From assembly GCA_032622095.1 (NCBI GenBank), contig CP136061.1:20648991-20712990 (forward strand): 64,000 nt of DNA. The letters run 5' to 3'. A program made the translations under genes and the position numbers. This DNA comes from Siphonodentalium dalli (Eukaryota > Mollusca > Scaphopoda > Gadilida > Siphonodentaliidae). Each line of letters starts with the position of its first letter. The first letter of the stretch is position 1. Shown here in pieces: positions 1 through 64,000 of this stretch. The notes beneath the pieces are model-generated. The model ran no database searches. It saw only the letters and a list, made by a program, of their open reading frames with translations, and had not been told where the DNA came from.

Positions 1-840
1 ACATACCAAATTTAAGTTCATTCAGTACACATTTACTTAAGTTATCATCCAGAAACCTCAAATTGGCAAAAATTCTAAGTAAAAAAGGGACATAACTCTG
101 GTGAAAATTGGCGGGCGGAACCCGAATTCGAACTTGACCTGCGTTTTGCTGGGAGAAAGACACATTCCAAATTTGGTTTAACTCTACTAAAGTTATCATC
201 CGGACACCAACTTTTGGGGTTTTACATGCATGTCGGGTCGTCGGACAAAAAAGGGCCATAACTCTCGCAATAATTATCGGATTAAACCGAAATTCGAACT
301 TGAGCTGTATTTTTATATAAGTAATCCACAAAAAAAACAATCCAAAATCAAGTTATCATCCGAAAACCAAAAAACAAGAAAAACTGAATTTTCTATGTCG
401 AAAAAGGGGCATAACTCTACCAAAAATGGTCGGGCAGAACCCAAGTTCGAACTTGGCCTGTGTTTTGCTGGGAGAAAGTAATATACCAAATTTGGTTTGA
501 ATCCGATTAACTCTACTAAAGTCATCATCCGGAAACCAACTTTCAGGGGTTTTCTAAGTAAAAAAAAGGGGCATAACTCTGGTGAAAATTGGCGGACGGA
601 ACCAGAATTCGAACATGACCTGTCTTTTCTGCTAGTAAACCCACAAACCAAATTTAATTTAATTTGGTTCACTCTAACTAAAGTTATCATTTTGATCTGA
701 TGAATTCACCTATGAAATTTGCTTTTGATCTAATAACCGAAACTAAAGTTATCATCAGGAAACCATTTCCGGACGCACACACACGGTCGGACGGACACCG
801 GCTATTTTAATAGTCCCCCGAAAAAAACATTTCGGGGGAC
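1..840. repeat. Degenerate tandem repeat around 'GGGCCATAACTCT'
   Basis: The motif 'cataactct' followed by 'gaaaattggcggg' and 'cgaacttgacctg' recurs at intervals of about 160 bp. Each unit continues into 'agttatcatccg'. The block closes with a 'cggacggacacc' stretch and a small CCCCCGAAA/TTTCGGGGG hairpin near 815-839. Related copies occur at 28370-28850 and 29370-29740. It lies in the CCDC83-like gene, downstream of the last exon seen. I see no coding potential: the short ORFs here follow the repeat. Confidence 0.7.
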
Positions 841-1032
841 AAAAATAGTATCACTTTTGGTTAGCAGTTTTGGAAAAGCCAATTTTAGGTACATTCGGAA
901 GAACTAAAGCAGCCTCACAAATTATTTTGCGTTGCCTCCTTGGCAGCCTCACACTGATTTTGATAATGCAAGGCCTGATTACTCGTATGTGAAATTTGAG
1001 ACACAAAGAGTCGCATTAAAATGATAACATAC

Positions 1033-1200
1033 CTGCCATTTCATTGAAGCTGTTCTGCATGTCTCGTAGTTCCTCTTCTAATAATACTATCTGTAACTTG
1101 TGCTCGTTTTGTCCTTTGTCGCTGTAGTTCAGCCAGTATTCTTTTTCTTTCTGCTCATCATCTATCTCTTCTTGTTTCTTTGCTATGTCTGATTTTATCT
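1033..1200 (-). CDS. CCDC83: CCDC83-like coding exon 4
   Basis: Acceptor TTCAACAG. It encodes IKSDIAKKQEEIDDEQ, then KEKEYWLNYSDKGQNEHK, then LQIVLLEEELRDMQ, and ends in phase 1 at GTATGT. The EKEYW block is the best family signature in the window. The next exon is outside the window. Confidence 0.78.
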
Positions 1201-4200
1201 CTGTTGAATTAAAGTTGTTTCAAAATCACAATTTAATTAAACTGCTCTAACAATGCAAAACAAGCTACGGTATGCCAACCATACATATAATGTGCTGATA
1301 TACATGTAGGGTACAATGGAAAATTCATAAGAATTGACATATATGTAGCCGAGAAGTACCGAGTAATAGAAGTTATTTGGTTTGACTACAAACCAGTTTC
1401 AGGATAAAGCACTTCCTGAAAGTACCGACTGTGTGAAAGAAATCATTTGTTTTAAGCTTGAATAAATTCTACCTGGCAACCTCTGCTGCCATTGTGGTCG
1501 AAATTATAACACCATTCGCCTGCCCACAGGGTAAAAAAAATCATGTATTAATCAACTAATCGTAGTCTAATTTCACGGTATTGCTATCCCATGTGTTTCA
1601 GTTTTGAGCGAATTGACAGTTTATAGTTATGCCTCTTGAGTCGTATTGCCACGTCAAAATCAATGACCATGTGACAATCTTATTTTCCCAGAGAAAGTTC
1701 AAAGAGGAATAGAAAATAACATCAGTATCGGCCGTATTTATGGTAGTCATCAATAATTTAAAACGGTTTTACAATCACAATTGCCCAAATATCTTGTATA
1801 TTATTAAATATAAGTGTATGTCGAGTTATTGACACTTTGGTGATGCATGCAATGTCATGCATACTGAACATGGTCAATCATGATCATCGATGAATATTCT
1901 CTGAAGAGGCCTGTTCTAAATGGATTCTCCCAATCAGTCAAAAAAGTACACATTGGAATGGTCTAGTATTCATCTGAAGGGATGTTCAGGAAATATTAGC
2001 AGAAAACCGACAATATAAAGTGCAGAAGGAATCCTATTCATTGGTGGGAAATGTTCAGATAATAAAAAAATTGATAATAAATCTGAACATTCCTAAGGGA
2101 TAACTATGTGCCAATGAGTATTTAGTATAGAAAGGGTTAATTACATAATTATACCTTCCACTTCCTTTTCAAGTTTTCTTTGATGTTCCCATTTCTTTTT
2201 CATAGTAACAATTACGTCATTTCGACTCGTGAAATCAGCTTCCGAGTAGTTCTTCTCTGCATCTCTCGATTGCTTCAGAAGATTTTCTATCAACAAGTTT
2301 TGTTCAGATTTTAGCTTCTCATTCTGAAAAAAGTTGGTAGTGATATACTGTACATAATGACTTTAAAGGTACTCAATCCGATCAGAGGGTCCCCATCTCA
2401 ACAGATTCCAACTACAACAATCCGATCAGAGGGCCCTATATTACTATTTATTTGGCTTTGGGGGTAAAAAATATTTGATTCGAGTCGAGGAACCCATCAA
2501 ACAAAGCTCAGAGTTATTAGATATTGATTTTTGAAATTTGTTATTTTCTCGAGAGTCGAGATGAGTACTAATAATTGCATTCAATTTCGTAATCTGCTCG
2601 AGATGTGTACACCAAAACACTATTCAAACAGACAAAGATGGATAACTCTAAAATCAAGTGGTAATAATAACGCAATTTTGACTGTGTTCTGGGCCAGAAA
2701 GTATTCCCGATAATGAAAAATAATAGATTTCTAAAATTGACATCTAACAAATCTGAGCTTTGATGGGTGACTTCCTCGACTCGAATCAAATATTTTTGAC
2801 CCCCGAAGCCATTGAAATAGTAATTGAGAAGAGTTTTATCGGATTGAGTACCTTTAAGAATTGAATCTGCATATTTTCAGAAAAAAGCATATGGCTTGGT
2901 TTTGGCATTATAGACAAATGAAGCTTTCATTATTTTAACTATGAGTGTTTTTTTTAAGCTAAATTGTTTTAAAGTACAATAGCATGAGATGAAACTTTGA
3001 GCTTGTGAAACAAATCAATACCCTATCTTCGTGTCGTCTGTTTTTCTCTTCCCAGCCTCGGATTTCATACATCACATCTTCGAACTTCTTCTCAACCACA
3101 TTGATTCTAAACAAAACAAAATGGAAGTATATCATTAATATATTTCCCAATATGAATACCCATCTGCAAATCATGGCCCACCCCCTACCCTTCAATGTTT
3201 CCACCACCGCTGCTCAATATCATGTTCTACTCTGCGAGGTAATAGTAATGTCACTTTCAATAAGAGTCGGGCTGTCACACGGTGATTACCCCCATGTGGT
3301 ACACCCAGATAAACAAAGAAGGATAACTCTAAAATAGTTATCTAATTCACTCCTAAATAATTTCCCAAGAATACATCAAGATGAGCATGAGATAGAGGGG
3401 AGAGAGAGGGAGAGACTCAAAGAGGGAGAAAGATGGAAATAGAGCAGGGGAAGAGAGTTAATATAAGTTTGTCACCTTAACTCCGCCCTAAAAGGAGAAT
3501 TTTCCCCAAGAAATATTTTGCTGATAAAGTTAATTTTTCACTGCGATATATGTTAAATTTTGACGCTGAATAAAAATGGGGATAACAATGTTATGTATCT
3601 TGATTTCAGTGGTAGACAATTTACAGTGCTGGCCTTATGAAAAATCTGCAGGGGCTAAAATTCGCCCTCGCCAAAATACTTTGCAGGGGCTAAAATATTT
3701 TGCAGGCCAGGGGCAATTTCTGTTTTATGGGGTATTTATGTTGTAACATAATGAAATACAAGTAAACTGACATATGTCATATTGCATATAACTTATTATG
3801 TGGTAAGTGATAATATTTAAATTTAACTAATTTATAATCATGCATATATTAATTGTGAAATTATCAATGAATGTTGTATAACTTATTAATGTTTAATAAA
3901 GTACTTTTATAAATGTTATACCATGTCTTGCATATATGGTATTGTTGCGTTTGTTCCTTTATGCCTGATCATCAAATGACGGGTTACGTTACTGTATAAA
4001 TGGATAACAATGTGTAGGCCTACCGTATCATAATTTGACGTCAAACACGTCACTCACCCATACATGATCTGTCAATAATCTGGATGCATGCATAGGCCTA
4101 CGTGCAGGCGTACTAAGATAAGAATAAGCATAGCTGCATACAGTAGATTTTCCAAAAGTCGCATAGTTGTATGTATAGGCCTACACAGACTTTGAGAACA

Positions 4201-5841
4201 AATGTATTCAAATTAATAATAGGTAGTCCGTATATAGGGCCTAATTTCATATATTATCTGAATCAATCGGAGCAATGACACAAATTACTAGTAATGGTAC
4301 CATTTTGTTATCGAAATTGATTTTGAACTCAACTGTAGCCTGTAGTCTGAATGTTTAAAACAATGTATACACAGCATGCTTTGATGTGTGTAGCAAGCGA
4401 TCCAATGAGTGTGTTACCTTGGTCACCGACACGGTCCGATTCACACTGGGGCATGCAGGTAGTTAGTAAGGCCTTATAAATTGCAGGTGTGTTTCACACT
4501 CTGCGGTGTTTAGATAGGAACCTGGCTAGTGTCTTTATGTGATGAACAATGCATGATTATGGCATGTGAGAGGAGTTTTCGCCAGTGGTCACTGGTCACA
4601 GCTAGTGTTGTTTTATTAGGATCATACTGTGAACACAATACAAATTTCACAGTTAGGTCACGTAATCGTCAGTCTGTCACTAGTGACGGGTGTGTAGCAT
4701 GGTTTGGCCTAATTAGATATACCGGTGGTAGCTGACTGTTAACATAGCATGTGTCTCCTGCTTCAAAGATGCGATGTCGCCTTGCCTTATATGTTTTCAA
4801 ACGGATAACTCATCAAAATTACGACTGCAAAAGTATGTTGGGTAGTGAATGTTGCGCGAGCGATATATCGCCCACGCCAAATTGAAATTGCGCGGGCGAC
4901 GCGCGAGCGATAAAATCGCTTGCGCCATATTGCCAGGCCTGAATTTAGTACTAGTATATGCAGTAGTAATACCAGCGATCTAGCAATAAAAATATCATCA
5001 AACACAACACAGTTTAATATACTCTAAATCTGAAAAACATCAATAGCTACCGGTAACTGGCTTTATGGAAAGTTCTCCTGATGGTGAAAATCTGTACCAA
5101 ATTTTATTAAGATCCAGTAACCTAGAGATATCTGCAGAGACAGACAACAAAAATTGTTTTCAGCTAAAAATAGAAGGACTATAATACCCAGTATGAGACT
5201 AGCGACCCTCACCCCCCACCCCCCCCCCCCCCCCCCCCCCCTCCACCCCTGGAATCCAGGTTAAAATAGTCTCCGGCATCCAGAATACTCCATACATAGA
5301 GGTGGCATATGAAATACTGTTAGTGTCAAGGGCTCAAGGTTATGAAAATATTAAAATGAGGATTCAATTATAGACAGTAATATGAACACGAAGCATAGAT
5401 GAAAAGGCCATATTTGGCCAGACTTCAACAATCAAACACATCTCGCCTAGAAAAATTTTGTAGGTTTTGTAAATAAAAAGCCTCCGTCCATCATCCGTCC
5501 ATCATCCATATGCATGTAATTCATTGGATGAAAGCATAGGTAGCTACATGTATTTATAACACCTATACCGTAGCTACAGTTCGCTTCAGCTGGTATCTGA
5601 AATATTATCTTGACAGGCCTGGTGTCCGGATTACACTGTAAAAGTAACAGACCCCAAATCTGGCATTCGAAAAAAGAGGGTCGATTATCTCCGGTATCAT
5701 CTAATGATGAAAAATGCTCTGCCTTAGTAGACCAACTCACTTGTATGCTAGAATGCATTCCTTATCTGTCATCTGAGGCTCTTTATTTCCCTTTTTGCCC
5801 TTTTTGCCTTTCTTTCCGCCTTTCTTCCCTTTTTTCCCCAT
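1033..5841 (-). CDS. CCDC83: CCDC83-like coiled-coil protein, 5' part (4 coding exons; 3' end off the left edge)
   Basis: Four minus-strand exons join in phase: 5741-5841, 3022-3106, 2155-2323, 1033-1200. The ATG at 5841-5839 opens a lysine/glycine-rich N-terminus (MGKKGKKGGKKGKKGKKG). The remaining residues are highly charged and helical, as expected of a coiled coil. From memory of the vertebrate family, the KEKEYWLNYSDKGQNEHK segment of exon 4 matches the conserved EKEYW...H region of CCDC83, and exon 3 carries the matching M-K-x-K-W segment. About 174 residues are in the window; vertebrate CCDC83 is a little over 400, so the C-terminal half is missing. Function is poorly known. The gene diverges from POP4 across about 8 kb of repeat-rich DNA. 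A related coiled-coil family is possible. Confidence 0.72.
1908..2140. mobile_element. TTAA MITE, family c (one end decayed)
   Basis: Shares 'taaatggattctccca' and 'gtattcat..aggatgttc' with 17600-17815, 18300-18515 and 38121-38415, and ends 'tagtatagaaagggTTAA'. The CCCTTTCTATAC terminus next to TTAA resembles piggyBac-type ends. It lies in the CCDC83-like intron, just inside the donor of exon 3. Confidence 0.55.
2155..2323 (-). CDS. CCDC83: CCDC83-like coding exon 3
   Basis: Acceptor with a long T tract (TTTTTTTCAG). It encodes 56 residues starting NEKLKSEQNLLIENLLKQ and containing VTMKKKWEHQRKLEKEVE, and ends in phase 1 at GTATAA. The donor lies about 15 nt from the end of a TTAA MITE (TTAA at 2137-2140). 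Confidence 0.75.
3022..3106 (-). CDS. CCDC83: CCDC83-like coding exon 2
   Basis: Acceptor TTTAG, then one base completing a lysine codon, then INVVEKKFEDVMYEIRGW and EEKNRRHEDR. It ends in phase 0 at GTATTG. The heptad-like charged pattern continues the coiled coil. Confidence 0.72.
3624..4941. mobile_element. Candidate non-autonomous DNA transposon (about 1.3 kb)
   Basis: The left end CAGTGCTGGCCTTATG and the inverted right end CAGGCCTGGCAATATG match at 12 of 16 bases. Both sides are flanked by 'aattta' (3618-3623 and 4942-4947). Subterminal GCG/CGCC-rich blocks recall the hAT-type elements at 27499 and 39109, but the duplication is only 6 bp, so the superfamily is unclear. No transposase ORF is visible. 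It lies in the first intron of the CCDC83-like gene. Confidence 0.45.
5212..5242. repeat. Poly-C tract
   Basis: A nearly pure cytosine run of about 30 bases in the first intron of the CCDC83-like gene. Its length is likely to vary and to be error-prone in sequencing. Confidence 0.85.
5741..5841 (-). CDS. CCDC83: CCDC83-like coding exon 1 (start codon)
   Basis: Begins with ATG (5841-5839), encodes a K/G-rich leader and then MTDKECILAY, and ends in phase 2 at a GTGAGT donor (5740-5735). The leader is low-complexity and basic. The ORF on the opposite strand over this exon is a shadow. Confidence 0.75.
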
Positions 5842-7043
5842 AATTGCTTATGGCTTATTCGTTTTGTTCCTAAATGAAATAAGAGACATGTTCATCGGGT
5901 ATACGACTACAATCAAACATTCTCTATATTGCGCTTTTTGAAAGCATAATTAATTGAGCTTCATAATTGCGCTTAAGCTTAAAGGTCCACTTAATTTTTG
6001 AATTATCCATATTATATACCAACACCGCATGAATGATTATAACAGCCCTCGGGCTTATTACTATTAGCAGCCCTCAATTGAGTCTTGGGCCACTAGTATA
6101 ATACTAGTAAATACTAAATAGGCCCTCAATCGGGCAGTTAATCATTTCTCATTCCAGTCGCCATGTTGGGTCGTTTTATTATTATTACTACTTTAGAGGA
6201 CGTTCTCTAGTAGATTAACAGTATTTTACCCGAACAGTAAAAAGCCATAATGCCCAGCATCAAACCGGAAGTAACGATATTAATGGCCCGCTTCCGGGTT
6301 GACGCCCAGCATCAAAACTTTTTTTATTATTATTAATAGCCCGCTTCCGAGTTGCGATTTGCTAGGAATCTAATCGAACGCAACCTAATTTCTTAATTCG
6401 GAATTTCTGTTAAAACAAGATTATAGTACTTATATTATTACGAATAAAACTGATATTTTACTGTAGTAGATGTAATAACAGACCAACAACACATTCAAGG
6501 TGAGTAAGTGTTATCTAACAAATGGAATAAATTAGATTTTCCTTAGATATGGCCTGGCCTACATGTATTTTCGTGGTAAATAATATTAATTAGTCACGTG
6601 ACAATTTGTTTGACAACAAACAGACGACACATGGTTTGAATTGTTAAAAGAGTTATTATTTCAGTTGACATATTGCTGCTTACTCACTCATCTATGTTCT
6701 AGTTGGGTTTCATTTCAGAGAGTGGTAATAATAGTAATAACATGATTTTTTCGGGCGTTAGGATTATTAACGGCCCTCCAGAAATGATCAACAGCCCTCA
6801 GGCCATTAAATTGCATTAATGGCCCTCGACTTCGTCTCGGGCCTTTAATGAACCCCTTGGGCTGTTAATAATTTATGTTGGGCCGTAATACATAAACCAT
6901 AACGCCCTCCAAAATCAAGTTATTGGAATATTAAACCAATACGCCCTCCAAAATCATGTTAAACTATTGGTATGACGGTCTGTCATATAATAAAAATATA
7001 TATAATAAATATTGGCGGATCACCTGTGCTTCAGACTCAGGAC
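5842..7043. other. Intergenic region with inverted 'GCCCTC' blocks
   Basis: Upstream of the CCDC83-like start. Blocks such as 'aacagccctcgggctta' (about 6040), 'aacggccctccag' (about 6770) and 'aatggccctcgac' (about 6820) recur in both orientations, like ends of an uncharacterised repeat. The promoter and 5' UTR of the CCDC83-like gene should lie here, but I cannot place a start site. Confidence 0.4.
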
Positions 7044-7395
7044 TATGGGAGGCCAAATTCACATTAATTAATAATTGTGTTTCAGCGCAATTGAATTGCG
7101 CTTCAGCGCAATCAATTGTGCTTCTGCGCAATCAATTGCGCTTCAGTACAATTCAATTGCGCTTCAGTACAATTCAATTGCGCTAAATTTTATATATTTG
7201 GCTAAATCCCCCAGTTAATTAATGAATAAATCCAATAGAAAATTAATTGATTAATCTGTTCAGGGGTGTAAGCTTGTTTTTACAACAATAATTGCGCTGA
7301 AGCGCAATTGATATGAATCAAGCTGGATTGCGCTTCAGAGCAATTGGATTGTGCTTCAGCGCAATTATTAATAAATGTGAATTTGGCCTCCCATA
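7044..7395. mobile_element. Short inverted-repeat MITE with 6-bp flanking repeat
   Basis: The ends are TATGGGAGGCCAAATTCACA and its inverse. Both are flanked by 'caggac' (7038-7043 and 7396-7401). Inside, repeats of 'attgcgcttcagcgcaat' are themselves palindromic and run in both orientations. No coding capacity. Confidence 0.6.
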
Positions 7396-7689
7396 CAGGA
7401 CAAAACTACAGAAGTCACAACTGTACTGTTAGTGTCACTCACTCACTGTCGCTAATGCATGGGGTTGTTGTCGTAACATTTTATACATAAATGCACACCA
7501 GTCTCACTCTCAGTCGGCGTGAGATTGAAATATGTTACCGTAAATAATTGCCGTCTGCTTCAATTCATAACTATTTTTCTTCCAACGTTCTGATAAAGGC
7601 ATTCTTTTATCACAATGACGAAACTGCAATAAAATTAGTCATCAGTCACATATTTTTCTTAGTATTAAAGTATACAGGGACGGAAAGAA

Positions 7690-8620
7690 CTGCATGGTTG
7701 TTTGGTCGATGTCAATGACCTCCCAGATAGCGTCTCATCACAGGTAAGACTATTCGCCGATGACTGTCTGCTCTACAGATCGATCAACAACCAAAACGAC
7801 CACATCACCTTGCAACGTGACCTAGAACACCTTGAAAACTGGGTACACTGATGGGGCATGCGATTCAATGCCAAGAAATGTTATATTTTGTCCATCACGC
7901 CAACATCATTATTTAGATACAAATTGGACAATCACCTACTCCAACACTGGTAACAGAAAGCCCATATCTTGGCGTCACATTATCCAACGACATGCATTGG
8001 TCACCTCACATCGGGAAAACAGTAAGCAAGGCAAATAGCACTCTAGGATTTATTCGCCGAAACCTGAGAAGAGCACCAGGAAAGAGCAAACAAATCGCGT
8101 ATGAGACACTAGTGCGCACCAAACTAGAGTATGCAGCAGTCGTATGGGACCCTCATCTGCAGAGAGACATTGAAAATTTGGAGAGGATACAGAGGAGGGC
8201 AGTAAGGTTTATCACCGGTGATTATACATCTAGAGAAGAAGGAGCTGTAACAAACATGCGGAAACATCTCATGCTGCAGACCCTGGAAGGCAGGAGGACA
8301 GACCAAAGAGTGCAATTGTTTGGCAAGATAGTGGATGGACTGGTCCCAGCTATCAACACCAAAGGACTCTTGAGACCTAAACATCAAAGTGGGAGAAAAA
8401 TCAAGGCCAAAAAATTCGACGGCTTCACTGCAAATAACTTTGTGCAAAGCCTAGAGTGTATAAACTCTAAACCATACGAAATTATTAAGGCCGATCGTGC
8501 AGAATTCCGAAATTCCTACTTTCCACGGACTATTCTTGACTGGAACCATCTTGAAGAGGATTCTATGTGCTCTCTACTTCCATCAGAGGACGAAACAACA
8601 TCTAACACCACGTCATTGTC
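7690..8620 (+). pseudogene. Non-LTR retrotransposon reverse transcriptase fragment (degenerate)
   Basis: Translation gives VNDLPDSVSSQ then LFADDCLLYR, which contains the RT palm catalytic FADD (7753-7764). It continues with LQRDLEHLENW and the thumb/C-terminal segment including TKLEYAAVVWDP, ENLERIQRRAVRFITGDY and FRNSYFPRTI. This order is typical of the C-terminal part of CR1/Jockey-like RT. It is broken by an in-frame TGA at 7849-7851 and a frameshift near 7900, so only the 3' part (7992-8636) stays open. The 5' end and endonuclease are absent. It is a dead copy. Confidence 0.8.
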
Positions 8621-8719
8621 TCATCCTGTGTGCTAATACATCCGACAGGATCCGGGCCTGCACTGAAACCACATACAGATACAGAAGAAAATGGTGCAGT
8701 CACATGAGATTCCGAGAGA

Positions 8720-9426
8720 GTAGATAGAAGAAGTAGTAAGGATAAGAAGACATATGCAGAATCTGAGCAAAGATGGGAATAGTGTAGACTACACATGGGT
8801 GCCTGGTCATATGGATATAGAGGGCAATTAATGAAATGGCCGACACACTTGCCAAAGATGCCTGTGTTACAAAACAATTTACGGCGGTTACAGAGTCAAA
8901 CGAATGTAGTGCAGAACGTGTACCGAAGAGGGAGGCAAATAAAATAATAAAAACTAAGGCAATTGAGAGATGGGACTACAGATACGAATTTGGAGAAGAA
9001 AGGCATATAAATCAGCATATAAATGAAGTTGGAAAAGTGAAGTTTTTCAAAGGGAAGTCGAGAAGAGTTGGAATGATCATCAACCAGCTGATAGCAGGAC
9101 AACATCGATTACTTAGTAGCAGAGTAAAATGGGATAACAACTGCACTACAGATCTGTGTGATGAATGTGAAGAGAGAGAAGACATCAACCATTACATTAA
9201 CAGGTGCAAGAAGTTTGAGAGTGAGAGAGGAGTATTGGAAGAGAGTTACAGAACGATTTTATATGCGGGTGGCGATGAAGAGGTGAGGATGAGGCTACAA
9301 GTGCTTACGGGGAATGACACTGAGATGGAGACAGTACAGAGAAAACAGATGTTAGAGGCTTTCCAATCATACATTATATCTTCCAAACGTTTTGATGGAA
9401 CTGAAAGTACAGTTGTGGCAAACTAA
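8720..9426 (+). pseudogene. RNase H / C-terminal region of a non-LTR retrotransposon (degenerate)
   Basis: The translation YTWVPGHMDIEGN (from about 8790) followed by MADTLAKDA (8836) is the conserved end of a retrotransposon RNase H domain. A 4-bp insertion ('taat' at about 8827-8832) creates a stop between the two halves. The remaining ORF carries a Cys/His cluster CDECEEREDINHYINRC, typical of the element's C-terminus. It sits just downstream of the RT fragment in the same orientation. It may be the same element or a neighbour, because the linker at 8620-8720 is not recognisable. Confidence 0.7.
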
Positions 9427-9429
9427 ATA

Positions 9430-10929
9430 ATTAACAATGTTACGCCTAACGCATGCGCACAAGAGTATGTTTAAATGTACAAGTGTATCACAGCACATAG
9501 AGTTAAGCACACACGAGAAAGTACACGAGAAGAGAGTACACCGAGACCATTTGGCAATCTCACACGACTTCCCCGTCAAGAACATTTTGGGCTGAAGTTT
9601 GTTAGATAGTGCCGCACGCCTCCCCCAAGCCCACCCACCCTACAAGTGATTTTTCCTATAGTGTTTTTGAAACGTGTCTCTTTGTGGTGTCATTCTTTTG
9701 GTATGCCCGTTATTTAGTAAAGGTGATTTTTTAATAAATAACGGGTATGTTAGAGTTACATTTCTTTGAAAAACTCAAAACATTGGGCGACAAATTTTCT
9801 CGACGGGGAAGTCGTATGATATTGCCGACCATTTATACTGGAATGACTTTACAGTCCAAGCAGTTAGAAGAACAACAACAACAAAGAAAATTAACTTACA
9901 AAAAATATCAAAACGTGTGCATTTATGTAGAAAACACTACATCAATGACCCCTGTCACATGACACTACCCGAGACTGGTGTGCATTTATGTATAAAACGA
10001 CCACGACCCCATTACATTAGCCTCACTGGAGTGTCACTGTCAGAAAATTAAACTGGAGTCTTGATTTTTTTTTTAAATTTCAACAAGGAATTTACTGTCA
10101 TTAGTGTCAAGGACTGTACAAAATCATCATAAATGCTATTTTAAGCGCTCCTAAATATTTGACTAAATTGGCTAAATTTGATATGAACTAGATTTGACAC
10201 CTTGGTCAATTCAGCCTGAGAATTGTTTTGTGAAAAAAATCACAATCAGAAGGCGAGCGAAAAATCCACCATCTTTGTTTGAGTTAGCAACAACTTGAAG
10301 AGCTGTCCTGTGTAGTTTCGAATAACTTATATCGTATATAAATATTAATTTTTATTAGAAAACGAATTTAAACTCATGACTTGTCATCCATGCATATACT
10401 ATAATTATTTTTCTATTATTTCCATGAAAATATATTTTACCTACTTAGGTTCGAAAACAACGATTCGAAATCGACTGAAATATTGGAAATGTTTGCACAG
10501 ATCATTTTCCCACAAACATCGCTAATTTTGGCAATATAAGCGGTTTGTAAACATGGTTCAGCTATTCTCACTATTTTCAATTCATTTCTATCTAAATTCT
10601 ATTGAAGAAGACCTTTTTATTTCAGATTAACTTGCCAAAATTATAATCCATGTAATTCATATAACGAAAATTTGAAAGTAGTAGTGGGCGTGACCCTTTA
10701 GTAATAATTACTTACATCTGTACCCAATTGAGCCCAAGAGCAATTAAATACCAAGAAAAATCATTCACCTCTTCGAAGATCAAATGATGTCAGTGTTTGC
10801 CACACCTCCCATTGGTGATTGGAATTAATAAGCTGCTGTCCAATAGTTCCTTTGCTCTGCTGATGTGTGACAGAATATAATACAAGAAGAAACTAAAATG
10901 TGCCAGTCATCTCATGTGGTGCATCATTA
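9430..10929. other. Intergenic, no gene recognised
   Basis: AT-rich sequence without convincing ORFs. At 9965-10040 it holds an inverted counterpart of 7435-7510, sharing 'ttatacataaatgcacacc' and 'agtctc'. Nothing else is recognised. Confidence 0.5.
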
Positions 10930-12174
10930 TATGGATCAGCGAATAATCAGCGGACCGATTCGGTGTCGATCTCGAGTCGGTTGCCCGATATCGACACCGA
11001 ATCGGTCCGCTGATTCGGATATTTTCGAATCGGTGTTACATTGGTGTTGTCTCGTTTTTTGCGTCTAAATAAGTACATGCCAAATGACATGAACTCACAA
11101 AAAATTAAGCAAAAGGTTGCCAAGTTGGCCAACGTAGGTATGTATGCTGTTCATAATTGACTTGAATTATGCAAATTAGGCCTATGTGCTTCGATCGCAA
11201 CCTGCGACAGTGATCAATCGCCACATATATTTGTAATCTGTATCGACGGTACCGGTATGTAAATTTTTCTACACGGTGCGTGATCGCTAGATGTGGAACT
11301 CAATTGATTATATTATGTTTAGAACTTCAGATATCCAATTCAGATTATATGAATAAAATGCAATGTCAGCCGCCTTTACGATCAACAAAACATAGATTGG
11401 AATGAACAGAAATGGTGAGAAACCTTAGAACAATCGGTCTCTTATGTTCTTAAATGGACGCCATCATGTGCGACCGACCATTTATCTGCTACACTGCCGG
11501 CAGAATTCCTATAAATTTCGTACTTTCAGTTTTTGTTTCCAGGGAAATCTAGCACGTTGCACCAAGTTTCGAATCTTGTTGATAACATCTAACACTTGTA
11601 ATTTGTGTCTGTTTTCTGGGACCCCCTCCGTGAAAACAACTACTGTGAATTACAGTGAATATGTGATATAGGTGTTTGATCTATTGTGGGGTGAACAGTT
11701 TAACAGATAACTACCATTGGTATCGGACTACAGCAATTATATAATTGAATGGTGTACCATGTCCACTTGTGTAAAATCTTTATTATCTTTATTAAATCAT
11801 GTAGACAAGTGACTTACATTCTATGTGGTTTGTGATACGTTGATTGAACTGTCTTAAGTTTCTTACTGTTACTTCTTGTGTCATGTTCGCAATGACACAG
11901 CTATACAGAAATTGAATGCAACATATCCCATACCTTCCATGAGACTGACTTGCCTATATCGTGATTTTCCTAAACAAAAAACATAAGTTCCAACGGATGT
12001 TTAAGGAGTTTAACATTGTTATATAGCATCTTGTTAATTTTTGTCATGAGACACCGAAATAGTCCCTGGTGAACCATGTCAATCACTAGCTGATTCGATT
12101 CGATGTCGATATCAGGAAGGAGATTCGATATCGAGATTCGATTCGATGCAAAATCCCTGATTCGCAGATCCCTA
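10930..12174. mobile_element. Non-autonomous hAT-like element with perfect 8-bp TSD
   Basis: Flanked by 'catcatta' at 10922-10929 and 12175-12182. The ends TATGGATCAGCGAAT and, inverted, TAGGGATCTGCGAAT form imperfect TIRs. Subterminal 'gattcgattcgat' and 'cgatatcgac' motifs are common in hAT ends. The left end holds a near-perfect inverted repeat of about 85 bp (10936-11022, 'cagcggaccgattcggtg'). No transposase is seen; the 75-codon ORF at 11444 is not recognised. Confidence 0.75.
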
Positions 12175-12182
12175 CATCATTA

Positions 12183-13060
12183 TCTGTCAGACTATATAAA
12201 CAATATAATATAAATACACAATATAGTCGCCAATTTGAATGTCTGCACTGGATAGTCGTAGTCCGGCTGTAAAACGAACTAAAAAAGTCACAAATGATGA
12301 GTCCCACATTCAGTCATCTACTATGCCAGGATTTCAGATGTGGAAGAATGGCATGATTTCATGCAGTTCATTGAGCATTAAATGCCAAGACTGTAGCCTT
12401 TAATCTTCTGAATAAAACAGTCCGCACAGATGGAACCATAACCGCATATGATACATTCATTGCAAAGCATCAGTATCAACTCATTTGAACTGAATTTGTC
12501 AGTGAACTGTCACATCCTTTTCAGAATTGAGAATTTGAGGATATATGAGTCTTAAGAAATGAGTACAATAACAATGAGTATCGATGCCATTATATACTCC
12601 TCTGTAGGAATCTCAAAAACGTGGATATTGGAAGCTCATAAATACTCTGCCAGTCACATTCCAAGAGAAGAAGTGATGGTTCCTCGAGTAAACTACACGT
12701 CACGCCGGGCTATTGAGTATTATCAAATGATTGTCCAAACGTCGTGAGATCAGTTTCTGAATTCAAGAAATGCCGTGATGCTATATCCTAGCTTCACATC
12801 TCTACTCAGTAATCCTCTCGCCAGGTCACTAATCTCCAGTCACAATCCCACAACAGTCACCATTCCACAACACTCAAGAGGTGCAACCATCCAAGTTTGA
12901 GCCAAAACTGCAAAACAGTCACAAGCGAGTCCCACTCAAGCTTTTGAACGTCCAGCACTACTCCAGATGGTATCAAGTCTTTTAAACAATTGAACACAGT
13001 TGTGATGTTATCCAGCTCAACATGTGTATAATACTGTACCGGTATATGCATGTAGAAGTT
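12183..13060. other. Intergenic with two unrecognised short ORFs
   Basis: Small plus-strand ORFs start at 12239 (MSALDSRSPAVKRTKK, about 53 codons) and 12559 (62 codons). Neither resembles a family I know. They could be fragments of a decayed gene or transposase, or chance. The 5' exon and promoter of POP4 may lie here, but nothing marks them. Confidence 0.35.
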
Positions 13061-13800
13061 TAACATAACCCAGTTAAAGTTAACCACGTTAGGGAGAATT
13101 GTGATAAAGTTACCCATGTCAAGCAAATCTCACAAAATGAACTGGATTTAAAAGTGACTGAGGGAAATACTGTTCATGCAGATTTTGGAAAGTGATAGCC
13201 CTCATTGAAATCATTTGGTCAACCTGTTTAATTAATCTGCCGGTCAAAATCCAATGACCCCATGCAATCAATCTGCAAGTCCTTTATTACCCAGGTTACC
13301 AAAAATGTGATAAAGTTAACCAGGTTAGGGAGAATTGTGATAAAATTACCCAGATTAAGCCAATCTCACAATATGAACTGGATTTAAAAGTGACTGATGC
13401 AGACTGACTGATGGGGAAAAAAATTATATTTGATTTCTATACATGAAATGTTATTAACCTGGATAACTTTGTCACAATTCTCCCCAAACTGGGTAACTTA
13501 ATCACAATTCTCCCTAACCTGGGTAACTTTATCACAATTCCCACCAACCTGGGTAACTTTATCACAATTCCCACCAACCTTGTTACCTGGGTAACTTTAT
13601 CACAATTCTCCTTAATCTGGGTAACTTTATCACAATTCCCCCAACCTGGCTAACTTTATCACAATTCCCTCCAACCGCAGCCAACCTGGCTAACTTTATC
13701 ACAATTCCCTCCAACCGCAGCCAACCTGGCTAACTTTATCACAATTCCCCCCAACCTGGGTAACTTTATCACAATTTCAGGAACCTGATTAATTTATCAC
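13060..13800. repeat. About 30-bp tandem repeats in two opposing orientations upstream of POP4
   Basis: At 13070-13130 and 13295-13370 the unit reads 'gttagggagaattgtgata'. From about 13450 to 13795 the inverse, 'ctgggtaactttatcacaa', repeats about 11 times at roughly 30-bp spacing. The two blocks could pair as a long hairpin. The array ends about 90 bp before the POP4 coding exon. Confidence 0.8.
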
Positions 13801-13866
13801 AAAAAAACAGTGAGAGTTACGATAGTTACTGCATGGTCATTTCAATATGTTTCTAATTTCTTTTTG

Positions 13867-13876
13867 TTTTCTTCAG
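13867..13876 (+). promoter_or_regulatory. POP4: 3' splice site of the POP4 coding exon
   Basis: A T-rich tract (from about 13857) ends in CTTCAG. Coding begins 12 nt later with ATGGACATC. A 5' untranslated exon is implied but was not located. Confidence 0.65.
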
Positions 13877-13888
13877 GCAAACATAAGA

Positions 13889-14578
13889 ATGGACATCAAT
13901 GACGTATACACGAGCCTCCCTCCTGGGGCCCTGAAGAGGAGCAAGAGTCTAAATCTACATTCAAAGCCAAAAAAGAACAATTTTGTCTCATATTTTCTGT
14001 CGAAAAATCTACCCCAGAATCGACTAACAAAAGGGGAATACACAGATGAAGAATATGCAAGTCTACGCCTCGACTTTCATAAGCCAAAGAAAAATACCTC
14101 GACGTTAGGTCAGGTTCAGAAGAAGAAATTCAAGTTAAATTCTGCAGAGAGGAAGAAATTAACAGCTTTTGACTTGAAGAATATCAAAGACTTAACTTTT
14201 GAAAAGTTTTTGCCTCTGCATGAATTGTGGTTGAAGTATATGGGAGAACTCATAGATTTTAGAGCATTGACGGAGACTAGTCTGCCTAACGCTCAGGCAA
14301 AATGTTTGAAAGCAGACTATCATGGATGCATCATGAAAGTTGTGAGATCTAAATGTCCGTCGTATGTTGGAACATGTGGAATTATAGTCAAAGAAACTAA
14401 GCACATGTTTCAAATTATAACAAGGGACAATAGCTTGAAATCAATTCCAAAATTGAACTCTGTTTTTGGCTTTGAAGTTCATGGCTATATGTTCACTCTC
14501 TATGGAAATACATTTGTTTCCAAGTCAAGTGAGAGATGCTCAAAGAAATTCAAAAGGAAACCAACAATAGATTTGTGA
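13889..14578 (+). CDS. POP4: POP4, ribonuclease P/MRP protein subunit p29
   Basis: This is a 229-residue ORF. POP4/Rpp29 is an RNA-binding subunit of RNase P (tRNA 5' maturation) and RNase MRP (rRNA processing), acting in the nucleus and nucleolus. The C-terminal half holds the conserved Sm-like fold segment: FLPLHELWLKYM, LKADYHGCIMKVVRSKCPSY, VGTCGIIVKETKHMFQII, IPKLNSVFGFEVHGYMF, and the terminal SSERCSKKFKRKPTIDL, which closely matches the vertebrate C-terminus. The basic, variable N-terminus is normal, and human POP4 is 220 residues. A strong 3' splice site (TTTTCTTCAG, ending 13876) lies 12 nt before the ATG, so the first exon(s) are probably non-coding. The whole CDS is one exon. Confidence 0.94.
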   Translation: MDINDVYTSLPPGALKRSKSLNLHSKPKKNNFVSYFLSKNLPQNRLTKGEYTDEEYASLRLDFHKPKKNTSTLGQVQKKKFKLNSAERKKLTAFDLKNIKDLTFEKFLPLHELWLKYMGELIDFRALTETSLPNAQAKCLKADYHGCIMKVVRSKCPSYVGTCGIIVKETKHMFQIITRDNSLKSIPKLNSVFGFEVHGYMFTLYGNTFVSKSSERCSKKFKRKPTIDL

Positions 14579-14601
14579 CTTGAACAGCTGACTCGAAAGA
14601 T

Positions 14602-14607
14602 ATTAAA
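14602..14607 (+). terminator. POP4: Possible POP4 polyadenylation signal (ATTAAA)
   Basis: ATTAAA lies 24 nt after the POP4 stop codon. It is the common variant of AATAAA, but a 3' UTR this short is not proven. Confidence 0.35.
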
Positions 14608-14907
14608 TATGATATAATTACACCTTCATTATTGGACTTGGTATGTTGATAGCACAGCTCGGGGGAAATGATATCCACAATGTGGATTCCACATACTACA
14701 GGTTTCGTCCATTAAATTTTACCAGAGTTACGGGCAACTTACGGCCCTTGTTTGACTCAGGAATTTCTTAATTTTGTCTCTATGAACATTTCAGCTTAAG
14801 TACCTTGTGCATGGATCACCGGATTTGGTTGTGCTTTGGTGTATTGAAAGGATACCCACTTCTTGGATTTAGAAAAAAAATAAAACTCCATCAATTGCCA
14901 ACTCTCT

Positions 14908-15041
14908 AAACTGAGTGTCGGGGGCATATGAACTGAGTGTCGGGGGCATATGAACTGAGTGTCGGGGGGCATATGAACTGAGTGTCGGGGGGCATATGAA
15001 CTGAGTGTCGGGGGCATATGAACTGAGTGTCGGGGGCCATG
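14908..15041. repeat. 22-bp minisatellite, about 6 copies
   Basis: 'actgagtgtcgggggcatatga' is repeated with 21-23 bp spacing. All three minus-strand frames stay open only because the unit lacks stops. Confidence 0.9.
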
Positions 15042-15044
15042 CTT

Positions 15045-17125
15045 GGTATTGCACTTGTTGCATTTATTAAAAAAATGCCAAACAATAGTTTCCCTCCCAA
15101 TTGTTGTCGAAATAACATGCCATGTAAATACTGGCTTCACCTGTAATAATCACATGGTTAATAGCCTACTGCTATTCGGCAAACTTTAAATTCTATTTTC
15201 AAAGGTGTAATTTCTAATTCAATATAACAACAATTTGCAGAATGCCAATTCATCAAGCGGATTCATGTCAATTTCATATAGTACATGTATCTAATTTGAA
15301 TTTCCCAATATGGAAAGTGATTTTAATGACATAACTGTTCACTTTTCATCTGCGTAGGTTTCATTTTGTTTACATTCAAGTCAATCTTGACTTGGGTGTT
15401 CTGAACTTTTTTCATCGTACCTTTTCTTCGCAGGCAAAATTGTTCAAACTGGAAACTAAGTCTCGTCCAACTGAAATTGTAATATTTTATAACAAAAAGA
15501 TTTGCGAAGATAATTCTTTCTAATATGTTGAAATTAATGTTCGGGGGTGTAATTATAAGCAATCAACTTCTTTTTTGTTGCGTTAATGGGTGTATAAAAT
15601 TTCAAGTGGCTAAACAACATACATGTACTTGGTATAATTTTGCCACTTTATGCACCTATAAATGCAAAAAAAAAGGCGTTTATTGCATATACACGTATAC
15701 TTGCTCCAATCACATATTATTCCTGTCATGACAAATTTATTGTGCCCCTTCACATGTTGGGTAGAGGTATCAATTTTTTTAACAGAGACCTCCTTCCATC
15801 TATTCTTCTATTTTAGGCATCAGTTCTTGTTTGGACAGGATTATTTTGCTATCGTGAATTCATAATCATATATCATTGGCATTTTATCTCTGATAATGAC
15901 AGTCAGAGTCCCTTGGCAAGACACGGTGATGCAGCGAGCTAATGTCAACAAAATTACACACAGGTTCAAGTTCCCAGATGGTGATGTGCACTCATTGGGA
16001 ATATAGAGAAATTAAGCTAAAAAAGAAAAAGAATCTTGATAATAAAGATACTTTCCAGAGAAGATGAGGCCTAAGCAGAATGAGGTCCCCAGAGGGTGAA
16101 TTTTGTGATGTTAGTACCCTGTGCACCTATTTTAAAACCTGCAGACTCCATCTTGCACATAAAGAATAATTTTTCTCACTATTTGCTTCAACCCATATTG
16201 AAATTTCAAATAGCATTCGCTGATTAAATGGTTCATTTTGAATTACCAGTAGATGAGTCAGTAAATACAGAGATTTTGAATTCCACGCTGCCTCAAATCA
16301 CAGAAATTTCTATTGTCGACTAAATTGCCAGCCTATCATTTTAGTTTCAAAATTAGAGCCAGTTTTGTTGCAGATAAAAAGTTTATGAGCTGGGCTAAAT
16401 TATGGCAGAGCAATTGTTACACATTGAATTCAGGCTATACTAGTTTGACTTTGCCCATCTTACAATCTGTCCAGGCATATATCTTGGACTTATCATATCT
16501 AATTGAAATTTTGTATGGATGTTCGCCATCAGCAGTGCTTTCAAAAGAGGACCTAATGACATTTCAGTTCTAGAGTTATCCTTTGTTCATCTGTAAATAA
16601 TGGTGTTCTGTCTGTCCGCCAATTGTCAATGCTCTAAGCCATGGTTTATCAGATATCAATGAAATAGTGTTGCTGATGTTCAAATGTTCTTTTTTTAGAG
16701 TTATTCTCCTTTGTTTATTCCAATTTTTATTTTTATTTTTGTACGATTCCTACTCAAATTTTAATTTGGCACCATGGGGGTAATCCAGTATCCATGGCAC
16801 CAACCTCTTATTTTGTTAATTATCAATTACCTCTAATTTCTGGTATGGGCAGCTCTATGCTAAACTGACAGAAGATTGAACCACCTATAGTTAAAGGGAT
16901 GTGAAACACTCCAGTAGGGTGATCAAATAGAAATTGAGAATAATCATGTAGTTATTTTAAATCATTTGTGTCAGTTTATCGGCGATAGTTGCGTCCCGAA
17001 GTGGTATGGTTGATTTCTCTGAAATTGTCTGCGATGTTAGTAGAATGCTACATTCCTCCAGTTAACATCGGGCCTGAGTACTAACATATCAATTACATGC
17101 ACCCCAACAAGTCCATAATTTGTCT
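15045..17125. other. Intergenic between convergent POP4 and AK9
   Basis: AT-rich; no exon recognised. A partial foldback MITE (motif 'gcagaatgaggtccccag') lies at about 15948-16150. The remaining short ORFs have no family resemblance. Confidence 0.5.
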
Positions 17126-17515
17126 TTAACCCTTTACCCAACAGAAAGGCCCTGTGCCAATGTATTCTCTTATATATGCGAGTCGACCATAGGTCGCCTC
17201 GCATATATAAGAGAATGCATTGGCTTAACACATTAAAAATTATAAAATTGTTAAAGAATGTAAGAAAAAATGGTAAAAAGTGTTAAAAAAAGATTTTTTT
17301 TTAGGCCAATGCATTCTCTTATATATGCGAGGCGACCTATGGTCGACTCGCATATATAAGAGAATGCATTGGCACAGGGCTAACTGTAACTATCACAATG
17401 TGGTCAATGAGCCGGTTCCAATGATATCCATATTTGTATGGTTCTATTGAGACAAACCGAAGATATTTTAGGCTGTTGAAGCTTTATTTGGCCGGTTTGT
17501 TGGGTAAAGGGTTAA
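17126..17515. mobile_element. TTAA MITE, family a
   Basis: Ends TTAACCCTTTACCCAACA and its inverse, with TTAA at 17126-17129 and 17512-17515. It holds two copies of the palindrome 'ccaatgcattctcttatata' (17155-17225 and 17308-17380) separated by an AT-rich linker. TTAA plus CCCTTT ends resemble piggyBac-type termini. No transposase. Confidence 0.65.
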
Positions 17516-18911
17516 AGACCCACTGAATGTTCCAATTATTTTTATATAGAGTTTTGTAGAGCCACTAATTTACAGATTTTCTGATAATCCGTGCCATAAC
17601 CCTTTCTATACTAAATGGATTCTCCCGTTCAGTTACAAAAATATACATTAGAATGGTCTATTATTCATTTGGAGGGATGTTCGGGATATAAAAGCAGACA
17701 ACAGACAGACAAAATGATAATAGAAGTGCCGAAGGATTCATATTCATTGGTGGGAAATGTTCAGATAATGTTAAACAAATGACCTATGATAATCTCGATT
17801 TCCTAATGTTATTTACAGTTTAACCCTTTACCCAACAAACCGGCCAAAACCGGCCAAATAAAGCTTCAACAGCCTAAAATATCTTCGGTCTGTCTCAATA
17901 GAACCATACAAATATGGATATCATTGGAACCGGCTCCTTGACCACATTGTGATAGTTACAGTTATGCCCTGTGCCAATGCATTCTCTTATATATGCGAGT
18001 CGACCATAGGTCGCCTCGCATATATAAGAGAATGCATTGGCCTAAAAAAAAAAAATAACACTTTTTACCATTTTTTCTTACATTCTTTAACAATTTTATA
18101 ATTTTTAATGTGTTCAGCCAATGCATTCTCTTATATATGCGAGGCGACCTATGGTCGACTCGCATATATAAGAGAATGCATTGGCACAGGGCCCTTCTGT
18201 TGGGTAAAGGGTTAAAGACCCACTGAATGTTCCAATTATTTTTATATAGAGTTTTGTAGAGCCACTAATTTACAGATTTTCTGATAATCCGTGCCATAAC
18301 CCTTTCTATACTAAATGGATTCTCCCGTTCAGTTACAAAAATATACATTAGAATGGTCTATTATTCATTTGGAGGGATGTTCGGGATATAAAAGCAGACA
18401 ACAGACAGACAAAATGATAATAGAAGTGCCGAAGGATTCATATTCATTGGTGGGAAATGTTCAGATAATGTTAAACAAATGACCTATGATAATCTCGATT
18501 TCCTAATGTTATTTACAGTTTAACCCTTTACCCAACAAACCGACCAAAACCGGCCAAATAAAGCTTCAACAGCCTAAAATATCTTCGGTCTGTCTCAATA
18601 GAACCATACAAATATGGATATCATTGGAACCGGCTCCTTGACCACATTGTGATAGTTACAGTTATGCCCTGTGCCAATGCATTCTCTTATATATGCGAGT
18701 CGACCATAGGTCGCCTCGCATATATAAGAGAATGCATTGGCCTAAAAAAAAAAAAAACACTTTTTACCATTTTTTCTTACATTCTTTAACAATTTTATAA
18801 TTTTTAATGTGTTAAGCCAATGCATTCTCTTATATATGCGAGGCGACCTATGGTCGACTCGCATATATAAGAGAATGCATTGGCACAGGGCCGTTCTGTT
18901 GGGTAAAGGGT
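17512..18911. repeat. 700-bp tandem segmental duplication
   Basis: The stretch from 'aaagacccactgaatgttcc' (17514) to the next TTAA is repeated at an offset of exactly 700 bp with only a few differences (for example 'cggcc' against 'cgacc' at 17840/18540). Each unit contains a family c MITE followed by a family a MITE. Confidence 0.9.
17820..18215. mobile_element. TTAA MITE, family a (copy 2)
   Basis: Same ends and paired hairpins as 17126-17515, but the hairpin-linker block lies in the inverse orientation. TTAA at 17820-17823 and 18212-18215. Confidence 0.65.
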
Positions 18912-18914
18912 TAA
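18520..18914. mobile_element. TTAA MITE, family a (copy 3)
   Basis: Duplicate of 17820-18215 produced by the 700-bp tandem duplication. TTAA at 18520-18523 and 18911-18914. Confidence 0.65.
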
Positions 18915-20160
18915 TCCTTTTATTTTTACGAAAACCCTGTGCCATTGCATTCTATTTTATATAAGAGAATGCACTCACTGGCACAGGTCTTTAATGCTGC
19001 ACCAGCTCAGCTCCCGCAATGAAAGGATTAAACTATATAATTATATTAGGAACTGAGATTATTACTTACAATCTCAGAGAATAAATGCAGAGTTGGAAAT
19101 ATCATTAAATATTGGGAACTTTATAAATGATGCAAAATATGGTGCCAGACATTAGCAGAATGAAGTCCCCAGAGGGTGAATTTAGTGACTTTGCCCTGCA
19201 CAGTGGGCTAGCATCACTAAAATCATTTTATTAAAAAACAAAATTGAAACCTGATTACTTTGAAAATCTGTTTTGGAGCATTATCTTACCAAAGGTATAT
19301 AATATAGAACCAGTCTGATGTTATTGAGAGCTTCGAACATTATCTGGGCCTTAAATTGAAAGGTGGTGTACCTTAATTGCTGACCCAGACAACAACAACC
19401 AAATCTGGAAACATTGGGTATTCTTAACACAAACAAAAAATTGAAAACATCATTTTATTCAACAATATTATATATAAATAATTTATCACAGACATTATAT
19501 AGAAAATGATCACTGAAATAGAAAATCATATTTTCTGATTGGACGCAATGTAATGCTGAATTCCGAAGACCATATGGTGTTGTTTATAATTATATAAAAA
19601 AAATGGGTATGTTTCAGACAATCATGAATGCAAGTAAATTTCATACTGTTTGATCATTTGATTGTTTGGTGCATTAATAGCGTTTGAAATATAAGAACTT
19701 ATTTGCCAGTAAATTGGTACAATCCTTAGCAAAATTCGCTAATTGAGTGAATAAAGCATTACCTTATACATGTAGAAACCTAATCGTTGCATGCATAGGG
19801 AGACAAAAGAGAATACATTGGCCAAACAATATTGACCTTGATCTTGTAAGCCAGTTCATCCTCATATATATGCAAGGCTCCCTATGGGAGACTCGTATAT
19901 ATATAAGATAATGCACTGGAACAGGATCTTTAATGCTGCACCAGTGCAGCTCCCATCATGAAATGGTTAATTGCCTTCTTAATATTTGATTGTAATGCAG
20001 TTGATCTCTTTTATAGACCTATTACTCATCTAAAGCATGATTGAGTTTGGAGTTACTTGTCTGGCATTGTTCATAATGACAGGACTGTAAGAAATAACAC
20101 TTTCCTCAACCTCTAATTACAGAATTAGGGAATAGGTTTTTGTGATAAAAACCTAATTTC
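18915..20160. other. Intergenic with MITE remnants
   Basis: Contains single hairpin remnants ('tatataagagaatgcact', about 18955 and 19850-19930), a partial foldback MITE (about 19150-19215), and AT-rich DNA without recognisable exons. Confidence 0.45.
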
Positions 20161-20164
20161 AATC

Positions 20165-20952
20165 AGGGTTCATACGCCTATCAAATAGGGTTCATACGCT
20201 GATCCAAGGATGAAATTCTAGGACTTTTCCATGATTTTAAGAAATTTTCACAGACCCCAAGGCAATGATATTCCATAACTTTTCCAGACTTCACTTTGTA
20301 GGATTTCAGTTAGACGTAATAATTATGCTGTGGTTAAGAAGTCGATAATTTAGGGCATTACTGTATGTTAAACTTAAATAGTTATAATATTATATCATTG
20401 CTGATGATCAGAGACGTAAACCTTTCTATACTAAATCAATTCTCCCATTCAGTTACAAAAGTATACATTGGAATGGTTTATTATTCTTGCGCCAGCATGA
20501 TTGCATCAATGTGAATCTCTAACGTTATGACAGATAATTTTGATCCACAATGTTCAACCAATTGTGATTTGGAGAAGTAATATGTAGCCGAAAGTGTATT
20601 TTGGATCATCACTGAGGAAGGCCAGTGGCCGAAAGCTTTGATATTGAGCAGCTATTAAATGTTGATTTAAATAGTTAATATCTTGTCACATCTTGGTATC
20701 AGTTAAATTAGTATTATCTTCTAAAAGGCTGCTGTAATATTGATATTTTACCCACATACTTCAACTTCAAGGTAATTCAAGGATAATTTTGAAATTCCAT
20801 GATATTTCCAGCTTGGAAGGGTGGGTTTTACCAGAACTTTTTCATAGTGAGATTTAATAAGGTGCCTTTTTCCATAATTTTCGAGGCCTGGAGATGCTTT
20901 ATTAAAATTCCAAATCTTTCGAGGATTCCAGACTAGCGTATGAACCCTGTCA
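20165..20952. mobile_element. Inverted-end repeat 'CAGGGTTCATACGC' interrupted by a MITE
   Basis: The left end CAGGGTTCATACGC and the right end GCGTATGAACCCTG are inverse, with 'tcaat' on both outer sides. The left end is partly doubled (20166 and 20189). Inside lies a family c MITE fragment (about 20417). It ends about 10 bp beyond the AK9 polyadenylation signal. Confidence 0.5.
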
Positions 20953-20962
20953 ATCCTAATGA

Positions 20963-20968
20963 TTTATT
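20963..20968 (-). terminator. AK9: AK9 polyadenylation signal AATAAA
   Basis: On the minus strand AATAAA occurs 59 nt after the AK9 stop codon, just before the repeat at 20165-20952. It is the first canonical signal after the stop. Confidence 0.55.
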
Positions 20969-21026
20969 TATCAGTGACAGGAATGAAGAAATGATATGAA
21001 GGATGATAATGATGAAAAACCAAGGA

Positions 21027-21238
21027 TTAAGCAACCCACGTTGGCGTAGGCTCGATTCCTTTTAGGGCAAAAAATGTTTCAAGTTTAATGTCGAAATCGT
21101 TCGGTCTCTCTGTTGGATCTCTGTATCGCACAGTCATGTTGTCGCCCAGATACTCAATCAACGTGCACGTATCTTCAAACATCTTCAGTTTCTGCTTGTA
21201 CTTCTTCCTAACGTAGTCGGAGCTCTTTGGATTGAATG
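21027..21238 (-). CDS. AK9: AK9 window exon 21 (terminal exon with stop)
   Basis: Acceptor TTATTTCAG. Encodes FNPKSSDYVRKKYKQKLKMF, EDTCTLIEYLGDNMTVRYRD, PTERPNDFDIKLETFFALKG and IEPTPTWVA, then TAA at 21029-21027. The AATAAA at 20968-20963 follows. Confidence 0.94.
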
Positions 21239-24200
21239 CTGAAATAATAGATGTAACATCTCACAATGACATTCATAATGGCAGCAAGCCTGCAAATAGT
21301 GTGTCTCGTTTGCAGAATGGGGTCCCCAGAGGGTGAATTTAGTGACACTATCTTGCATTGTGGGCTAACATCACCAAATTCACCCTCTGGGAACCTCATT
21401 CTGCTTATGCCTCAACTGCTATGGTAGACCTGGGATCAGATTGAAGCAGACGACAGACAGAAAAGCAGATAAAACAGGCACTGAATGATTCATATTCATT
21501 TGTGGGAAATGTTCAGAAAATAAGTTCAACAAACGACCTATGGTGGGTTGTTGAACGTATTATTTGGACATTTCCTAAGGAATAACTACTCATTAATGAG
21601 TATTCAGTATAGAAAGGGTTAAACGAAAAATAACTTCATCTAAAATCACCATATAATGGTTATAAAATGTCACAATTGTTAAAGTAACCCGGCTTATTTC
21701 ATAGAAAACATATTTGTTCTGAATTCCACAAGAGTTGCCAACTGTAAGTAGTAATTTAATGGTAAAAATATATTTTATCACATGTTTACATAATTTTACA
21801 AGAATTCAAACTCATTTGACCTCACGACCTCTTAACAGTTCAGGTCTTCTCTGAATGTATTACAAACAAACAGATAAAACAAGAGTTATTCATAATTACT
21901 TGGCATATATGTAATTTAACATAAATATTAGATTATAATACATCATTATGACAGTAAGATATCACTTGGTAAATATTGGTATAGCATTTTGTATTGATTT
22001 GTATGAGAGTTGATTAAAATTGTCGAAAAAATGGAGGTAAACCAGTATCATCCCTGCAGATTTGACCAGGTTTACATAGAATGAAACTTGGACTAACTGT
22101 GACAGTACTTTCATGATATACCATTCTTCACCGAGAGTAAAACTATCACATGCAGGCATAGTAATTTTTTGCAATATATGTTGTGTGCTCAACATTTAAC
22201 ATACTCAGATTGTACTTGTCAGTATAAAAAAAAATATTCAAACTTTAAAACCAATATTCAGGCAGATGTAATCCAGTTTTTCAACTTAAAAAGTAAACGT
22301 TCTTCGTGTCCAGATGATAAAATCAATTCTTGTCAAATAAAAAAAATTATATTTCAACCAACATCATCACAAACTGGACTACTCTAATACCAATCCAGAT
22401 GATCCTTAACCCTTCCATGACTGGAGCTTCCTGAAATTTTGCTAAAACCCAGCCAATGCATTCTCTTATATATGTGAGTCTCCTATAGGGGCCTTGCATA
22501 TATAAGAGAATACATTTGCCTAACAATATTTACCTTGTAAGCCATTGCATTCTCTTATATATGGAGGCTCCCTATGGGAAACTCACATATATTTAATAAT
22601 GTACTGGCACAGGATCTTTAATGCTGCACCAGCGCAGCTTCCATCAAGAAAGGGTTAACGAGAAAAATATGACATTGCAGTCTGCGATACTAATTTGATG
22701 TAAATTGATCAAGAGAAATTCTCCTATACAAACCTTTTAGATGGTATGCCACATAAAGCAATGCTGATTTTGAGGAAGAAAGGAAAGGATATTTGGGTTT
22801 GAAGTTGCCAACAGCTGTCATTGCTTTCACGATTGCCGTCGATACAGTTTGTTCCATGTAACCGAGCATCGGCAAACCAGTCGGATTCAGTGGCTCCAAC
22901 CTTGGTGGCAATTTGTGAGGCAAAGTCAAGTTCCAATACTTCTCAGGTGACCTGTTGAATAAATACAGTTCAATAAAATGTCATACGGAAAGTTTAATGC
23001 TCAAACTATGGTGCTGCTTATTTTCAGAATTAGGTCCCCAGAGGGTGAATTTAGTGATGCTACCCCACGGAGTGGACTAAATTCACTCACTGCGGGACCT
23101 CATTCTGCTCAGGCCTCATCTTTTCTGGAATGTATCTTTGTTATCAAATTAACAAGTTTTTATTAGTTTCTTTAGAAACTTCTTCACTAAGATTCTTTTT
23201 TTTTTTTAGTTTAGTTTCTCTATATCCCCCAAATTGGCAGACGACACAATACATAAGTACCCCAACTATAAAACAAATCTATAATATTTAATATCTCAAC
23301 AAATATTTTTTTTTACTGCCACTTACTTCATGAATTTAAGAACATTTTCTTCAGTTTCCATATAGTAAAACTTCTCTTTGTATTCCACCACAAATTCTGG
23401 CTTCCCTGGTTTTATGGCCTCATATCTGGAAGAAGGAGCACTATTGCAGACATGCATGAGATAGGTGATCAATTTAAACATACATGCATGAACTAGGTGA
23501 TCAATTTAAACACAAATGTTAAAACCATTAATATCACCAAAGATGAATCTATGTCAGAGTAGTTTTTGGCTATTTCATTGCATTAACCCTTTACCCAACA
23601 AACCGGCCAAAATAAAGCTTCAACAGCCTAAAATATCTTCGGTCTGTCTCAATAGAACCATACAAATATGGATATCATTGGAACCGGCTCCTTGACCACA
23701 TTGTGATAGTTACAGTTAGCCCTGTGCCAATGCATTCTCTTATATATGCGAGTCGACCATAGGTCGCTTGGCATATATAAGAGAATGCATTGGCCTAAAA
23801 AAAATCTGTTTTTAACACTTTTTACCATTTTTTCTTACATTCTTTAACAATTTTATAATTTTTAATGTGTTAAGCCAATGCATTCTCTTATATATGCGAG
23901 GCGACCTATGGTCGACTCGCATATATAAGAGAATGCATTGGCACAGGGCCCTTCTGTTGGGTAAAGGGTTAAAGTTGAGCAATGTTGATAAATGAAATTT
24001 ACCTGAATGTCAAGTACTATATTTAGCGTTCATCTTCCAATGTATGTACAAATGAAGAAAAGATTGATGTTTATGGAACACATATTTTGGTATCACATCA
24101 TACCAAGCCTTTGATCTCAGGATGAAGAGTTGAGTGGCTGGATTATGTATTTTGATTGTTTTAACTTCAAAATTATTTGCCAATCATTGTCATGTGCTAC

Positions 24201-27200
24201 AGTTATTATTGTACATAATAAATATATTTGAAGATGTAGATTCATCTTTCAGGGATGGGGTAAAACAGTATTTGATACATATTTTAGGCATATAATCACA
24301 GAGTTCCCACATTTTTCAGATAAGACAAATTATGAGAAATTTAGATTTATTATAAAGAATGAACAAAAAGCAACCAATAACGTCATATGTGACATGATCC
24401 GGTCTTTCTTCACCATTCGGGATGCCAATAAAATCTTGTCAACTAATGATTTATGACAGGTGAATTAGATTTAAAAGACAAAATATTCCTTAGGAAACTA
24501 CATTGTACATGTCTATGCCGATATATTACTCATACTCTATAGAGTTAATTTGTTGTCAACTTCTATGCATTTTATTCATGTTTGCAACTGCCGATTTGGG
24601 TGCATTTTGCATTAAATCTTATCCTTCTTATCTTATAAACAACTATTGAATCTATTGTTTAGCCTTGTTGTCACTAAACGACTAATAAACACACCTGCAT
24701 TGTCCATCTAGGAACGTAACTGGACAATATGACTGTAATTCAATACTCTGTCCTGGTGGCAAGGACCCTAGCTGGTGCCTCTTGGGAAGTTTATCTGGAG
24801 CCGGTAGTTTGTTAGGAGCATTGGGCGGAACATATTTATCTGGTTCAGACAGGAACATGTCAAGTTCTTTTTTGCTAGACATTTTGTAGTAGTAACCTGA
24901 AATATATATATTTGGTGGTTTCATTGCATGAACATAATTTATCTTAGAACATACCCTTGTAAAAAGCTGGAAGACAAATGCTAACATTCAGTTTAATTTT
25001 GATATACTTAACCCTTTCTTGACGGGAGCTTCATGATTTTTTGTGAAAACCCTGTGCCATTCTCTTATATATGCGTGTGGACCATAGGTCGCCTCACATA
25101 TAATGCATTGGCCTAACAAATTTTATATTATTTTTTTTAAATAGTTAAAGAAAGTAAGATAAAATGAAAAAAATAATACAAAAATTGTTAAAGAATGTAA
25201 GAAATAATGATTAAAAAATGATAAAAATTGTTAAAGAAAGTAATAAAAAATTTAAAAAAATGATAAAATTGTTAAAGAATATAAGAATTAATTATAAAAC
25301 TTGTTATAAAATGTAAAAATAATTGTTAAAGAATGTAAGAAAAATTTATCAAAAATGATAAAAAAAAAAAATGATAGGGCAATGCATTCTCTTATATATG
25401 TGAGGCGACCTATGGTCGACTCGCATCTATAGGAGAATGCATTGGCATAGGGTCTATAAATGTTGTGCCCACGCAGCTCCCGTCATGAAAGGGATAAACG
25501 CCTTTATGTGTGAATTATTATTGTGAGTGTATTCAGCATCATTCTAAAATCAAAATAATTAATTTGCTGTATAGTATCTAATCAGATATACAGAGAGAAA
25601 ATAAATTGCTACGGTTTAGGTATAGACACCCTTTAATTTTGGAAAATAAATCGTCTTATGTAATTTATTTTCTCATTTAAAAAAACTATAATTTATTTCT
25701 CATGTATTTGAATGATCCATGTATCCAAGATACTGATGTATTTTCAGTAACATTAATTAACCCTTTCCTGATGGGAGCTGTGCTAGTGCAGCGTTAAATA
25801 TACTGTGCCTGTGCATTCTCTAATATATGTGAGTCCCATAGGGAGCCTTGCATATATATAAGACTACATACCAAGTTTCAATCAAATCAGATGATCATTA
25901 CTGGAGTTATAACTACGGACGGATGCACGCACGGACGGAAGACGGATGGACGGATGGACGGAGCTGATGAAATAAATGTTACGGGGGACAATAATGCACT
26001 GACTTATTAGGTCAAGGTAAATATTGTTAGGTCAATGTATTCTCTTATATATTCGAGGCTCCCTATGGGAGACTCGCATATAAAAGAGAATGCATTGGCA
26101 CAAAGTTTAATCAAAATTTCAGGAAGCTCCAGTCATGGAAGGGTTAACATGTTAATTATGGAGATTTATAACACCAAATTCATTGTACTTACTTCTGTAT
26201 TCAGCAGCAAAGTCCAGAGTTGGGTTCGTTGAACAGTCGACCAGTTCCCCTTTAGATGCCAGACTGACAGAACAGTATTGACTGAAATCTCCGACCCGCT
26301 GTAAGAATTCTTTGGGTGTGATGCACATGTTTGCAATGGATGCAGCTTCACCTGAAATTAAGAGGCCTCATCAATTATTTTGGGGATTGGGTGAGAAGTC
26401 TGACATCAATACCACACGTACACAGAAGCAACCCAAAAAAGGAAGCTCAAATGGCTGCTTTATTCTGACGTCGCACTTAGGACACTATATGCACAAGTTC
26501 TCTGTGTTAGATATATGGTACGTATCAAGGCGCTAATTTTAGAAGCTGCATGGGATTTTGAGACAGTGCAACATTTTTTTGGGATTGGGTGGGAATCGAA
26601 CCCTGGCCAGTGATGGCGAGCGCGCCTTGCGACTCAAAGACCGACCCAAAGACCGACGTCAAAACCACACGGCAACCAAAGCGACCCCAAAATAGGAAGC
26701 TCAAATGGCCAATGTATTCCGAATACAATGGGTTAGATATATGGCAGATATTTGGTACAGCTGCATGTTATAATGTACTTGTCATCTATTAGTTCATAAG
26801 TATAAGATGCAATCTAACATAAATTCACAGCAAGGTGGTTTCTTGCCAATGACACATATTCCTGGTTAGTAAATTATTAAGTGTCACTAATGGATAAATC
26901 TAACAGGGATCACATCAGCTACACTCAAGTCTGGTTTTATTGTAAAAACGATCCAAGTTTCTTGCAGACACTGGGGACCGAGTTTCATTGGGTGGTGTTT
27001 GCCCAATGTGAAGCCTGCAAATAATGTGTCTGTCATTTGCAGAATGAGGTCCCCAGATGGTGAAATAAGTGACGCTATCCCGCACAGTGGGCTAGCATCA
27101 CAAAATTCACCCACTGGGCACCAAGTTTCATTGAGTGGTGTTTTCCCAATGCGAAGCATCCAAATAGTGTATCTGTCATTTGCAGAATGAGGTCCCTAGA

Positions 27201-30200
27201 GGGTGAATTAAATGACTCTATCCCGCACAGTGGGCTAGCATCACCAAAAACCTAATTCTGCTTCGGCCTCAACTGTTATGGTAGACCTAGGATCGGTTTG
27301 AATTTCCCCAGTTGAAGTTGGTAATGTTAACCCATTAGTCACCTCGATTATGCCATTTATCTTCTGCATAAGGGAACAAGAGCATTGCTAGGGTGTGGCA
27401 AAATATGCCCTTTAGCCATTTTGAATTGTACTAGGGCAAAATTAAATAATAATTTGAGCTTACATTTTAAGAATATCTGATATACCCCTAATTTCAATCA
27501 GGGACCAGCCTAGACCAGATTTTCAGGGCGAAATGACTTCGCTCTACTATAAAAATAAGGCGAAGTGGCCGTTCTATAGGGCGAAGTGAGTCTACAAAAT
27601 TTAAATTGATCAGTACTACGACAGGAGAACGAAAATAGGAGAGATGAAATATGTCAATTAAACTTGTTCACTTCATGACCCTAATAACTATTAATAATAC
27701 CCAAACATAATTGTGAGAGGATAGCAGCATTTTATATCGTAATTGTGAGAGAATGACAGGATTTTATTTCATATTTTTCGGGTTGTTAAAAATGCCAACA
27801 ATATTTATTAAACAGAAACGAAACGAAATCATGAACACTTTTACGCTGCGCTCTGTTAGTAATCCCGTTTGAAATTTTAATATGCTTCACAAATGAATTT
27901 GTTTTAAAATTTCTTTAACCAAACTCCATAGAGGGAGTGATGAATTGACACATTGTGAGAGGTGTGAGTTGTAATCTTCATTGTAAGGTGTGGTAATCAC
28001 GGTAATCTAAAAATAACAACAACCAGATTAACACTTGAGGCCCGACGATGTTTTCACAGCTGCCAGTAATCAGACTCCGTTGTCAACATGCTTCCAGATT
28101 GGAGCATTACAGGTGTTAATTGTTTTCTAACACCATGATACACCCTGATAGTGGAGTATTGTGTGCAATCACAGTTGACAGTTGTAAATTATCATAAATT
28201 ATTTGGGGCATTTTGCCGAATTTCGTCAGTCAACTTTGGAATTTTTAGGGCGACTTGAACTTCGCCCGACTGCAAAAATAAGGCGAAGCGGACGGCGCTA
28301 GGGTGAAGAAGTCGCCCACGTCGCCCTCTTGGCTGGTCCCTGATTTCAATGCCAGAATGCAGTCAATTCTAAGTCGAAAAATGGACGTAACTCATGTGAA
28401 AATAATTAGACAAAACCTATATTCGAACTTGGCCTGTAGTTTTAGCTGGGAAATACACATACCAGCTTTGGTTCAGATAACATAATCAAAACTGGAGTTA
28501 TCGGTCGGAAACCGAAATATAAAAATAATTGGACATATCTCATATTCGAACTTGGCCTGTATCATTAACTGGGAAATAAACAAACCAACTTTGGTTCAGA
28601 TAAAATAATCAAAACTGGAGTTATCAGTCGGAAACCAAAAATGTTAACAGATGATCAAATTCTAAGTCGCAAAAGGGCCTTAACTCATGTAAAAATAATT
28701 GGACGGAACCCATATTTAAACTTGGTCTGTATCCTTAGCTGGGAAATACACATACCAACACTGGTTCAGATCAAATAATTCGGTCAAATATAGTTATCAG
28801 TCGGAAACCAAAAATGTTAACATCCAGATGGATGGATGGATGGACGGACTGCTAGACTGATTACATAATACCTTTTTTTCAAAAGGGCGTTTAAAAAGTA
28901 ACTAAAAACATTGTTACGTTGAGACTATAAACACTTCCCAGAAGACGAGGCCTAAGCAGAATGAGGTCCCCAGAGGGTGATCTTAGCCCGCTGTCACTAA
29001 ATTTCACCCTCTGGGGACATCAATTTGAAAATGACAGACATTTGCAGGCATGCGTTCATCCATGTGAATGTAATTTAAGCTGTATAAGACCTACCGTCTG
29101 ATATTCGCTGGAGATAGGTCTGTATCTGCTGAACACTGTCTTTGCCGATATCGAGTGCTTCATTCCACACCCACCATTTAGATCGCTGAGCATTAAGCTT
29201 GACATAGTTCATATGCTCCTTTTCATAATAATCTCTCAACTGATGAATACTTTTGAAGTAAGCTGCCAGTTTCACAGCTTGTATTTGTGGACTGTCGTGC
29301 AATGCTATATTTCTGTTTTTAAAAATGATAATTTGTTTTAAAAATAGAACACATCTTAGTATTTAACAAGAGCATTGCTGGGGCAAAATACACATGTGGT
29401 ACTTCCAACAATGGGCCAGAACTCTGGTGAAAATTGGTGGGCGGAACCCAAATTCAAACTTGACCTATATTTTGGGCTACTAATCTCATGCATAAAATTT
29501 CATTCCATTCAGTTCAGACTTACTAAAGTTATCATCCAGAAATGAAAATTGAGTACAAATTCCAACAAAAAGAGCCATAACACTAGTGAAAATTGGCGGG
29601 CAGAACCCAAATTCGAACTTGACCTGTATTTTGTGCTAGTAAACCCACATACCAATTACATTCCATTCAGTTAGGACCATCAAAAGTTATCATCCAGAAA
29701 TAAAAAGCGGACAGACAGATGGACGGACAGACCAATAACATAATTAATGTCCCATTTAAATAAATTGGCATATAAAAATATATTATGGATTGTAATGAAG
29801 TTAGGCTGAAACCTTTTCTCAATACATATCAAGAACATATAATAGTTATTATGAACTGTCAGTCACATTACAAGAACATATAATAGTTATTATGAACTGT
29901 CAGTCACATGTCAAGTGTACGGAGCCTATACGGCAGAAGAAGAAGCTTGGACCATTACTAGTATACAGATTTCTATCAGTCATAACATCAACTCTTTAAC
30001 ATGTTTTAATTGTTAATTAAAAACAATATACAAATCACAAAGTTTCTGAAAGTTTTGAAAAGTTGGGTTTATAAACAGTGTGTTGTCAAAAGACTTATCC
30101 AGAGCCAATCAGAGGAGGGGAGAATGGGATGAAGTACAGTAATGCTCTAATTAATCGACTCCTTAAACACAGCAGAATTATGGGTAACTTTTCAGGATTT

Positions 30201-33200
30201 AGTCGGAAATATGGCTTGTTGCCATTCATCGGAAAGCTCTCCCCAAGAGCTTTCCGATGAATGGCAATAAGCCATATTTCCGACTAAATCCTGAAAAGTT
30301 GCCCATAATTCTGCTGTGTTTAAGGAGTCGATTAATTAGAGCATTACTGTATAAGTATTGTAACTTGACACTTTCAACCAACCTGTTACCAGAGATTCTG
30401 TCCTGAGTTGCCCGAGCCATGCCCTCCTTACTGTCGCACTCAAGCTCTATGATTCTCACAGGTATGATGCTCCTCTTCGTCATGATTTCAACCTCCTTAG
30501 CTGAACCCGGAAACCCGTCGAGAACGTATCTAAATGAAAGAAGGGTGGTGTTAGTCTCAAACTCAACTGTACATCAAGATCTTCAATCTTAGCGCCCTGA
30601 AAATTGGCTCCTTCTTGATAAGCTCTTGGTATATGCGGATTTCTGTTACAAAAATAGCCCCTAATTGTGTTAAGAAATTCTAAATAAAATTTATATTAAT
30701 TGAAAGTTACTTTTCCGGACAGGTGTCCTCGATTGATATCTATTATTTTATGCCCCCCAAGCCTGCAAATAGCGTGTCTATCATTTGCAGAATGAGGTCC
30801 CCAGAGTGTGAATTTAGTGATGCTATCCCGCATAGCGGGCTAGCATCACTAAATTCACTCCCTGGGGACCTCATTCTGCCTAGGCCTCATCTTCTGGGAA
30901 GTATCTATGGTATCAAATTAACATTGTTTTTAGTTACGTTTTCCCATTTGGGAAGTTTCTATATCCCCTAATTTGCAGAAGATAAAATCCATAATCAAGG
31001 CGCCCAATGGGTGAACATCACCAATTTCAACTGGGGAAATTCAATTTGATCCTATGTCTGCCATAGCAGTTGAGGGCCTAAGCAGAATGAGGTCCCCAGA
31101 GGGTGAATTTAGTGATGCTAGCCCGCTATGCGGGGTAGCGTCACTAAATTCACCCTCTGGGGACCTCATTCTGCAAATGACAGACACGCTATTTGCAGGC
31201 TTGTATGCCACGCAATCTATATAAAACTTTCTGGGAAGTGATAGACCATCTTTAATCATGCAGCATATAAGCTGTTTTCTCTAAATAAATGAAATCACTG
31301 ATGTACTCAAATGTCCTTCTGTACTGTATTAACCCTTTCAGTGCCAAGACCGATTTTTTTATCAACCGATTATGATTATAATGTGATACATTGATGGAAA
31401 GAGCTCTTTCCATCAATGTATCACATTATTATAATCAATAAATTTGAAAAATGATCAAGGAAATATGGGTTGATACAAAAATCGGACTTGGCACTGAAAG
31501 GGTTAAATGTCATGGTCTATTGGTGAGATGTATGCAGGGTTCGCGCTGCCACTTGCCAAATTTGCCAATGGCAAAAATAATTCACATTTGGCAAAAAATA
31601 TTTTCATTTGGCAAGTCACTTTTGATTCCTCAAGAAAGTTTATTAATATTTGTCAATCAATACCATTCATTTCAGGAAACTCCTTCATTATTAATGGTAT
31701 CGGTGGTGATTTACACATGCATAAAGTTATGAAAAGTTATCACCTCTATCAAGATGCAATTAATCTGATATCATTAGTATCGACGGGTAATGGGATTGCA
31801 AGTATGTCTGGTTGTGGTAATTACATAGCTAATCCTCTTTGTTTCGATGTGCCTTTCTAATGAAGAAACCCTTCTACATTGCATAATTATGTTGTTTTTT
31901 TTGGTTGGATTGTCGAAGTAGTCAAAATAAAAGAAACAATGTTGTGGAAACTGATAGAATTTGGCAACTCATAACAGCATTTGGCAAAAATTATTTTCAT
32001 TTGGCAAAAGTAAATTTCGGGCCAGCGCGGACCCTGAATGTAGGAGAAAGATACATATTATCAGTCAGAAACTAACTGTTTCCTCATATTTCCGAGGAAT
32101 ACAACTTGTCAAATGGGTGGTCGTATAATGCTTGAATTCTATCTTGAGCTATATACAATCATATGGGCATCCAATATATTAAACATGAGAAGGAAACCTG
32201 ACGTAAACTCACATTATCAGACAGAAACCAACAACTGCATAATTTTTTCAAAGGTCTATAACTCTGGTCAAAATGGTTGCACTGAACTGCATTTTCAGAT
32301 GGAAATTATATATAATAGCGACCTACCCTCTGGTTTGACATTTCATATCAAGCATCATAATTTCTAACGCTTGCACGGAATACTCCTCAGGTATAGTCTG
32401 TCCTTTCAATAGTAAGCTATTCATGAGGCAAGCAAGATCCGTTCCGGGCTGATTCTGTAAGACATGTCTCATAGCTTCGCCAACAGAAAGCCTCATCAGC
32501 CCATACTCCTCCACAAACCTGTTAGCCACTGTAACAACAAAATATTCATGTTTAACCCTTTAATGAAGGGAGCTGCGCTTGTGCAGCATTAAATATCCTG
32601 TGCCAGTGCATTATTAGCTCAACTTACTTTTGTAAGTTTGAGCTATTGCCATGGCTTGGCGTCCGTCGTCCGTGTGTGCGTGTGTCCGTCAACAATTTCC
32701 TTTGGCGCGGGCTACAGGTCGTACCTTTGGTCTGATCTTTATGAAATTTTGCATGAATGTTGACATTGACATGTAGATGGGAACGAGTCATTTTGGGGTC
32801 ATTCGGCCAAAAAACATGGCTGCTGGTGGCCATCTTGGATTTCAAAATTCAATCCATTGGCGCGGGCTACAGGTCGTACTGTTCGTTTGATCATCATGAA
32901 ATTTGTCATGGATGTTAATATTGACATGTAGATGGGAACGAGTCATTTTGGGGTCGTTCGGCCAAAAAACATGGCCGTCAGCAGCCATCTTGGATTTTAC
33001 TCTTTGCATGACTAAATCATTTGGCGCAGGCTACAGGTCGTAGTTTTGATTGGAACTTCATGAAATTTGTCATGGATGTTAACAATGACATGTAGATGGG
33101 AACGAGTGATTTTGGGGTTGTTCGGCCAAAAAACATGGCCGCCAGCAGCCATCTTGGATTTTACTCTTTGCATGACTAAATCCTTTGGCGCGGGCTACAG

Positions 33201-36200
33201 GTCGTACCTTTGGTCTGATCTTTATAAAAATTTGTCATGAATGTTGACATTGACATGTAGATGGGAACGAGTCATTTTGGGGTCATTCGGCCAAAAAACA
33301 TGGCCGCTGGTGGCCATTTTGGATTTCAAAATTCAATCCATTGGCGCGGGCTACAGGTCGTACCTTTGGTCTGATCATTATGAAATTTGTCATGGATGTT
33401 AATATTGACATGTAGATGGGAACGAGTCATTTTGGGGTCATACGGCCAAAAAACATGGCCGCTGGCAGCCATCTTGGATTTTACTCTTTGCATGACTAAA
33501 TCCTTTGGCGCAGGCTACAGGTCGTAGTTTTGATCAGAACTTCATGAAATTTGTCATGGATGTTAACAATGACATGTAGATGGGAACGAGTGATTTTGGG
33601 GTTGTTCGGCCAAAAAACATGGCCGCCAGCAGCCATCATGGATTTTACTCTTTGCATGACTAAATTCTTTGGCGCGGGCTACAGGTCGTACCTATGGTCT
33701 GATCTTTATGAATTTTGTCATGAATGTTGACATTGACATGTAGATGGGAACGAGTTATTTTGGGGTCATTCGGCCAAAAAACTTGGCCGCTGGTGGCCAT
33801 TTTGGATTTCAAAATTCAATCCATTGGCGCGGGCTACAGGTCGTGCTGTTCGTCTGATCATCATGAAATTTGTCATGGATGTTAACAATGACATGTAGAT
33901 GGGAACGAGTGATTTTGGGGTCGTTCGGCCAAAAAACATGGCCGCCAGCAGCCATCTTGGATTTTACTCTTTCAATGACTAAATCCTTTGGCGCGGGTTA
34001 CAGGTCGTACCTTTAGTCTGACCTTTATGAAATTTGTCATGAATATTGATATTGACATGTATATGGGAACGAGTCATTTTGGGGTCATACGGCCAAAAAA
34101 CATGGCCACTGGCAGCCATCTTGGATTTCAAAATTCAATCCATTGGCACGGGCTACAGGTCGTACTGTTTGTCTGATCATCATGATATTTATCATGGATG
34201 TTAATATTAACATGTAGATGGGAACGAGTCATTTTGGGGTCGTTTGGCTAAAAAACATGTCCGCCAGCAGCCATATTGGATTTTACTCTTTGCATGAATA
34301 AATCCTTTGGTGCGGGCTACAGGTCGTAGCTTTGGTCGGAACTTCAAGAAATTTGTCATGTATGTTAACAATGACATGTAGATGGGAAACGAGTCATTTT
34401 GGGGTCGTTCCGCCGAAAAACATGGCCGCCAGCAGCCATCTTGGATTTTACTCTTTGCATGACTAAATCCATTGGCACAGGCTACAGGTCATACCTTTGA
34501 TCAGATCATTATGAGATTTGTAAAGGCTGTAGATGGGAACAAGTCATTTTGGGGTAATTCGGAAAAAAAACATGGCTGCCGGTGGCCATTTTATAATTTA
34601 CTCTTTGCATCAATAAATCCTTTGTCACACCATAATCACCACATCCCTGATCCGATCATTATGAAACCTGTTATGAATGTTGATATTGACATGAACATCT
34701 AGTCTTACTTAGACATTTCAATTAGCACTTTTCCTATTCCTCCATTTACTGTCGACCATTAAATTATTCCCCTACCTAAGTTGAGCTACAGTGTCATTGA
34801 CACTTTCATATTTAATATACATGAGAGTCTCGCATATATAAGAGAATGCATTGGCTTACAAGGCCAAGGTAAATATTGTTAGGTCAATGTATTCTCTTAT
34901 ATATGAGTCTACCATTGGGAGCCTTGCATATATTAAAAGAATGCACTGTAACTACAAGGTCAAGGTAAATATTGTTAGGCCAATGCATTCTCTTATATAT
35001 GCGTGTCTCCCATTGGGAGCCTTGCATATATTAAGAGAATGCACTAGATTACAAGGTCAAGGTAGATATTGTTAGGTCAATGTATTCTCTTATATATGCG
35101 AGTCTGCCATAGGCAACATCGCATATATAATAGAATACACTGGCTTACAAGATCAAGGTAAACATTGTTAAGCCAATGTGTTCTCTTATATATGCGAGGC
35201 TCATTATGGGAGACTGGCATATATAAGAGAATGCATTGGCACAGGGTTTTCGCAAAATTTCAGGAAGCTCCAGTCATGGAAGAGTTAACACTCGATTGAA
35301 ATCATTTTATCACACACATCTGAGAGTGGAGAGATAGGCAACAAGCCTTGAAATAGGGTGTCTGTCATTTGCAGAATGGGGTCCCCAGAGGGTGAATTTA
35401 GTGATTCACCCTCTGTGAACCTCATTCTGCTGAGGTGTAAGCAGAATGAGGTCCCCAGAGGGTGAATTTGGTGATACTAGCCCGCTATGCGGGGTAGCAT
35501 CTAGTGCTGAAACGGATATCCGGATATCCGGTTGACAACCGGCTACTATCGACAACCGGTTGAACTACGATCAACCGGTTAACCGCTATGTATTGCACAC
35601 ACGCGATTCCAACGACAAAAACTAACATATTATGCTCTTAATCAGCACGAGACTAACAACAGTCGGTTTTAAACAACGTGTACTTTATCAATTTTGCTAC
35701 AATCTTTATCACTTTGAGGAGTATAGTCGAAATTACGTGTATTAATAGTCAAAATCTGGTGCGAGATATTATTATTATTATTATTATTTACATTTGTATA
35801 GCGCCTAACCCACAACAGAATTGTGTTCGCAGGCGCTGTTACATAAAAGAATCGATAAAAGTATATATACAATAAAACAGATTGGATAAGAAATACGTGA
35901 GGGTTAAAATGACTGAATCAAAGAGATACGCGAATCCTAAAAAAAATTAAAAAGATGCTCAAAATACATCTGTAGTTAAAAGTCAGTTTGAGAAATAAAA
36001 ATCATAAACATCCATTAACGGTAAGATTAAGTCAGTTGACTCCATATGCAATTTTATAAAGGTGAGTTTTTAAAAGTTTTCGGAATTCTAAAACATCACT
36101 AATATGTCTGAGATCGTCGGGAAGATTGTTCCACAAGGTAGGAGCGGCAACACAGAAAGCTCTATCCCCTAACGTGCGATGGCTGGACTTAGGAAGTATA

Positions 36201-39200
36201 AGAAGTCGTTTACTGTCTGATCTCTTCTGCATCGAACCAGATGGTTGCCTTAGATTAACTAGTTCCTTTATATAATATGGTGCCGTTCCTTCGACCGCTC
36301 GGAATGTTAACAACAAAATTTTAAATTCAATCCTGTACGGCACAGGAAGCCAGTGAAGATCCCGCAGCACTGGACTCATATCAGTCCTCCTGGGCACCCG
36401 GGCCACAATCCTGGCAGCAGTCTTCTGAACTTTCTGTAACTTATTCATTAGCGTGCCAGTGATGCCAAATAAGCACGCATTCATGAAGTCCAGCTTACTG
36501 CTGACCAAGGATTGGACAATTGATTTAGTCGCCGATAGAGTCAAGTATTTCCTTATTATAAAAAAAAAGTCTTCCATGAATGACAAGTTACATACCAGTA
36601 GTCTGGCTTTGTCGGCTAAACATCGAAGATGCATGCCGTCATCTTTGATGTTCCGATGTCCAGTAAAACATGTGCACTGCCACTGACGCCACTGAGTCGT
36701 CGGCATAGATCAATCGTTTTCAATGGAGTACGGCCTGGTCATTTGACATCTACGCTACGACTCACTACATGTAGACGGTATCATGGATACTCAAGAAATG
36801 CATAAATCAGATGTCTGGGCGCATTTCCGATAACAAAAAGAAATTCGCAGAATGCAAAATCTGTAGAATTAATCCTATTTACGTACGCATGGTTTAATCT
36901 TCTAACATTACTGAGTTTGAGTAATCTCATTGGACAAAGTTCCAATGAACTCGCATCGAAGTGGTGTTGCCATGCAGTTGGACTTGTTTGCGTCCCAATG
37001 ATTAATTTTCAGCATTTGATTGTGTTCTAACAGAAAACACCGTTTTCAGCAGGTTGCATTTGTTAACTACATAGTTCATGAAACTTCATAATTGTGTTTA
37101 TCTGCCGTTGGTCATCCTATGCATCTCAAATCGCTGAAGAATACCTGAGTCGCATGACCTAATATTCGCCCAGTCTCGCAATCGCTATACTGACAATAAA
37201 AAAACTTCCGCGATTTGCATGTACGAAAATATATATAGGTCACACAATATTCTTCCCAAACGAGAACGACAAAAAGTCGGGCAGCATGAGTTGCGACTGC
37301 AATACAACCAGGTCAAGCATGACGCGTCTATTTATAAACACTGTGTTTTAGTTGACTGTGTCACCTGTCAAGTTGTCAACACATGGCTTATTACCGTTCG
37401 TGTTTGGTGATTAACATTCGTTTAATACAAGCTATGTCTGTGTAAACATTACATGAGTTCGCCATACAGTTAATAAATCAAATTATGATGATATATAATA
37501 ATTGGTACATATTATGGTGTAAATAATGGCTGTAAAGTCATAGGTTGAAAATAGCGGATATCCGGTTATGATCCGGTTACACGTCGCGGTTAACCGGCTA
37601 CAAAAATAGGTCAACCGTTTCAGCACTAGTAGCATCACTAAATTCACCCTCTGCGGATCTCATTCTGCAAATGACAGACACCTTATTTCAAGACTTGATA
37701 GGCAATGGTAGTTCTTTGTCAACAAGTTATAATCAGAACTTAACCATTCTATGGCTGGAGCTTCCTGAAATTTGGCGAAAACCCTGTGGCAATGCATTCT
37801 CTTATATATCTGTGAGTCACACATATATAAGAGAATGCACTGGCCTAACAATATTTACCTTGTTCTTGTAAGCCACTGCATTCTCTGATATATGTGTTAT
37901 AACATCCATTAATAATTTTTGCACAATTTTTTATAAAAATCCCTACAAATGAGTTAATGGGAAACAATAGGGTGCTTCTCTTCCTGTTGTCTGCTTTTAT
38001 TATATTAACATCGCGGGATATAAAGGGCACACAATTACAGTGTATGCCTATAGAGCTGCCTGACTGGAATCCCACTTGAACAGGAATGAATGGGTTAACT
38101 AATTCGAACTACTGCACAATTTAACCCTTTCTATAATAAATGGATTCTCCCACTCAGTTATAAAAGTATACGTTGGAACAGTCTATTATTCCTCTGTAGG
38201 GCTTTTTAGGAAAAATAGGCAGACAGCCCATAACACAAGTACAGAAGCGGTCCTATTTGTCTGTCCTTGAAATTGGCCACGGCAATAAGCCATGCTATGG
38301 GAAATGCCATGGCAACATGTGGAATCTATAATGCCACAGCATTAAATTTTTCCTAATTTCGAGGGCTGTATTTGTTGACTACTCGTCAATGAGTAATTAG
38401 TATAGAAAAGGTTAAGTATACTCACATGTTGTTTTGCCTGACTTTGGTGGTCCAATTATTGCCATTTTTATTGGTACAACAGGCTTCGGTGTGTTCTGTT
38501 TTAAGTAGGTCATTGGGTCAAGAGTGAACTGATCTCGTGCAAATAATGATGAGAGATAATAGACATGCTGGCGGTAGATGCATGGATATGTCGAGAAGCC
38601 AGGGCCGGACATCGGCTGTATACAATCTCCTTCATGCAACTGAAACAAAGATCATGTCACATAAAACATCTGAATAGATAGAAGTTTGATTGTACAAAAG
38701 TGATTGGTAAAATGACCATTTCTCTTATTTAAATGTACCAGTTGGACATCTTAATTGAGAATCTTTTATCGAATGAGTTGTATGATGCAAGTTGTGTTCT
38801 TTATTTATTCAACAACCCTGTGTTGGATAAGTTTAATCCATGACTGTGACTACCATTGATACTATAATTACCTCTATTTTCATTTAAGTCTGATGATAAA
38901 AAGTTAATTATCTGTGCATCACCCGAAGCAGATCATTGATGTTATATATGTACGTCATCAAGCCTTGAAATAGTGTGTCTGTCCCCAGAGGGTGAATTTG
39001 GTGATGCTAGCCCACTATGCGGGGTACCCGGTAGCATCACTAAATTAAACTCTGGGGACCTCATTCTGCAAATGACAGACACACTATTTCAAGGCTTGTA
39101 CGTCATCGCAGGCCTCAGCTCACAATGCGACTCGGGCGAGATTGTCGCCTTACTGTCGCTGACTTCGCCCTATCGTCGCTCTAAGGCGAAATCGAAGTCG

Positions 39201-42200
39201 CCTTCAATTTTAGGGGGATATTTATTTATTTATTTTGTCTTTATTTTTTTTCTAGTTTTTTTCCCAGACATGTCCTTATATAGATGAATTGTGGCAGCCA
39301 TCCCAAAAAGAAACAGACGATTCAGAGACAAAGACCCAAGTGTTTAAAATAAAAAATTAAATATGACCTATGTTTTGTGTTGATATTCAGACGCCTTTGT
39401 TCGCTATGCGGTAATGAATGTTAATCACGAATGTTTTGACACGCTGAAAACACGATATGTTCGCATCTGTGTTGTTTAATACTGACCATCGTGAGTGTCA
39501 CAAATAAATGTTTTAATTAACTTAAAAGACTGCCGTCCCGCTTTTCAGATATAAAAACAATTACGCAATTATCAGAGTATGTTCGGAAGTTCGTTTCGGT
39601 AACGCGTCCCACTTTTTGAAGAGACCGCTTCCGTAGCCGTAAATAAATGTCAAGTTTATTGCTTTAATCGGATTATACCAGTGATGTTGGCATTAATTAA
39701 GGGAGGCCATTAATTAATAAAAGCTTTAGCAACTCCTTTGTTAGCTAGTCCTTATTGTTTATTTTAGCGGACACCCACATTACAGCCGTGACCAAATTAA
39801 ACTTAAAAAGTTACATGCATCATCTGATCTAGTCCGCAAATCTGACGTTAATTATCAGAGCACGGCTGACTGTTTGGTTAGTTGGGTCCACCAACTACAT
39901 CTGATCATGATTCAGACTGTTAAATGTATAATAACAATTAATTACGCTAATTTCAGATAAAGTCAAAAAAATTTAGTTTTATTTCTTATTTTAACTTTTT
40001 AAATTTTTTATTGATGTTTAATATAAAATAAAGCGATATTTGAAAATTGTCAATTTTTGGTAGTCTCCCCCACTTCTCCCTGAAGTCTCCCTAAATTTCA
40101 TGAAGTCTCCCTAAATTTCCTGGAGGGAGACTTCAAGTCTCCCTGTTCTGAACCCCTAGGCTGAGGCCTGCGTCATCGCTGTTGACAACAATGTCAACTT
40201 GAAGTAGTTCCAGTTTGTATTCAACTTGTCATATTCAAAAATATGTGTTCAATGGTTGGCATTCCATTGAATAATTGTGCCTCACAGAAATGGGTGTGGA
40301 ATAAGCCTGTATCGCCTGTAAAATGTTTGTGGAATAAGCCTTTATTATACGCCCAACAGTGAATTATAGAAAAAAACGCGTTTAGATAAATATCGATATC
40401 ACCCAGAAGGGGATATAGAAGAATATACTTTCACACTAGCTTGCGCGTGCGACCGATTCACTTGCAAGTACCAATACTATTTCCGGTTTGTACTATTGAA
40501 GAAGGTCAAAGTGAAAGAACCCATTGTAATATTCTAAATTATATTATATTCACTGATACAGTTATAATTAAAATCTATTTTATGTTGAAATTCGACATAT
40601 TTATGGCGGAAATAAAGGGAAGAATACGGGAACTATATTTTTATATTCTGCGGATGGTGAAGTAGCATTGTGAGAACAGGCATCGATCAGCTGATGGCTT
40701 CAAACATTATGCATCGATTGAAGATGATTGTGATATCATTTAACGTCGTAAGTGGTGAATTTCTTTGGAAATGCATATAATAAAAAGAATATCTAGTGTT
40801 TTTTTAGTGGATACCGAAAAATACGTTATTCGTGACCGCGACAAATGTTTATTTTCGCTCGCGGCAAGCCGCTCCGCGAAAATAAACATTTGTCTCGCTC
40901 ACTCATGACATATTTTTCGGTATCCACTCAAAAACACTAGATATCCTCTATGTATCGCCTGTAAAATGGGTGTGGAATAAGCCTGTATCGCCTGTAAAAT
41001 GTTTGTGGAATAAGCCTGTATCGCCTGTAAAATGGTGTGGAATAAGCCTGTATCGCCTGTAAAATGTTTGTGGAATAAGCCTGTATCGCCTGTAAAATGG
41101 TGTGGAATAAGCCTGTATCGCCTGTAAAATGTTTGTGGAATAAGCCTGTATCGCCTGTAAAATGTTTGTGGAATAAGCCTGTATCGCCTGTAAAATGTTT
41201 GTGGAATAAGCATGTATCGCCTCACATAAATGGGTGTGGAATAAGCCTGTATCGCCTGTAAATGGGTGTGTAATAAGCCTGTATCGCCTGTAAAATCAGT
41301 CAGAAGCTATTGAAATCAGAATCCATAATAAACAGTACACAAATTTTACAATTAGTTTTGGTGGTGATTATCATTCCTATGAATATGGTAGTGCACTCAT
41401 CATAACTAAATTTTCTTCAATCAAGATGTGCTTTATCAACTCAAACTCATGCACGCTTCATTATTTTACATTGCCATTACCTTTGTCAACATGGTAAATA
41501 TGTAACATATACATTGCAGTGTCTGCTGTTGTCCGGTATAGCTAACACAAGACTTGAAAGTTCCAACTTGGCAAGTATCATGCTATACCAGTCAATGAGA
41601 CTGCAATTTCCTTATCAATAGTATTAAATATTATCTACCATTTCCTACGAAATTCCCTGATACAATTGGCGATAACGAATTGGTGATAAAAATATCTGTA
41701 TCATTACTGCAGTTGCGATCCAAGGCGCTCATGACGACGTTGACTGGTTCAAATTCATGAATGAACTGACGTCACATCAATCGCGTGAAAAATCAAAACG
41801 ACATTCCAACGTATATTCTTGCATACTATAAACAAATAGTTCCAAGGTTTTAAGATTATTTGATTGCCTACCACCATGGGTATTATGGTATAACATGGGT
41901 ATTATGGTATAACATGGGTATTATGGTACAACATATCACATAGTATACTAATATGTTTTTGCTCAGTATTTATTAGAAGTGTAAGAGATTGTGTCCATTT
42001 AATACAATTTCTGTTAACTTGCAGGTTGTGAGAATTTAGCAAAGTGAGCTAATCGCGTGACAGATACCTTTGCAGGTTGCAGGTTGTAATTTGTGCGGTG
42101 CATCTGTCACACCAATGGTAGATAAATGTGTTATATACACAATGTGTTTGTAACGATTCATGTATCGCGATGAGGCTAGTTTTCGTGGCCATATAGCGAC

Positions 42201-45200
42201 TCGGCGACCAAGGTCGCCTCGTGCTATATGGCCACGAAAACTAGCCTCGTCGCGATACATGAATCGTTACAAACACATTGTGTATATAACACATATTTAT
42301 TATGTCTGGTCAGATATAGGGCAAACAAATTTTTTTATTTGAGTCTCAGACAATATATAGACAGAACACAACGCGCATCTTAATCGAGAATCTTTTATCG
42401 AATGAGTTGCGGATGGCCCAAGGATATATTTCGCGAGAGCGTAGCTCGAGCAAAATATAACTTTGCGCCGTCCGCAACGAGTTCGATAAAAGATTCGAGA
42501 TTATGATGCAAGTTGTGTTCTGTATTTATTCTACACCGTTCAGTCAGATAAGTTCAATCCATGAATGTCATATCCATTGTTACTATAGCCACCTTTATTG
42601 TGATTTAAGACTGACAAATAGCCAGTAATTATGGGGGGATCACCGGAAGCGGATGATCGACGTAATGTACGTCATCTTTCTTGGCGACAACGTCAACAAG
42701 AATAGTTCCGGCTTGTATTCCACTAGAGGTATACACTACTATGTATTCAATGGCTGGGATTCCGTTGAATACATGTACCTCACGTCAATGGGTGTGGAAT
42801 AAAAAAGTATACTGATGATTCACATTCACAGGGCACCAATGACCAAATTGACTCGGATGTTTGTAGCCATATAAAGTATAAACTAATTTACCTTCACAGG
42901 GCACCAATGACCAAATTGACTCGTATGTTTGTAGCCATATAAAGTATAAACTAATACATGACCAAACCGACTCGGCTGTGTGTTACATAACAAAATAAAT
43001 TATACTAATTTACCTTCACAGGGCACCAACGACCAGGGTCCGCGCTGGACCGAAATTTACTTTTGCCAAATGAATTTTTTTTTTGCCAAATTCTTTTAGA
43101 ATTTGCCAAATGTTATCCCCGATAGTATCCTTTTCTGCAACAATGATTGGATTTTATGTTTCGACACTCGCGATTTGAAGGACGTTTGATACCCATAGGA
43201 AAGAAGTTCGTTAATAATTATACTCGCATCTCTATTGTGGTTTATCATACAACAATAAACAAATCCCCGATCAATAAAATGGTGGAAGGGTTGCTTCATC
43301 AGAAGGGAATATCACAAGAGGATTAGCCATATAAACACCACCATCACGCTAAATACGGGTAATCCCTCCACCCATCGATACTCATGCTATCAAACTAACT
43401 GCATCTTAATGGAGGTGTTAACTTTTCCGAAACCATATAAAACACCACTAATATAATTCTATTGTAATAGTTTCCTAAAATGAATGGTATTGATTGACCG
43501 ATATTTTTCAACTTTATTGAGGAATTAGTAAGTGACTTGCCAAAACTTTTGCCAAATGAAAATATTTTTTGCCAAATGTGAATTATTTTTGCCATTGGCA
43601 AATTTGGCAAGTGGCAGCGCGAACCCTGCCAACGACCAAATTAACTCGTATGTTTGTAGCCATATAAAGTATAAACTAATACATGACCAAACCGACTCGG
43701 CTGTGTGTTACATAACAAAATAAATTATACTAATTTACCTTCACAGGGCACCAACGACCAAATTAACTCGTATGTTTGTAGCCATATAAAGTATAAACTA
43801 ATACATCACCAAACCGACTCGGCTGTGTGTTACATAACAAAATAAATTATACTAATTTACCTTCACAGGGCACCAATGACCAAACCGACTTGGCTGTTTG
43901 TAACCCGTTTGCAGCATTCTCTTTGATAACTTCTCACTGATTGGATAGACCCTCACAAATAAACTGTGTCTGAACTCCACAAACGGCTTCAGTTTTTTAT
44001 TGAGCTGATATTTCACAATATTGTGTTTTCTTCCACCATCAATTTCCACTCGAGGAATTAGGATTTCTTCTAGTGTTTCCTGAAAAATAAATTTTGATTT
44101 CATTTAGAAACATAATCCTCTCTGAAATAACTTGATAATAAATCATACAGTGAATAATTGTTTAGTTTGTAAACTCATAAATCATGTGGATCTATAATAC
44201 ATTAAGTTCACTGATTGGTCAAAACATGAAATGAACACCAAACATATGTAAAATAAACAATATAGACCTATTAAAGCTAAAATATATAAGGAATTTTAGT
44301 CCCTTTTACAGGGGTGATGAATAAATATACCATGTAATTTATGATGCTTAAAACAATAAATAAATGTTGAGATTTCCTAACATGATTTTGCTTTCATTGT
44401 TATAACTCATATTGTTTTTGCAATGTGCCAGATATTTGAGAAAATTTATATTTCCCCATAATTGTAATTATAGACCTATATAAAGGCTATATTTACGAAC
44501 CTGAACTGACGCTAACTTGTTGAGGTCATTGTCATAGACCTCGTTGATTTCATTTCTGATTCGATCGCTTGCGTCTTCCTCTAACTCTTCCTCCTCTTCC
44601 TCTTCCTCTTCTTCCTCCTGAAAAGAGAGATGCAGTATTTATTACACACATGTTGTATTCTAAGAAAATGTTCCAGTCTATGCTGGTCTATGTGATAATT
44701 TCAACAGTTGGCTCTAGGGCATTCCAGGATTTTCCATTGAGACAAGCGATATATTTGACATTAAGCGGCATAAAAAGAATTACAGAAGTTTGTGATGTCA
44801 AAATGGTCAGCGATTGTCAGGAATAGCTCTGAAAAATATAATTTCAGTTTGAGGAGATTGAAGTCACATAAATGATCAAACAATAATTTTTTTAAATTAC
44901 CTTTTACACTACTAATCCATAATCACAAATATACAAGTTTTAATAATAGATATCTAAGCCCAGTGACAAAACGATTTACCAGAAAATGAGGGAATAAACG
45001 CCGAGACAAAATAGGTCAAATTAAATTAAGTGCAAGTTGTGCAACTGACCTCATAATGACATATGCACATGTTCCCGTGGTGATAGATATCTGTGACAAG
45101 TTTTAGAAAAATTTACCAAAAAATTAATAAATACAAGTTTGAACCAAGTTAAGCTATGGATGGACTGCCTATTAAATGGACAAGCTGATTCCAGTTATGG

Positions 45201-48200
45201 GGGGGGGGGGGGGACAACTAACCTCAAACTCTTCCGCAAGCTGAGCCTCGATATCATCTTCTTCCTCCTCCTCCTCTGCTGCTTCCTCCTCCTCCTCCTC
45301 CTCATCTGACTCACGATTGGTTGCTCGCTCGGCCTGGTGGAACAAATGAAAGTGTCAGTGACACTGTAGCTCAACTTTGAGAGGGGATGTCATACATTAT
45401 GGTCAACAGAGCGATAAGGGATACAGCAAGTTTAAATATTTAAGCAATAACAAAGGTCAAACCTTTTTTGGCATCAATTTTATGAAAAGTGATGGCTGCA
45501 GGGTGTGCTGAAGTATATAGTCATGCAAAGAATATAATCCAAAATGGCCACCAGCAGCCATTTTTTCATCTTCAACTATCAAATTCGATTGCTCCCATCT
45601 AGAGATGATCCTAAACATGCCTGTAAATTTTCAAAACATTTCTCCAATAAATGTGGATTGCAGGGTGTGCTAATGTATTCAAATTTAAAATCCAAGATGG
45701 ATGCTGGCGGCCATGATTTTTAATGAATTTCGGAAAAAAAATCCCATCCAAAGGTCACCCCGAAGATCCATATGAAGTTTGGTGACAATTGTATGAGGGG
45801 TGTGGCCTGAGAGTGTGCCAAAGGAAATTGTTGACGGATGTCAAACCATCAAATTACATGCAATGTACAAGTTAACGCATCTGTATACTCACCAGTCGGT
45901 CTTTCTTTTTCTCCTCTGCATCTTTTGTCAGTTCATCTCTCCTCTTTTGCATAGCAGTATCCTAATGAATAAAGAATTTACAGGTGTTACATTCTCCAGG
46001 AATTTACAGGTGTTACATTCTCCAGGTGAATAAAGAATTTACAGGTGTTACATTCTCCAGGAATTTACAGGTGTTACATTCTCCAGGTGAATACAGAATT
46101 TACAGGTGTTACATTCTCCTGATGAATAAATAATTTACAGGTGTTACATTCTCCAGGTGAATAAAGAATTTACAGGTGTTACATTCTCCAGGTGAATAAA
46201 TAATTTACAGGTGTTACATTCTCCAGGTGAATACAGAATTTACAGGTGTTACATTCTCCAGGTGAACAAAGAATTTACAGGTGTTACATTCTCCAGGAAT
46301 TTACAGGTGTTACATTCTCCAGGCGAATAAATAATTTACAGGGGTTATATTCTCCAGGTGAATACAGAATTTACAGGTGTTACATTCTCCAGGTGAATAA
46401 AGAATTTACAGGTGTTACATTCTCCAGGTGAATAAAGAGTTTACAGGTGTTACATTCTCCAGGTGAATACAGAATTTACAGGTGTTACATTCTCCAGGTG
46501 AATACAGATACAGGTGTTACATTCTCCAGGTGAATACAGAATTTACAGGTGTTACATTCTCCAGGTGAATACAGATACAGGTGTTACATTCTCCAGGTGA
46601 ATAAAGAATTTACAGGTGTTACATTCTCCAGGTGAATACAGAATTTACAGGTGTTACATTCTCCAGATGAATACAGAATTTACAGATGTTACATTCTCCA
46701 GGTGAATAAAGAATTTACAGGTGTTACATTCTCCAGGTGAATAAAGAGTTTACAGGTGTTACATTCTCCAGGTGAATAAAGAATTTACAGGTGTTATATT
46801 CTCCAGGTGAATAAAGAATTTACAGGTGTTACATTCTCCAGGTGAATAAAGAGTTTACAGGTGTTACATTCTCCAGGTGAATAAAGAATTTACAGGTGTT
46901 ATATTCTCCAGGTGAATAAAGAATTTACAGGTGTTACATTCTCCAGGTGAATAAAGAATTTACAGGTGTTACATTCTCCAGGTGAATAAAGAATTTACAG
47001 GTGTTACATTCTCCAGGTGAATAAAGAATTTACAGGTGTTATATTCTCCAGGTGAATAAAGAATTTACAGGTGTTACATTCTCCAGGTGAATAAAGAGTT
47101 TACAGGTGTTACATTCTCCAGATGAATAAAGAATTTACAGGTGTTACATTCTCCAGGTGAATAAAGAATTTACAGGTGTTACATTCTCCAGGTGTTAGGC
47201 CACATGCTTTCTCATATTCAAATACATATCTCTATTATATAGATAATTCTAGCAATGCTGGGGCACAAGATTTTATATAATAAAGCTATGGTAAGCAAAA
47301 ACTAATTCTGCATAAAGATGTTGCTGGTGAATTAGAGATCAATATCTGATGACATACTGAGGAAGTGTAGTAAATTGATGCAAAATGATCATTATGTCAG
47401 ATTTTAAGATGGAAATTTTTTTGGGCGACAAGAAGTCAGGTATGAACAAAGTACGAACATATCGATTATTCAAAGACAATGATATGCACTCACTCAAACA
47501 TATCTTGTGAACGTGAAGAATTTCGAAACAATATTTTGTTTGTAAACTCAGAGTGAGTAATCATTGACTTGAAGTTCAAATAGGCAGACATAGACAACTC
47601 AAAATAGCATACAAATAGGCAGACATAGACAACTCAAAATAGCATACAAATAGGCAGACATAGACAACTCAAAATAGCATACAAATAGGCAGACATAGAC
47701 AACTCAAAATAGCATACAAATAGGCAGACATAGACAACTCAAAATAGCATACGAAAATGTTATGAAAATCAAATTGAGATAGAAAAACATGTGTATTATA
47801 TTGGAGTGCAGGGAGGATCTTTCATTGATATTTCAGACAAATACCCAAATTTCAATATATGAATGAGGTCAATAAATTCATATTTCTTATGAAAAACAAA
47901 AAACGACCATATTTGCGCTACAGTCTATAACATGATCCGGAAATTCTTCAAATCCTGAGAGAGGTTAAAACAATTATTTGTTTAAATGATTATCATATGT
48001 AATTCTATTTTTAAATTTTATATAGATATTGATGTTGCTTGTTTTATGTATGGCATCTTCCCCTCGTGGGGGTATATTGTCAATAAATCATATGTATGTA
48101 CATGTCATGAATCATGCAAGGCCTGAATGGGTCTCTTCAAATCAAGAGTGCTACATACAAGTAATATTTGAGAGATAACTCAGTGATTCTTCCTTTGCTA

Positions 48201-51200
48201 AAAGGGGTAGGGAAACTTAAAATGTTCTCTCTTAACCCTTTCATAATGGGTTAAATACATTAAGTAGCATTAAATACCCTGTGCCAGTGCATTCTCTTAT
48301 ATATGCGAGTCTCCCATAGGGAGCCTCTCATATATAAGAGTATATATATGCACTGGCTTACAAGATCAAGTTAAATATTGTTAGGCCAATGCATTCTCTT
48401 ATATATGTGAGGCACCCTATGGGCGACTCACATTTTAAGAGAATGCATTGGCACAGGGTTTTCACAAATATTTAGGAATCACCAGTCATGGAAGGGTTAA
48501 ATTTCTCACCCTTTTCTGTTTCCTCTTCAATTTCTTTTTCTCCCTCTTTGCGACACGCTTGTCTCTTTTTGATTTCCACTTGTCAAATCTTGGAGGAAGA
48601 AGTCGTGATATGACATCACTGTCTTCGACATTAATGATGAGTGCAGCATCAGGAAACAATCCCAGCTCTTGGACGTATCGTACTTCCTCTGTTGTTCTTG
48701 GGAAGCCTTCCAGGATGAAACCAGTGGATCTGTAAGAATATTATAATTATATTGATACAAACGTGTTATGTAAACCAGTGGATCTGTAACGATATTATAA
48801 TTATATTGATACCAAACCTGAGTTTAGTGTGCCTGTCATTTGCAGCATGAGGTCCCCAGAGGGTGAATTTAGTGACGCTATCCCGCATAGCTGGTTAGCA
48901 TCACCAAATTCACCCCTGGGGATCTCATTCTGCATGGCCTTATCTGCTATGGGAGACATAGATAGAGATTTGAAGTTCCCAAATGGTGAATATTGTGATG
49001 TACACCCATTGGGAACCTTGATTATGATACGTGTCATCTACCAATTTGGTGATAGATATAGAGAAACTAAACTAAAAAAGAAATAGAATCTATGTGAAGA
49101 AGTTTTCATAGAAATTTGATAATAAAAAAATTACAGAGAAGAAGAGGCCTAAGCAGAATGAGGTCCCCAGAGGGTGAATTTAACCCTTTCAGTGCCAGGG
49201 GCCAATCTCATCGGCCCTAAAAAAAATATAAAATAAAAAAACAAAATAAATTTGGTTGAATTTGTTTTGGGTATGCTTAAGCATGCTATAGCGAATTTAA
49301 AAACAAACTGGATAAAACCTTAGGATCATGTTATAACTCAAAACCATCACCAAGTATTCATAGTAATAATTTTTATGCCCATGAAAAACATGATTCCCTG
49401 GCACTAAACCTACAAAATAAGTCTGTTAAAGAATATAAGAAAAAATTATTAAAATTGTAAAAAATTGTAAAAAATAATAACAAATGATGAAAAATTGTTA
49501 GGCCAATGCATTCTCTTATATATGCGAGGCGACCTATGGTCGACTCACATATATAAGAGAATGCATTGGCACAGGGTATATGGGTTGATACAAAAATCGG
49601 ACCTGGCACTGAAAGGGTTAATGGTGCTAGTCACACTAAACTCAGACTTGATTGAGACAAACGTGTTACATATCTAAGATGTCATTACACAATCAAGAAG
49701 AAATAATGCGCATCACTTTAATTAATAAACAAGAGCATTGCTGGGGTGTGGCTCAGCATCGATGGGGTGTGGCTGAATATGCTGTTAATTTACTTGTAAA
49801 GAAATAATTTGTATTCTATCTTAATTGTTATTGATGTATTTGTTGTCTCATATATCAAAATTATCTTGGAAATCTGAAGACACCAGATTTTCTCCCGAGG
49901 ATCAATCTGGGTTATTTAATACCTCCCCGCCCCCCCCCACCCACAAATTATACCTCTATAAATGTACATTATTTCCTCCCGTTGGAACTATTATCAAGCA
50001 TCACTATGGCACTATGTTATCAGGCATCACTATGGTTATCAGGCATCACTATGGTTATCTGGCATCACTATGGTTATCAGGCATCACTATGGTTATCAAG
50101 CATCACTATGGTTATCAAGCATCACTATGGTTATCAAGCATCACTATGGTTATCAAGCATCACTATGGTTATCAAGCATCACTATGGTTATCAGGCATCA
50201 CTATGGTTATCAAGCATCACTATGGTTATCAGGCATCACTATGGTTATCAAGCATCACTATGGTTATCAGGCACCACTATGGTTATCAAGCATCACTATG
50301 GTTATCAGGCATCACTATGGTTATCAAGCATCACTATGGTTATCATGCATCACTATGGTTATCAAGCATCACTATGGTTATCAGGCATCACTATGGTTAT
50401 CAAGCATCACTATGGTTATCTGGCATCACTATGGTTATCAAGCATCACTATGGTTATCTGGCATCACTATGGTTATCAAGCATCACTATGGTTATCAGGC
50501 ATCACTATGGTTATCAAGCATCACTATGGTTATATGGCATCCCTATGGTTATCAGGCATCACTATGGTTATCAGGCATCACTATGGTTATCAAGCATCAC
50601 TATGGTTATCAGGCATCACTATGGTTATCAGGCATCACTATGGTTATCAAGCATCACTATGGTTATCTGGCATCACTATGGTTATTAGGCATCACTATGG
50701 TTATCAAGCATCACTATGGTTATCAAGCATCACTATGGTTATCAGGCATCACTATGGTTATCGGGCATCACTATGGTTATCAAGCATCACTATGGTTATC
50801 AAGCATCACTATGGTTATCAGGCATCACTATGGTTATTAGGCATCACTATGGTTATCAAGCATCACTATGGTTATCAAGCATCACTATGGTTATCAGGCA
50901 TCACTATGGTTATCAGGCATCACTATGGTTATCAAGCATCACTATGGTTATCAAGCATCACTATGGTTATCTGGCATCACTATGGTTATATGGCATCACT
51001 ATGGTTATCAAGCATCACTATGGTTATCAGGCATCACTATGGTTATCAGGCATCACTATGGTTATAGGGCATCACTATGGTTATCAGGCATCCCTATGGT
51101 TATATGGCGTCACTATGGTTATCAGGCATCCCTATGGTTATATGGCATCACTATGGTTATCAGGCATCACTATGGTTATCAGGAATCACTATGGTTATCA

Positions 51201-54200
51201 GGCATCACTATGGTTATCAGGCATCCCTATGGTTATCAGGAATCCCTATGGTTATCTGACATCACTATGGTTATCAGGCATCACTATGGTTATCAGGCAT
51301 CACTATGGTTATCAGGCATCACTATGGTTATCAGGAATCCCTATGGTTATCTGGCATCACTATGGTTATCAAGCATCACTATGGTTATCAGGCATCACTA
51401 TGGTTATCAGGCATCACTATGGTTATCAGGCATCACTATGGTTATCAGGCATCACTATGGTTATCAGGAATCACTATGGTTATCAGGCATCACTATGGTT
51501 ATCAGGAATCACTATGGTTATCAGGCATCACTATGGTTATCAGGAATCACTATGGTTATCAGGAATCACTATGGTTATCAGGCATCACTATGGTTATCAA
51601 GCATCACTATGGTTATCAGGCATCACTATGGTTATCAGGCATCACTATGGTTATCAGGCATCACTATGGTTACCAAGCATCACTATGGTTATAGGGCATC
51701 ACTATGGTTATCTGGCATCACTATGGTTATCAGGCACCACTATGGTTATCAGGCACCACTATGGTTATCAGGAATCACTATGGTTATCAGGCATCACTAT
51801 GGTTATCAGGCATCACTATGGTTATAGGGCATCACTATGGTTATATGGCATCACTATGGTTATAGGGCATCACTATGGTTATAGGGCATCACTATGGTTA
51901 TCAGGCACCACTATGGTTATCAGGAATCACTATGGTTATCAGGCATCACTATGGTTATAGGGCATCACTATGGTTATCTGGCATCACTATGAATGTACTC
52001 ACTTGAAGGGTTCTTTGTTCCACCACTGTGGTACAATGTTATCCATCACCTCAGGAGGCAGTGGCTCCTCTGCTTCAAGGTTAGCTTTAATAGCTTCCTC
52101 GTCTTCAGTAAACTCAACCTCCTCTGGCTCAGCCTGGAGAGATTAATTAATTACTAATTATCGTAACTACTCCAAAATCTTCATAATTAAAATACTTATG
52201 GTCCAACAGCTAAAAGAGCATTGAACCTTAATTAAATAAGAAAATTCAGTGCTATAGTTATTAAAAATATAATTATTAAAAAGATACTGCAATAACTTAG
52301 AATACTATTGTGTTGAGGACTAAAGAAGTTGATGACACATCAAATGTCGGCTCCGGGAAGGACCTTTATCTAAATTCACCCTCTGGAGACCTCATTCTGC
52401 AAATTTCTGGCACCATATTCTCAGGCGTGCCTGCAGGATGTTTGATGTTTGTTTGAAGAATGTTCAGAATATAAATGTTCCTCACCTCTTCGGCATCTTC
52501 AGATTTCTTCTCTGGGATGTTTTCCTCTGTTGACCCATCTACCTTTGTTCCATCTGGATCAGTGATGGCAGCATCCTCATCATCACTGTAAAAAAAAGAA
52601 GAAGAGATTACTGAAAAAAAAAAACATCTTATGAAAAGGGTTAACATGATCACTATGAATGAATGAACAGTATCAAGTGACTGACTACCCATTGGTGAGT
52701 ATTCAAAGGGTTAACAAAATAAGAATTCTAAAGTGACAAAATGACATGACAAAATGGAGTTATCTCCCATGATACTTACGAATCAATCTCTTCCGCCTCC
52801 TCTTCTTCCTGATCCTCCTCAAATTCTGGGCCGATCTTTTTCTTCGTCTTAGCGATGATGAGCTCCTGAAGTCTCTCTTTGAACTGTATATGGAACAGCT
52901 TGTATTTCTTGGCTAGCTGTCGACCGTATGTGGACTTACCAGCACCTTTAGCACCAAGAATGAAGAGACGCAGCGGAGGAGTCTGATGAACAAAAGTAAG
53001 AAATAAGATAGAGAATTACTGTAATATATTTACATAGCACCTCCGTGTTACACTAAATCCTGTTTGGTGACTGGTCAACTGCAAATTGGGTCACCAAGTT
53101 TACATCCCAAAAATGTGAAGAGTGTATCACGAACAGGAAGTGTGGCACAGGATCTTTAAAGCCGCACTAGCGCAGCTCCCGTCATGAAAGAGTTCTATCT
53201 ATCTATCTACATTATACTCCATCGCCCTCAATGTGCTGAGGATTATGTGGAGGTCCAGGTGCTACCACGGCCGAGTAACTTTATAACCATGTGGTGACTC
53301 CATGCAGTAGCGTTCTTTAACGTGCACACACCGAGGCGTGTACACGGGTCAGCCATTAATGTCCGCGCCCGATCGGACAGCGTACTGCACCCACGACAAC
53401 ATACCTGGACAACAACATAAGTGTTCGTAATGGGGGGAAGTCTGCATTTTTGCATTCAGATCTTTATTCAGTGATCTCGAATGAGACTTTTCAGCCTGAT
53501 AAACTTGGTATCTGACCGAGTTCTGATTTTTGTCAGAATACCCTGACCAGGTTACGATCCCCGGTCCGATAGCACGAGAGACCAGTACGCTACCTCTCGG
53601 CCACCGACTTCCCTGGCCACCGACTTCCCTAATTAATCTGCGAGTCAAAAACCAATGATGCCAATTCCAAATGAAGCTCGTTGAGGACATTAGTTAAGTT
53701 AATTAATTTATGAGTGCCGAGATGGAAATGTGAGGGATATACTTCCACCTTCATCAGTATTCTCAACTGATGAAGATTGGTTTACGTCTGTAGAAGACAG
53801 TCAAATGAGGACAGTCAAAAATAATATTATTGTTTGAAATATTCAAAGAGTTTTCGATCTAACATGTTCGAAAATTTCTTCAATTAACCCTTCCATGACT
53901 GGAGCCTCGCATAAATAAGAGAATGCATTGACCTAACAATCATGACCTTGTGAGCCAGTGAGGTCTCTTATATATGGGAGGCTCCCTATGGGAAACTTGC
54001 ATATATAAGAGAATGTACTGGCACAGGATCTCTAATGCTGCACCAGTGCAGCTCCCGTCATGAAAGGGTTAAATATTGGAATTGAACCAATTAAGTAATA
54101 AAAAATTTGCTGGATCATAATCAAGAGATATTCCACAGAGAAGAAAAATGTGAATAATTACCTCAGGAGAGGTGTTCTTTGGTAAGAAATCCTCCGGATC

Positions 54201-57200
54201 ACCCAGAAATTTGTCACGTGTGTCATGAGACGAGAAGTAATAAACCTTCTCTCTGTATTTGGCTGCGATCTCTGGGTTACCCGGATACAGGACATTCGTC
54301 TCCTTCAGACTGACGGGACAGAAATGGTTCGTGTCACCAAGGGGCTTTTTCTTATTCCTCGCTACATCCTCCTCCTAGAATAAAAAATAACACATCCCAA
54401 TAATATAATTATAACAAATCTTCAAAATGTAATGATATACCAACATTACGAAATATCCAATAATTAATAACATGATTTAAAAATCATCACAAAAAAAAAA
54501 AAAATGATATCCCAATATTACGAAATCTCCTATAAATTATAGCAAGATTTTAACATCCTCACAAGTTGATATCTTAGAAACATAATAAATAAAACAACCA
54601 AGCACAATCAATTTCACCTTTAATTTGTTGCAATAACAAATGTTTATAGTATCGCATGATGGATTCAATGAACCATACACCAAACACATCCAAATTTTTT
54701 AATATTATTTATAATTAATTAATTTATAATACCTCCTCCTCTCCTTCCTCTGCCTCTTCCTCGGCGATGTCATTTTCTAAATCCTCATCTTCCTCTTCAA
54801 TATCATTCCCTCCAAACTCCCACCCAGAATGCATGTACTGCTCTGTAAATGAAATCCAAGAATAGTGTAACAAACCTGAATCCCTATCAGTGGCATTGGG
54901 GAGCTGATGGCTAAGAGCATGGTCCCTAAGTCTGCTGGATATAGTGTGTCTGACATTTGCAGAATGAGGTCCCCAGAGGGTGAATTTATTGATGCTACTC
55001 TGCACAGCGGGATAGCTTCAACAAATTCAACCCCTGCAGACCTCAGTCTGCTTAGGCCTCATCTTCTGGGAAGTATCTAAAGTCTCAAATTAACATTGTT
55101 TTAACTTTTTCCCTTCTGTTCTGTTTTTATATGAATAAAATTTCATAATCGATGTGACTAATGGGTGAACATCACCAACTTCAACTGGGGAACTTCAATC
55201 TGATCAGCCGTGCGGGATAGCATCACTAAATTCACCCTCTGGGGATCATATTCTGCAAATGTAGATACACTATTTTCAGACTTGATAGTCACCAATCCCA
55301 TTCAGGCAATCCCCCCACAATCGCCCCAATATACAGCCCTGGGAATTAAGGAAAATTGGCCTAGGCAATATATTTTCCTAGCTGAAAGAAATCGGCCTAG
55401 GCAAAAACAGATTTTACCTAGGCAATTTTGCAACAATATTGCCATCTCAAATCAAAATGATTCAATAATAACCTGAAATGCTTAGTTATTTTGGGGGAAC
55501 ATTATTTCCAGGCCACTACTCAACATATATGTACAAATCCACAAATCATCTCCAAAACAAGTGTCCTTATACCGGGTAGCTAGTTAATGACCCAGTGCCA
55601 TGGAAACAATTGTAGGACGATATATGTAAAGAGTAATTTAAGGAAGTCATTTTGGCTAAAGAGGTTCTATTTCTGATAGACACAAATCAATTTTAGTAAC
55701 CCAATGAACATGTTTTACCTAGGAAATATAATTGCCTAGGCAGACCGATTTTGCCTCTGCTTTTACATAGGCATTGCCTATTGCCTAGGCTAATTCCCAG
55801 GGCTGAATATATACCCTGCATACTACTAAAGATATAACAATCAGTGCTCAAGTAGCATAAAATCTCCCCATTGCATGTTCTTAAACTCTTTTTATTATTA
55901 AGGCGACTAATTGATCATTTGTTTCTCAACTGATAGACAAAACCAATTGAACCCTGCACTCTCCATAGAACACATCCCCACCACACCCTCCCCATAATCA
56001 CAGTTGCTGGGGGTGATGTCAGAAGTTGATCTGATAATTTGCCATATATTCAGTCAAACAAATGCTATCAATTATTATGATCATTAAATATCTTTCTAAA
56101 ATCATCATTGTATATAATAAGAACAAACCATGCCATGAAGACATCAAACATTGGTCATAACATTGTCATTATTCTAGCATCCTTTAAATAATTATATTTA
56201 TTCCACGCCCATCGACGTGAGGCAGAATCCCAGCCATAAATAATACATCTAGTGGAATACAAGCCGGAACTATTCTTGTTTACATTGAAACATGACATAA
56301 TATTCTTGTTTACATTGAAACATGACATAATATTCTTGTTTACATTGAAACATGACATACATATGTCCACAACCTGCTTCAGGTGATGCCCCGATAATTA
56401 CTGGTTATTCATCACTTTAATGAAAATAAAGATAGCATCAATGAATATGACAGTCATGGATTGAACTTATCAGACACAATGGTGTAGAATAAATACAGAA
56501 CACAACTTGCATCATAATCTCAAATTTGTTATCGAACTCATTGCGGATGGCGCATATTTACATTTCACTCTCATGAAATATATCCTTGTGCCAACTGCAA
56601 GTCATTGGATAAAAGATTCTCGATTAAGATGCTCATTGTGTTCTGTCTATATCTATTGAGATTTTATGCTGATTTTCTAATGACTGAGCAATGTAATTAT
56701 CATCACCGTCCAAAGAATTCTCCTCAGTAATTGAAATGAGTTAATTGCTAGGGGAGAGTTTTTAAAATAAGACTTACTTTCCATTGATTTAGTCGTTTCT
56801 TTTGTGACATCCTGAATGGACTTATCATTGATTTCGATGATAACTGGTTCCAGTGATGTGCTGGCGGTAATTGTCCCGTATATATTAGTGTAGTCCTTCT
56901 CATAAGAGACTTTAAAATAAGACTTACTTTCCATTGATTTAGTTGTCTCCTTTGTGACATCCTGAATGGACTTATCATTGATTTCGATGATAACTGGTTC
57001 CAGTGATGTGCTGGCGGTAATTGTCCCGTATATATTAGTGTAGTCCTTCTCATAAGAGACTTTAAAATAAAACTTACTTTCCATTGATTTAGTTGTCTCC
57101 TTTGTGACATCCTGAATGGACTTATCATTGATTTCGATGATAACTGGTTCCAGGGATGTGCTGGCGGTAATTGTCCCGTATATATTAGTGTAGTCCTTCT

Positions 57201-60200
57201 CATAAGAGACTTTAAAATAAGACTTACTTTCCATTGATTTAGTTGTCTCCTTTGTGACATCCTGAATGGACTTATCATTGATTTCGATGATAACTGGTTC
57301 CAGTGATGTGCTGGCGGTAATTGTCCCGTATATATTAGTGTAGTCCTTCTCATAAGAGACTTTAAAATAAGACTTACTTTCCATTGATTTAGTTGTCTCC
57401 TTTGTGACATCCTGAATGGACTTATCATTGATTTCGATGATAACTGGTTCCAGTGATGTGCTGGCGGTAATTGTCCCGTATATATTAGTGTAGTCCTTCT
57501 CATAAGAGACTTTAAAATAAGACTTACTTTCCATTGATTTAGTTGTCTCCTTTGTGACATCCTGAATGGACTTATCATTGATTTCGATGATAACTGGTTC
57601 GAGTGATGTGCTGGCGGTAATTGTCCCGTATATATTAGTGTAGTCCTTCTCATAAGAGACTTTAAAATAAGACTTACTTTCCATTGATTTAGTTGTCTCC
57701 TTTGTGACATCCTGAATGGACTTATCATTGATTTTGATGATAACTGGTTCCAGGGATGTGCTGGCGGTAATTGTCCCGTATATATTAGTGTAGTCCTTCT
57801 CATAAGAGACTTTAAATAAGACTTACTTTCCATTGATTTAGTTGTCTCCTTTGTGACATCCTGAATGGACTTATCATTGATTTCGATGATAACTGGTTCC
57901 AGTGATGTGCTGGCGGTAATTGTCCCGTATATATTAGTGTAGTCCTTCTCATAAGAGACTTTAAAATAAAACTTACTTTCCATTGATTTAGTTGTCTCCT
58001 TTGTGACATCCTGAATGGACTTATCATTGATTTCGATGATAACTGGTTCCAGTGATGTGCTGGCGGTAATTGTCCCGTATATATTAGTGTAGTCCTTCTC
58101 ATAAGAGACTTTAAAATAAAACTTACTTTCCATTGATTTAGTTGTCTCCTTTGTGACATCCTGAATGGACTTATCATTGATTTCGATGATAACTGGTTCC
58201 AGTGATGTGCTGGCGGTAATTGTCCCGTATATATTAGTGTAGTCCTTCTCATAAGAGACTTTAAATAAGACTTACTTTCCATTGATTTAGTTGTCTCCTT
58301 TGTGACATCCTGAATGGACTTATCATTGATTTCGATGATAACTGGTTCCAGTGATGTGCTGGCGGTAATTGTCCCGTATATATTAGTGTAGTCCTTCTCA
58401 TAAGAGACTTTAAAATAAAACTTACTTTCCATTGATTTAGTTGTCTCCTTTGTGACATCCTGAATGGACTTATCATTGATTTCGATGATAACTGGTTCCA
58501 GGGATGTGCTGGCGGTAATTGTCCCATATATATTAGTGTAGTCCTTCTCATAAGAGACTTTAAATAAGACTTACTTTCCATTGATTTAGTTGTCTCCTTT
58601 GTGACATCCTGAATGGACTTATCATTGATTTCGATGATAACTGGTTCCAGTGATGTGCTGGCGGTAATTGTCCCGTATATATTAGTGTAGTCCTTCTCAT
58701 AAGAGACTTTAAAATAAGACTTACTTTCCATTGATTTAGTTGTCTCCTTTGTGACATCCTGAATGGACTTATCATTGATTTCGATGATAACTGGTTCCAG
58801 TGATGTGCTGGCGGTAATTGTCCTGTATATATTAGTGTAGTCCTTCTCATAAGAGACTTTAAAATAAAACTTACTTTCCATTGATTTAGTTGTCTCCTTT
58901 GTGACATCCTGAATGGACTTATCATTGATTTCGATGATAACTGGTTCCAGTGATGTGCTGGCGGTAATTGTCCCGTATATATTAGTGTAGTCCTTCTCAT
59001 AAGAGACTTTAAAATAAGACTTACTTTCCATTGATTTAGTTGTCTCCTTTGTGACATCCTGAATGGACTTATCATTGATTTTGATGATAACTGGTTCCAG
59101 GGATGTGCTGGCGGTAATTGTCCCGTATATATTAGTGTAGTCCTTCTCATAAGAGACTTTAAATAAGACTTACTTTCCATTGATTTAGTTGTCTCCTTTG
59201 TGACATCCTGAATGGACTTATCATTGATTTCGATGATAACTGGTTCCAGTGATGTGCTGGCGGTAATTGTCCCGTATATATTAGTGTAGTCCTTCTCATA
59301 AGAGACTTTAAAATAAAACTTACTTTCCATTGATTTAGTTGTCTCCTTTGTGACATCCTGAATGGACTTATCATTGATTTCGATGATAACTGGTTCCAGG
59401 GATGTGCTGGCGGTAATTGTCCCGTATATATTAGTGTAGTCCTTCTCATAAGAGACTTTAAAATAAGACTTACTTTCCATTGATTTAGTTGTCTCCTTTG
59501 TGACATCCTGAATGGACTTATCATTGATTTTGATGATAACTGGTTCCAGGGATGTGCTGGCGGTAATTGTCCCGTATATATTAGTGTAGTCCTTCTCATA
59601 AGAGACTTTAAAATAAGACTTACTTTCCATTGATTTAGTTGTCTCCTTTGTGACATCCTGAATGGACTTATCATTGATTTTGATGATAACTGGTTCGAGT
59701 GATGTGCTGGCGGTAATTGTCCCGTATATATTAGTGTAGTCCTTCTCATAAGAGACTTTAAAATAAGACTTACTTTCCATTGATTTAGTCGTTTCTTTTG
59801 TGACATCCTGAATGGACTTATCATTGATTTCGATGATAACTGGTTCCAGTGATGTGCTGGCGGTAATTGTCCCGTATATATTAGTGTAGTCCTTCTCATA
59901 AGAGACTTTAAAATAAAACTTACTTTCCATTGATTTAGTTGTCTCCTTTGTGACATCCTGAATGGACTTATCATTGATTTCGATGATAACTGGTTCCAGT
60001 GATGTGCTGGCGGTAATTGTCCCGTATATATTAGTGTAGTCCTTCTCATAAGAGACTTTAAAATAAGACTTACTTTCCATTGATTTAGTTGTCTCCTTTG
60101 TGACATCCTGAATGAACTTATCATTGATTTCGATGATAACTGGTTCCAGTGATGTGCTGGCGGTAATTGTCCCGTATATATTAGTGTAGTCCTTCTCATA

Positions 60201-63200
60201 AGAGACTTTAAAATAAGACTTACTTTCCATTGATTTAGTTGTCTCCTTTGTGACATCCTGAATGGACTTATCATTGATTTCGATGATAACTGGTTCCAGT
60301 GATGTGCTGGCGGTAATTGTCCCGTATATATTAGTGTAGTCCTTCTCATAAGAGACTTTAAAATAAGACTTACTTTCCATTGATTTAGTCGTTTCTTTTG
60401 TGACATCCTGAATGGACTTATCATTGATTTCGATGATAACTGGTTCCAGTGATGTGCTGGCGGTAATTGTCCCGTATATATTAGTGTAGTCCTTCTCATA
60501 AGTTTTCAGTTTCTCTTTGAATTCCTCCATCTCTGGCCCCTCTGGTAGTTTCTCCTGTAAACAGCGAACAATGACAAGGTTCGTACACATTTCTCAAAGT
60601 GAAATCCCAGTACTTTTCCAGTACAATTCAAGTATTATGGACCAAATATCTAGTAAATTTTCAGACATGTTAATATGTTTTATATAATATAGATCAAAAT
60701 TGAAACCAAAGAGAAGTTGAATCTTAGAGAACATTAATACCAGATACTTATTTCCAGTGCTATAAAAATAATGTATGACTTTTTCAGTATTTTCAAGTAT
60801 CACTGAAAAAATGTAAATTTGTCCAAGTTTTAAAGAACCTAGAATTCCTAAATGTTAATTTTCCAGTTTCCAGGATAGGTGTATGGACCCTACAATGAAT
60901 TGGAATCATGTGAAGCTGGTCCTGATATTGGGCACTGATATAATGAGTTTACACACACCATATGCCATTGTCTTTTGTCACAATCAATGACTAACCATCT
61001 TCATAAAATATTGATGGGCCTAACAGCATCATAAAAGAAACTGGTAAATATTCTATGAGAAATTGTTATTGGACTTCTTACACAGGCCTCAAAATATGGT
61101 GCCAGACATTTTAAGAATAATCTTGAGGTCCGCAGAGGGTGAATTTAGTGCAGCTACCCCACACAGCAGGCTTGCATCCCTAAATTCATCCTCTGGAGAC
61201 CTCATTTTGCATGGCTTCATCAGCTATGGGAGACTTAGACAAAGATGGTAAAGATAGTTATATGCACCCATTTGGTGCCTCGATTATGCATTGAGTCATC
61301 TGCCAATTTGGGGATAAACAGAAACTAAACTTAAAAAAGAAAAAGTATCTTTTTAAAGAAAATAAATACATGTTAATTTAATTTGATAATAAGAAACTTT
61401 CCAGAGGACATGAGGCCTAAGTAGAATGAGGTCCCCAGAGGGTGAGTTTAGTAATGCTAGCCAGCTATGCAGGGTAGCGTCACTGAATTCATCCATTGGG
61501 GACATCATTCTGCAAATTTCTGGCACCTTGCAGTCACCAAGAATGAACAATAAAAAATCTATCTCAGGCTTCATGCCTTGTAATTGGGAGCAATGCTTTA
61601 TTTGAAACAAAAAAAACTGTTCTGCTATTCAAGCAGTATATATGCAGATAATTTATAGAATCCCAACAGATATAATACACATGTATATATGTCACCATTT
61701 TAAATGACTTAACCCTTTCAGTGCCAGGGGCCGATCTCATCGGCCCTAATTTACGGTTTGTAAAATCAGCTGTAAAAAAAATATTTTTTTGGGGTTGAAT
61801 TATTTTTGGGTATGTTTAAGCATGCTATAGCGAATTTAAAAACAAACTGGATAAAACCTTAGGGGCATGTTATAACTCAAAACTATCACCAAGTATTCAT
61901 AGTAATAATTTTGATGCCCATGAAAAACATAAGATTCCCTGGCACTAAACCTACAAAATAAGTCTGTTAAAGAATATAAGAAAAAATTATTAAAATTGTA
62001 AAAAATAATAACAACTGATGAAAAATTGTTAGGCCAATGCATTCTCTTATATATGCGAGGCGACCTATGGTTGACTCGCATATATAAGAGAATGCATTGG
62101 CACAGGGTATATGGGTTGATACAAAAATCGGACCTGGCACTGAAAGGGTTAAACAATATTCATTTTCAGTCATTAAATTAATTGTTCATAATCAACAGAC
62201 AATGTTATAGGGACCCACGGCACTCACAATGGGTAAATGTGCAAAAACATAAGTCTGTAAAAACATCACAAAGAAGTACATGGAGAAATAAATAAACTTT
62301 TATCTTTTATTCATTAATGATAGTTCTCCAATAACGAAATTTTGCGTGTTAAAACCATTGTTATGTAAACTAAACTGTTACAGTGATTTGTCAACAAACA
62401 TCGCTAATCGTGTAGTAAGTTCAAATCTTTTTGTCTGAATATGATTTTCAGGTTGTTTTTCAATGATTTGACCTTTTCCAATGTTTACCGTCAAGTTTTT
62501 ATTAAACTTTGTTATCTTATTGGACTAATTGGACTTTTATTGGTAATTTCACTGTAACAGTAATGATTACATAACAATAGTTTTGATAAGATAATTTTTT
62601 TTATGCAAATTGTCGTCTTGTTAATGGAGAGTTATTAATGATGAAAATAAGAACAAAATCAATCTATTTTTGCATGTATTTGTAGTTTTACAGACTTTTA
62701 TCAAATTTATGTTATATTGGATTAACACTTTGCCGGAACCCTATAGTGTAACATTCCAGGGTGCCAACTTTATATTATGTATTAAATATGTAGATAGCAC
62801 CATATAACCACCCACAAACTCCAAAACCAGGCATGTATCAGCTTGGATCACATAAAAGCATGGCATAAACGCTCTACGAGATAAATTTTGACAAATACAA
62901 TCTTACATGTGTGATCGTGCTAATTAAAAATTGATGTCTAATATTTAAATACATGAATTAACTCGTTATTCTTGAGTGCAGAATGTTAAGGGCTTTTGTG
63001 GATCTTATCATAAAATGCCAATTCAGATGGCACAACGGAGTTATGGGCCAATGCGTTAGTATAACCATACTTTCTGCCCAAATTAGTTTGCTTTATTACA
63101 GAGATGCAGTGGCACCACCCACCCCACATACATGTATATCTTTTGAGCTTCCTAAGATGGTTGAAATCATGATTACATCAAAGTACGAGATAACTCGTAG

Positions 63201-63692
63201 TGGCACCCTGGAATATAGTGTAGTACAAGATAACCTGTAGCCGGCACTCAACGCGTTAACCCACTTCGACGGCATCGAGTCCCTTTAACCCTTTCAGTGC
63301 CAGGGGCCGAACTCATCGGCCCTAATTTACGGTCTGTTACGTTTTTTTTTTTTATTTTTTTTTTTTTTAGATATTTTGGGTTGAATTTTTTTTGGGTATG
63401 CTATAGCGAATTTAAAACAAACTGGATAAAACCTTAGTGTTAAAGAATATAAGAAAAAGTTATTAAAATTGTAAAATATTGTAAAAAATAATAACAAATG
63501 ATGAAAAATTGTTAGGCCAATGCATTCTCTTATATATGCGAGGCGACCTATGGTCGACTCGCATATATAAGAGAATGCATTGGCACAGGGTATATGGGTT
63601 GATACCAAAATCGGACCTGGCACTGAAAGGCTTAAATCTTTTTATCATTTCATTTCTTACCTCTTCCTCTCCGACTTTGGAAGTAACACTAC
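21027..63692 (-). CDS. AK9: AK9, multi-domain adenylate/nucleoside monophosphate kinase (C-terminal part, 21 exons)
   Basis: Twenty-one minus-strand exons join with consistent phase from 63692 to a TAA at 21029-21027, giving about 1,125 residues; vertebrate AK9 is about 1,900, so the N-terminal part lies beyond the right edge. AK9 transfers phosphate between nucleoside tri- and monophosphates using several NMP-kinase modules. Two modules are visible. The first has P-loop GAKGAGKST (exon 5) and GFILEGFPRT (exon 8). The second has P-loop GPPKSGKTT (exon 13) and GYVLDGFPGS (exon 15). Between them are Glu-rich linkers. Segments such as FCPVSL, CPVK and YCPVTFLDGQC with following Y-Y-x-S/K-x-(5)-F-L-x-x-P units resemble the repeated linker units known in AK9. 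Introns are unusually repeat-loaded. The gene converges on POP4. Confidence 0.92.
21292..21412. mobile_element. Foldback MITE (compact copy)
   Basis: 'tttgcagaatggggtcccca' and the inverse 'tgggaacctcattctgct' around 'gctatcttgcattgtgggct'-type centre, in the last AK9 intron. Confidence 0.55.
22406..22658. mobile_element. TTAA MITE, family d
   Basis: TTAA at 22406-22409 and 22655-22658; CCCTTCCATGACTGGAGC at one end, 'gcttccatcaagaaaggg' at the other; two 'attctcttatatatg' hairpins inside. Confidence 0.6.
22734..22951 (-). CDS. AK9: AK9 window exon 20
   Basis: Encodes SPEKYWNLTLPHKLPPRLEP, LNPTGLPMLGYMEQTVSTAI, VKAMTAVGNFKPKYPFLSSS and KSALLYVAYHLK, phase 2 to 1; donor GTTTGT. The L-P-x-K-L-P-P start is a typical AK9 C-terminal segment. 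Confidence 0.94.
23012..23117. mobile_element. Foldback MITE (half element)
   Basis: 'aattaggtccccagagggtg' and the inverse 'ctgcgggacctcattctgc' around a palindromic centre 'gctaccccacggagtggact', just upstream of exon 20. Confidence 0.5.
23327..23425 (-). CDS. AK9: AK9 window exon 19
   Basis: 99 bp: YEAIKPGKPEFVVEYKEKFY then YMETEENVLKFM plus two bases, at GTAAGT. Phase 2 to 2. Same Y-x-E-K-F-Y-Y unit as exon 4. Confidence 0.93.
23583..23972. mobile_element. TTAA MITE, family a (copy 4)
   Basis: Same ends and paired hairpins as 17820-18215; TTAA at 23583-23586 and 23969-23972. Shows that the family is dispersed and not confined to the 700-bp duplication. Confidence 0.65.
24695..24896 (-). 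CDS. AK9: AK9 window exon 18
   Basis: Encodes YYYKMSSKKELDMFLSEPDK, YVPPNAPNKLPAPDKLPKRH, QLGSLPPGQSIELQSYCPV and TFLDGQC, phase 1 to 2. The donor GTGTGT is non-consensus at +3/+4, but exon 19 joins in phase. Confidence 0.93.
25008..25497. mobile_element. TTAA MITE, family d
   Basis: TTAA at 25008-25011, CCCTTTCTTGACGGGAGC at one end and 'cagctcccgtcatgaaaggg' at the other (right TTAA decayed to ATAA). The linker is a run of 'gttaaagaatgtaagaaa'-type units between two hairpins. Confidence 0.6.
25757..26147. mobile_element. TTAA MITE, family d, with internal insertion
   Basis: TTAA at 25757-25760 and 26144-26147; ends CCCTTTCCTGATGGGAGC and 'tccagtcatggaaggg'. A copy of the 'ggagttataac..ggacggatgg' repeat (25866-25995) sits inside. 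Confidence 0.55.
26193..26351 (-). CDS. AK9: AK9 window exon 17
   Basis: Encodes GEAASIANMCITPKEFLQRV, GDFSQYCSVSLASKGELVD and CSTNPTLDFAAEYR, ending in phase 1 at GTAAGT. Q-Y-C-x-V-S-L is the repeated AK9 linker unit. Confidence 0.94.
26570..26760 (-). mobile_element. tRNA-derived SINE with intact B box
   Basis: On the minus strand 'gccagggttcgattcccacc' contains a consensus pol III B box (GGTTCGATTCC), preceded by 'gtcgcaaggcgcgctcgcc'. A second, B-box-less relative lies at 26370-26525 in the same orientation, sharing 'gaggaagctcaaatggc'-type sequence. Confidence 0.6.
27012..27275. mobile_element. Foldback MITE fragments (Mutator-like family)
   Basis: Two left-arm copies in the same orientation ('tttgcagaatgaggtcccca' at about 27037 and 'tttgcagaatgaggtcccta' at 27179), each followed by 'cgcacagtgggctagcatca'. 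Probably a rearranged copy. Confidence 0.55.
27499..28342. mobile_element. Non-autonomous hAT-like element, perfect 8-bp TSD
   Basis: Ends CAGGGACCAGCC and its exact inverse, flanked by 'atttcaat' at 27491-27498 and 28343-28350. Subterminal 'aaaaataaggcgaagtgg' and 'aaaaataaggcgaagcgg' in opposite halves. No transposase. Lies between AK9 exons 16 and 17. Confidence 0.85.
28370..28850. repeat. Dispersed 'CATAACTC/TTATC' tandem repeat (about 3 units)
   Basis: Same family as 1-840: 'aactcatgtaaaaataatt', 'cgaacttggcctgta' and 'agttatcagtcggaaacc' recur every 145-150 bp and end in 'ggatggatggacgg'. A related block lies at 29370-29740. Confidence 0.7.
28946..29055. mobile_element. Foldback MITE remnant near the exon 16 donor
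   Basis: 'gcagaatgaggtccccagag' (28957) and the inverse 'ccctctggggacatc' (about 29010) around a short centre, ending 'gacagacatttgcaggca'. About 40 nt from the exon 16 donor. Confidence 0.55.
29095..29312 (-). CDS. AK9: AK9 window exon 16
   Basis: Encodes NIALHDSPQIQAVKLAAYF, KSIHQLRDYYEKEHMNYVKL and WWVWNEALDIGKDSVQQIQT, ending RISD plus one base at GTAGGT. Phase 2 to 1. The W-W-V-W motif is typical of this region of AK9. Confidence 0.94.
30137..30349. mobile_element. Near-perfect 213-bp hairpin MITE with TA flanks
   Basis: The two 105-bp arms begin CAGTAATGCTCTAATTAA and are almost exactly inverse, with TA on both sides (30135-30136 and 30350-30351). CAGT ends with TA duplications point to a Tc1/mariner-type MITE. 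It starts 34 nt after the exon 15 donor. A remnant lies near 20330-20370. Confidence 0.8.
30383..30529 (-). CDS. AK9: AK9 window exon 15 (GYVLDGFPGS segment)
   Basis: Encodes YVLDGFPGSAKEVEIMTKRS, IIPVRIIELECDSKEGMARA and TQDRISGN plus two bases. The phase requires donor AG|GTTGGT at 30382. The more obvious GTAACA (30389) would put a TAG three codons into exon 16. Acceptor TCATTTAG. Confidence 0.9.
30759..31202. mobile_element. Full-length foldback MITE, Mutator-like family
   Basis: Ends AAGCCTGCAAATAGCGTGTC and its inverse. Each arm contains a further palindrome 'gcagaatgaggtccccag..ctggggacctcattctgc' around 'gctatcccgcatagcgggct'. The core has 'ggcctcatcttctgggaag'. The flanks 'tatgcc' and 'tatgcc' suggest a decayed TSD. 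Confidence 0.75.
31329..31506. mobile_element. Short TTAA MITE related to family b
   Basis: Ends TTAACCCTTTCAGTGCCAAG and its inverse, TTAA at 31329-31332 and 31503-31506. The centre is a palindrome 'tgatggaaagagctctttcc'. About 175 bp, a minimal version of the ends seen at 49180. Confidence 0.7.
31535..32036. mobile_element. hAT-like element, sister of 43034-43628
   Basis: Ends CAGGGTTCGCGCTGCC and, inverted, CAGGGTCCGCGCTGGCC. The flanks 'gatgtatg' and 'aatgtagg' match at 6 of 8. Repeated 'atttggcaaaa' at both subterminal sides. No functional ORF. Confidence 0.75.
32327..32528 (-). CDS. AK9: AK9 window exon 14
   Basis: Completes L after the P-loop, then ANRFVEEYGLMRLSVGEAMR, HVLQNQPGTDLACLMNSLLL, KGQTIPEEYSVQALEIMML and DMKCQTR. 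This is the NMP-binding part of the second module. Phase 1 to 2; donor GTAGGT. Confidence 0.94.
32552..35288. mobile_element. TTAA MITE, family d, split by the 160-bp repeat element
   Basis: TTAA at 32552-32555 and 35285-35288. The left end is CCCTTTAATGAAGGGAGCTG and the right end 'cagtcatggaagag'. The region 34825-35250 holds several tandem 'tctcttatatatgcgag' hairpins. The 32617-34808 element interrupts it. Confidence 0.5.
32617..34808. repeat. About 160-bp tandem repeat, 12-13 copies
   Basis: Starts 'agctcaacttacttttgtaa' and ends 'ttgagctacagtgtcattga'. Units carry 'ggcgcgggctacaggtcgta', 'gatgggaacgagtcattttg' and 'cggccaaaaaacatggc'. Two unit types alternate: one with 'gtggccat..ttcaaaattcaat', the other with 'cagcagccat..tttactctttgc'. 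Lies between AK9 exons 13 and 14. No coding signal. Confidence 0.93.
35502..37628. mobile_element. 2.1-kb hAT-like element, perfect 8-bp TSD, carrying an L2-like fragment
   Basis: Ends TAGTGCTGAAACGG and its inverse, flanked by 'gtagcatc' at 35494-35501 and 37629-37636. Subterminal 'gatatccggtt' and 'aaccggctac' repeats occur at both ends. No transposase is recognised. It contains a retroelement fragment at 35767-36706. Confidence 0.85.
35767..36706 (-). pseudogene. 5'-truncated L2/CR1-like retrotransposon: RT C-terminus and 3' tail
   Basis: The minus-strand ORF (36706-36032) translates to SKLDFMNACLFGI, LQKVQKTAARIVARVPRR, LHWLPVPYRIEFKILLLTF and LPDDLRHISDVLEFRKLLKT, the familiar C-terminal end of L2/CR1-type reverse transcriptases. 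The palm domain is missing. The 3' side has a stem-loop 'agcgcctgcg..aggcgct' and a TAA-type microsatellite tail (about 35767-35788), as in this class. Nested inside the hAT-like element. Confidence 0.85.
38121..38415. mobile_element. TTAA MITE, family c, adjoining the exon 13 donor
   Basis: TTAA at 38121-38124 and 38412-38415, ends CCCTTTCTATAATAAATGG and the inverse-type 'tagtatagaaaagg'. Complete copy of the family seen at 17600, 18300 and 1908. Confidence 0.6.
38426..38639 (-). CDS. AK9: AK9 window exon 13 (P-loop of a second NMP-kinase module)
   Basis: Encodes LHEGDCIQPMSGPGFSTYP, CIYRQHVYYLSSLFARDQF, TLDPMTYLKQNTPKP and VVPIKMAIIGPPKSGKTT (Walker A). Phase 0 to 1 at GTGAGT. A family c MITE begins at intron position +11. 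Confidence 0.95.
38960..39097. mobile_element. Compact foldback MITE with perfect 10-bp TSD
   Basis: Ends AAGCCTTGAAATAGTGTG and its inverse, flanked by 'gtacgtcatc' at 38950-38959 and 39098-39107. Nearly the whole 138 bp folds on itself. The 10-bp duplication with long inverted arms is Mutator-like. It defines the family boundaries for the other copies. Confidence 0.8.
39109..40170. mobile_element. Non-autonomous hAT-like element, perfect 8-bp TSD
   Basis: Ends CAGGCCTCAGC and its inverse GCTGAGGCCTG, flanked by 'cgtcatcg' at 39101-39108 and 40171-40178. Subterminal 'ggcgaaatcgaagtcgcc' blocks resemble 27499-28342. No transposase ORF. Confidence 0.8.
40789..40944. repeat. Inverted repeat of 156 bp
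   Basis: Arms begin 'atatctagtgttttt' and end with the inverse. The inner part pairs 'aaatgtttattttcgc' with 'gcgaaaataaacattt'. It lies just before the 33-bp minisatellite. Confidence 0.8.
40950..41298. repeat. 33-bp minisatellite, about 10 copies
   Basis: 'gtggaataagcctgtatcgc' plus 'ctgtaaaatgttt', spacing 31-33 bp. A related pair lies at 40305-40345, separated by inserted sequence. Confidence 0.93.
42126..42294. repeat. Near-perfect 169-bp palindrome
   Basis: Arms of about 72 bp ('atgtgttatatacacaatgt' at the left, its inverse at the right) around a short centre containing 'cgaccaaggtcg'. No obvious TSD. Lies in the AK9 intron between exons 12 and 13. Confidence 0.9.
42378..42805. repeat. 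Dispersed element with inverted head (also at 38.73-40.35 kb and 56.17-56.65 kb)
   Basis: Begins with an inverted repeat ('cgagaatcttttatcgaa' at 42391 and its inverse near 42483-42500), then a body ending 'acgtcaatgggtgtggaata'. The 38.7-kb copy is split by two other elements; the 56-kb copy is inverted. Confidence 0.65.
42823..43860 (-). repeat. About 4 tandem copies of the exon 12 3' end plus donor (period about 121 bp)
   Basis: The exon end 'accttcacagggcaccaa' and the following 'gaccaaa..gactcg' recur at about 42823, 42892, 43013 and 43738, each with the donor region 'actaatttac'. The units then carry 'tttgtagccatataaagtat'. One unit was later split by the hAT-like element at 43034-43628. 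This copies an exon-donor boundary, like the 25-copy array of exon 2. Confidence 0.85.
43034..43628. mobile_element. Non-autonomous hAT-like element, perfect 8-bp TSD
   Basis: Ends CAGGGTCCGCGCTGG and, inverted, CAGGGTTCGCGCTGCC, flanked by 'ccaacgac' at 43026-43033 and 43629-43636. CAGGG ends with 8-bp duplications are the hAT signature. Repeated 'tttgccaaatg' lies at both subterminal sides. Same family as 31535-32036. Confidence 0.85.
43861..44079 (-). CDS. AK9: AK9 window exon 12
   Basis: 73 codons, phase 0 at both ends: ETLEEILIPRVEIDGGRK through FVEFRHSLFVRVYPISEKL to SRFGHWCPVK. The R-x-G-x-W-C-P-V-K end is characteristic of AK9 linkers. Donor GTAAAT. Its 3' end is duplicated downstream. 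Confidence 0.93.
44501..44617 (-). CDS. AK9: AK9 window exon 11 (Glu-rich)
   Basis: 39 codons: eleven glutamates, then LEEDASDRIRNEINEVYDND and LNKLASVQ. Phase 0 at both ends; donor GTTCGT is weak but in phase. Confidence 0.87.
45223..45333 (-). CDS. AK9: AK9 window exon 10 (Glu-rich)
   Basis: 37 codons: AERATNRESDEEEEEEEAAE then EEEEEDDIEAQLAEEFE. Phase 0 at both ends. The donor GTTAGT is followed 8 nt later by a run of 15 C on the minus strand (45199-45213). Confidence 0.88.
45349..45840. repeat. Copy of the 'CAACAATTTCCTTTGG' element
   Basis: Inverse counterpart of 32617-34808: it starts 'gtgacactgtagctcaac' and ends 'ccaaaggaaattgttgacgg', with 'ccagcagccatttt' inside. Only about three diverged units. 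Confidence 0.6.
45893..45961 (-). CDS. AK9: AK9 window exon 9
   Basis: 23 codons, phase 0 at both ends: DTAMQKRRDELTKDAEEKKK then DRL, donor GTGAGT. Acceptor ATTCATTAG. Charged linker. Confidence 0.85.
45962..47195. repeat. 35-bp minisatellite, about 35 copies, abutting AK9 exon 9
   Basis: Unit 'gaataaagaatttacaggtg' plus 'ttacattctccaggt', with short units lacking 'gaataaa'. It begins within a few bases of the 3' splice site of exon 9 (minus strand), so the repeat itself supplies the polypyrimidine/branch region. Confidence 0.95.
47575..47752. repeat. 35-bp tandem repeat, 5 copies
   Basis: 'aaataggcagacatagacaa' followed by 'ctcaaaatagcatac', nearly identical in five copies. No unique spacers. 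Confidence 0.93.
48232..48500. mobile_element. TTAA MITE, family d, adjoining the exon 8 donor
   Basis: TTAA at 48232-48235 and 48497-48500; ends CCCTTTCATAATGGG and CACCAGTCATGGAAGGG. Contains two hairpins of the 'ccaatgcattctcttatata' type. Confidence 0.6.
48510..48729 (-). CDS. AK9: AK9 window exon 8 (NMP-kinase GFPRT segment)
   Basis: Encodes STGFILEGFPRTTEEVRYVQ (conserved GFPRT of NMP kinases), ELGLFPDAALIINVEDSDVI, SRLLPPRFDKWKSKRDKR and a lysine-rich end. Phase 2 to 0; donor GTGAGA. A family d MITE starts at intron position +10. Confidence 0.95.
48719..48812. repeat. 55-bp duplication across the AK9 exon 8 acceptor
   Basis: 'aaaccagtggatctgtaa' followed by 'atattataattatattgat' occurs at 48719 and again at 48774. 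It carries the first bases of exon 8 and its 3' splice site. The second copy was later split by the MITE at 48813-49650; its remainder 'aaacgtgttacat' resumes at 49659. Confidence 0.85.
48813..49650. mobile_element. Foldback Mutator-like MITE split by a TTAA MITE
   Basis: Ends CAAACCTGAGTTTAGTGTG and the inverse of CAAGTCTGAGTTTAGTGTG. The flanks 'attgatac' (48805-48812) and 'attgagac' (49651-49658) match at 7 of 8. The left foldback arm is 48840-48935; the right arm is interrupted at 49180 by a family b MITE. Confidence 0.65.
49180..49621. mobile_element. TTAA MITE, family b
   Basis: Ends TTAACCCTTTCAGTGCCAGG and its inverse, TTAA at 49180-49183 and 49618-49621. Contains the shared hairpin 'ccaatgcattctcttatata' (49501-49570). 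Inserted inside the foldback MITE at 48813-49650. Sister copies: 61709-62152 and 63285-63635. Confidence 0.7.
49996..51991. repeat. 19-bp minisatellite, about 105 copies
   Basis: Unit 'atcactatggttatcaggc' with common A/G, TAT and CTG variants, in the AK9 intron between exons 7 and 8. Because 19 is not divisible by 3 and the unit lacks stops, all three plus-strand frames are open and give the same 19-residue peptide. Confidence 0.97.
52003..52133 (-). CDS. AK9: AK9 window exon 7
   Basis: Encodes AEPEEVEFTEDEEAIKANLE and EEPLPPEVMDNIVPQWWNKE, ending in phase 2 at GTGAGT. The 19-bp minisatellite starts about 12 nt past this donor. Confidence 0.9.
52486..52585 (-). CDS. AK9: AK9 window exon 6
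   Basis: 100 bp, acidic linker: DDEDAAITDPDGTKVDGS then TEENIPEKKSEDAEE. Phase 2 to 0; donor GTGAGG. Confidence 0.88.
52780..52982 (-). CDS. AK9: AK9 window exon 5 (P-loop of an NMP-kinase module)
   Basis: Encodes TPPLRLFILGAKGAGKSTY with Walker A GAKGAGKST, then GRQLAKKYKLFHIQFKERL and an acidic segment. Ends in phase 2 at GTAAGT. Confidence 0.95.
53195..53625 (-). mobile_element. tRNA-derived SINE
   Basis: On the minus strand TGGCCGAGAGGTAGCG resembles a pol III A box and GGGGATCGTAACC a diverged B box. Downstream is 'gtgcacgttaaagaacgc', a motif common in animal SINE bodies. It ends in a GATA-type tail (TAGATAGATAGATAG, about 53200). It is a SINE body, not a functional tRNA gene. Confidence 0.65.
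53884..54072. mobile_element. TTAA MITE, family d
   Basis: TTAACCCTTCCATGACTGGAG at one end and CTCCCGTCATGAAAGGGTTAA at the other; inside is a decayed copy of the 'tatataagagaatg' hairpin. Confidence 0.55.
54162..54374 (-). CDS. AK9: AK9 window exon 4
   Basis: 71 codons, phase 0 at both ends. Includes NHFCPVSLKETNVLYPGN and YYFSSHDTRDKFLGDPEDF, an AK9-type linker unit (C-P-V-x-L followed by Y-Y-F-S-S). Donor GTAATT. Confidence 0.92.
54733..54842 (-). CDS. AK9: AK9 window exon 3
   Basis: Acceptor TTTACAG; two bases complete a lysine codon, then QYMHSGWEFGGNDIEEEDED and an acidic tail ending EEGEEE at GTATTA, phase 0. It follows the array exon in phase. Confidence 0.85.
54928..55283. mobile_element. 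Foldback MITE (Mutator-like family), decayed copy
   Basis: Two inverted blocks of 'gcagaatgaggtccccagag' (54957 on, and inverse at 55215-55258), each followed by its own internal inverse, with the family core ('gggtgaacatcaccaactt') between. No clear TSD remains. Confidence 0.6.
55334..55805. mobile_element. Inverted-repeat element 'CAGCCCTGGGAATTA'
   Basis: Ends CAGCCCTGGGAATTA and its exact inverse, flanked by 'aatata' at 55328-55333 and 55806-55811. The subterminal motif 'cctaggcaa' is repeated in both orientations. No ORF of note. Superfamily uncertain. Confidence 0.65.
56265..56358. repeat. 30-bp tandem repeat, 3 copies
   Basis: 'attcttgtttacattgaaac' followed by 'atgacataat' occurs three times in a row. 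It lies inside a 56.17-56.65 kb repeat related to 42378-42805. Confidence 0.85.
56763..60505 (-). repeat. Tandem array of an AK9 exon 3' end plus splice donor, 25 copies of 149/150 bp
   Basis: The unit runs from CTTATGAGAAGGAC of exon 2 through the exon end and the GTAAGTCTTATTTTAAA intron start, then joins directly to the next CTTATGAG. I count 25 copies from the recurring 'gatgtgctggcggtaattg'. Units differ at only a few sites: TTC/TTT at the E-to-K position, CCAGTG/CCAGGG/CGAGTG, GTCGTTTCTTTT/GTTGTCTCCTTT, and AAG/AAA at the donor side. Four units lack one A (near 57812, 58261, 58560 and 59159) and are 149 bp. The outer copies carry the GTCGTTTCTTTT variant. The 150-bp units are open through the donor, encoding 50-residue repeats. 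Confidence 0.95.
60374..60554 (-). CDS. AK9: AK9 window exon 2 (source exon of the 25-copy array)
   Basis: Acceptor CTGTTTACAG. It encodes EKLPEGPEMEEFKEKLKTY then EKDYTNIYGTITASTSLEP and VIIEINDKSIQDVTKETTK, ending SME plus one base at GTAAGT. The 3' 130 bp of this exon with its donor form the tandem unit that fills 56.76-60.5 kb. The donor of any of the 25 copies could be used; the most upstream one gives the normal length. Exon 3 joins in phase. Confidence 0.85.
61083..61535. mobile_element. Foldback MITE, Mutator-like family
   Basis: Left arm 'tggtgccagacatttt' with 'cttgaggtccgcagagggtg' and its internal inverse (61190-61210). The right arm is at 61423-61512, ending 'aatttctggcacctt'. 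The core is the family type ('gcacccatttggtgcc'). Confidence 0.6.
61709..62152. mobile_element. TTAA MITE, family b (copy 2)
   Basis: TTAACCCTTTCAGTGCCAGG and its inverse; TTAA at 61709-61712 and 62149-62152. Contains the shared hairpin (about 62035-62101). Confidence 0.7.
62722..63259. mobile_element. TTAA element with GTGCCGG-type ends (piggyBac-like)
   Basis: The left end TTAACACTTTGCCGG and the inverted right end TTAACGCGTTGAGTGCCGG are related. Both continue into 'tccagggtgcca' after an 'actatag/actatat' step. No transposase; the 85-codon ORF at 62983 is unrecognised. Confidence 0.6.
63285..63635. mobile_element. TTAA MITE, family b (copy 3)
   Basis: TTAA at 63285-63288 and 63632-63635, ends as in 49180-49621 with one change at the right (AAGGC). 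A run of T interrupts the left half. It ends 25 nt inside the donor of AK9 window exon 1. Confidence 0.65.
63661..63692 (-). CDS. AK9: AK9 window exon 1
   Basis: A 32-bp exon between CTTACAG and GTAAGA: two bases completing a codon, then SVTSKVGEEE, ending in phase 0. It is short but fits the phase of exon 2. A family b MITE ends 25 nt after its donor. Confidence 0.65.
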
Positions 63693-64000
63693 CTGTAAGA
63701 GAATAATAAATCTGTCAAACTCCAACCTAAATTGATAGACACCTATTTCCGCCTTCTATTAAACGACAAAATGTTTTTTTTTTAATAAATCTATGGACCT
63801 TATATATCAATAATTAAATATTATAACAAAATTCAACTCCACAGACAGAAATCATATGGCCATCCATATAATGTTTTACAAAAATTGAGACTATAATGTT
63901 CATCAAGCTATAGTGAGGGATAAACTTTTAGCATAAACTGAGTTTTATTCTTTTGGGTCTTAAATAAAAACTTTGTTTGAAAGCTTTAGAAAATTAGTGA

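Follow-up and report, generated by a model that had tools for sequence, protein, structure and literature searches.

A 25-copy tandem array of an exon end and its splice donor in the AK9 gene of Siphonodentalium dalli

In a gene that by its protein sequence is AK9 (adenylate kinase 9), the end of one exon, its splice donor and the first nucleotides of the following intron stand together in 25 head-to-tail copies. The array was found on the minus strand of a window of 64,000 nucleotides, the whole stretch of DNA analyzed here, and is probably a striking case of a recurring, harmless duplication process and not a proven protein-lengthening device. We think it likely that a tandem duplication was amplified to 25 copies and homogenized, that donor 1 is mostly used, and that the array represents the far end of a recurring, tolerated process. 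Its parts are as follows:

56755..60500, minus strand: tandem array of 25 units, each of 127 exonic nt, GTAAGT and 16–17 intronic nt (from TRF, unit cutting and genome search)
60368..60376, minus strand: exon-proximal donor AAA/GTAAGT (unit 1), followed by 24 identical copies; in unit 25 the exonic part ends at 56778
60374..60554, minus strand: AK9 array exon, 181 nt when spliced at the exon-proximal donor, peptide EKLPEGPEMEEFKEKLKTYEKDYTNIYGTITASTSLEPVIIEINDKSIQDVTKETTKSME, within the aligned stretch 805–965 of 9d2f_A
54733..54842, minus strand: next AK9 exon (KQYMHSGWEFGGND...), with the acceptor TTTACAG immediately before it; its own donor scored poorly

Cutting at TATGAGAAGG delimited 21 units of 150 bp and 4 of 149 bp between window positions 60500 and about 56755, and TRF reported the array at 56761–60502 with a period of 150, 25.0 copies and 98% matches. 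The shorter units (9, 13, 15 and 18) each lack one T at unit position 138. The donor GT lies at unit position 128, so that every unit carries the last 127 nt of the exon (42 codons plus 1 nt), followed by an intronic part of 22–23 nt in total, GTAAGT plus 16–17 nt. The donor sequence TCAATGGAAA/GTAAGT (AAA/GTAAGT) is present in 25/25 units and GTAAGT occurs 25 times inside the array, while AAAGTAAGT is found 26 times on the minus strand of the window and 0 times on the plus strand. Pairs of units differ on average at 2.57 positions, the variants occur in a scattered mix and the end units are distinctive. These results bear out the initial annotation, which had described a 25-copy array of units made of an exon end, an intact donor and a short intron piece, and had noted that units so nearly identical fit recent expansion or homogenization. 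Searching the whole genome (2.23 Gb) with the unit gave at least 25 matches, all at this array, and none of the matches listed lay beyond the AK9 locus; this and the other whole-genome match counts are lower bounds. The array exon had no match in a search of phage DNA. Block duplication within the array, sought through repeated pairs of hand-coded unit types, gave no signal (1 repeated pair, P = 0.82).

The identity of the host gene, correctly named in the initial annotation, comes from comparison with the proteins of solved structures. The joined upstream exon pieces (693 aa) matched chains 9fqr_Xf (E = 8.7e-133) and 9d2f_A, "Adenylate kinase 9" (3.6e-128), and the array exon with the next two exons matched 9d2f_A at 1.5e-36. 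Chain 9fqr_Xf carries another molecule name, CFAP276, but its sequence is AK9-like. Two solved AK9 chains are colinear across the junction of the array exon and the next exon, and a single copy of the segment is likely the ancestral state because each chain shows one copy joined directly to that exon. With the AK9 peptide, a search of the 2.23-Gb genome gave at least 27 matches, all within the AK9 locus, and no second AK9 gene was among the matches listed. We placed 23 AK9 exon segments over ~98 kb, a list that may miss exons; the array exon is the 15th and not exon 2, as had been proposed. Splice-site matrices used for placing boundaries were approximate, and by this rough measure a recognizable site stood at most segment ends, the poorly scoring ones including 72829, 54733, 85393 and 83912. 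All 23 segments read open, and the only break seen is a 1-nt shift of the frame within a C run (C6) at about 7180 of L013, for which a base error, an allelic difference and damage are all possible. Segments 111257–111156 and 111168–111076 overlap each other and must belong to a single exon interrupted by this break; merging them reduces the count from 23 to 22, and two of the four ends listed for them do not mark true boundaries. Further segments in the window are as follows:

54162..54374, minus strand: AK9 exon, Pfam FAP206 above the cut-off and YHS below it
48510..48729, minus strand: AK9 exon with one extra upstream copy of its acceptor and exon start at a 54-bp step, the second acceptor lying at about 48783
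38426..38639, minus strand: AK9 exon, YHS-like with a P-loop by reading
30383..30529, minus strand: AK9 exon, adenylate-kinase-like segment
22734..22951, minus strand: most 3' AK9 exon segment placed here, assigned from position and reading only

Tandem repeats straddling exon boundaries recur beyond the array. Among the 23 AK9 segments, 3 donors and 1 acceptor are affected; the donor-straddling repeats of exons 110712–110556 and 117044–116901 both meet a stop on read-through. In AK9 array 2, 97 of the 130 units matching AGGGAARRAG read GAGTTAATT and 28 retain AGGTA, a pattern that disuse of the distal donors would predict, and a genome search with its unit gave at least 69 matches, all in its own intron, so the array arose in place. 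In sampled myosin and kinesin exons, 4/64 donors were clearly straddled (L033, L035, L084 and L087, the first two being paralogues that represent one event), as was one acceptor, in myosin (L053); a shuffle control gave 0/320. Read-through meets a stop in kinesin L084 (by eye) and shifts the frame in myosin L033/L035, with a repeat of 67 bp, and in kinesin L087, with 88 bp to the second donor. As these other donor cases are closed on read-through, the exon-proximal donor must be used for an intact protein; only the AK9 array, among the cases found, has an open read-through frame. In total, 7/87 donors examined were straddled, in a small sample of two protein families and AK9 whose paralogues are not independent. 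That such repeats turn up in AK9, myosin and kinesin genes alike suggests repeated copying of exon ends into introns in this genome.

We envisage that the tandem duplication ran from within the AK9 exon to a point 23 nt inside the next intron, and that unequal exchange or replication slippage then amplified it to 25 copies, which were subsequently homogenized. Since the unit nearest the exon still has the original order of acceptor, exon and donor (181-nt exon), exon definition would select donor 1 in most transcripts, and the other 24 copies would be removed as intron, with donors 2 and 3 perhaps used at a low level. The array would then mark the extreme of a process recurring in a tandem-repeat-rich genome, in which boundary-straddling duplications may be tolerated since the additional copies end up in the intron. 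A point against this explanation is that the 25 donors, among which we infer use of the first, are identical in sequence. A more sweeping version is possible but doubtful: tandem duplication across splice sites, chiefly 5' splice sites, would be a general and ongoing process here, leaving several percent of exons with redundant donors, lengthening introns by copied exon ends and occasionally, as in AK9, giving an open frame where the choice between identical donors sets protein length.

The reading frame limits what the downstream donors could contribute to the protein. Donors 1–9 keep the downstream frame without a stop and would add 0–8 in-frame repeats of 50 residues, as the initial annotation had predicted for downstream donors in general; the prediction fails for donors 10–25, the frame being lost at donors 10–13 and a stop met at residue 664 at donors 14–25 (16/25 donors in all). 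The usable positions are as follows:

59174..60374, minus strand: last exonic bases of donors 1–9; no other donor leaves AK9 both in frame and free of a stop

By our estimate, a unit length divisible by 3 together with 23 stop-free intronic nt has a chance of roughly 1 in 4 to 1 in 5. Variant sites in the coding part, which were classed by hand, are synonymous in 6/9 cases (P = 0.004–0.015 if independent, P = 0.04–0.09 when a clustered trio is counted once, with the synonymous expectation computed from the first 123 of 127 coding nt). The synonymous lean could hint at distal units being sometimes translated, or at their conversion from a constrained copy.

If donors 2–9 were regularly used, AK9 would have a module of tunable length, its 50-residue repeats combining about 7 intron-derived residues with exon-coded ones that belong to the end of the second kinase-like domain. 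Units 1–9 read through the intronic piece in frame and with no stop, donors 1–9 rejoin the next exon in frame and the coding variants lean synonymous, all of which would suit such a module; the 16/25 donors with frame loss or a stop, the single copy in the two solved AK9 chains and the closed read-through of the other donor-straddling repeats count against it and make it improbable. The variable-length protein module suggested earlier is thus unsupported. An AlphaFold single-sequence fold of three read-through units was unusable (mean pLDDT 41.5) and says nothing either way. Expansion or misjoining of the array by the assembler has a slim chance: the C-run break (L013 about 7180) may be a base error, but the variant mix is scattered, the end units are distinctive, the 3.7-kb array lies inside a 277-Mb contig and smaller similar repeats occur on donors of unrelated genes. 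A little less credible still is that AK9 is decaying and the array tolerated for that reason, as the frame break in the upstream exon might indicate; against it, the 23 placed segments are otherwise open, most ends have a recognizable splice site, no other AK9 copy is among the genome matches listed and AK9 is a conserved cilia protein, in agreement with its listing in the literature. The least credible reading is that the units act as cassette exons, with TTTTAAAG as acceptor and donor i joining unit i+2 or later to give in-frame repeats of 44 residues: the path donor–acceptor–donor is in frame and open for 2/9 unit AGs, TTTTAAAG gives a 132-nt exon, an intron of 18+150k nt and a predicted junction into TCTCTTATGAG, and the 1-bp deletions, lying between the donor and the TTTTAAAG AG, would not matter, but by eye there is only a short pyrimidine tract, with AAAG after it, and no branch point was identified.

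Coding VNTRs and repeat proteins have near-identical units, usually of a length that is a multiple of 3. The array resembles them in both respects but differs in that its 149-bp units break the frame, which is open in units 1–9 only and not through the whole array, and in that the repeats lie beyond the first working donor. In intron gain by tandem duplication, as described, duplication across an intron/exon boundary copies splice signals as in AK9, but a new intron forms, whereas the 150-bp unit has no strong-looking acceptor and needs no new intron; the 2/9 unit AGs that keep frame were judged for strength by eye only. Human segmental-duplication genes contain internal tandem repeats at exon–intron boundaries (De Grassi & Ciccarelli 2009, PMC2812944), which that study places in recent duplications, with a bias to expansion; coding intron cases of the longer class have units of 62–126 bp. 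The AK9 array likewise includes an exon end and its donor, and both are boundary-straddling repeats able to alter splicing. The human cases are recent multi-copy paralogues backed by RNA, whereas AK9 has no second copy listed and keeps 25 intact identical donors, in a genome where similar repeats sit on 7/87 donors examined. As with the repeats of ABCA7 and TERT intron 6 (PMC5954066, PMC3948165), the number of copies could influence how AK9 is spliced; those repeats are described as intronic, whereas each AK9 unit carries an exon end and donor. Within the terms used, the literature searched reported no AK9 gene with arrayed identical donors. With 25 identical, evenly spaced donors facing one acceptor, the array offers a natural test of spliceosomal choice between equivalent 5' splice sites and also informs the distance limits of exon definition; the copying of exon ends into introns bears on intron growth and splice-site gain.

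The span test behind the myosin and kinesin counts assigned a donor to 63 and an acceptor to 61 of the 64 sampled exons and flagged five donors (L033, L035, L050, L084 and L087), picking a neighboring GT at L035. The L050 donor, with a 23-bp copy 68 bp away, was dropped as weak, and its inclusion would give 8/87. The L053 acceptor was found by eye, uncalled by the script, and the flag on the L074 acceptor was rejected by eye, the repeat being intronic; at L062 the array stops before the acceptor, and the signal at L047 looks like a dispersed element. A bias of donors over acceptors (7/87 vs. 2/87; Fisher P = 0.17) is not claimed. Sampled donors (4/64) and intron points (99/1440) fell in repeats at about the same rate, whereas AK9 boundaries (4/46) were struck less often than AK9 intron points (245/800) and are therefore not fully neutral. 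Exon-interior points lay in repeats in 7/110 cases in AK9, in two exons with repeated ends, and in 11/471 cases in the sample, in L033, L035, L053, L084, L062 and L080. The first four of these are boundary repeats, and the match in L062 starts in an intronic array. With other settings, the AK9 test gave 8/128 interior and 193/800 intron points.

Array 1, the 25-unit tandem array on the minus strand whose units are numbered 1–25 in gene direction, lies in AK9, and the initial annotation had named the gene correctly. The array exon and the next two exons matched 9d2f_A ("Adenylate kinase 9") at 1.5e-36 and 9fqr_Xf, a chain listed as CFAP276 yet AK9-like, at 2.9e-36; we take both chains to be mammalian. 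The two alignments run unbroken over the exon junction and contain the repeated segment as a single copy. This segment directly precedes the acidic linker and FAP206/YHS-like stretch of AK9, and the exons before the array exon gave Pfam AAA_17 and ADK matches that both end ahead of it; the segment probably closes the second kinase-like domain. With splice boundaries placed using approximate weight matrices, 23 AK9 exon segments were located over ~98 kb of the window and fetched upstream sequence, the joined N-terminal-side pieces matching AK9 at 8.7e-133. The array exon, previously called exon 2, is not the second exon of the gene. Among the 27 matches listed in a search of the genome with the AK9 protein, AK9 was found at this locus only. 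The reading frame of one upstream AK9 exon is broken by 1 nt within six consecutive C (at ~7180 of the upstream stretch L013), between ...NPRPYLLPP and PRPPCKM...; a base error, an allele or damage could each account for it.

Repeats straddling splice boundaries in AK9, that is, tandem copies spanning an exon end and its donor or an acceptor and the exon start ("big", window numbering extended upstream; L012–L014, stretches upstream of the window)
60500 (start of unit 1) to ~56755 (end of unit 25), minus strand: array 1, from unit-by-unit reading
Exon 110712–110556 (big): donor array of AGGGAAGAAG/GTAAAT plus intron units, mostly 51–54 bp, in two blocks, 110565 to ~108250 and ~105.4 to 99.7 kb (L013:4246–6565; L012:5738–10000 with L013:1–1402)
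Exon 117044–116901 (big; L014 ~2600–3050): four copies of the last ~60 exonic nt, donor and ~30 nt of intron
Exon 48729–48510: one upstream copy of the acceptor and exon start, at a 54-bp step, 48728–48800

The position first assigned to array 1 was reproduced by TRF (56761–60502, period 150, 25.0 copies, 98% matches). Each unit consists of 127 exonic nt, GTAAGT and 16–17 further intronic nt; 21 units are 150 bp long and four (units 9, 13, 15 and 18) are 149 bp, each shorter by one intronic T, that at unit position 138. The donors, proposed earlier to be equivalent, are identical in 25/25 units. Units differ on average by 2.57 positions in pairwise comparison, and the variant AAAGAAACG is common to units 1, 5 and 25, the remaining units having AAGGAGACA; such end-kept variants suggest an array homogenised by exchange. 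At least 25 matches to the unit were listed for the whole 2.23-Gb genome, every one within array 1.

Counted from the exon start at 60554, donors 1–9 (donor 1 being exon-proximal) give exon lengths of 181–1381 nt, phase 1 throughout, and join the next AK9 exon, at 54842, with the frame kept and without a stop. The frame is lost at donors 10–13, and donors 14–25 lead to a stop at residue 664. Since donors 1–9 alone remain in frame without a stop, the suggested 50-residue additions to AK9 hold for up to eight extra units and fail for donors 10–25. Exon definition has a size limit. Donor 1 would produce a 181-nt exon of normal size and each later donor would add 150 nt; exon definition, discussed in PMC8724738, would be expected to favor donor 1. 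Donors 2 and 3 may plausibly be used on occasion. As acceptors, two of the nine AG dinucleotides in the unit keep the frame, and a cassette-exon mode via TTTTAAAG is formally open.

Across the 23 AK9 segments, a 24-mer test found two more donors and one acceptor to be repeated, as is also visible by reading and in a local-alignment test. The units behind exon 110712–110556 contain the donor together with ~10 nt from the exon end; 130 match AGGGAARRAG, with GAGTTAATT in 97, AGGTA kept in 28 and other forms in 5, and the distal donors are mostly decayed. All 69 matches listed in a genome search with this unit fall within its own intron, which argues that the array arose at the donor of that exon. 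Read-through meets an immediate TAA here and, behind exon 117044–116901, a TAG after five residues. Elsewhere in the upstream sequence, an array of 35 bp × 21.5 (L011:2703–3452) stops ~30 nt short of an AK9 acceptor, on its upstream side, leaving the acceptor outside.

For comparison, we sampled exons of two families in the same genome, 36 of the 85 myosin-head matches listed and 28 of the 123 kinesin matches listed, leaving out many near-duplicates and still including paralogues.

Straddling repeats in the sampled myosin and kinesin stretches
L033 and L035, paralogous myosin genes: donor-straddling, 67 bp × 2
L084, kinesin: donor-straddling, 60 bp × 3, read-through TAA (by eye)
L087, kinesin: donor-straddling, 88/90 bp × 4
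L053, myosin: acceptor-straddling, 28/32 bp, 14 starts

In the stretch L050, a 23-bp donor region recurs at a distance of 68 bp; this match was weak and not counted as a donor case. In L080, an imperfect copy of exon-interior sequence was seen by eye in the upstream intron.

Over AK9 and the sample, all in one assembly, 7/87 donors (six independent events) and 2/87 acceptors were straddled, a difference that is not significant (Fisher P = 0.17), and shuffled controls gave 0/320. Donors in the myosin/kinesin sample (4/64) scored at about the rate of nearby introns (99/1440 points) and AK9 boundaries (4/46) below that of AK9 introns (245/800); splice boundaries are thus not enriched for repeats. 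Exon-interior points scored in 7/110 cases in AK9, all in two exons with repeated ends, and in 11/471 cases in the sample, spread over six loci of which four have a repeated boundary. Arrays with a length of 300 bp or more and four or more copies are dense, with five in the window, three in a scattered 80-kb sample and nine in the 120 kb upstream of the window, where one array is split in two by a stretch edge.

A duplication wholly within an exon would alter the protein and tend toward removal by selection; one straddling a donor would keep the original acceptor–exon–donor, the extra copies falling into the intron. Read-through stops or shifts the frame at the other donor repeats, so the exon-proximal donor must work there if the protein is made intact. 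PMC2812944 and PMC4974935 already describe, respectively, tandem repeats straddling exon–intron boundaries and duplication across a splice boundary as an intron source. The literature searched gave neither an AK9-like gene with many identical donors in one large array nor straddling repeats on several percent of one genome's examined donors.

The window also contains a 19-bp unit in ~104 copies, whose plus strand contains long open frames (50010–51991), and a 164-bp unit in 11.3 copies that also shows the longer periods 319 and 484 (32698–34521). A plus-strand open frame of 250 codons (13826–14578) presumably resembles RNase P subunit p29/POP4, and the open frames at 7917–8636 and 36032–36709 resemble, by eye, retrotransposon reverse transcriptases in their C-terminal part.
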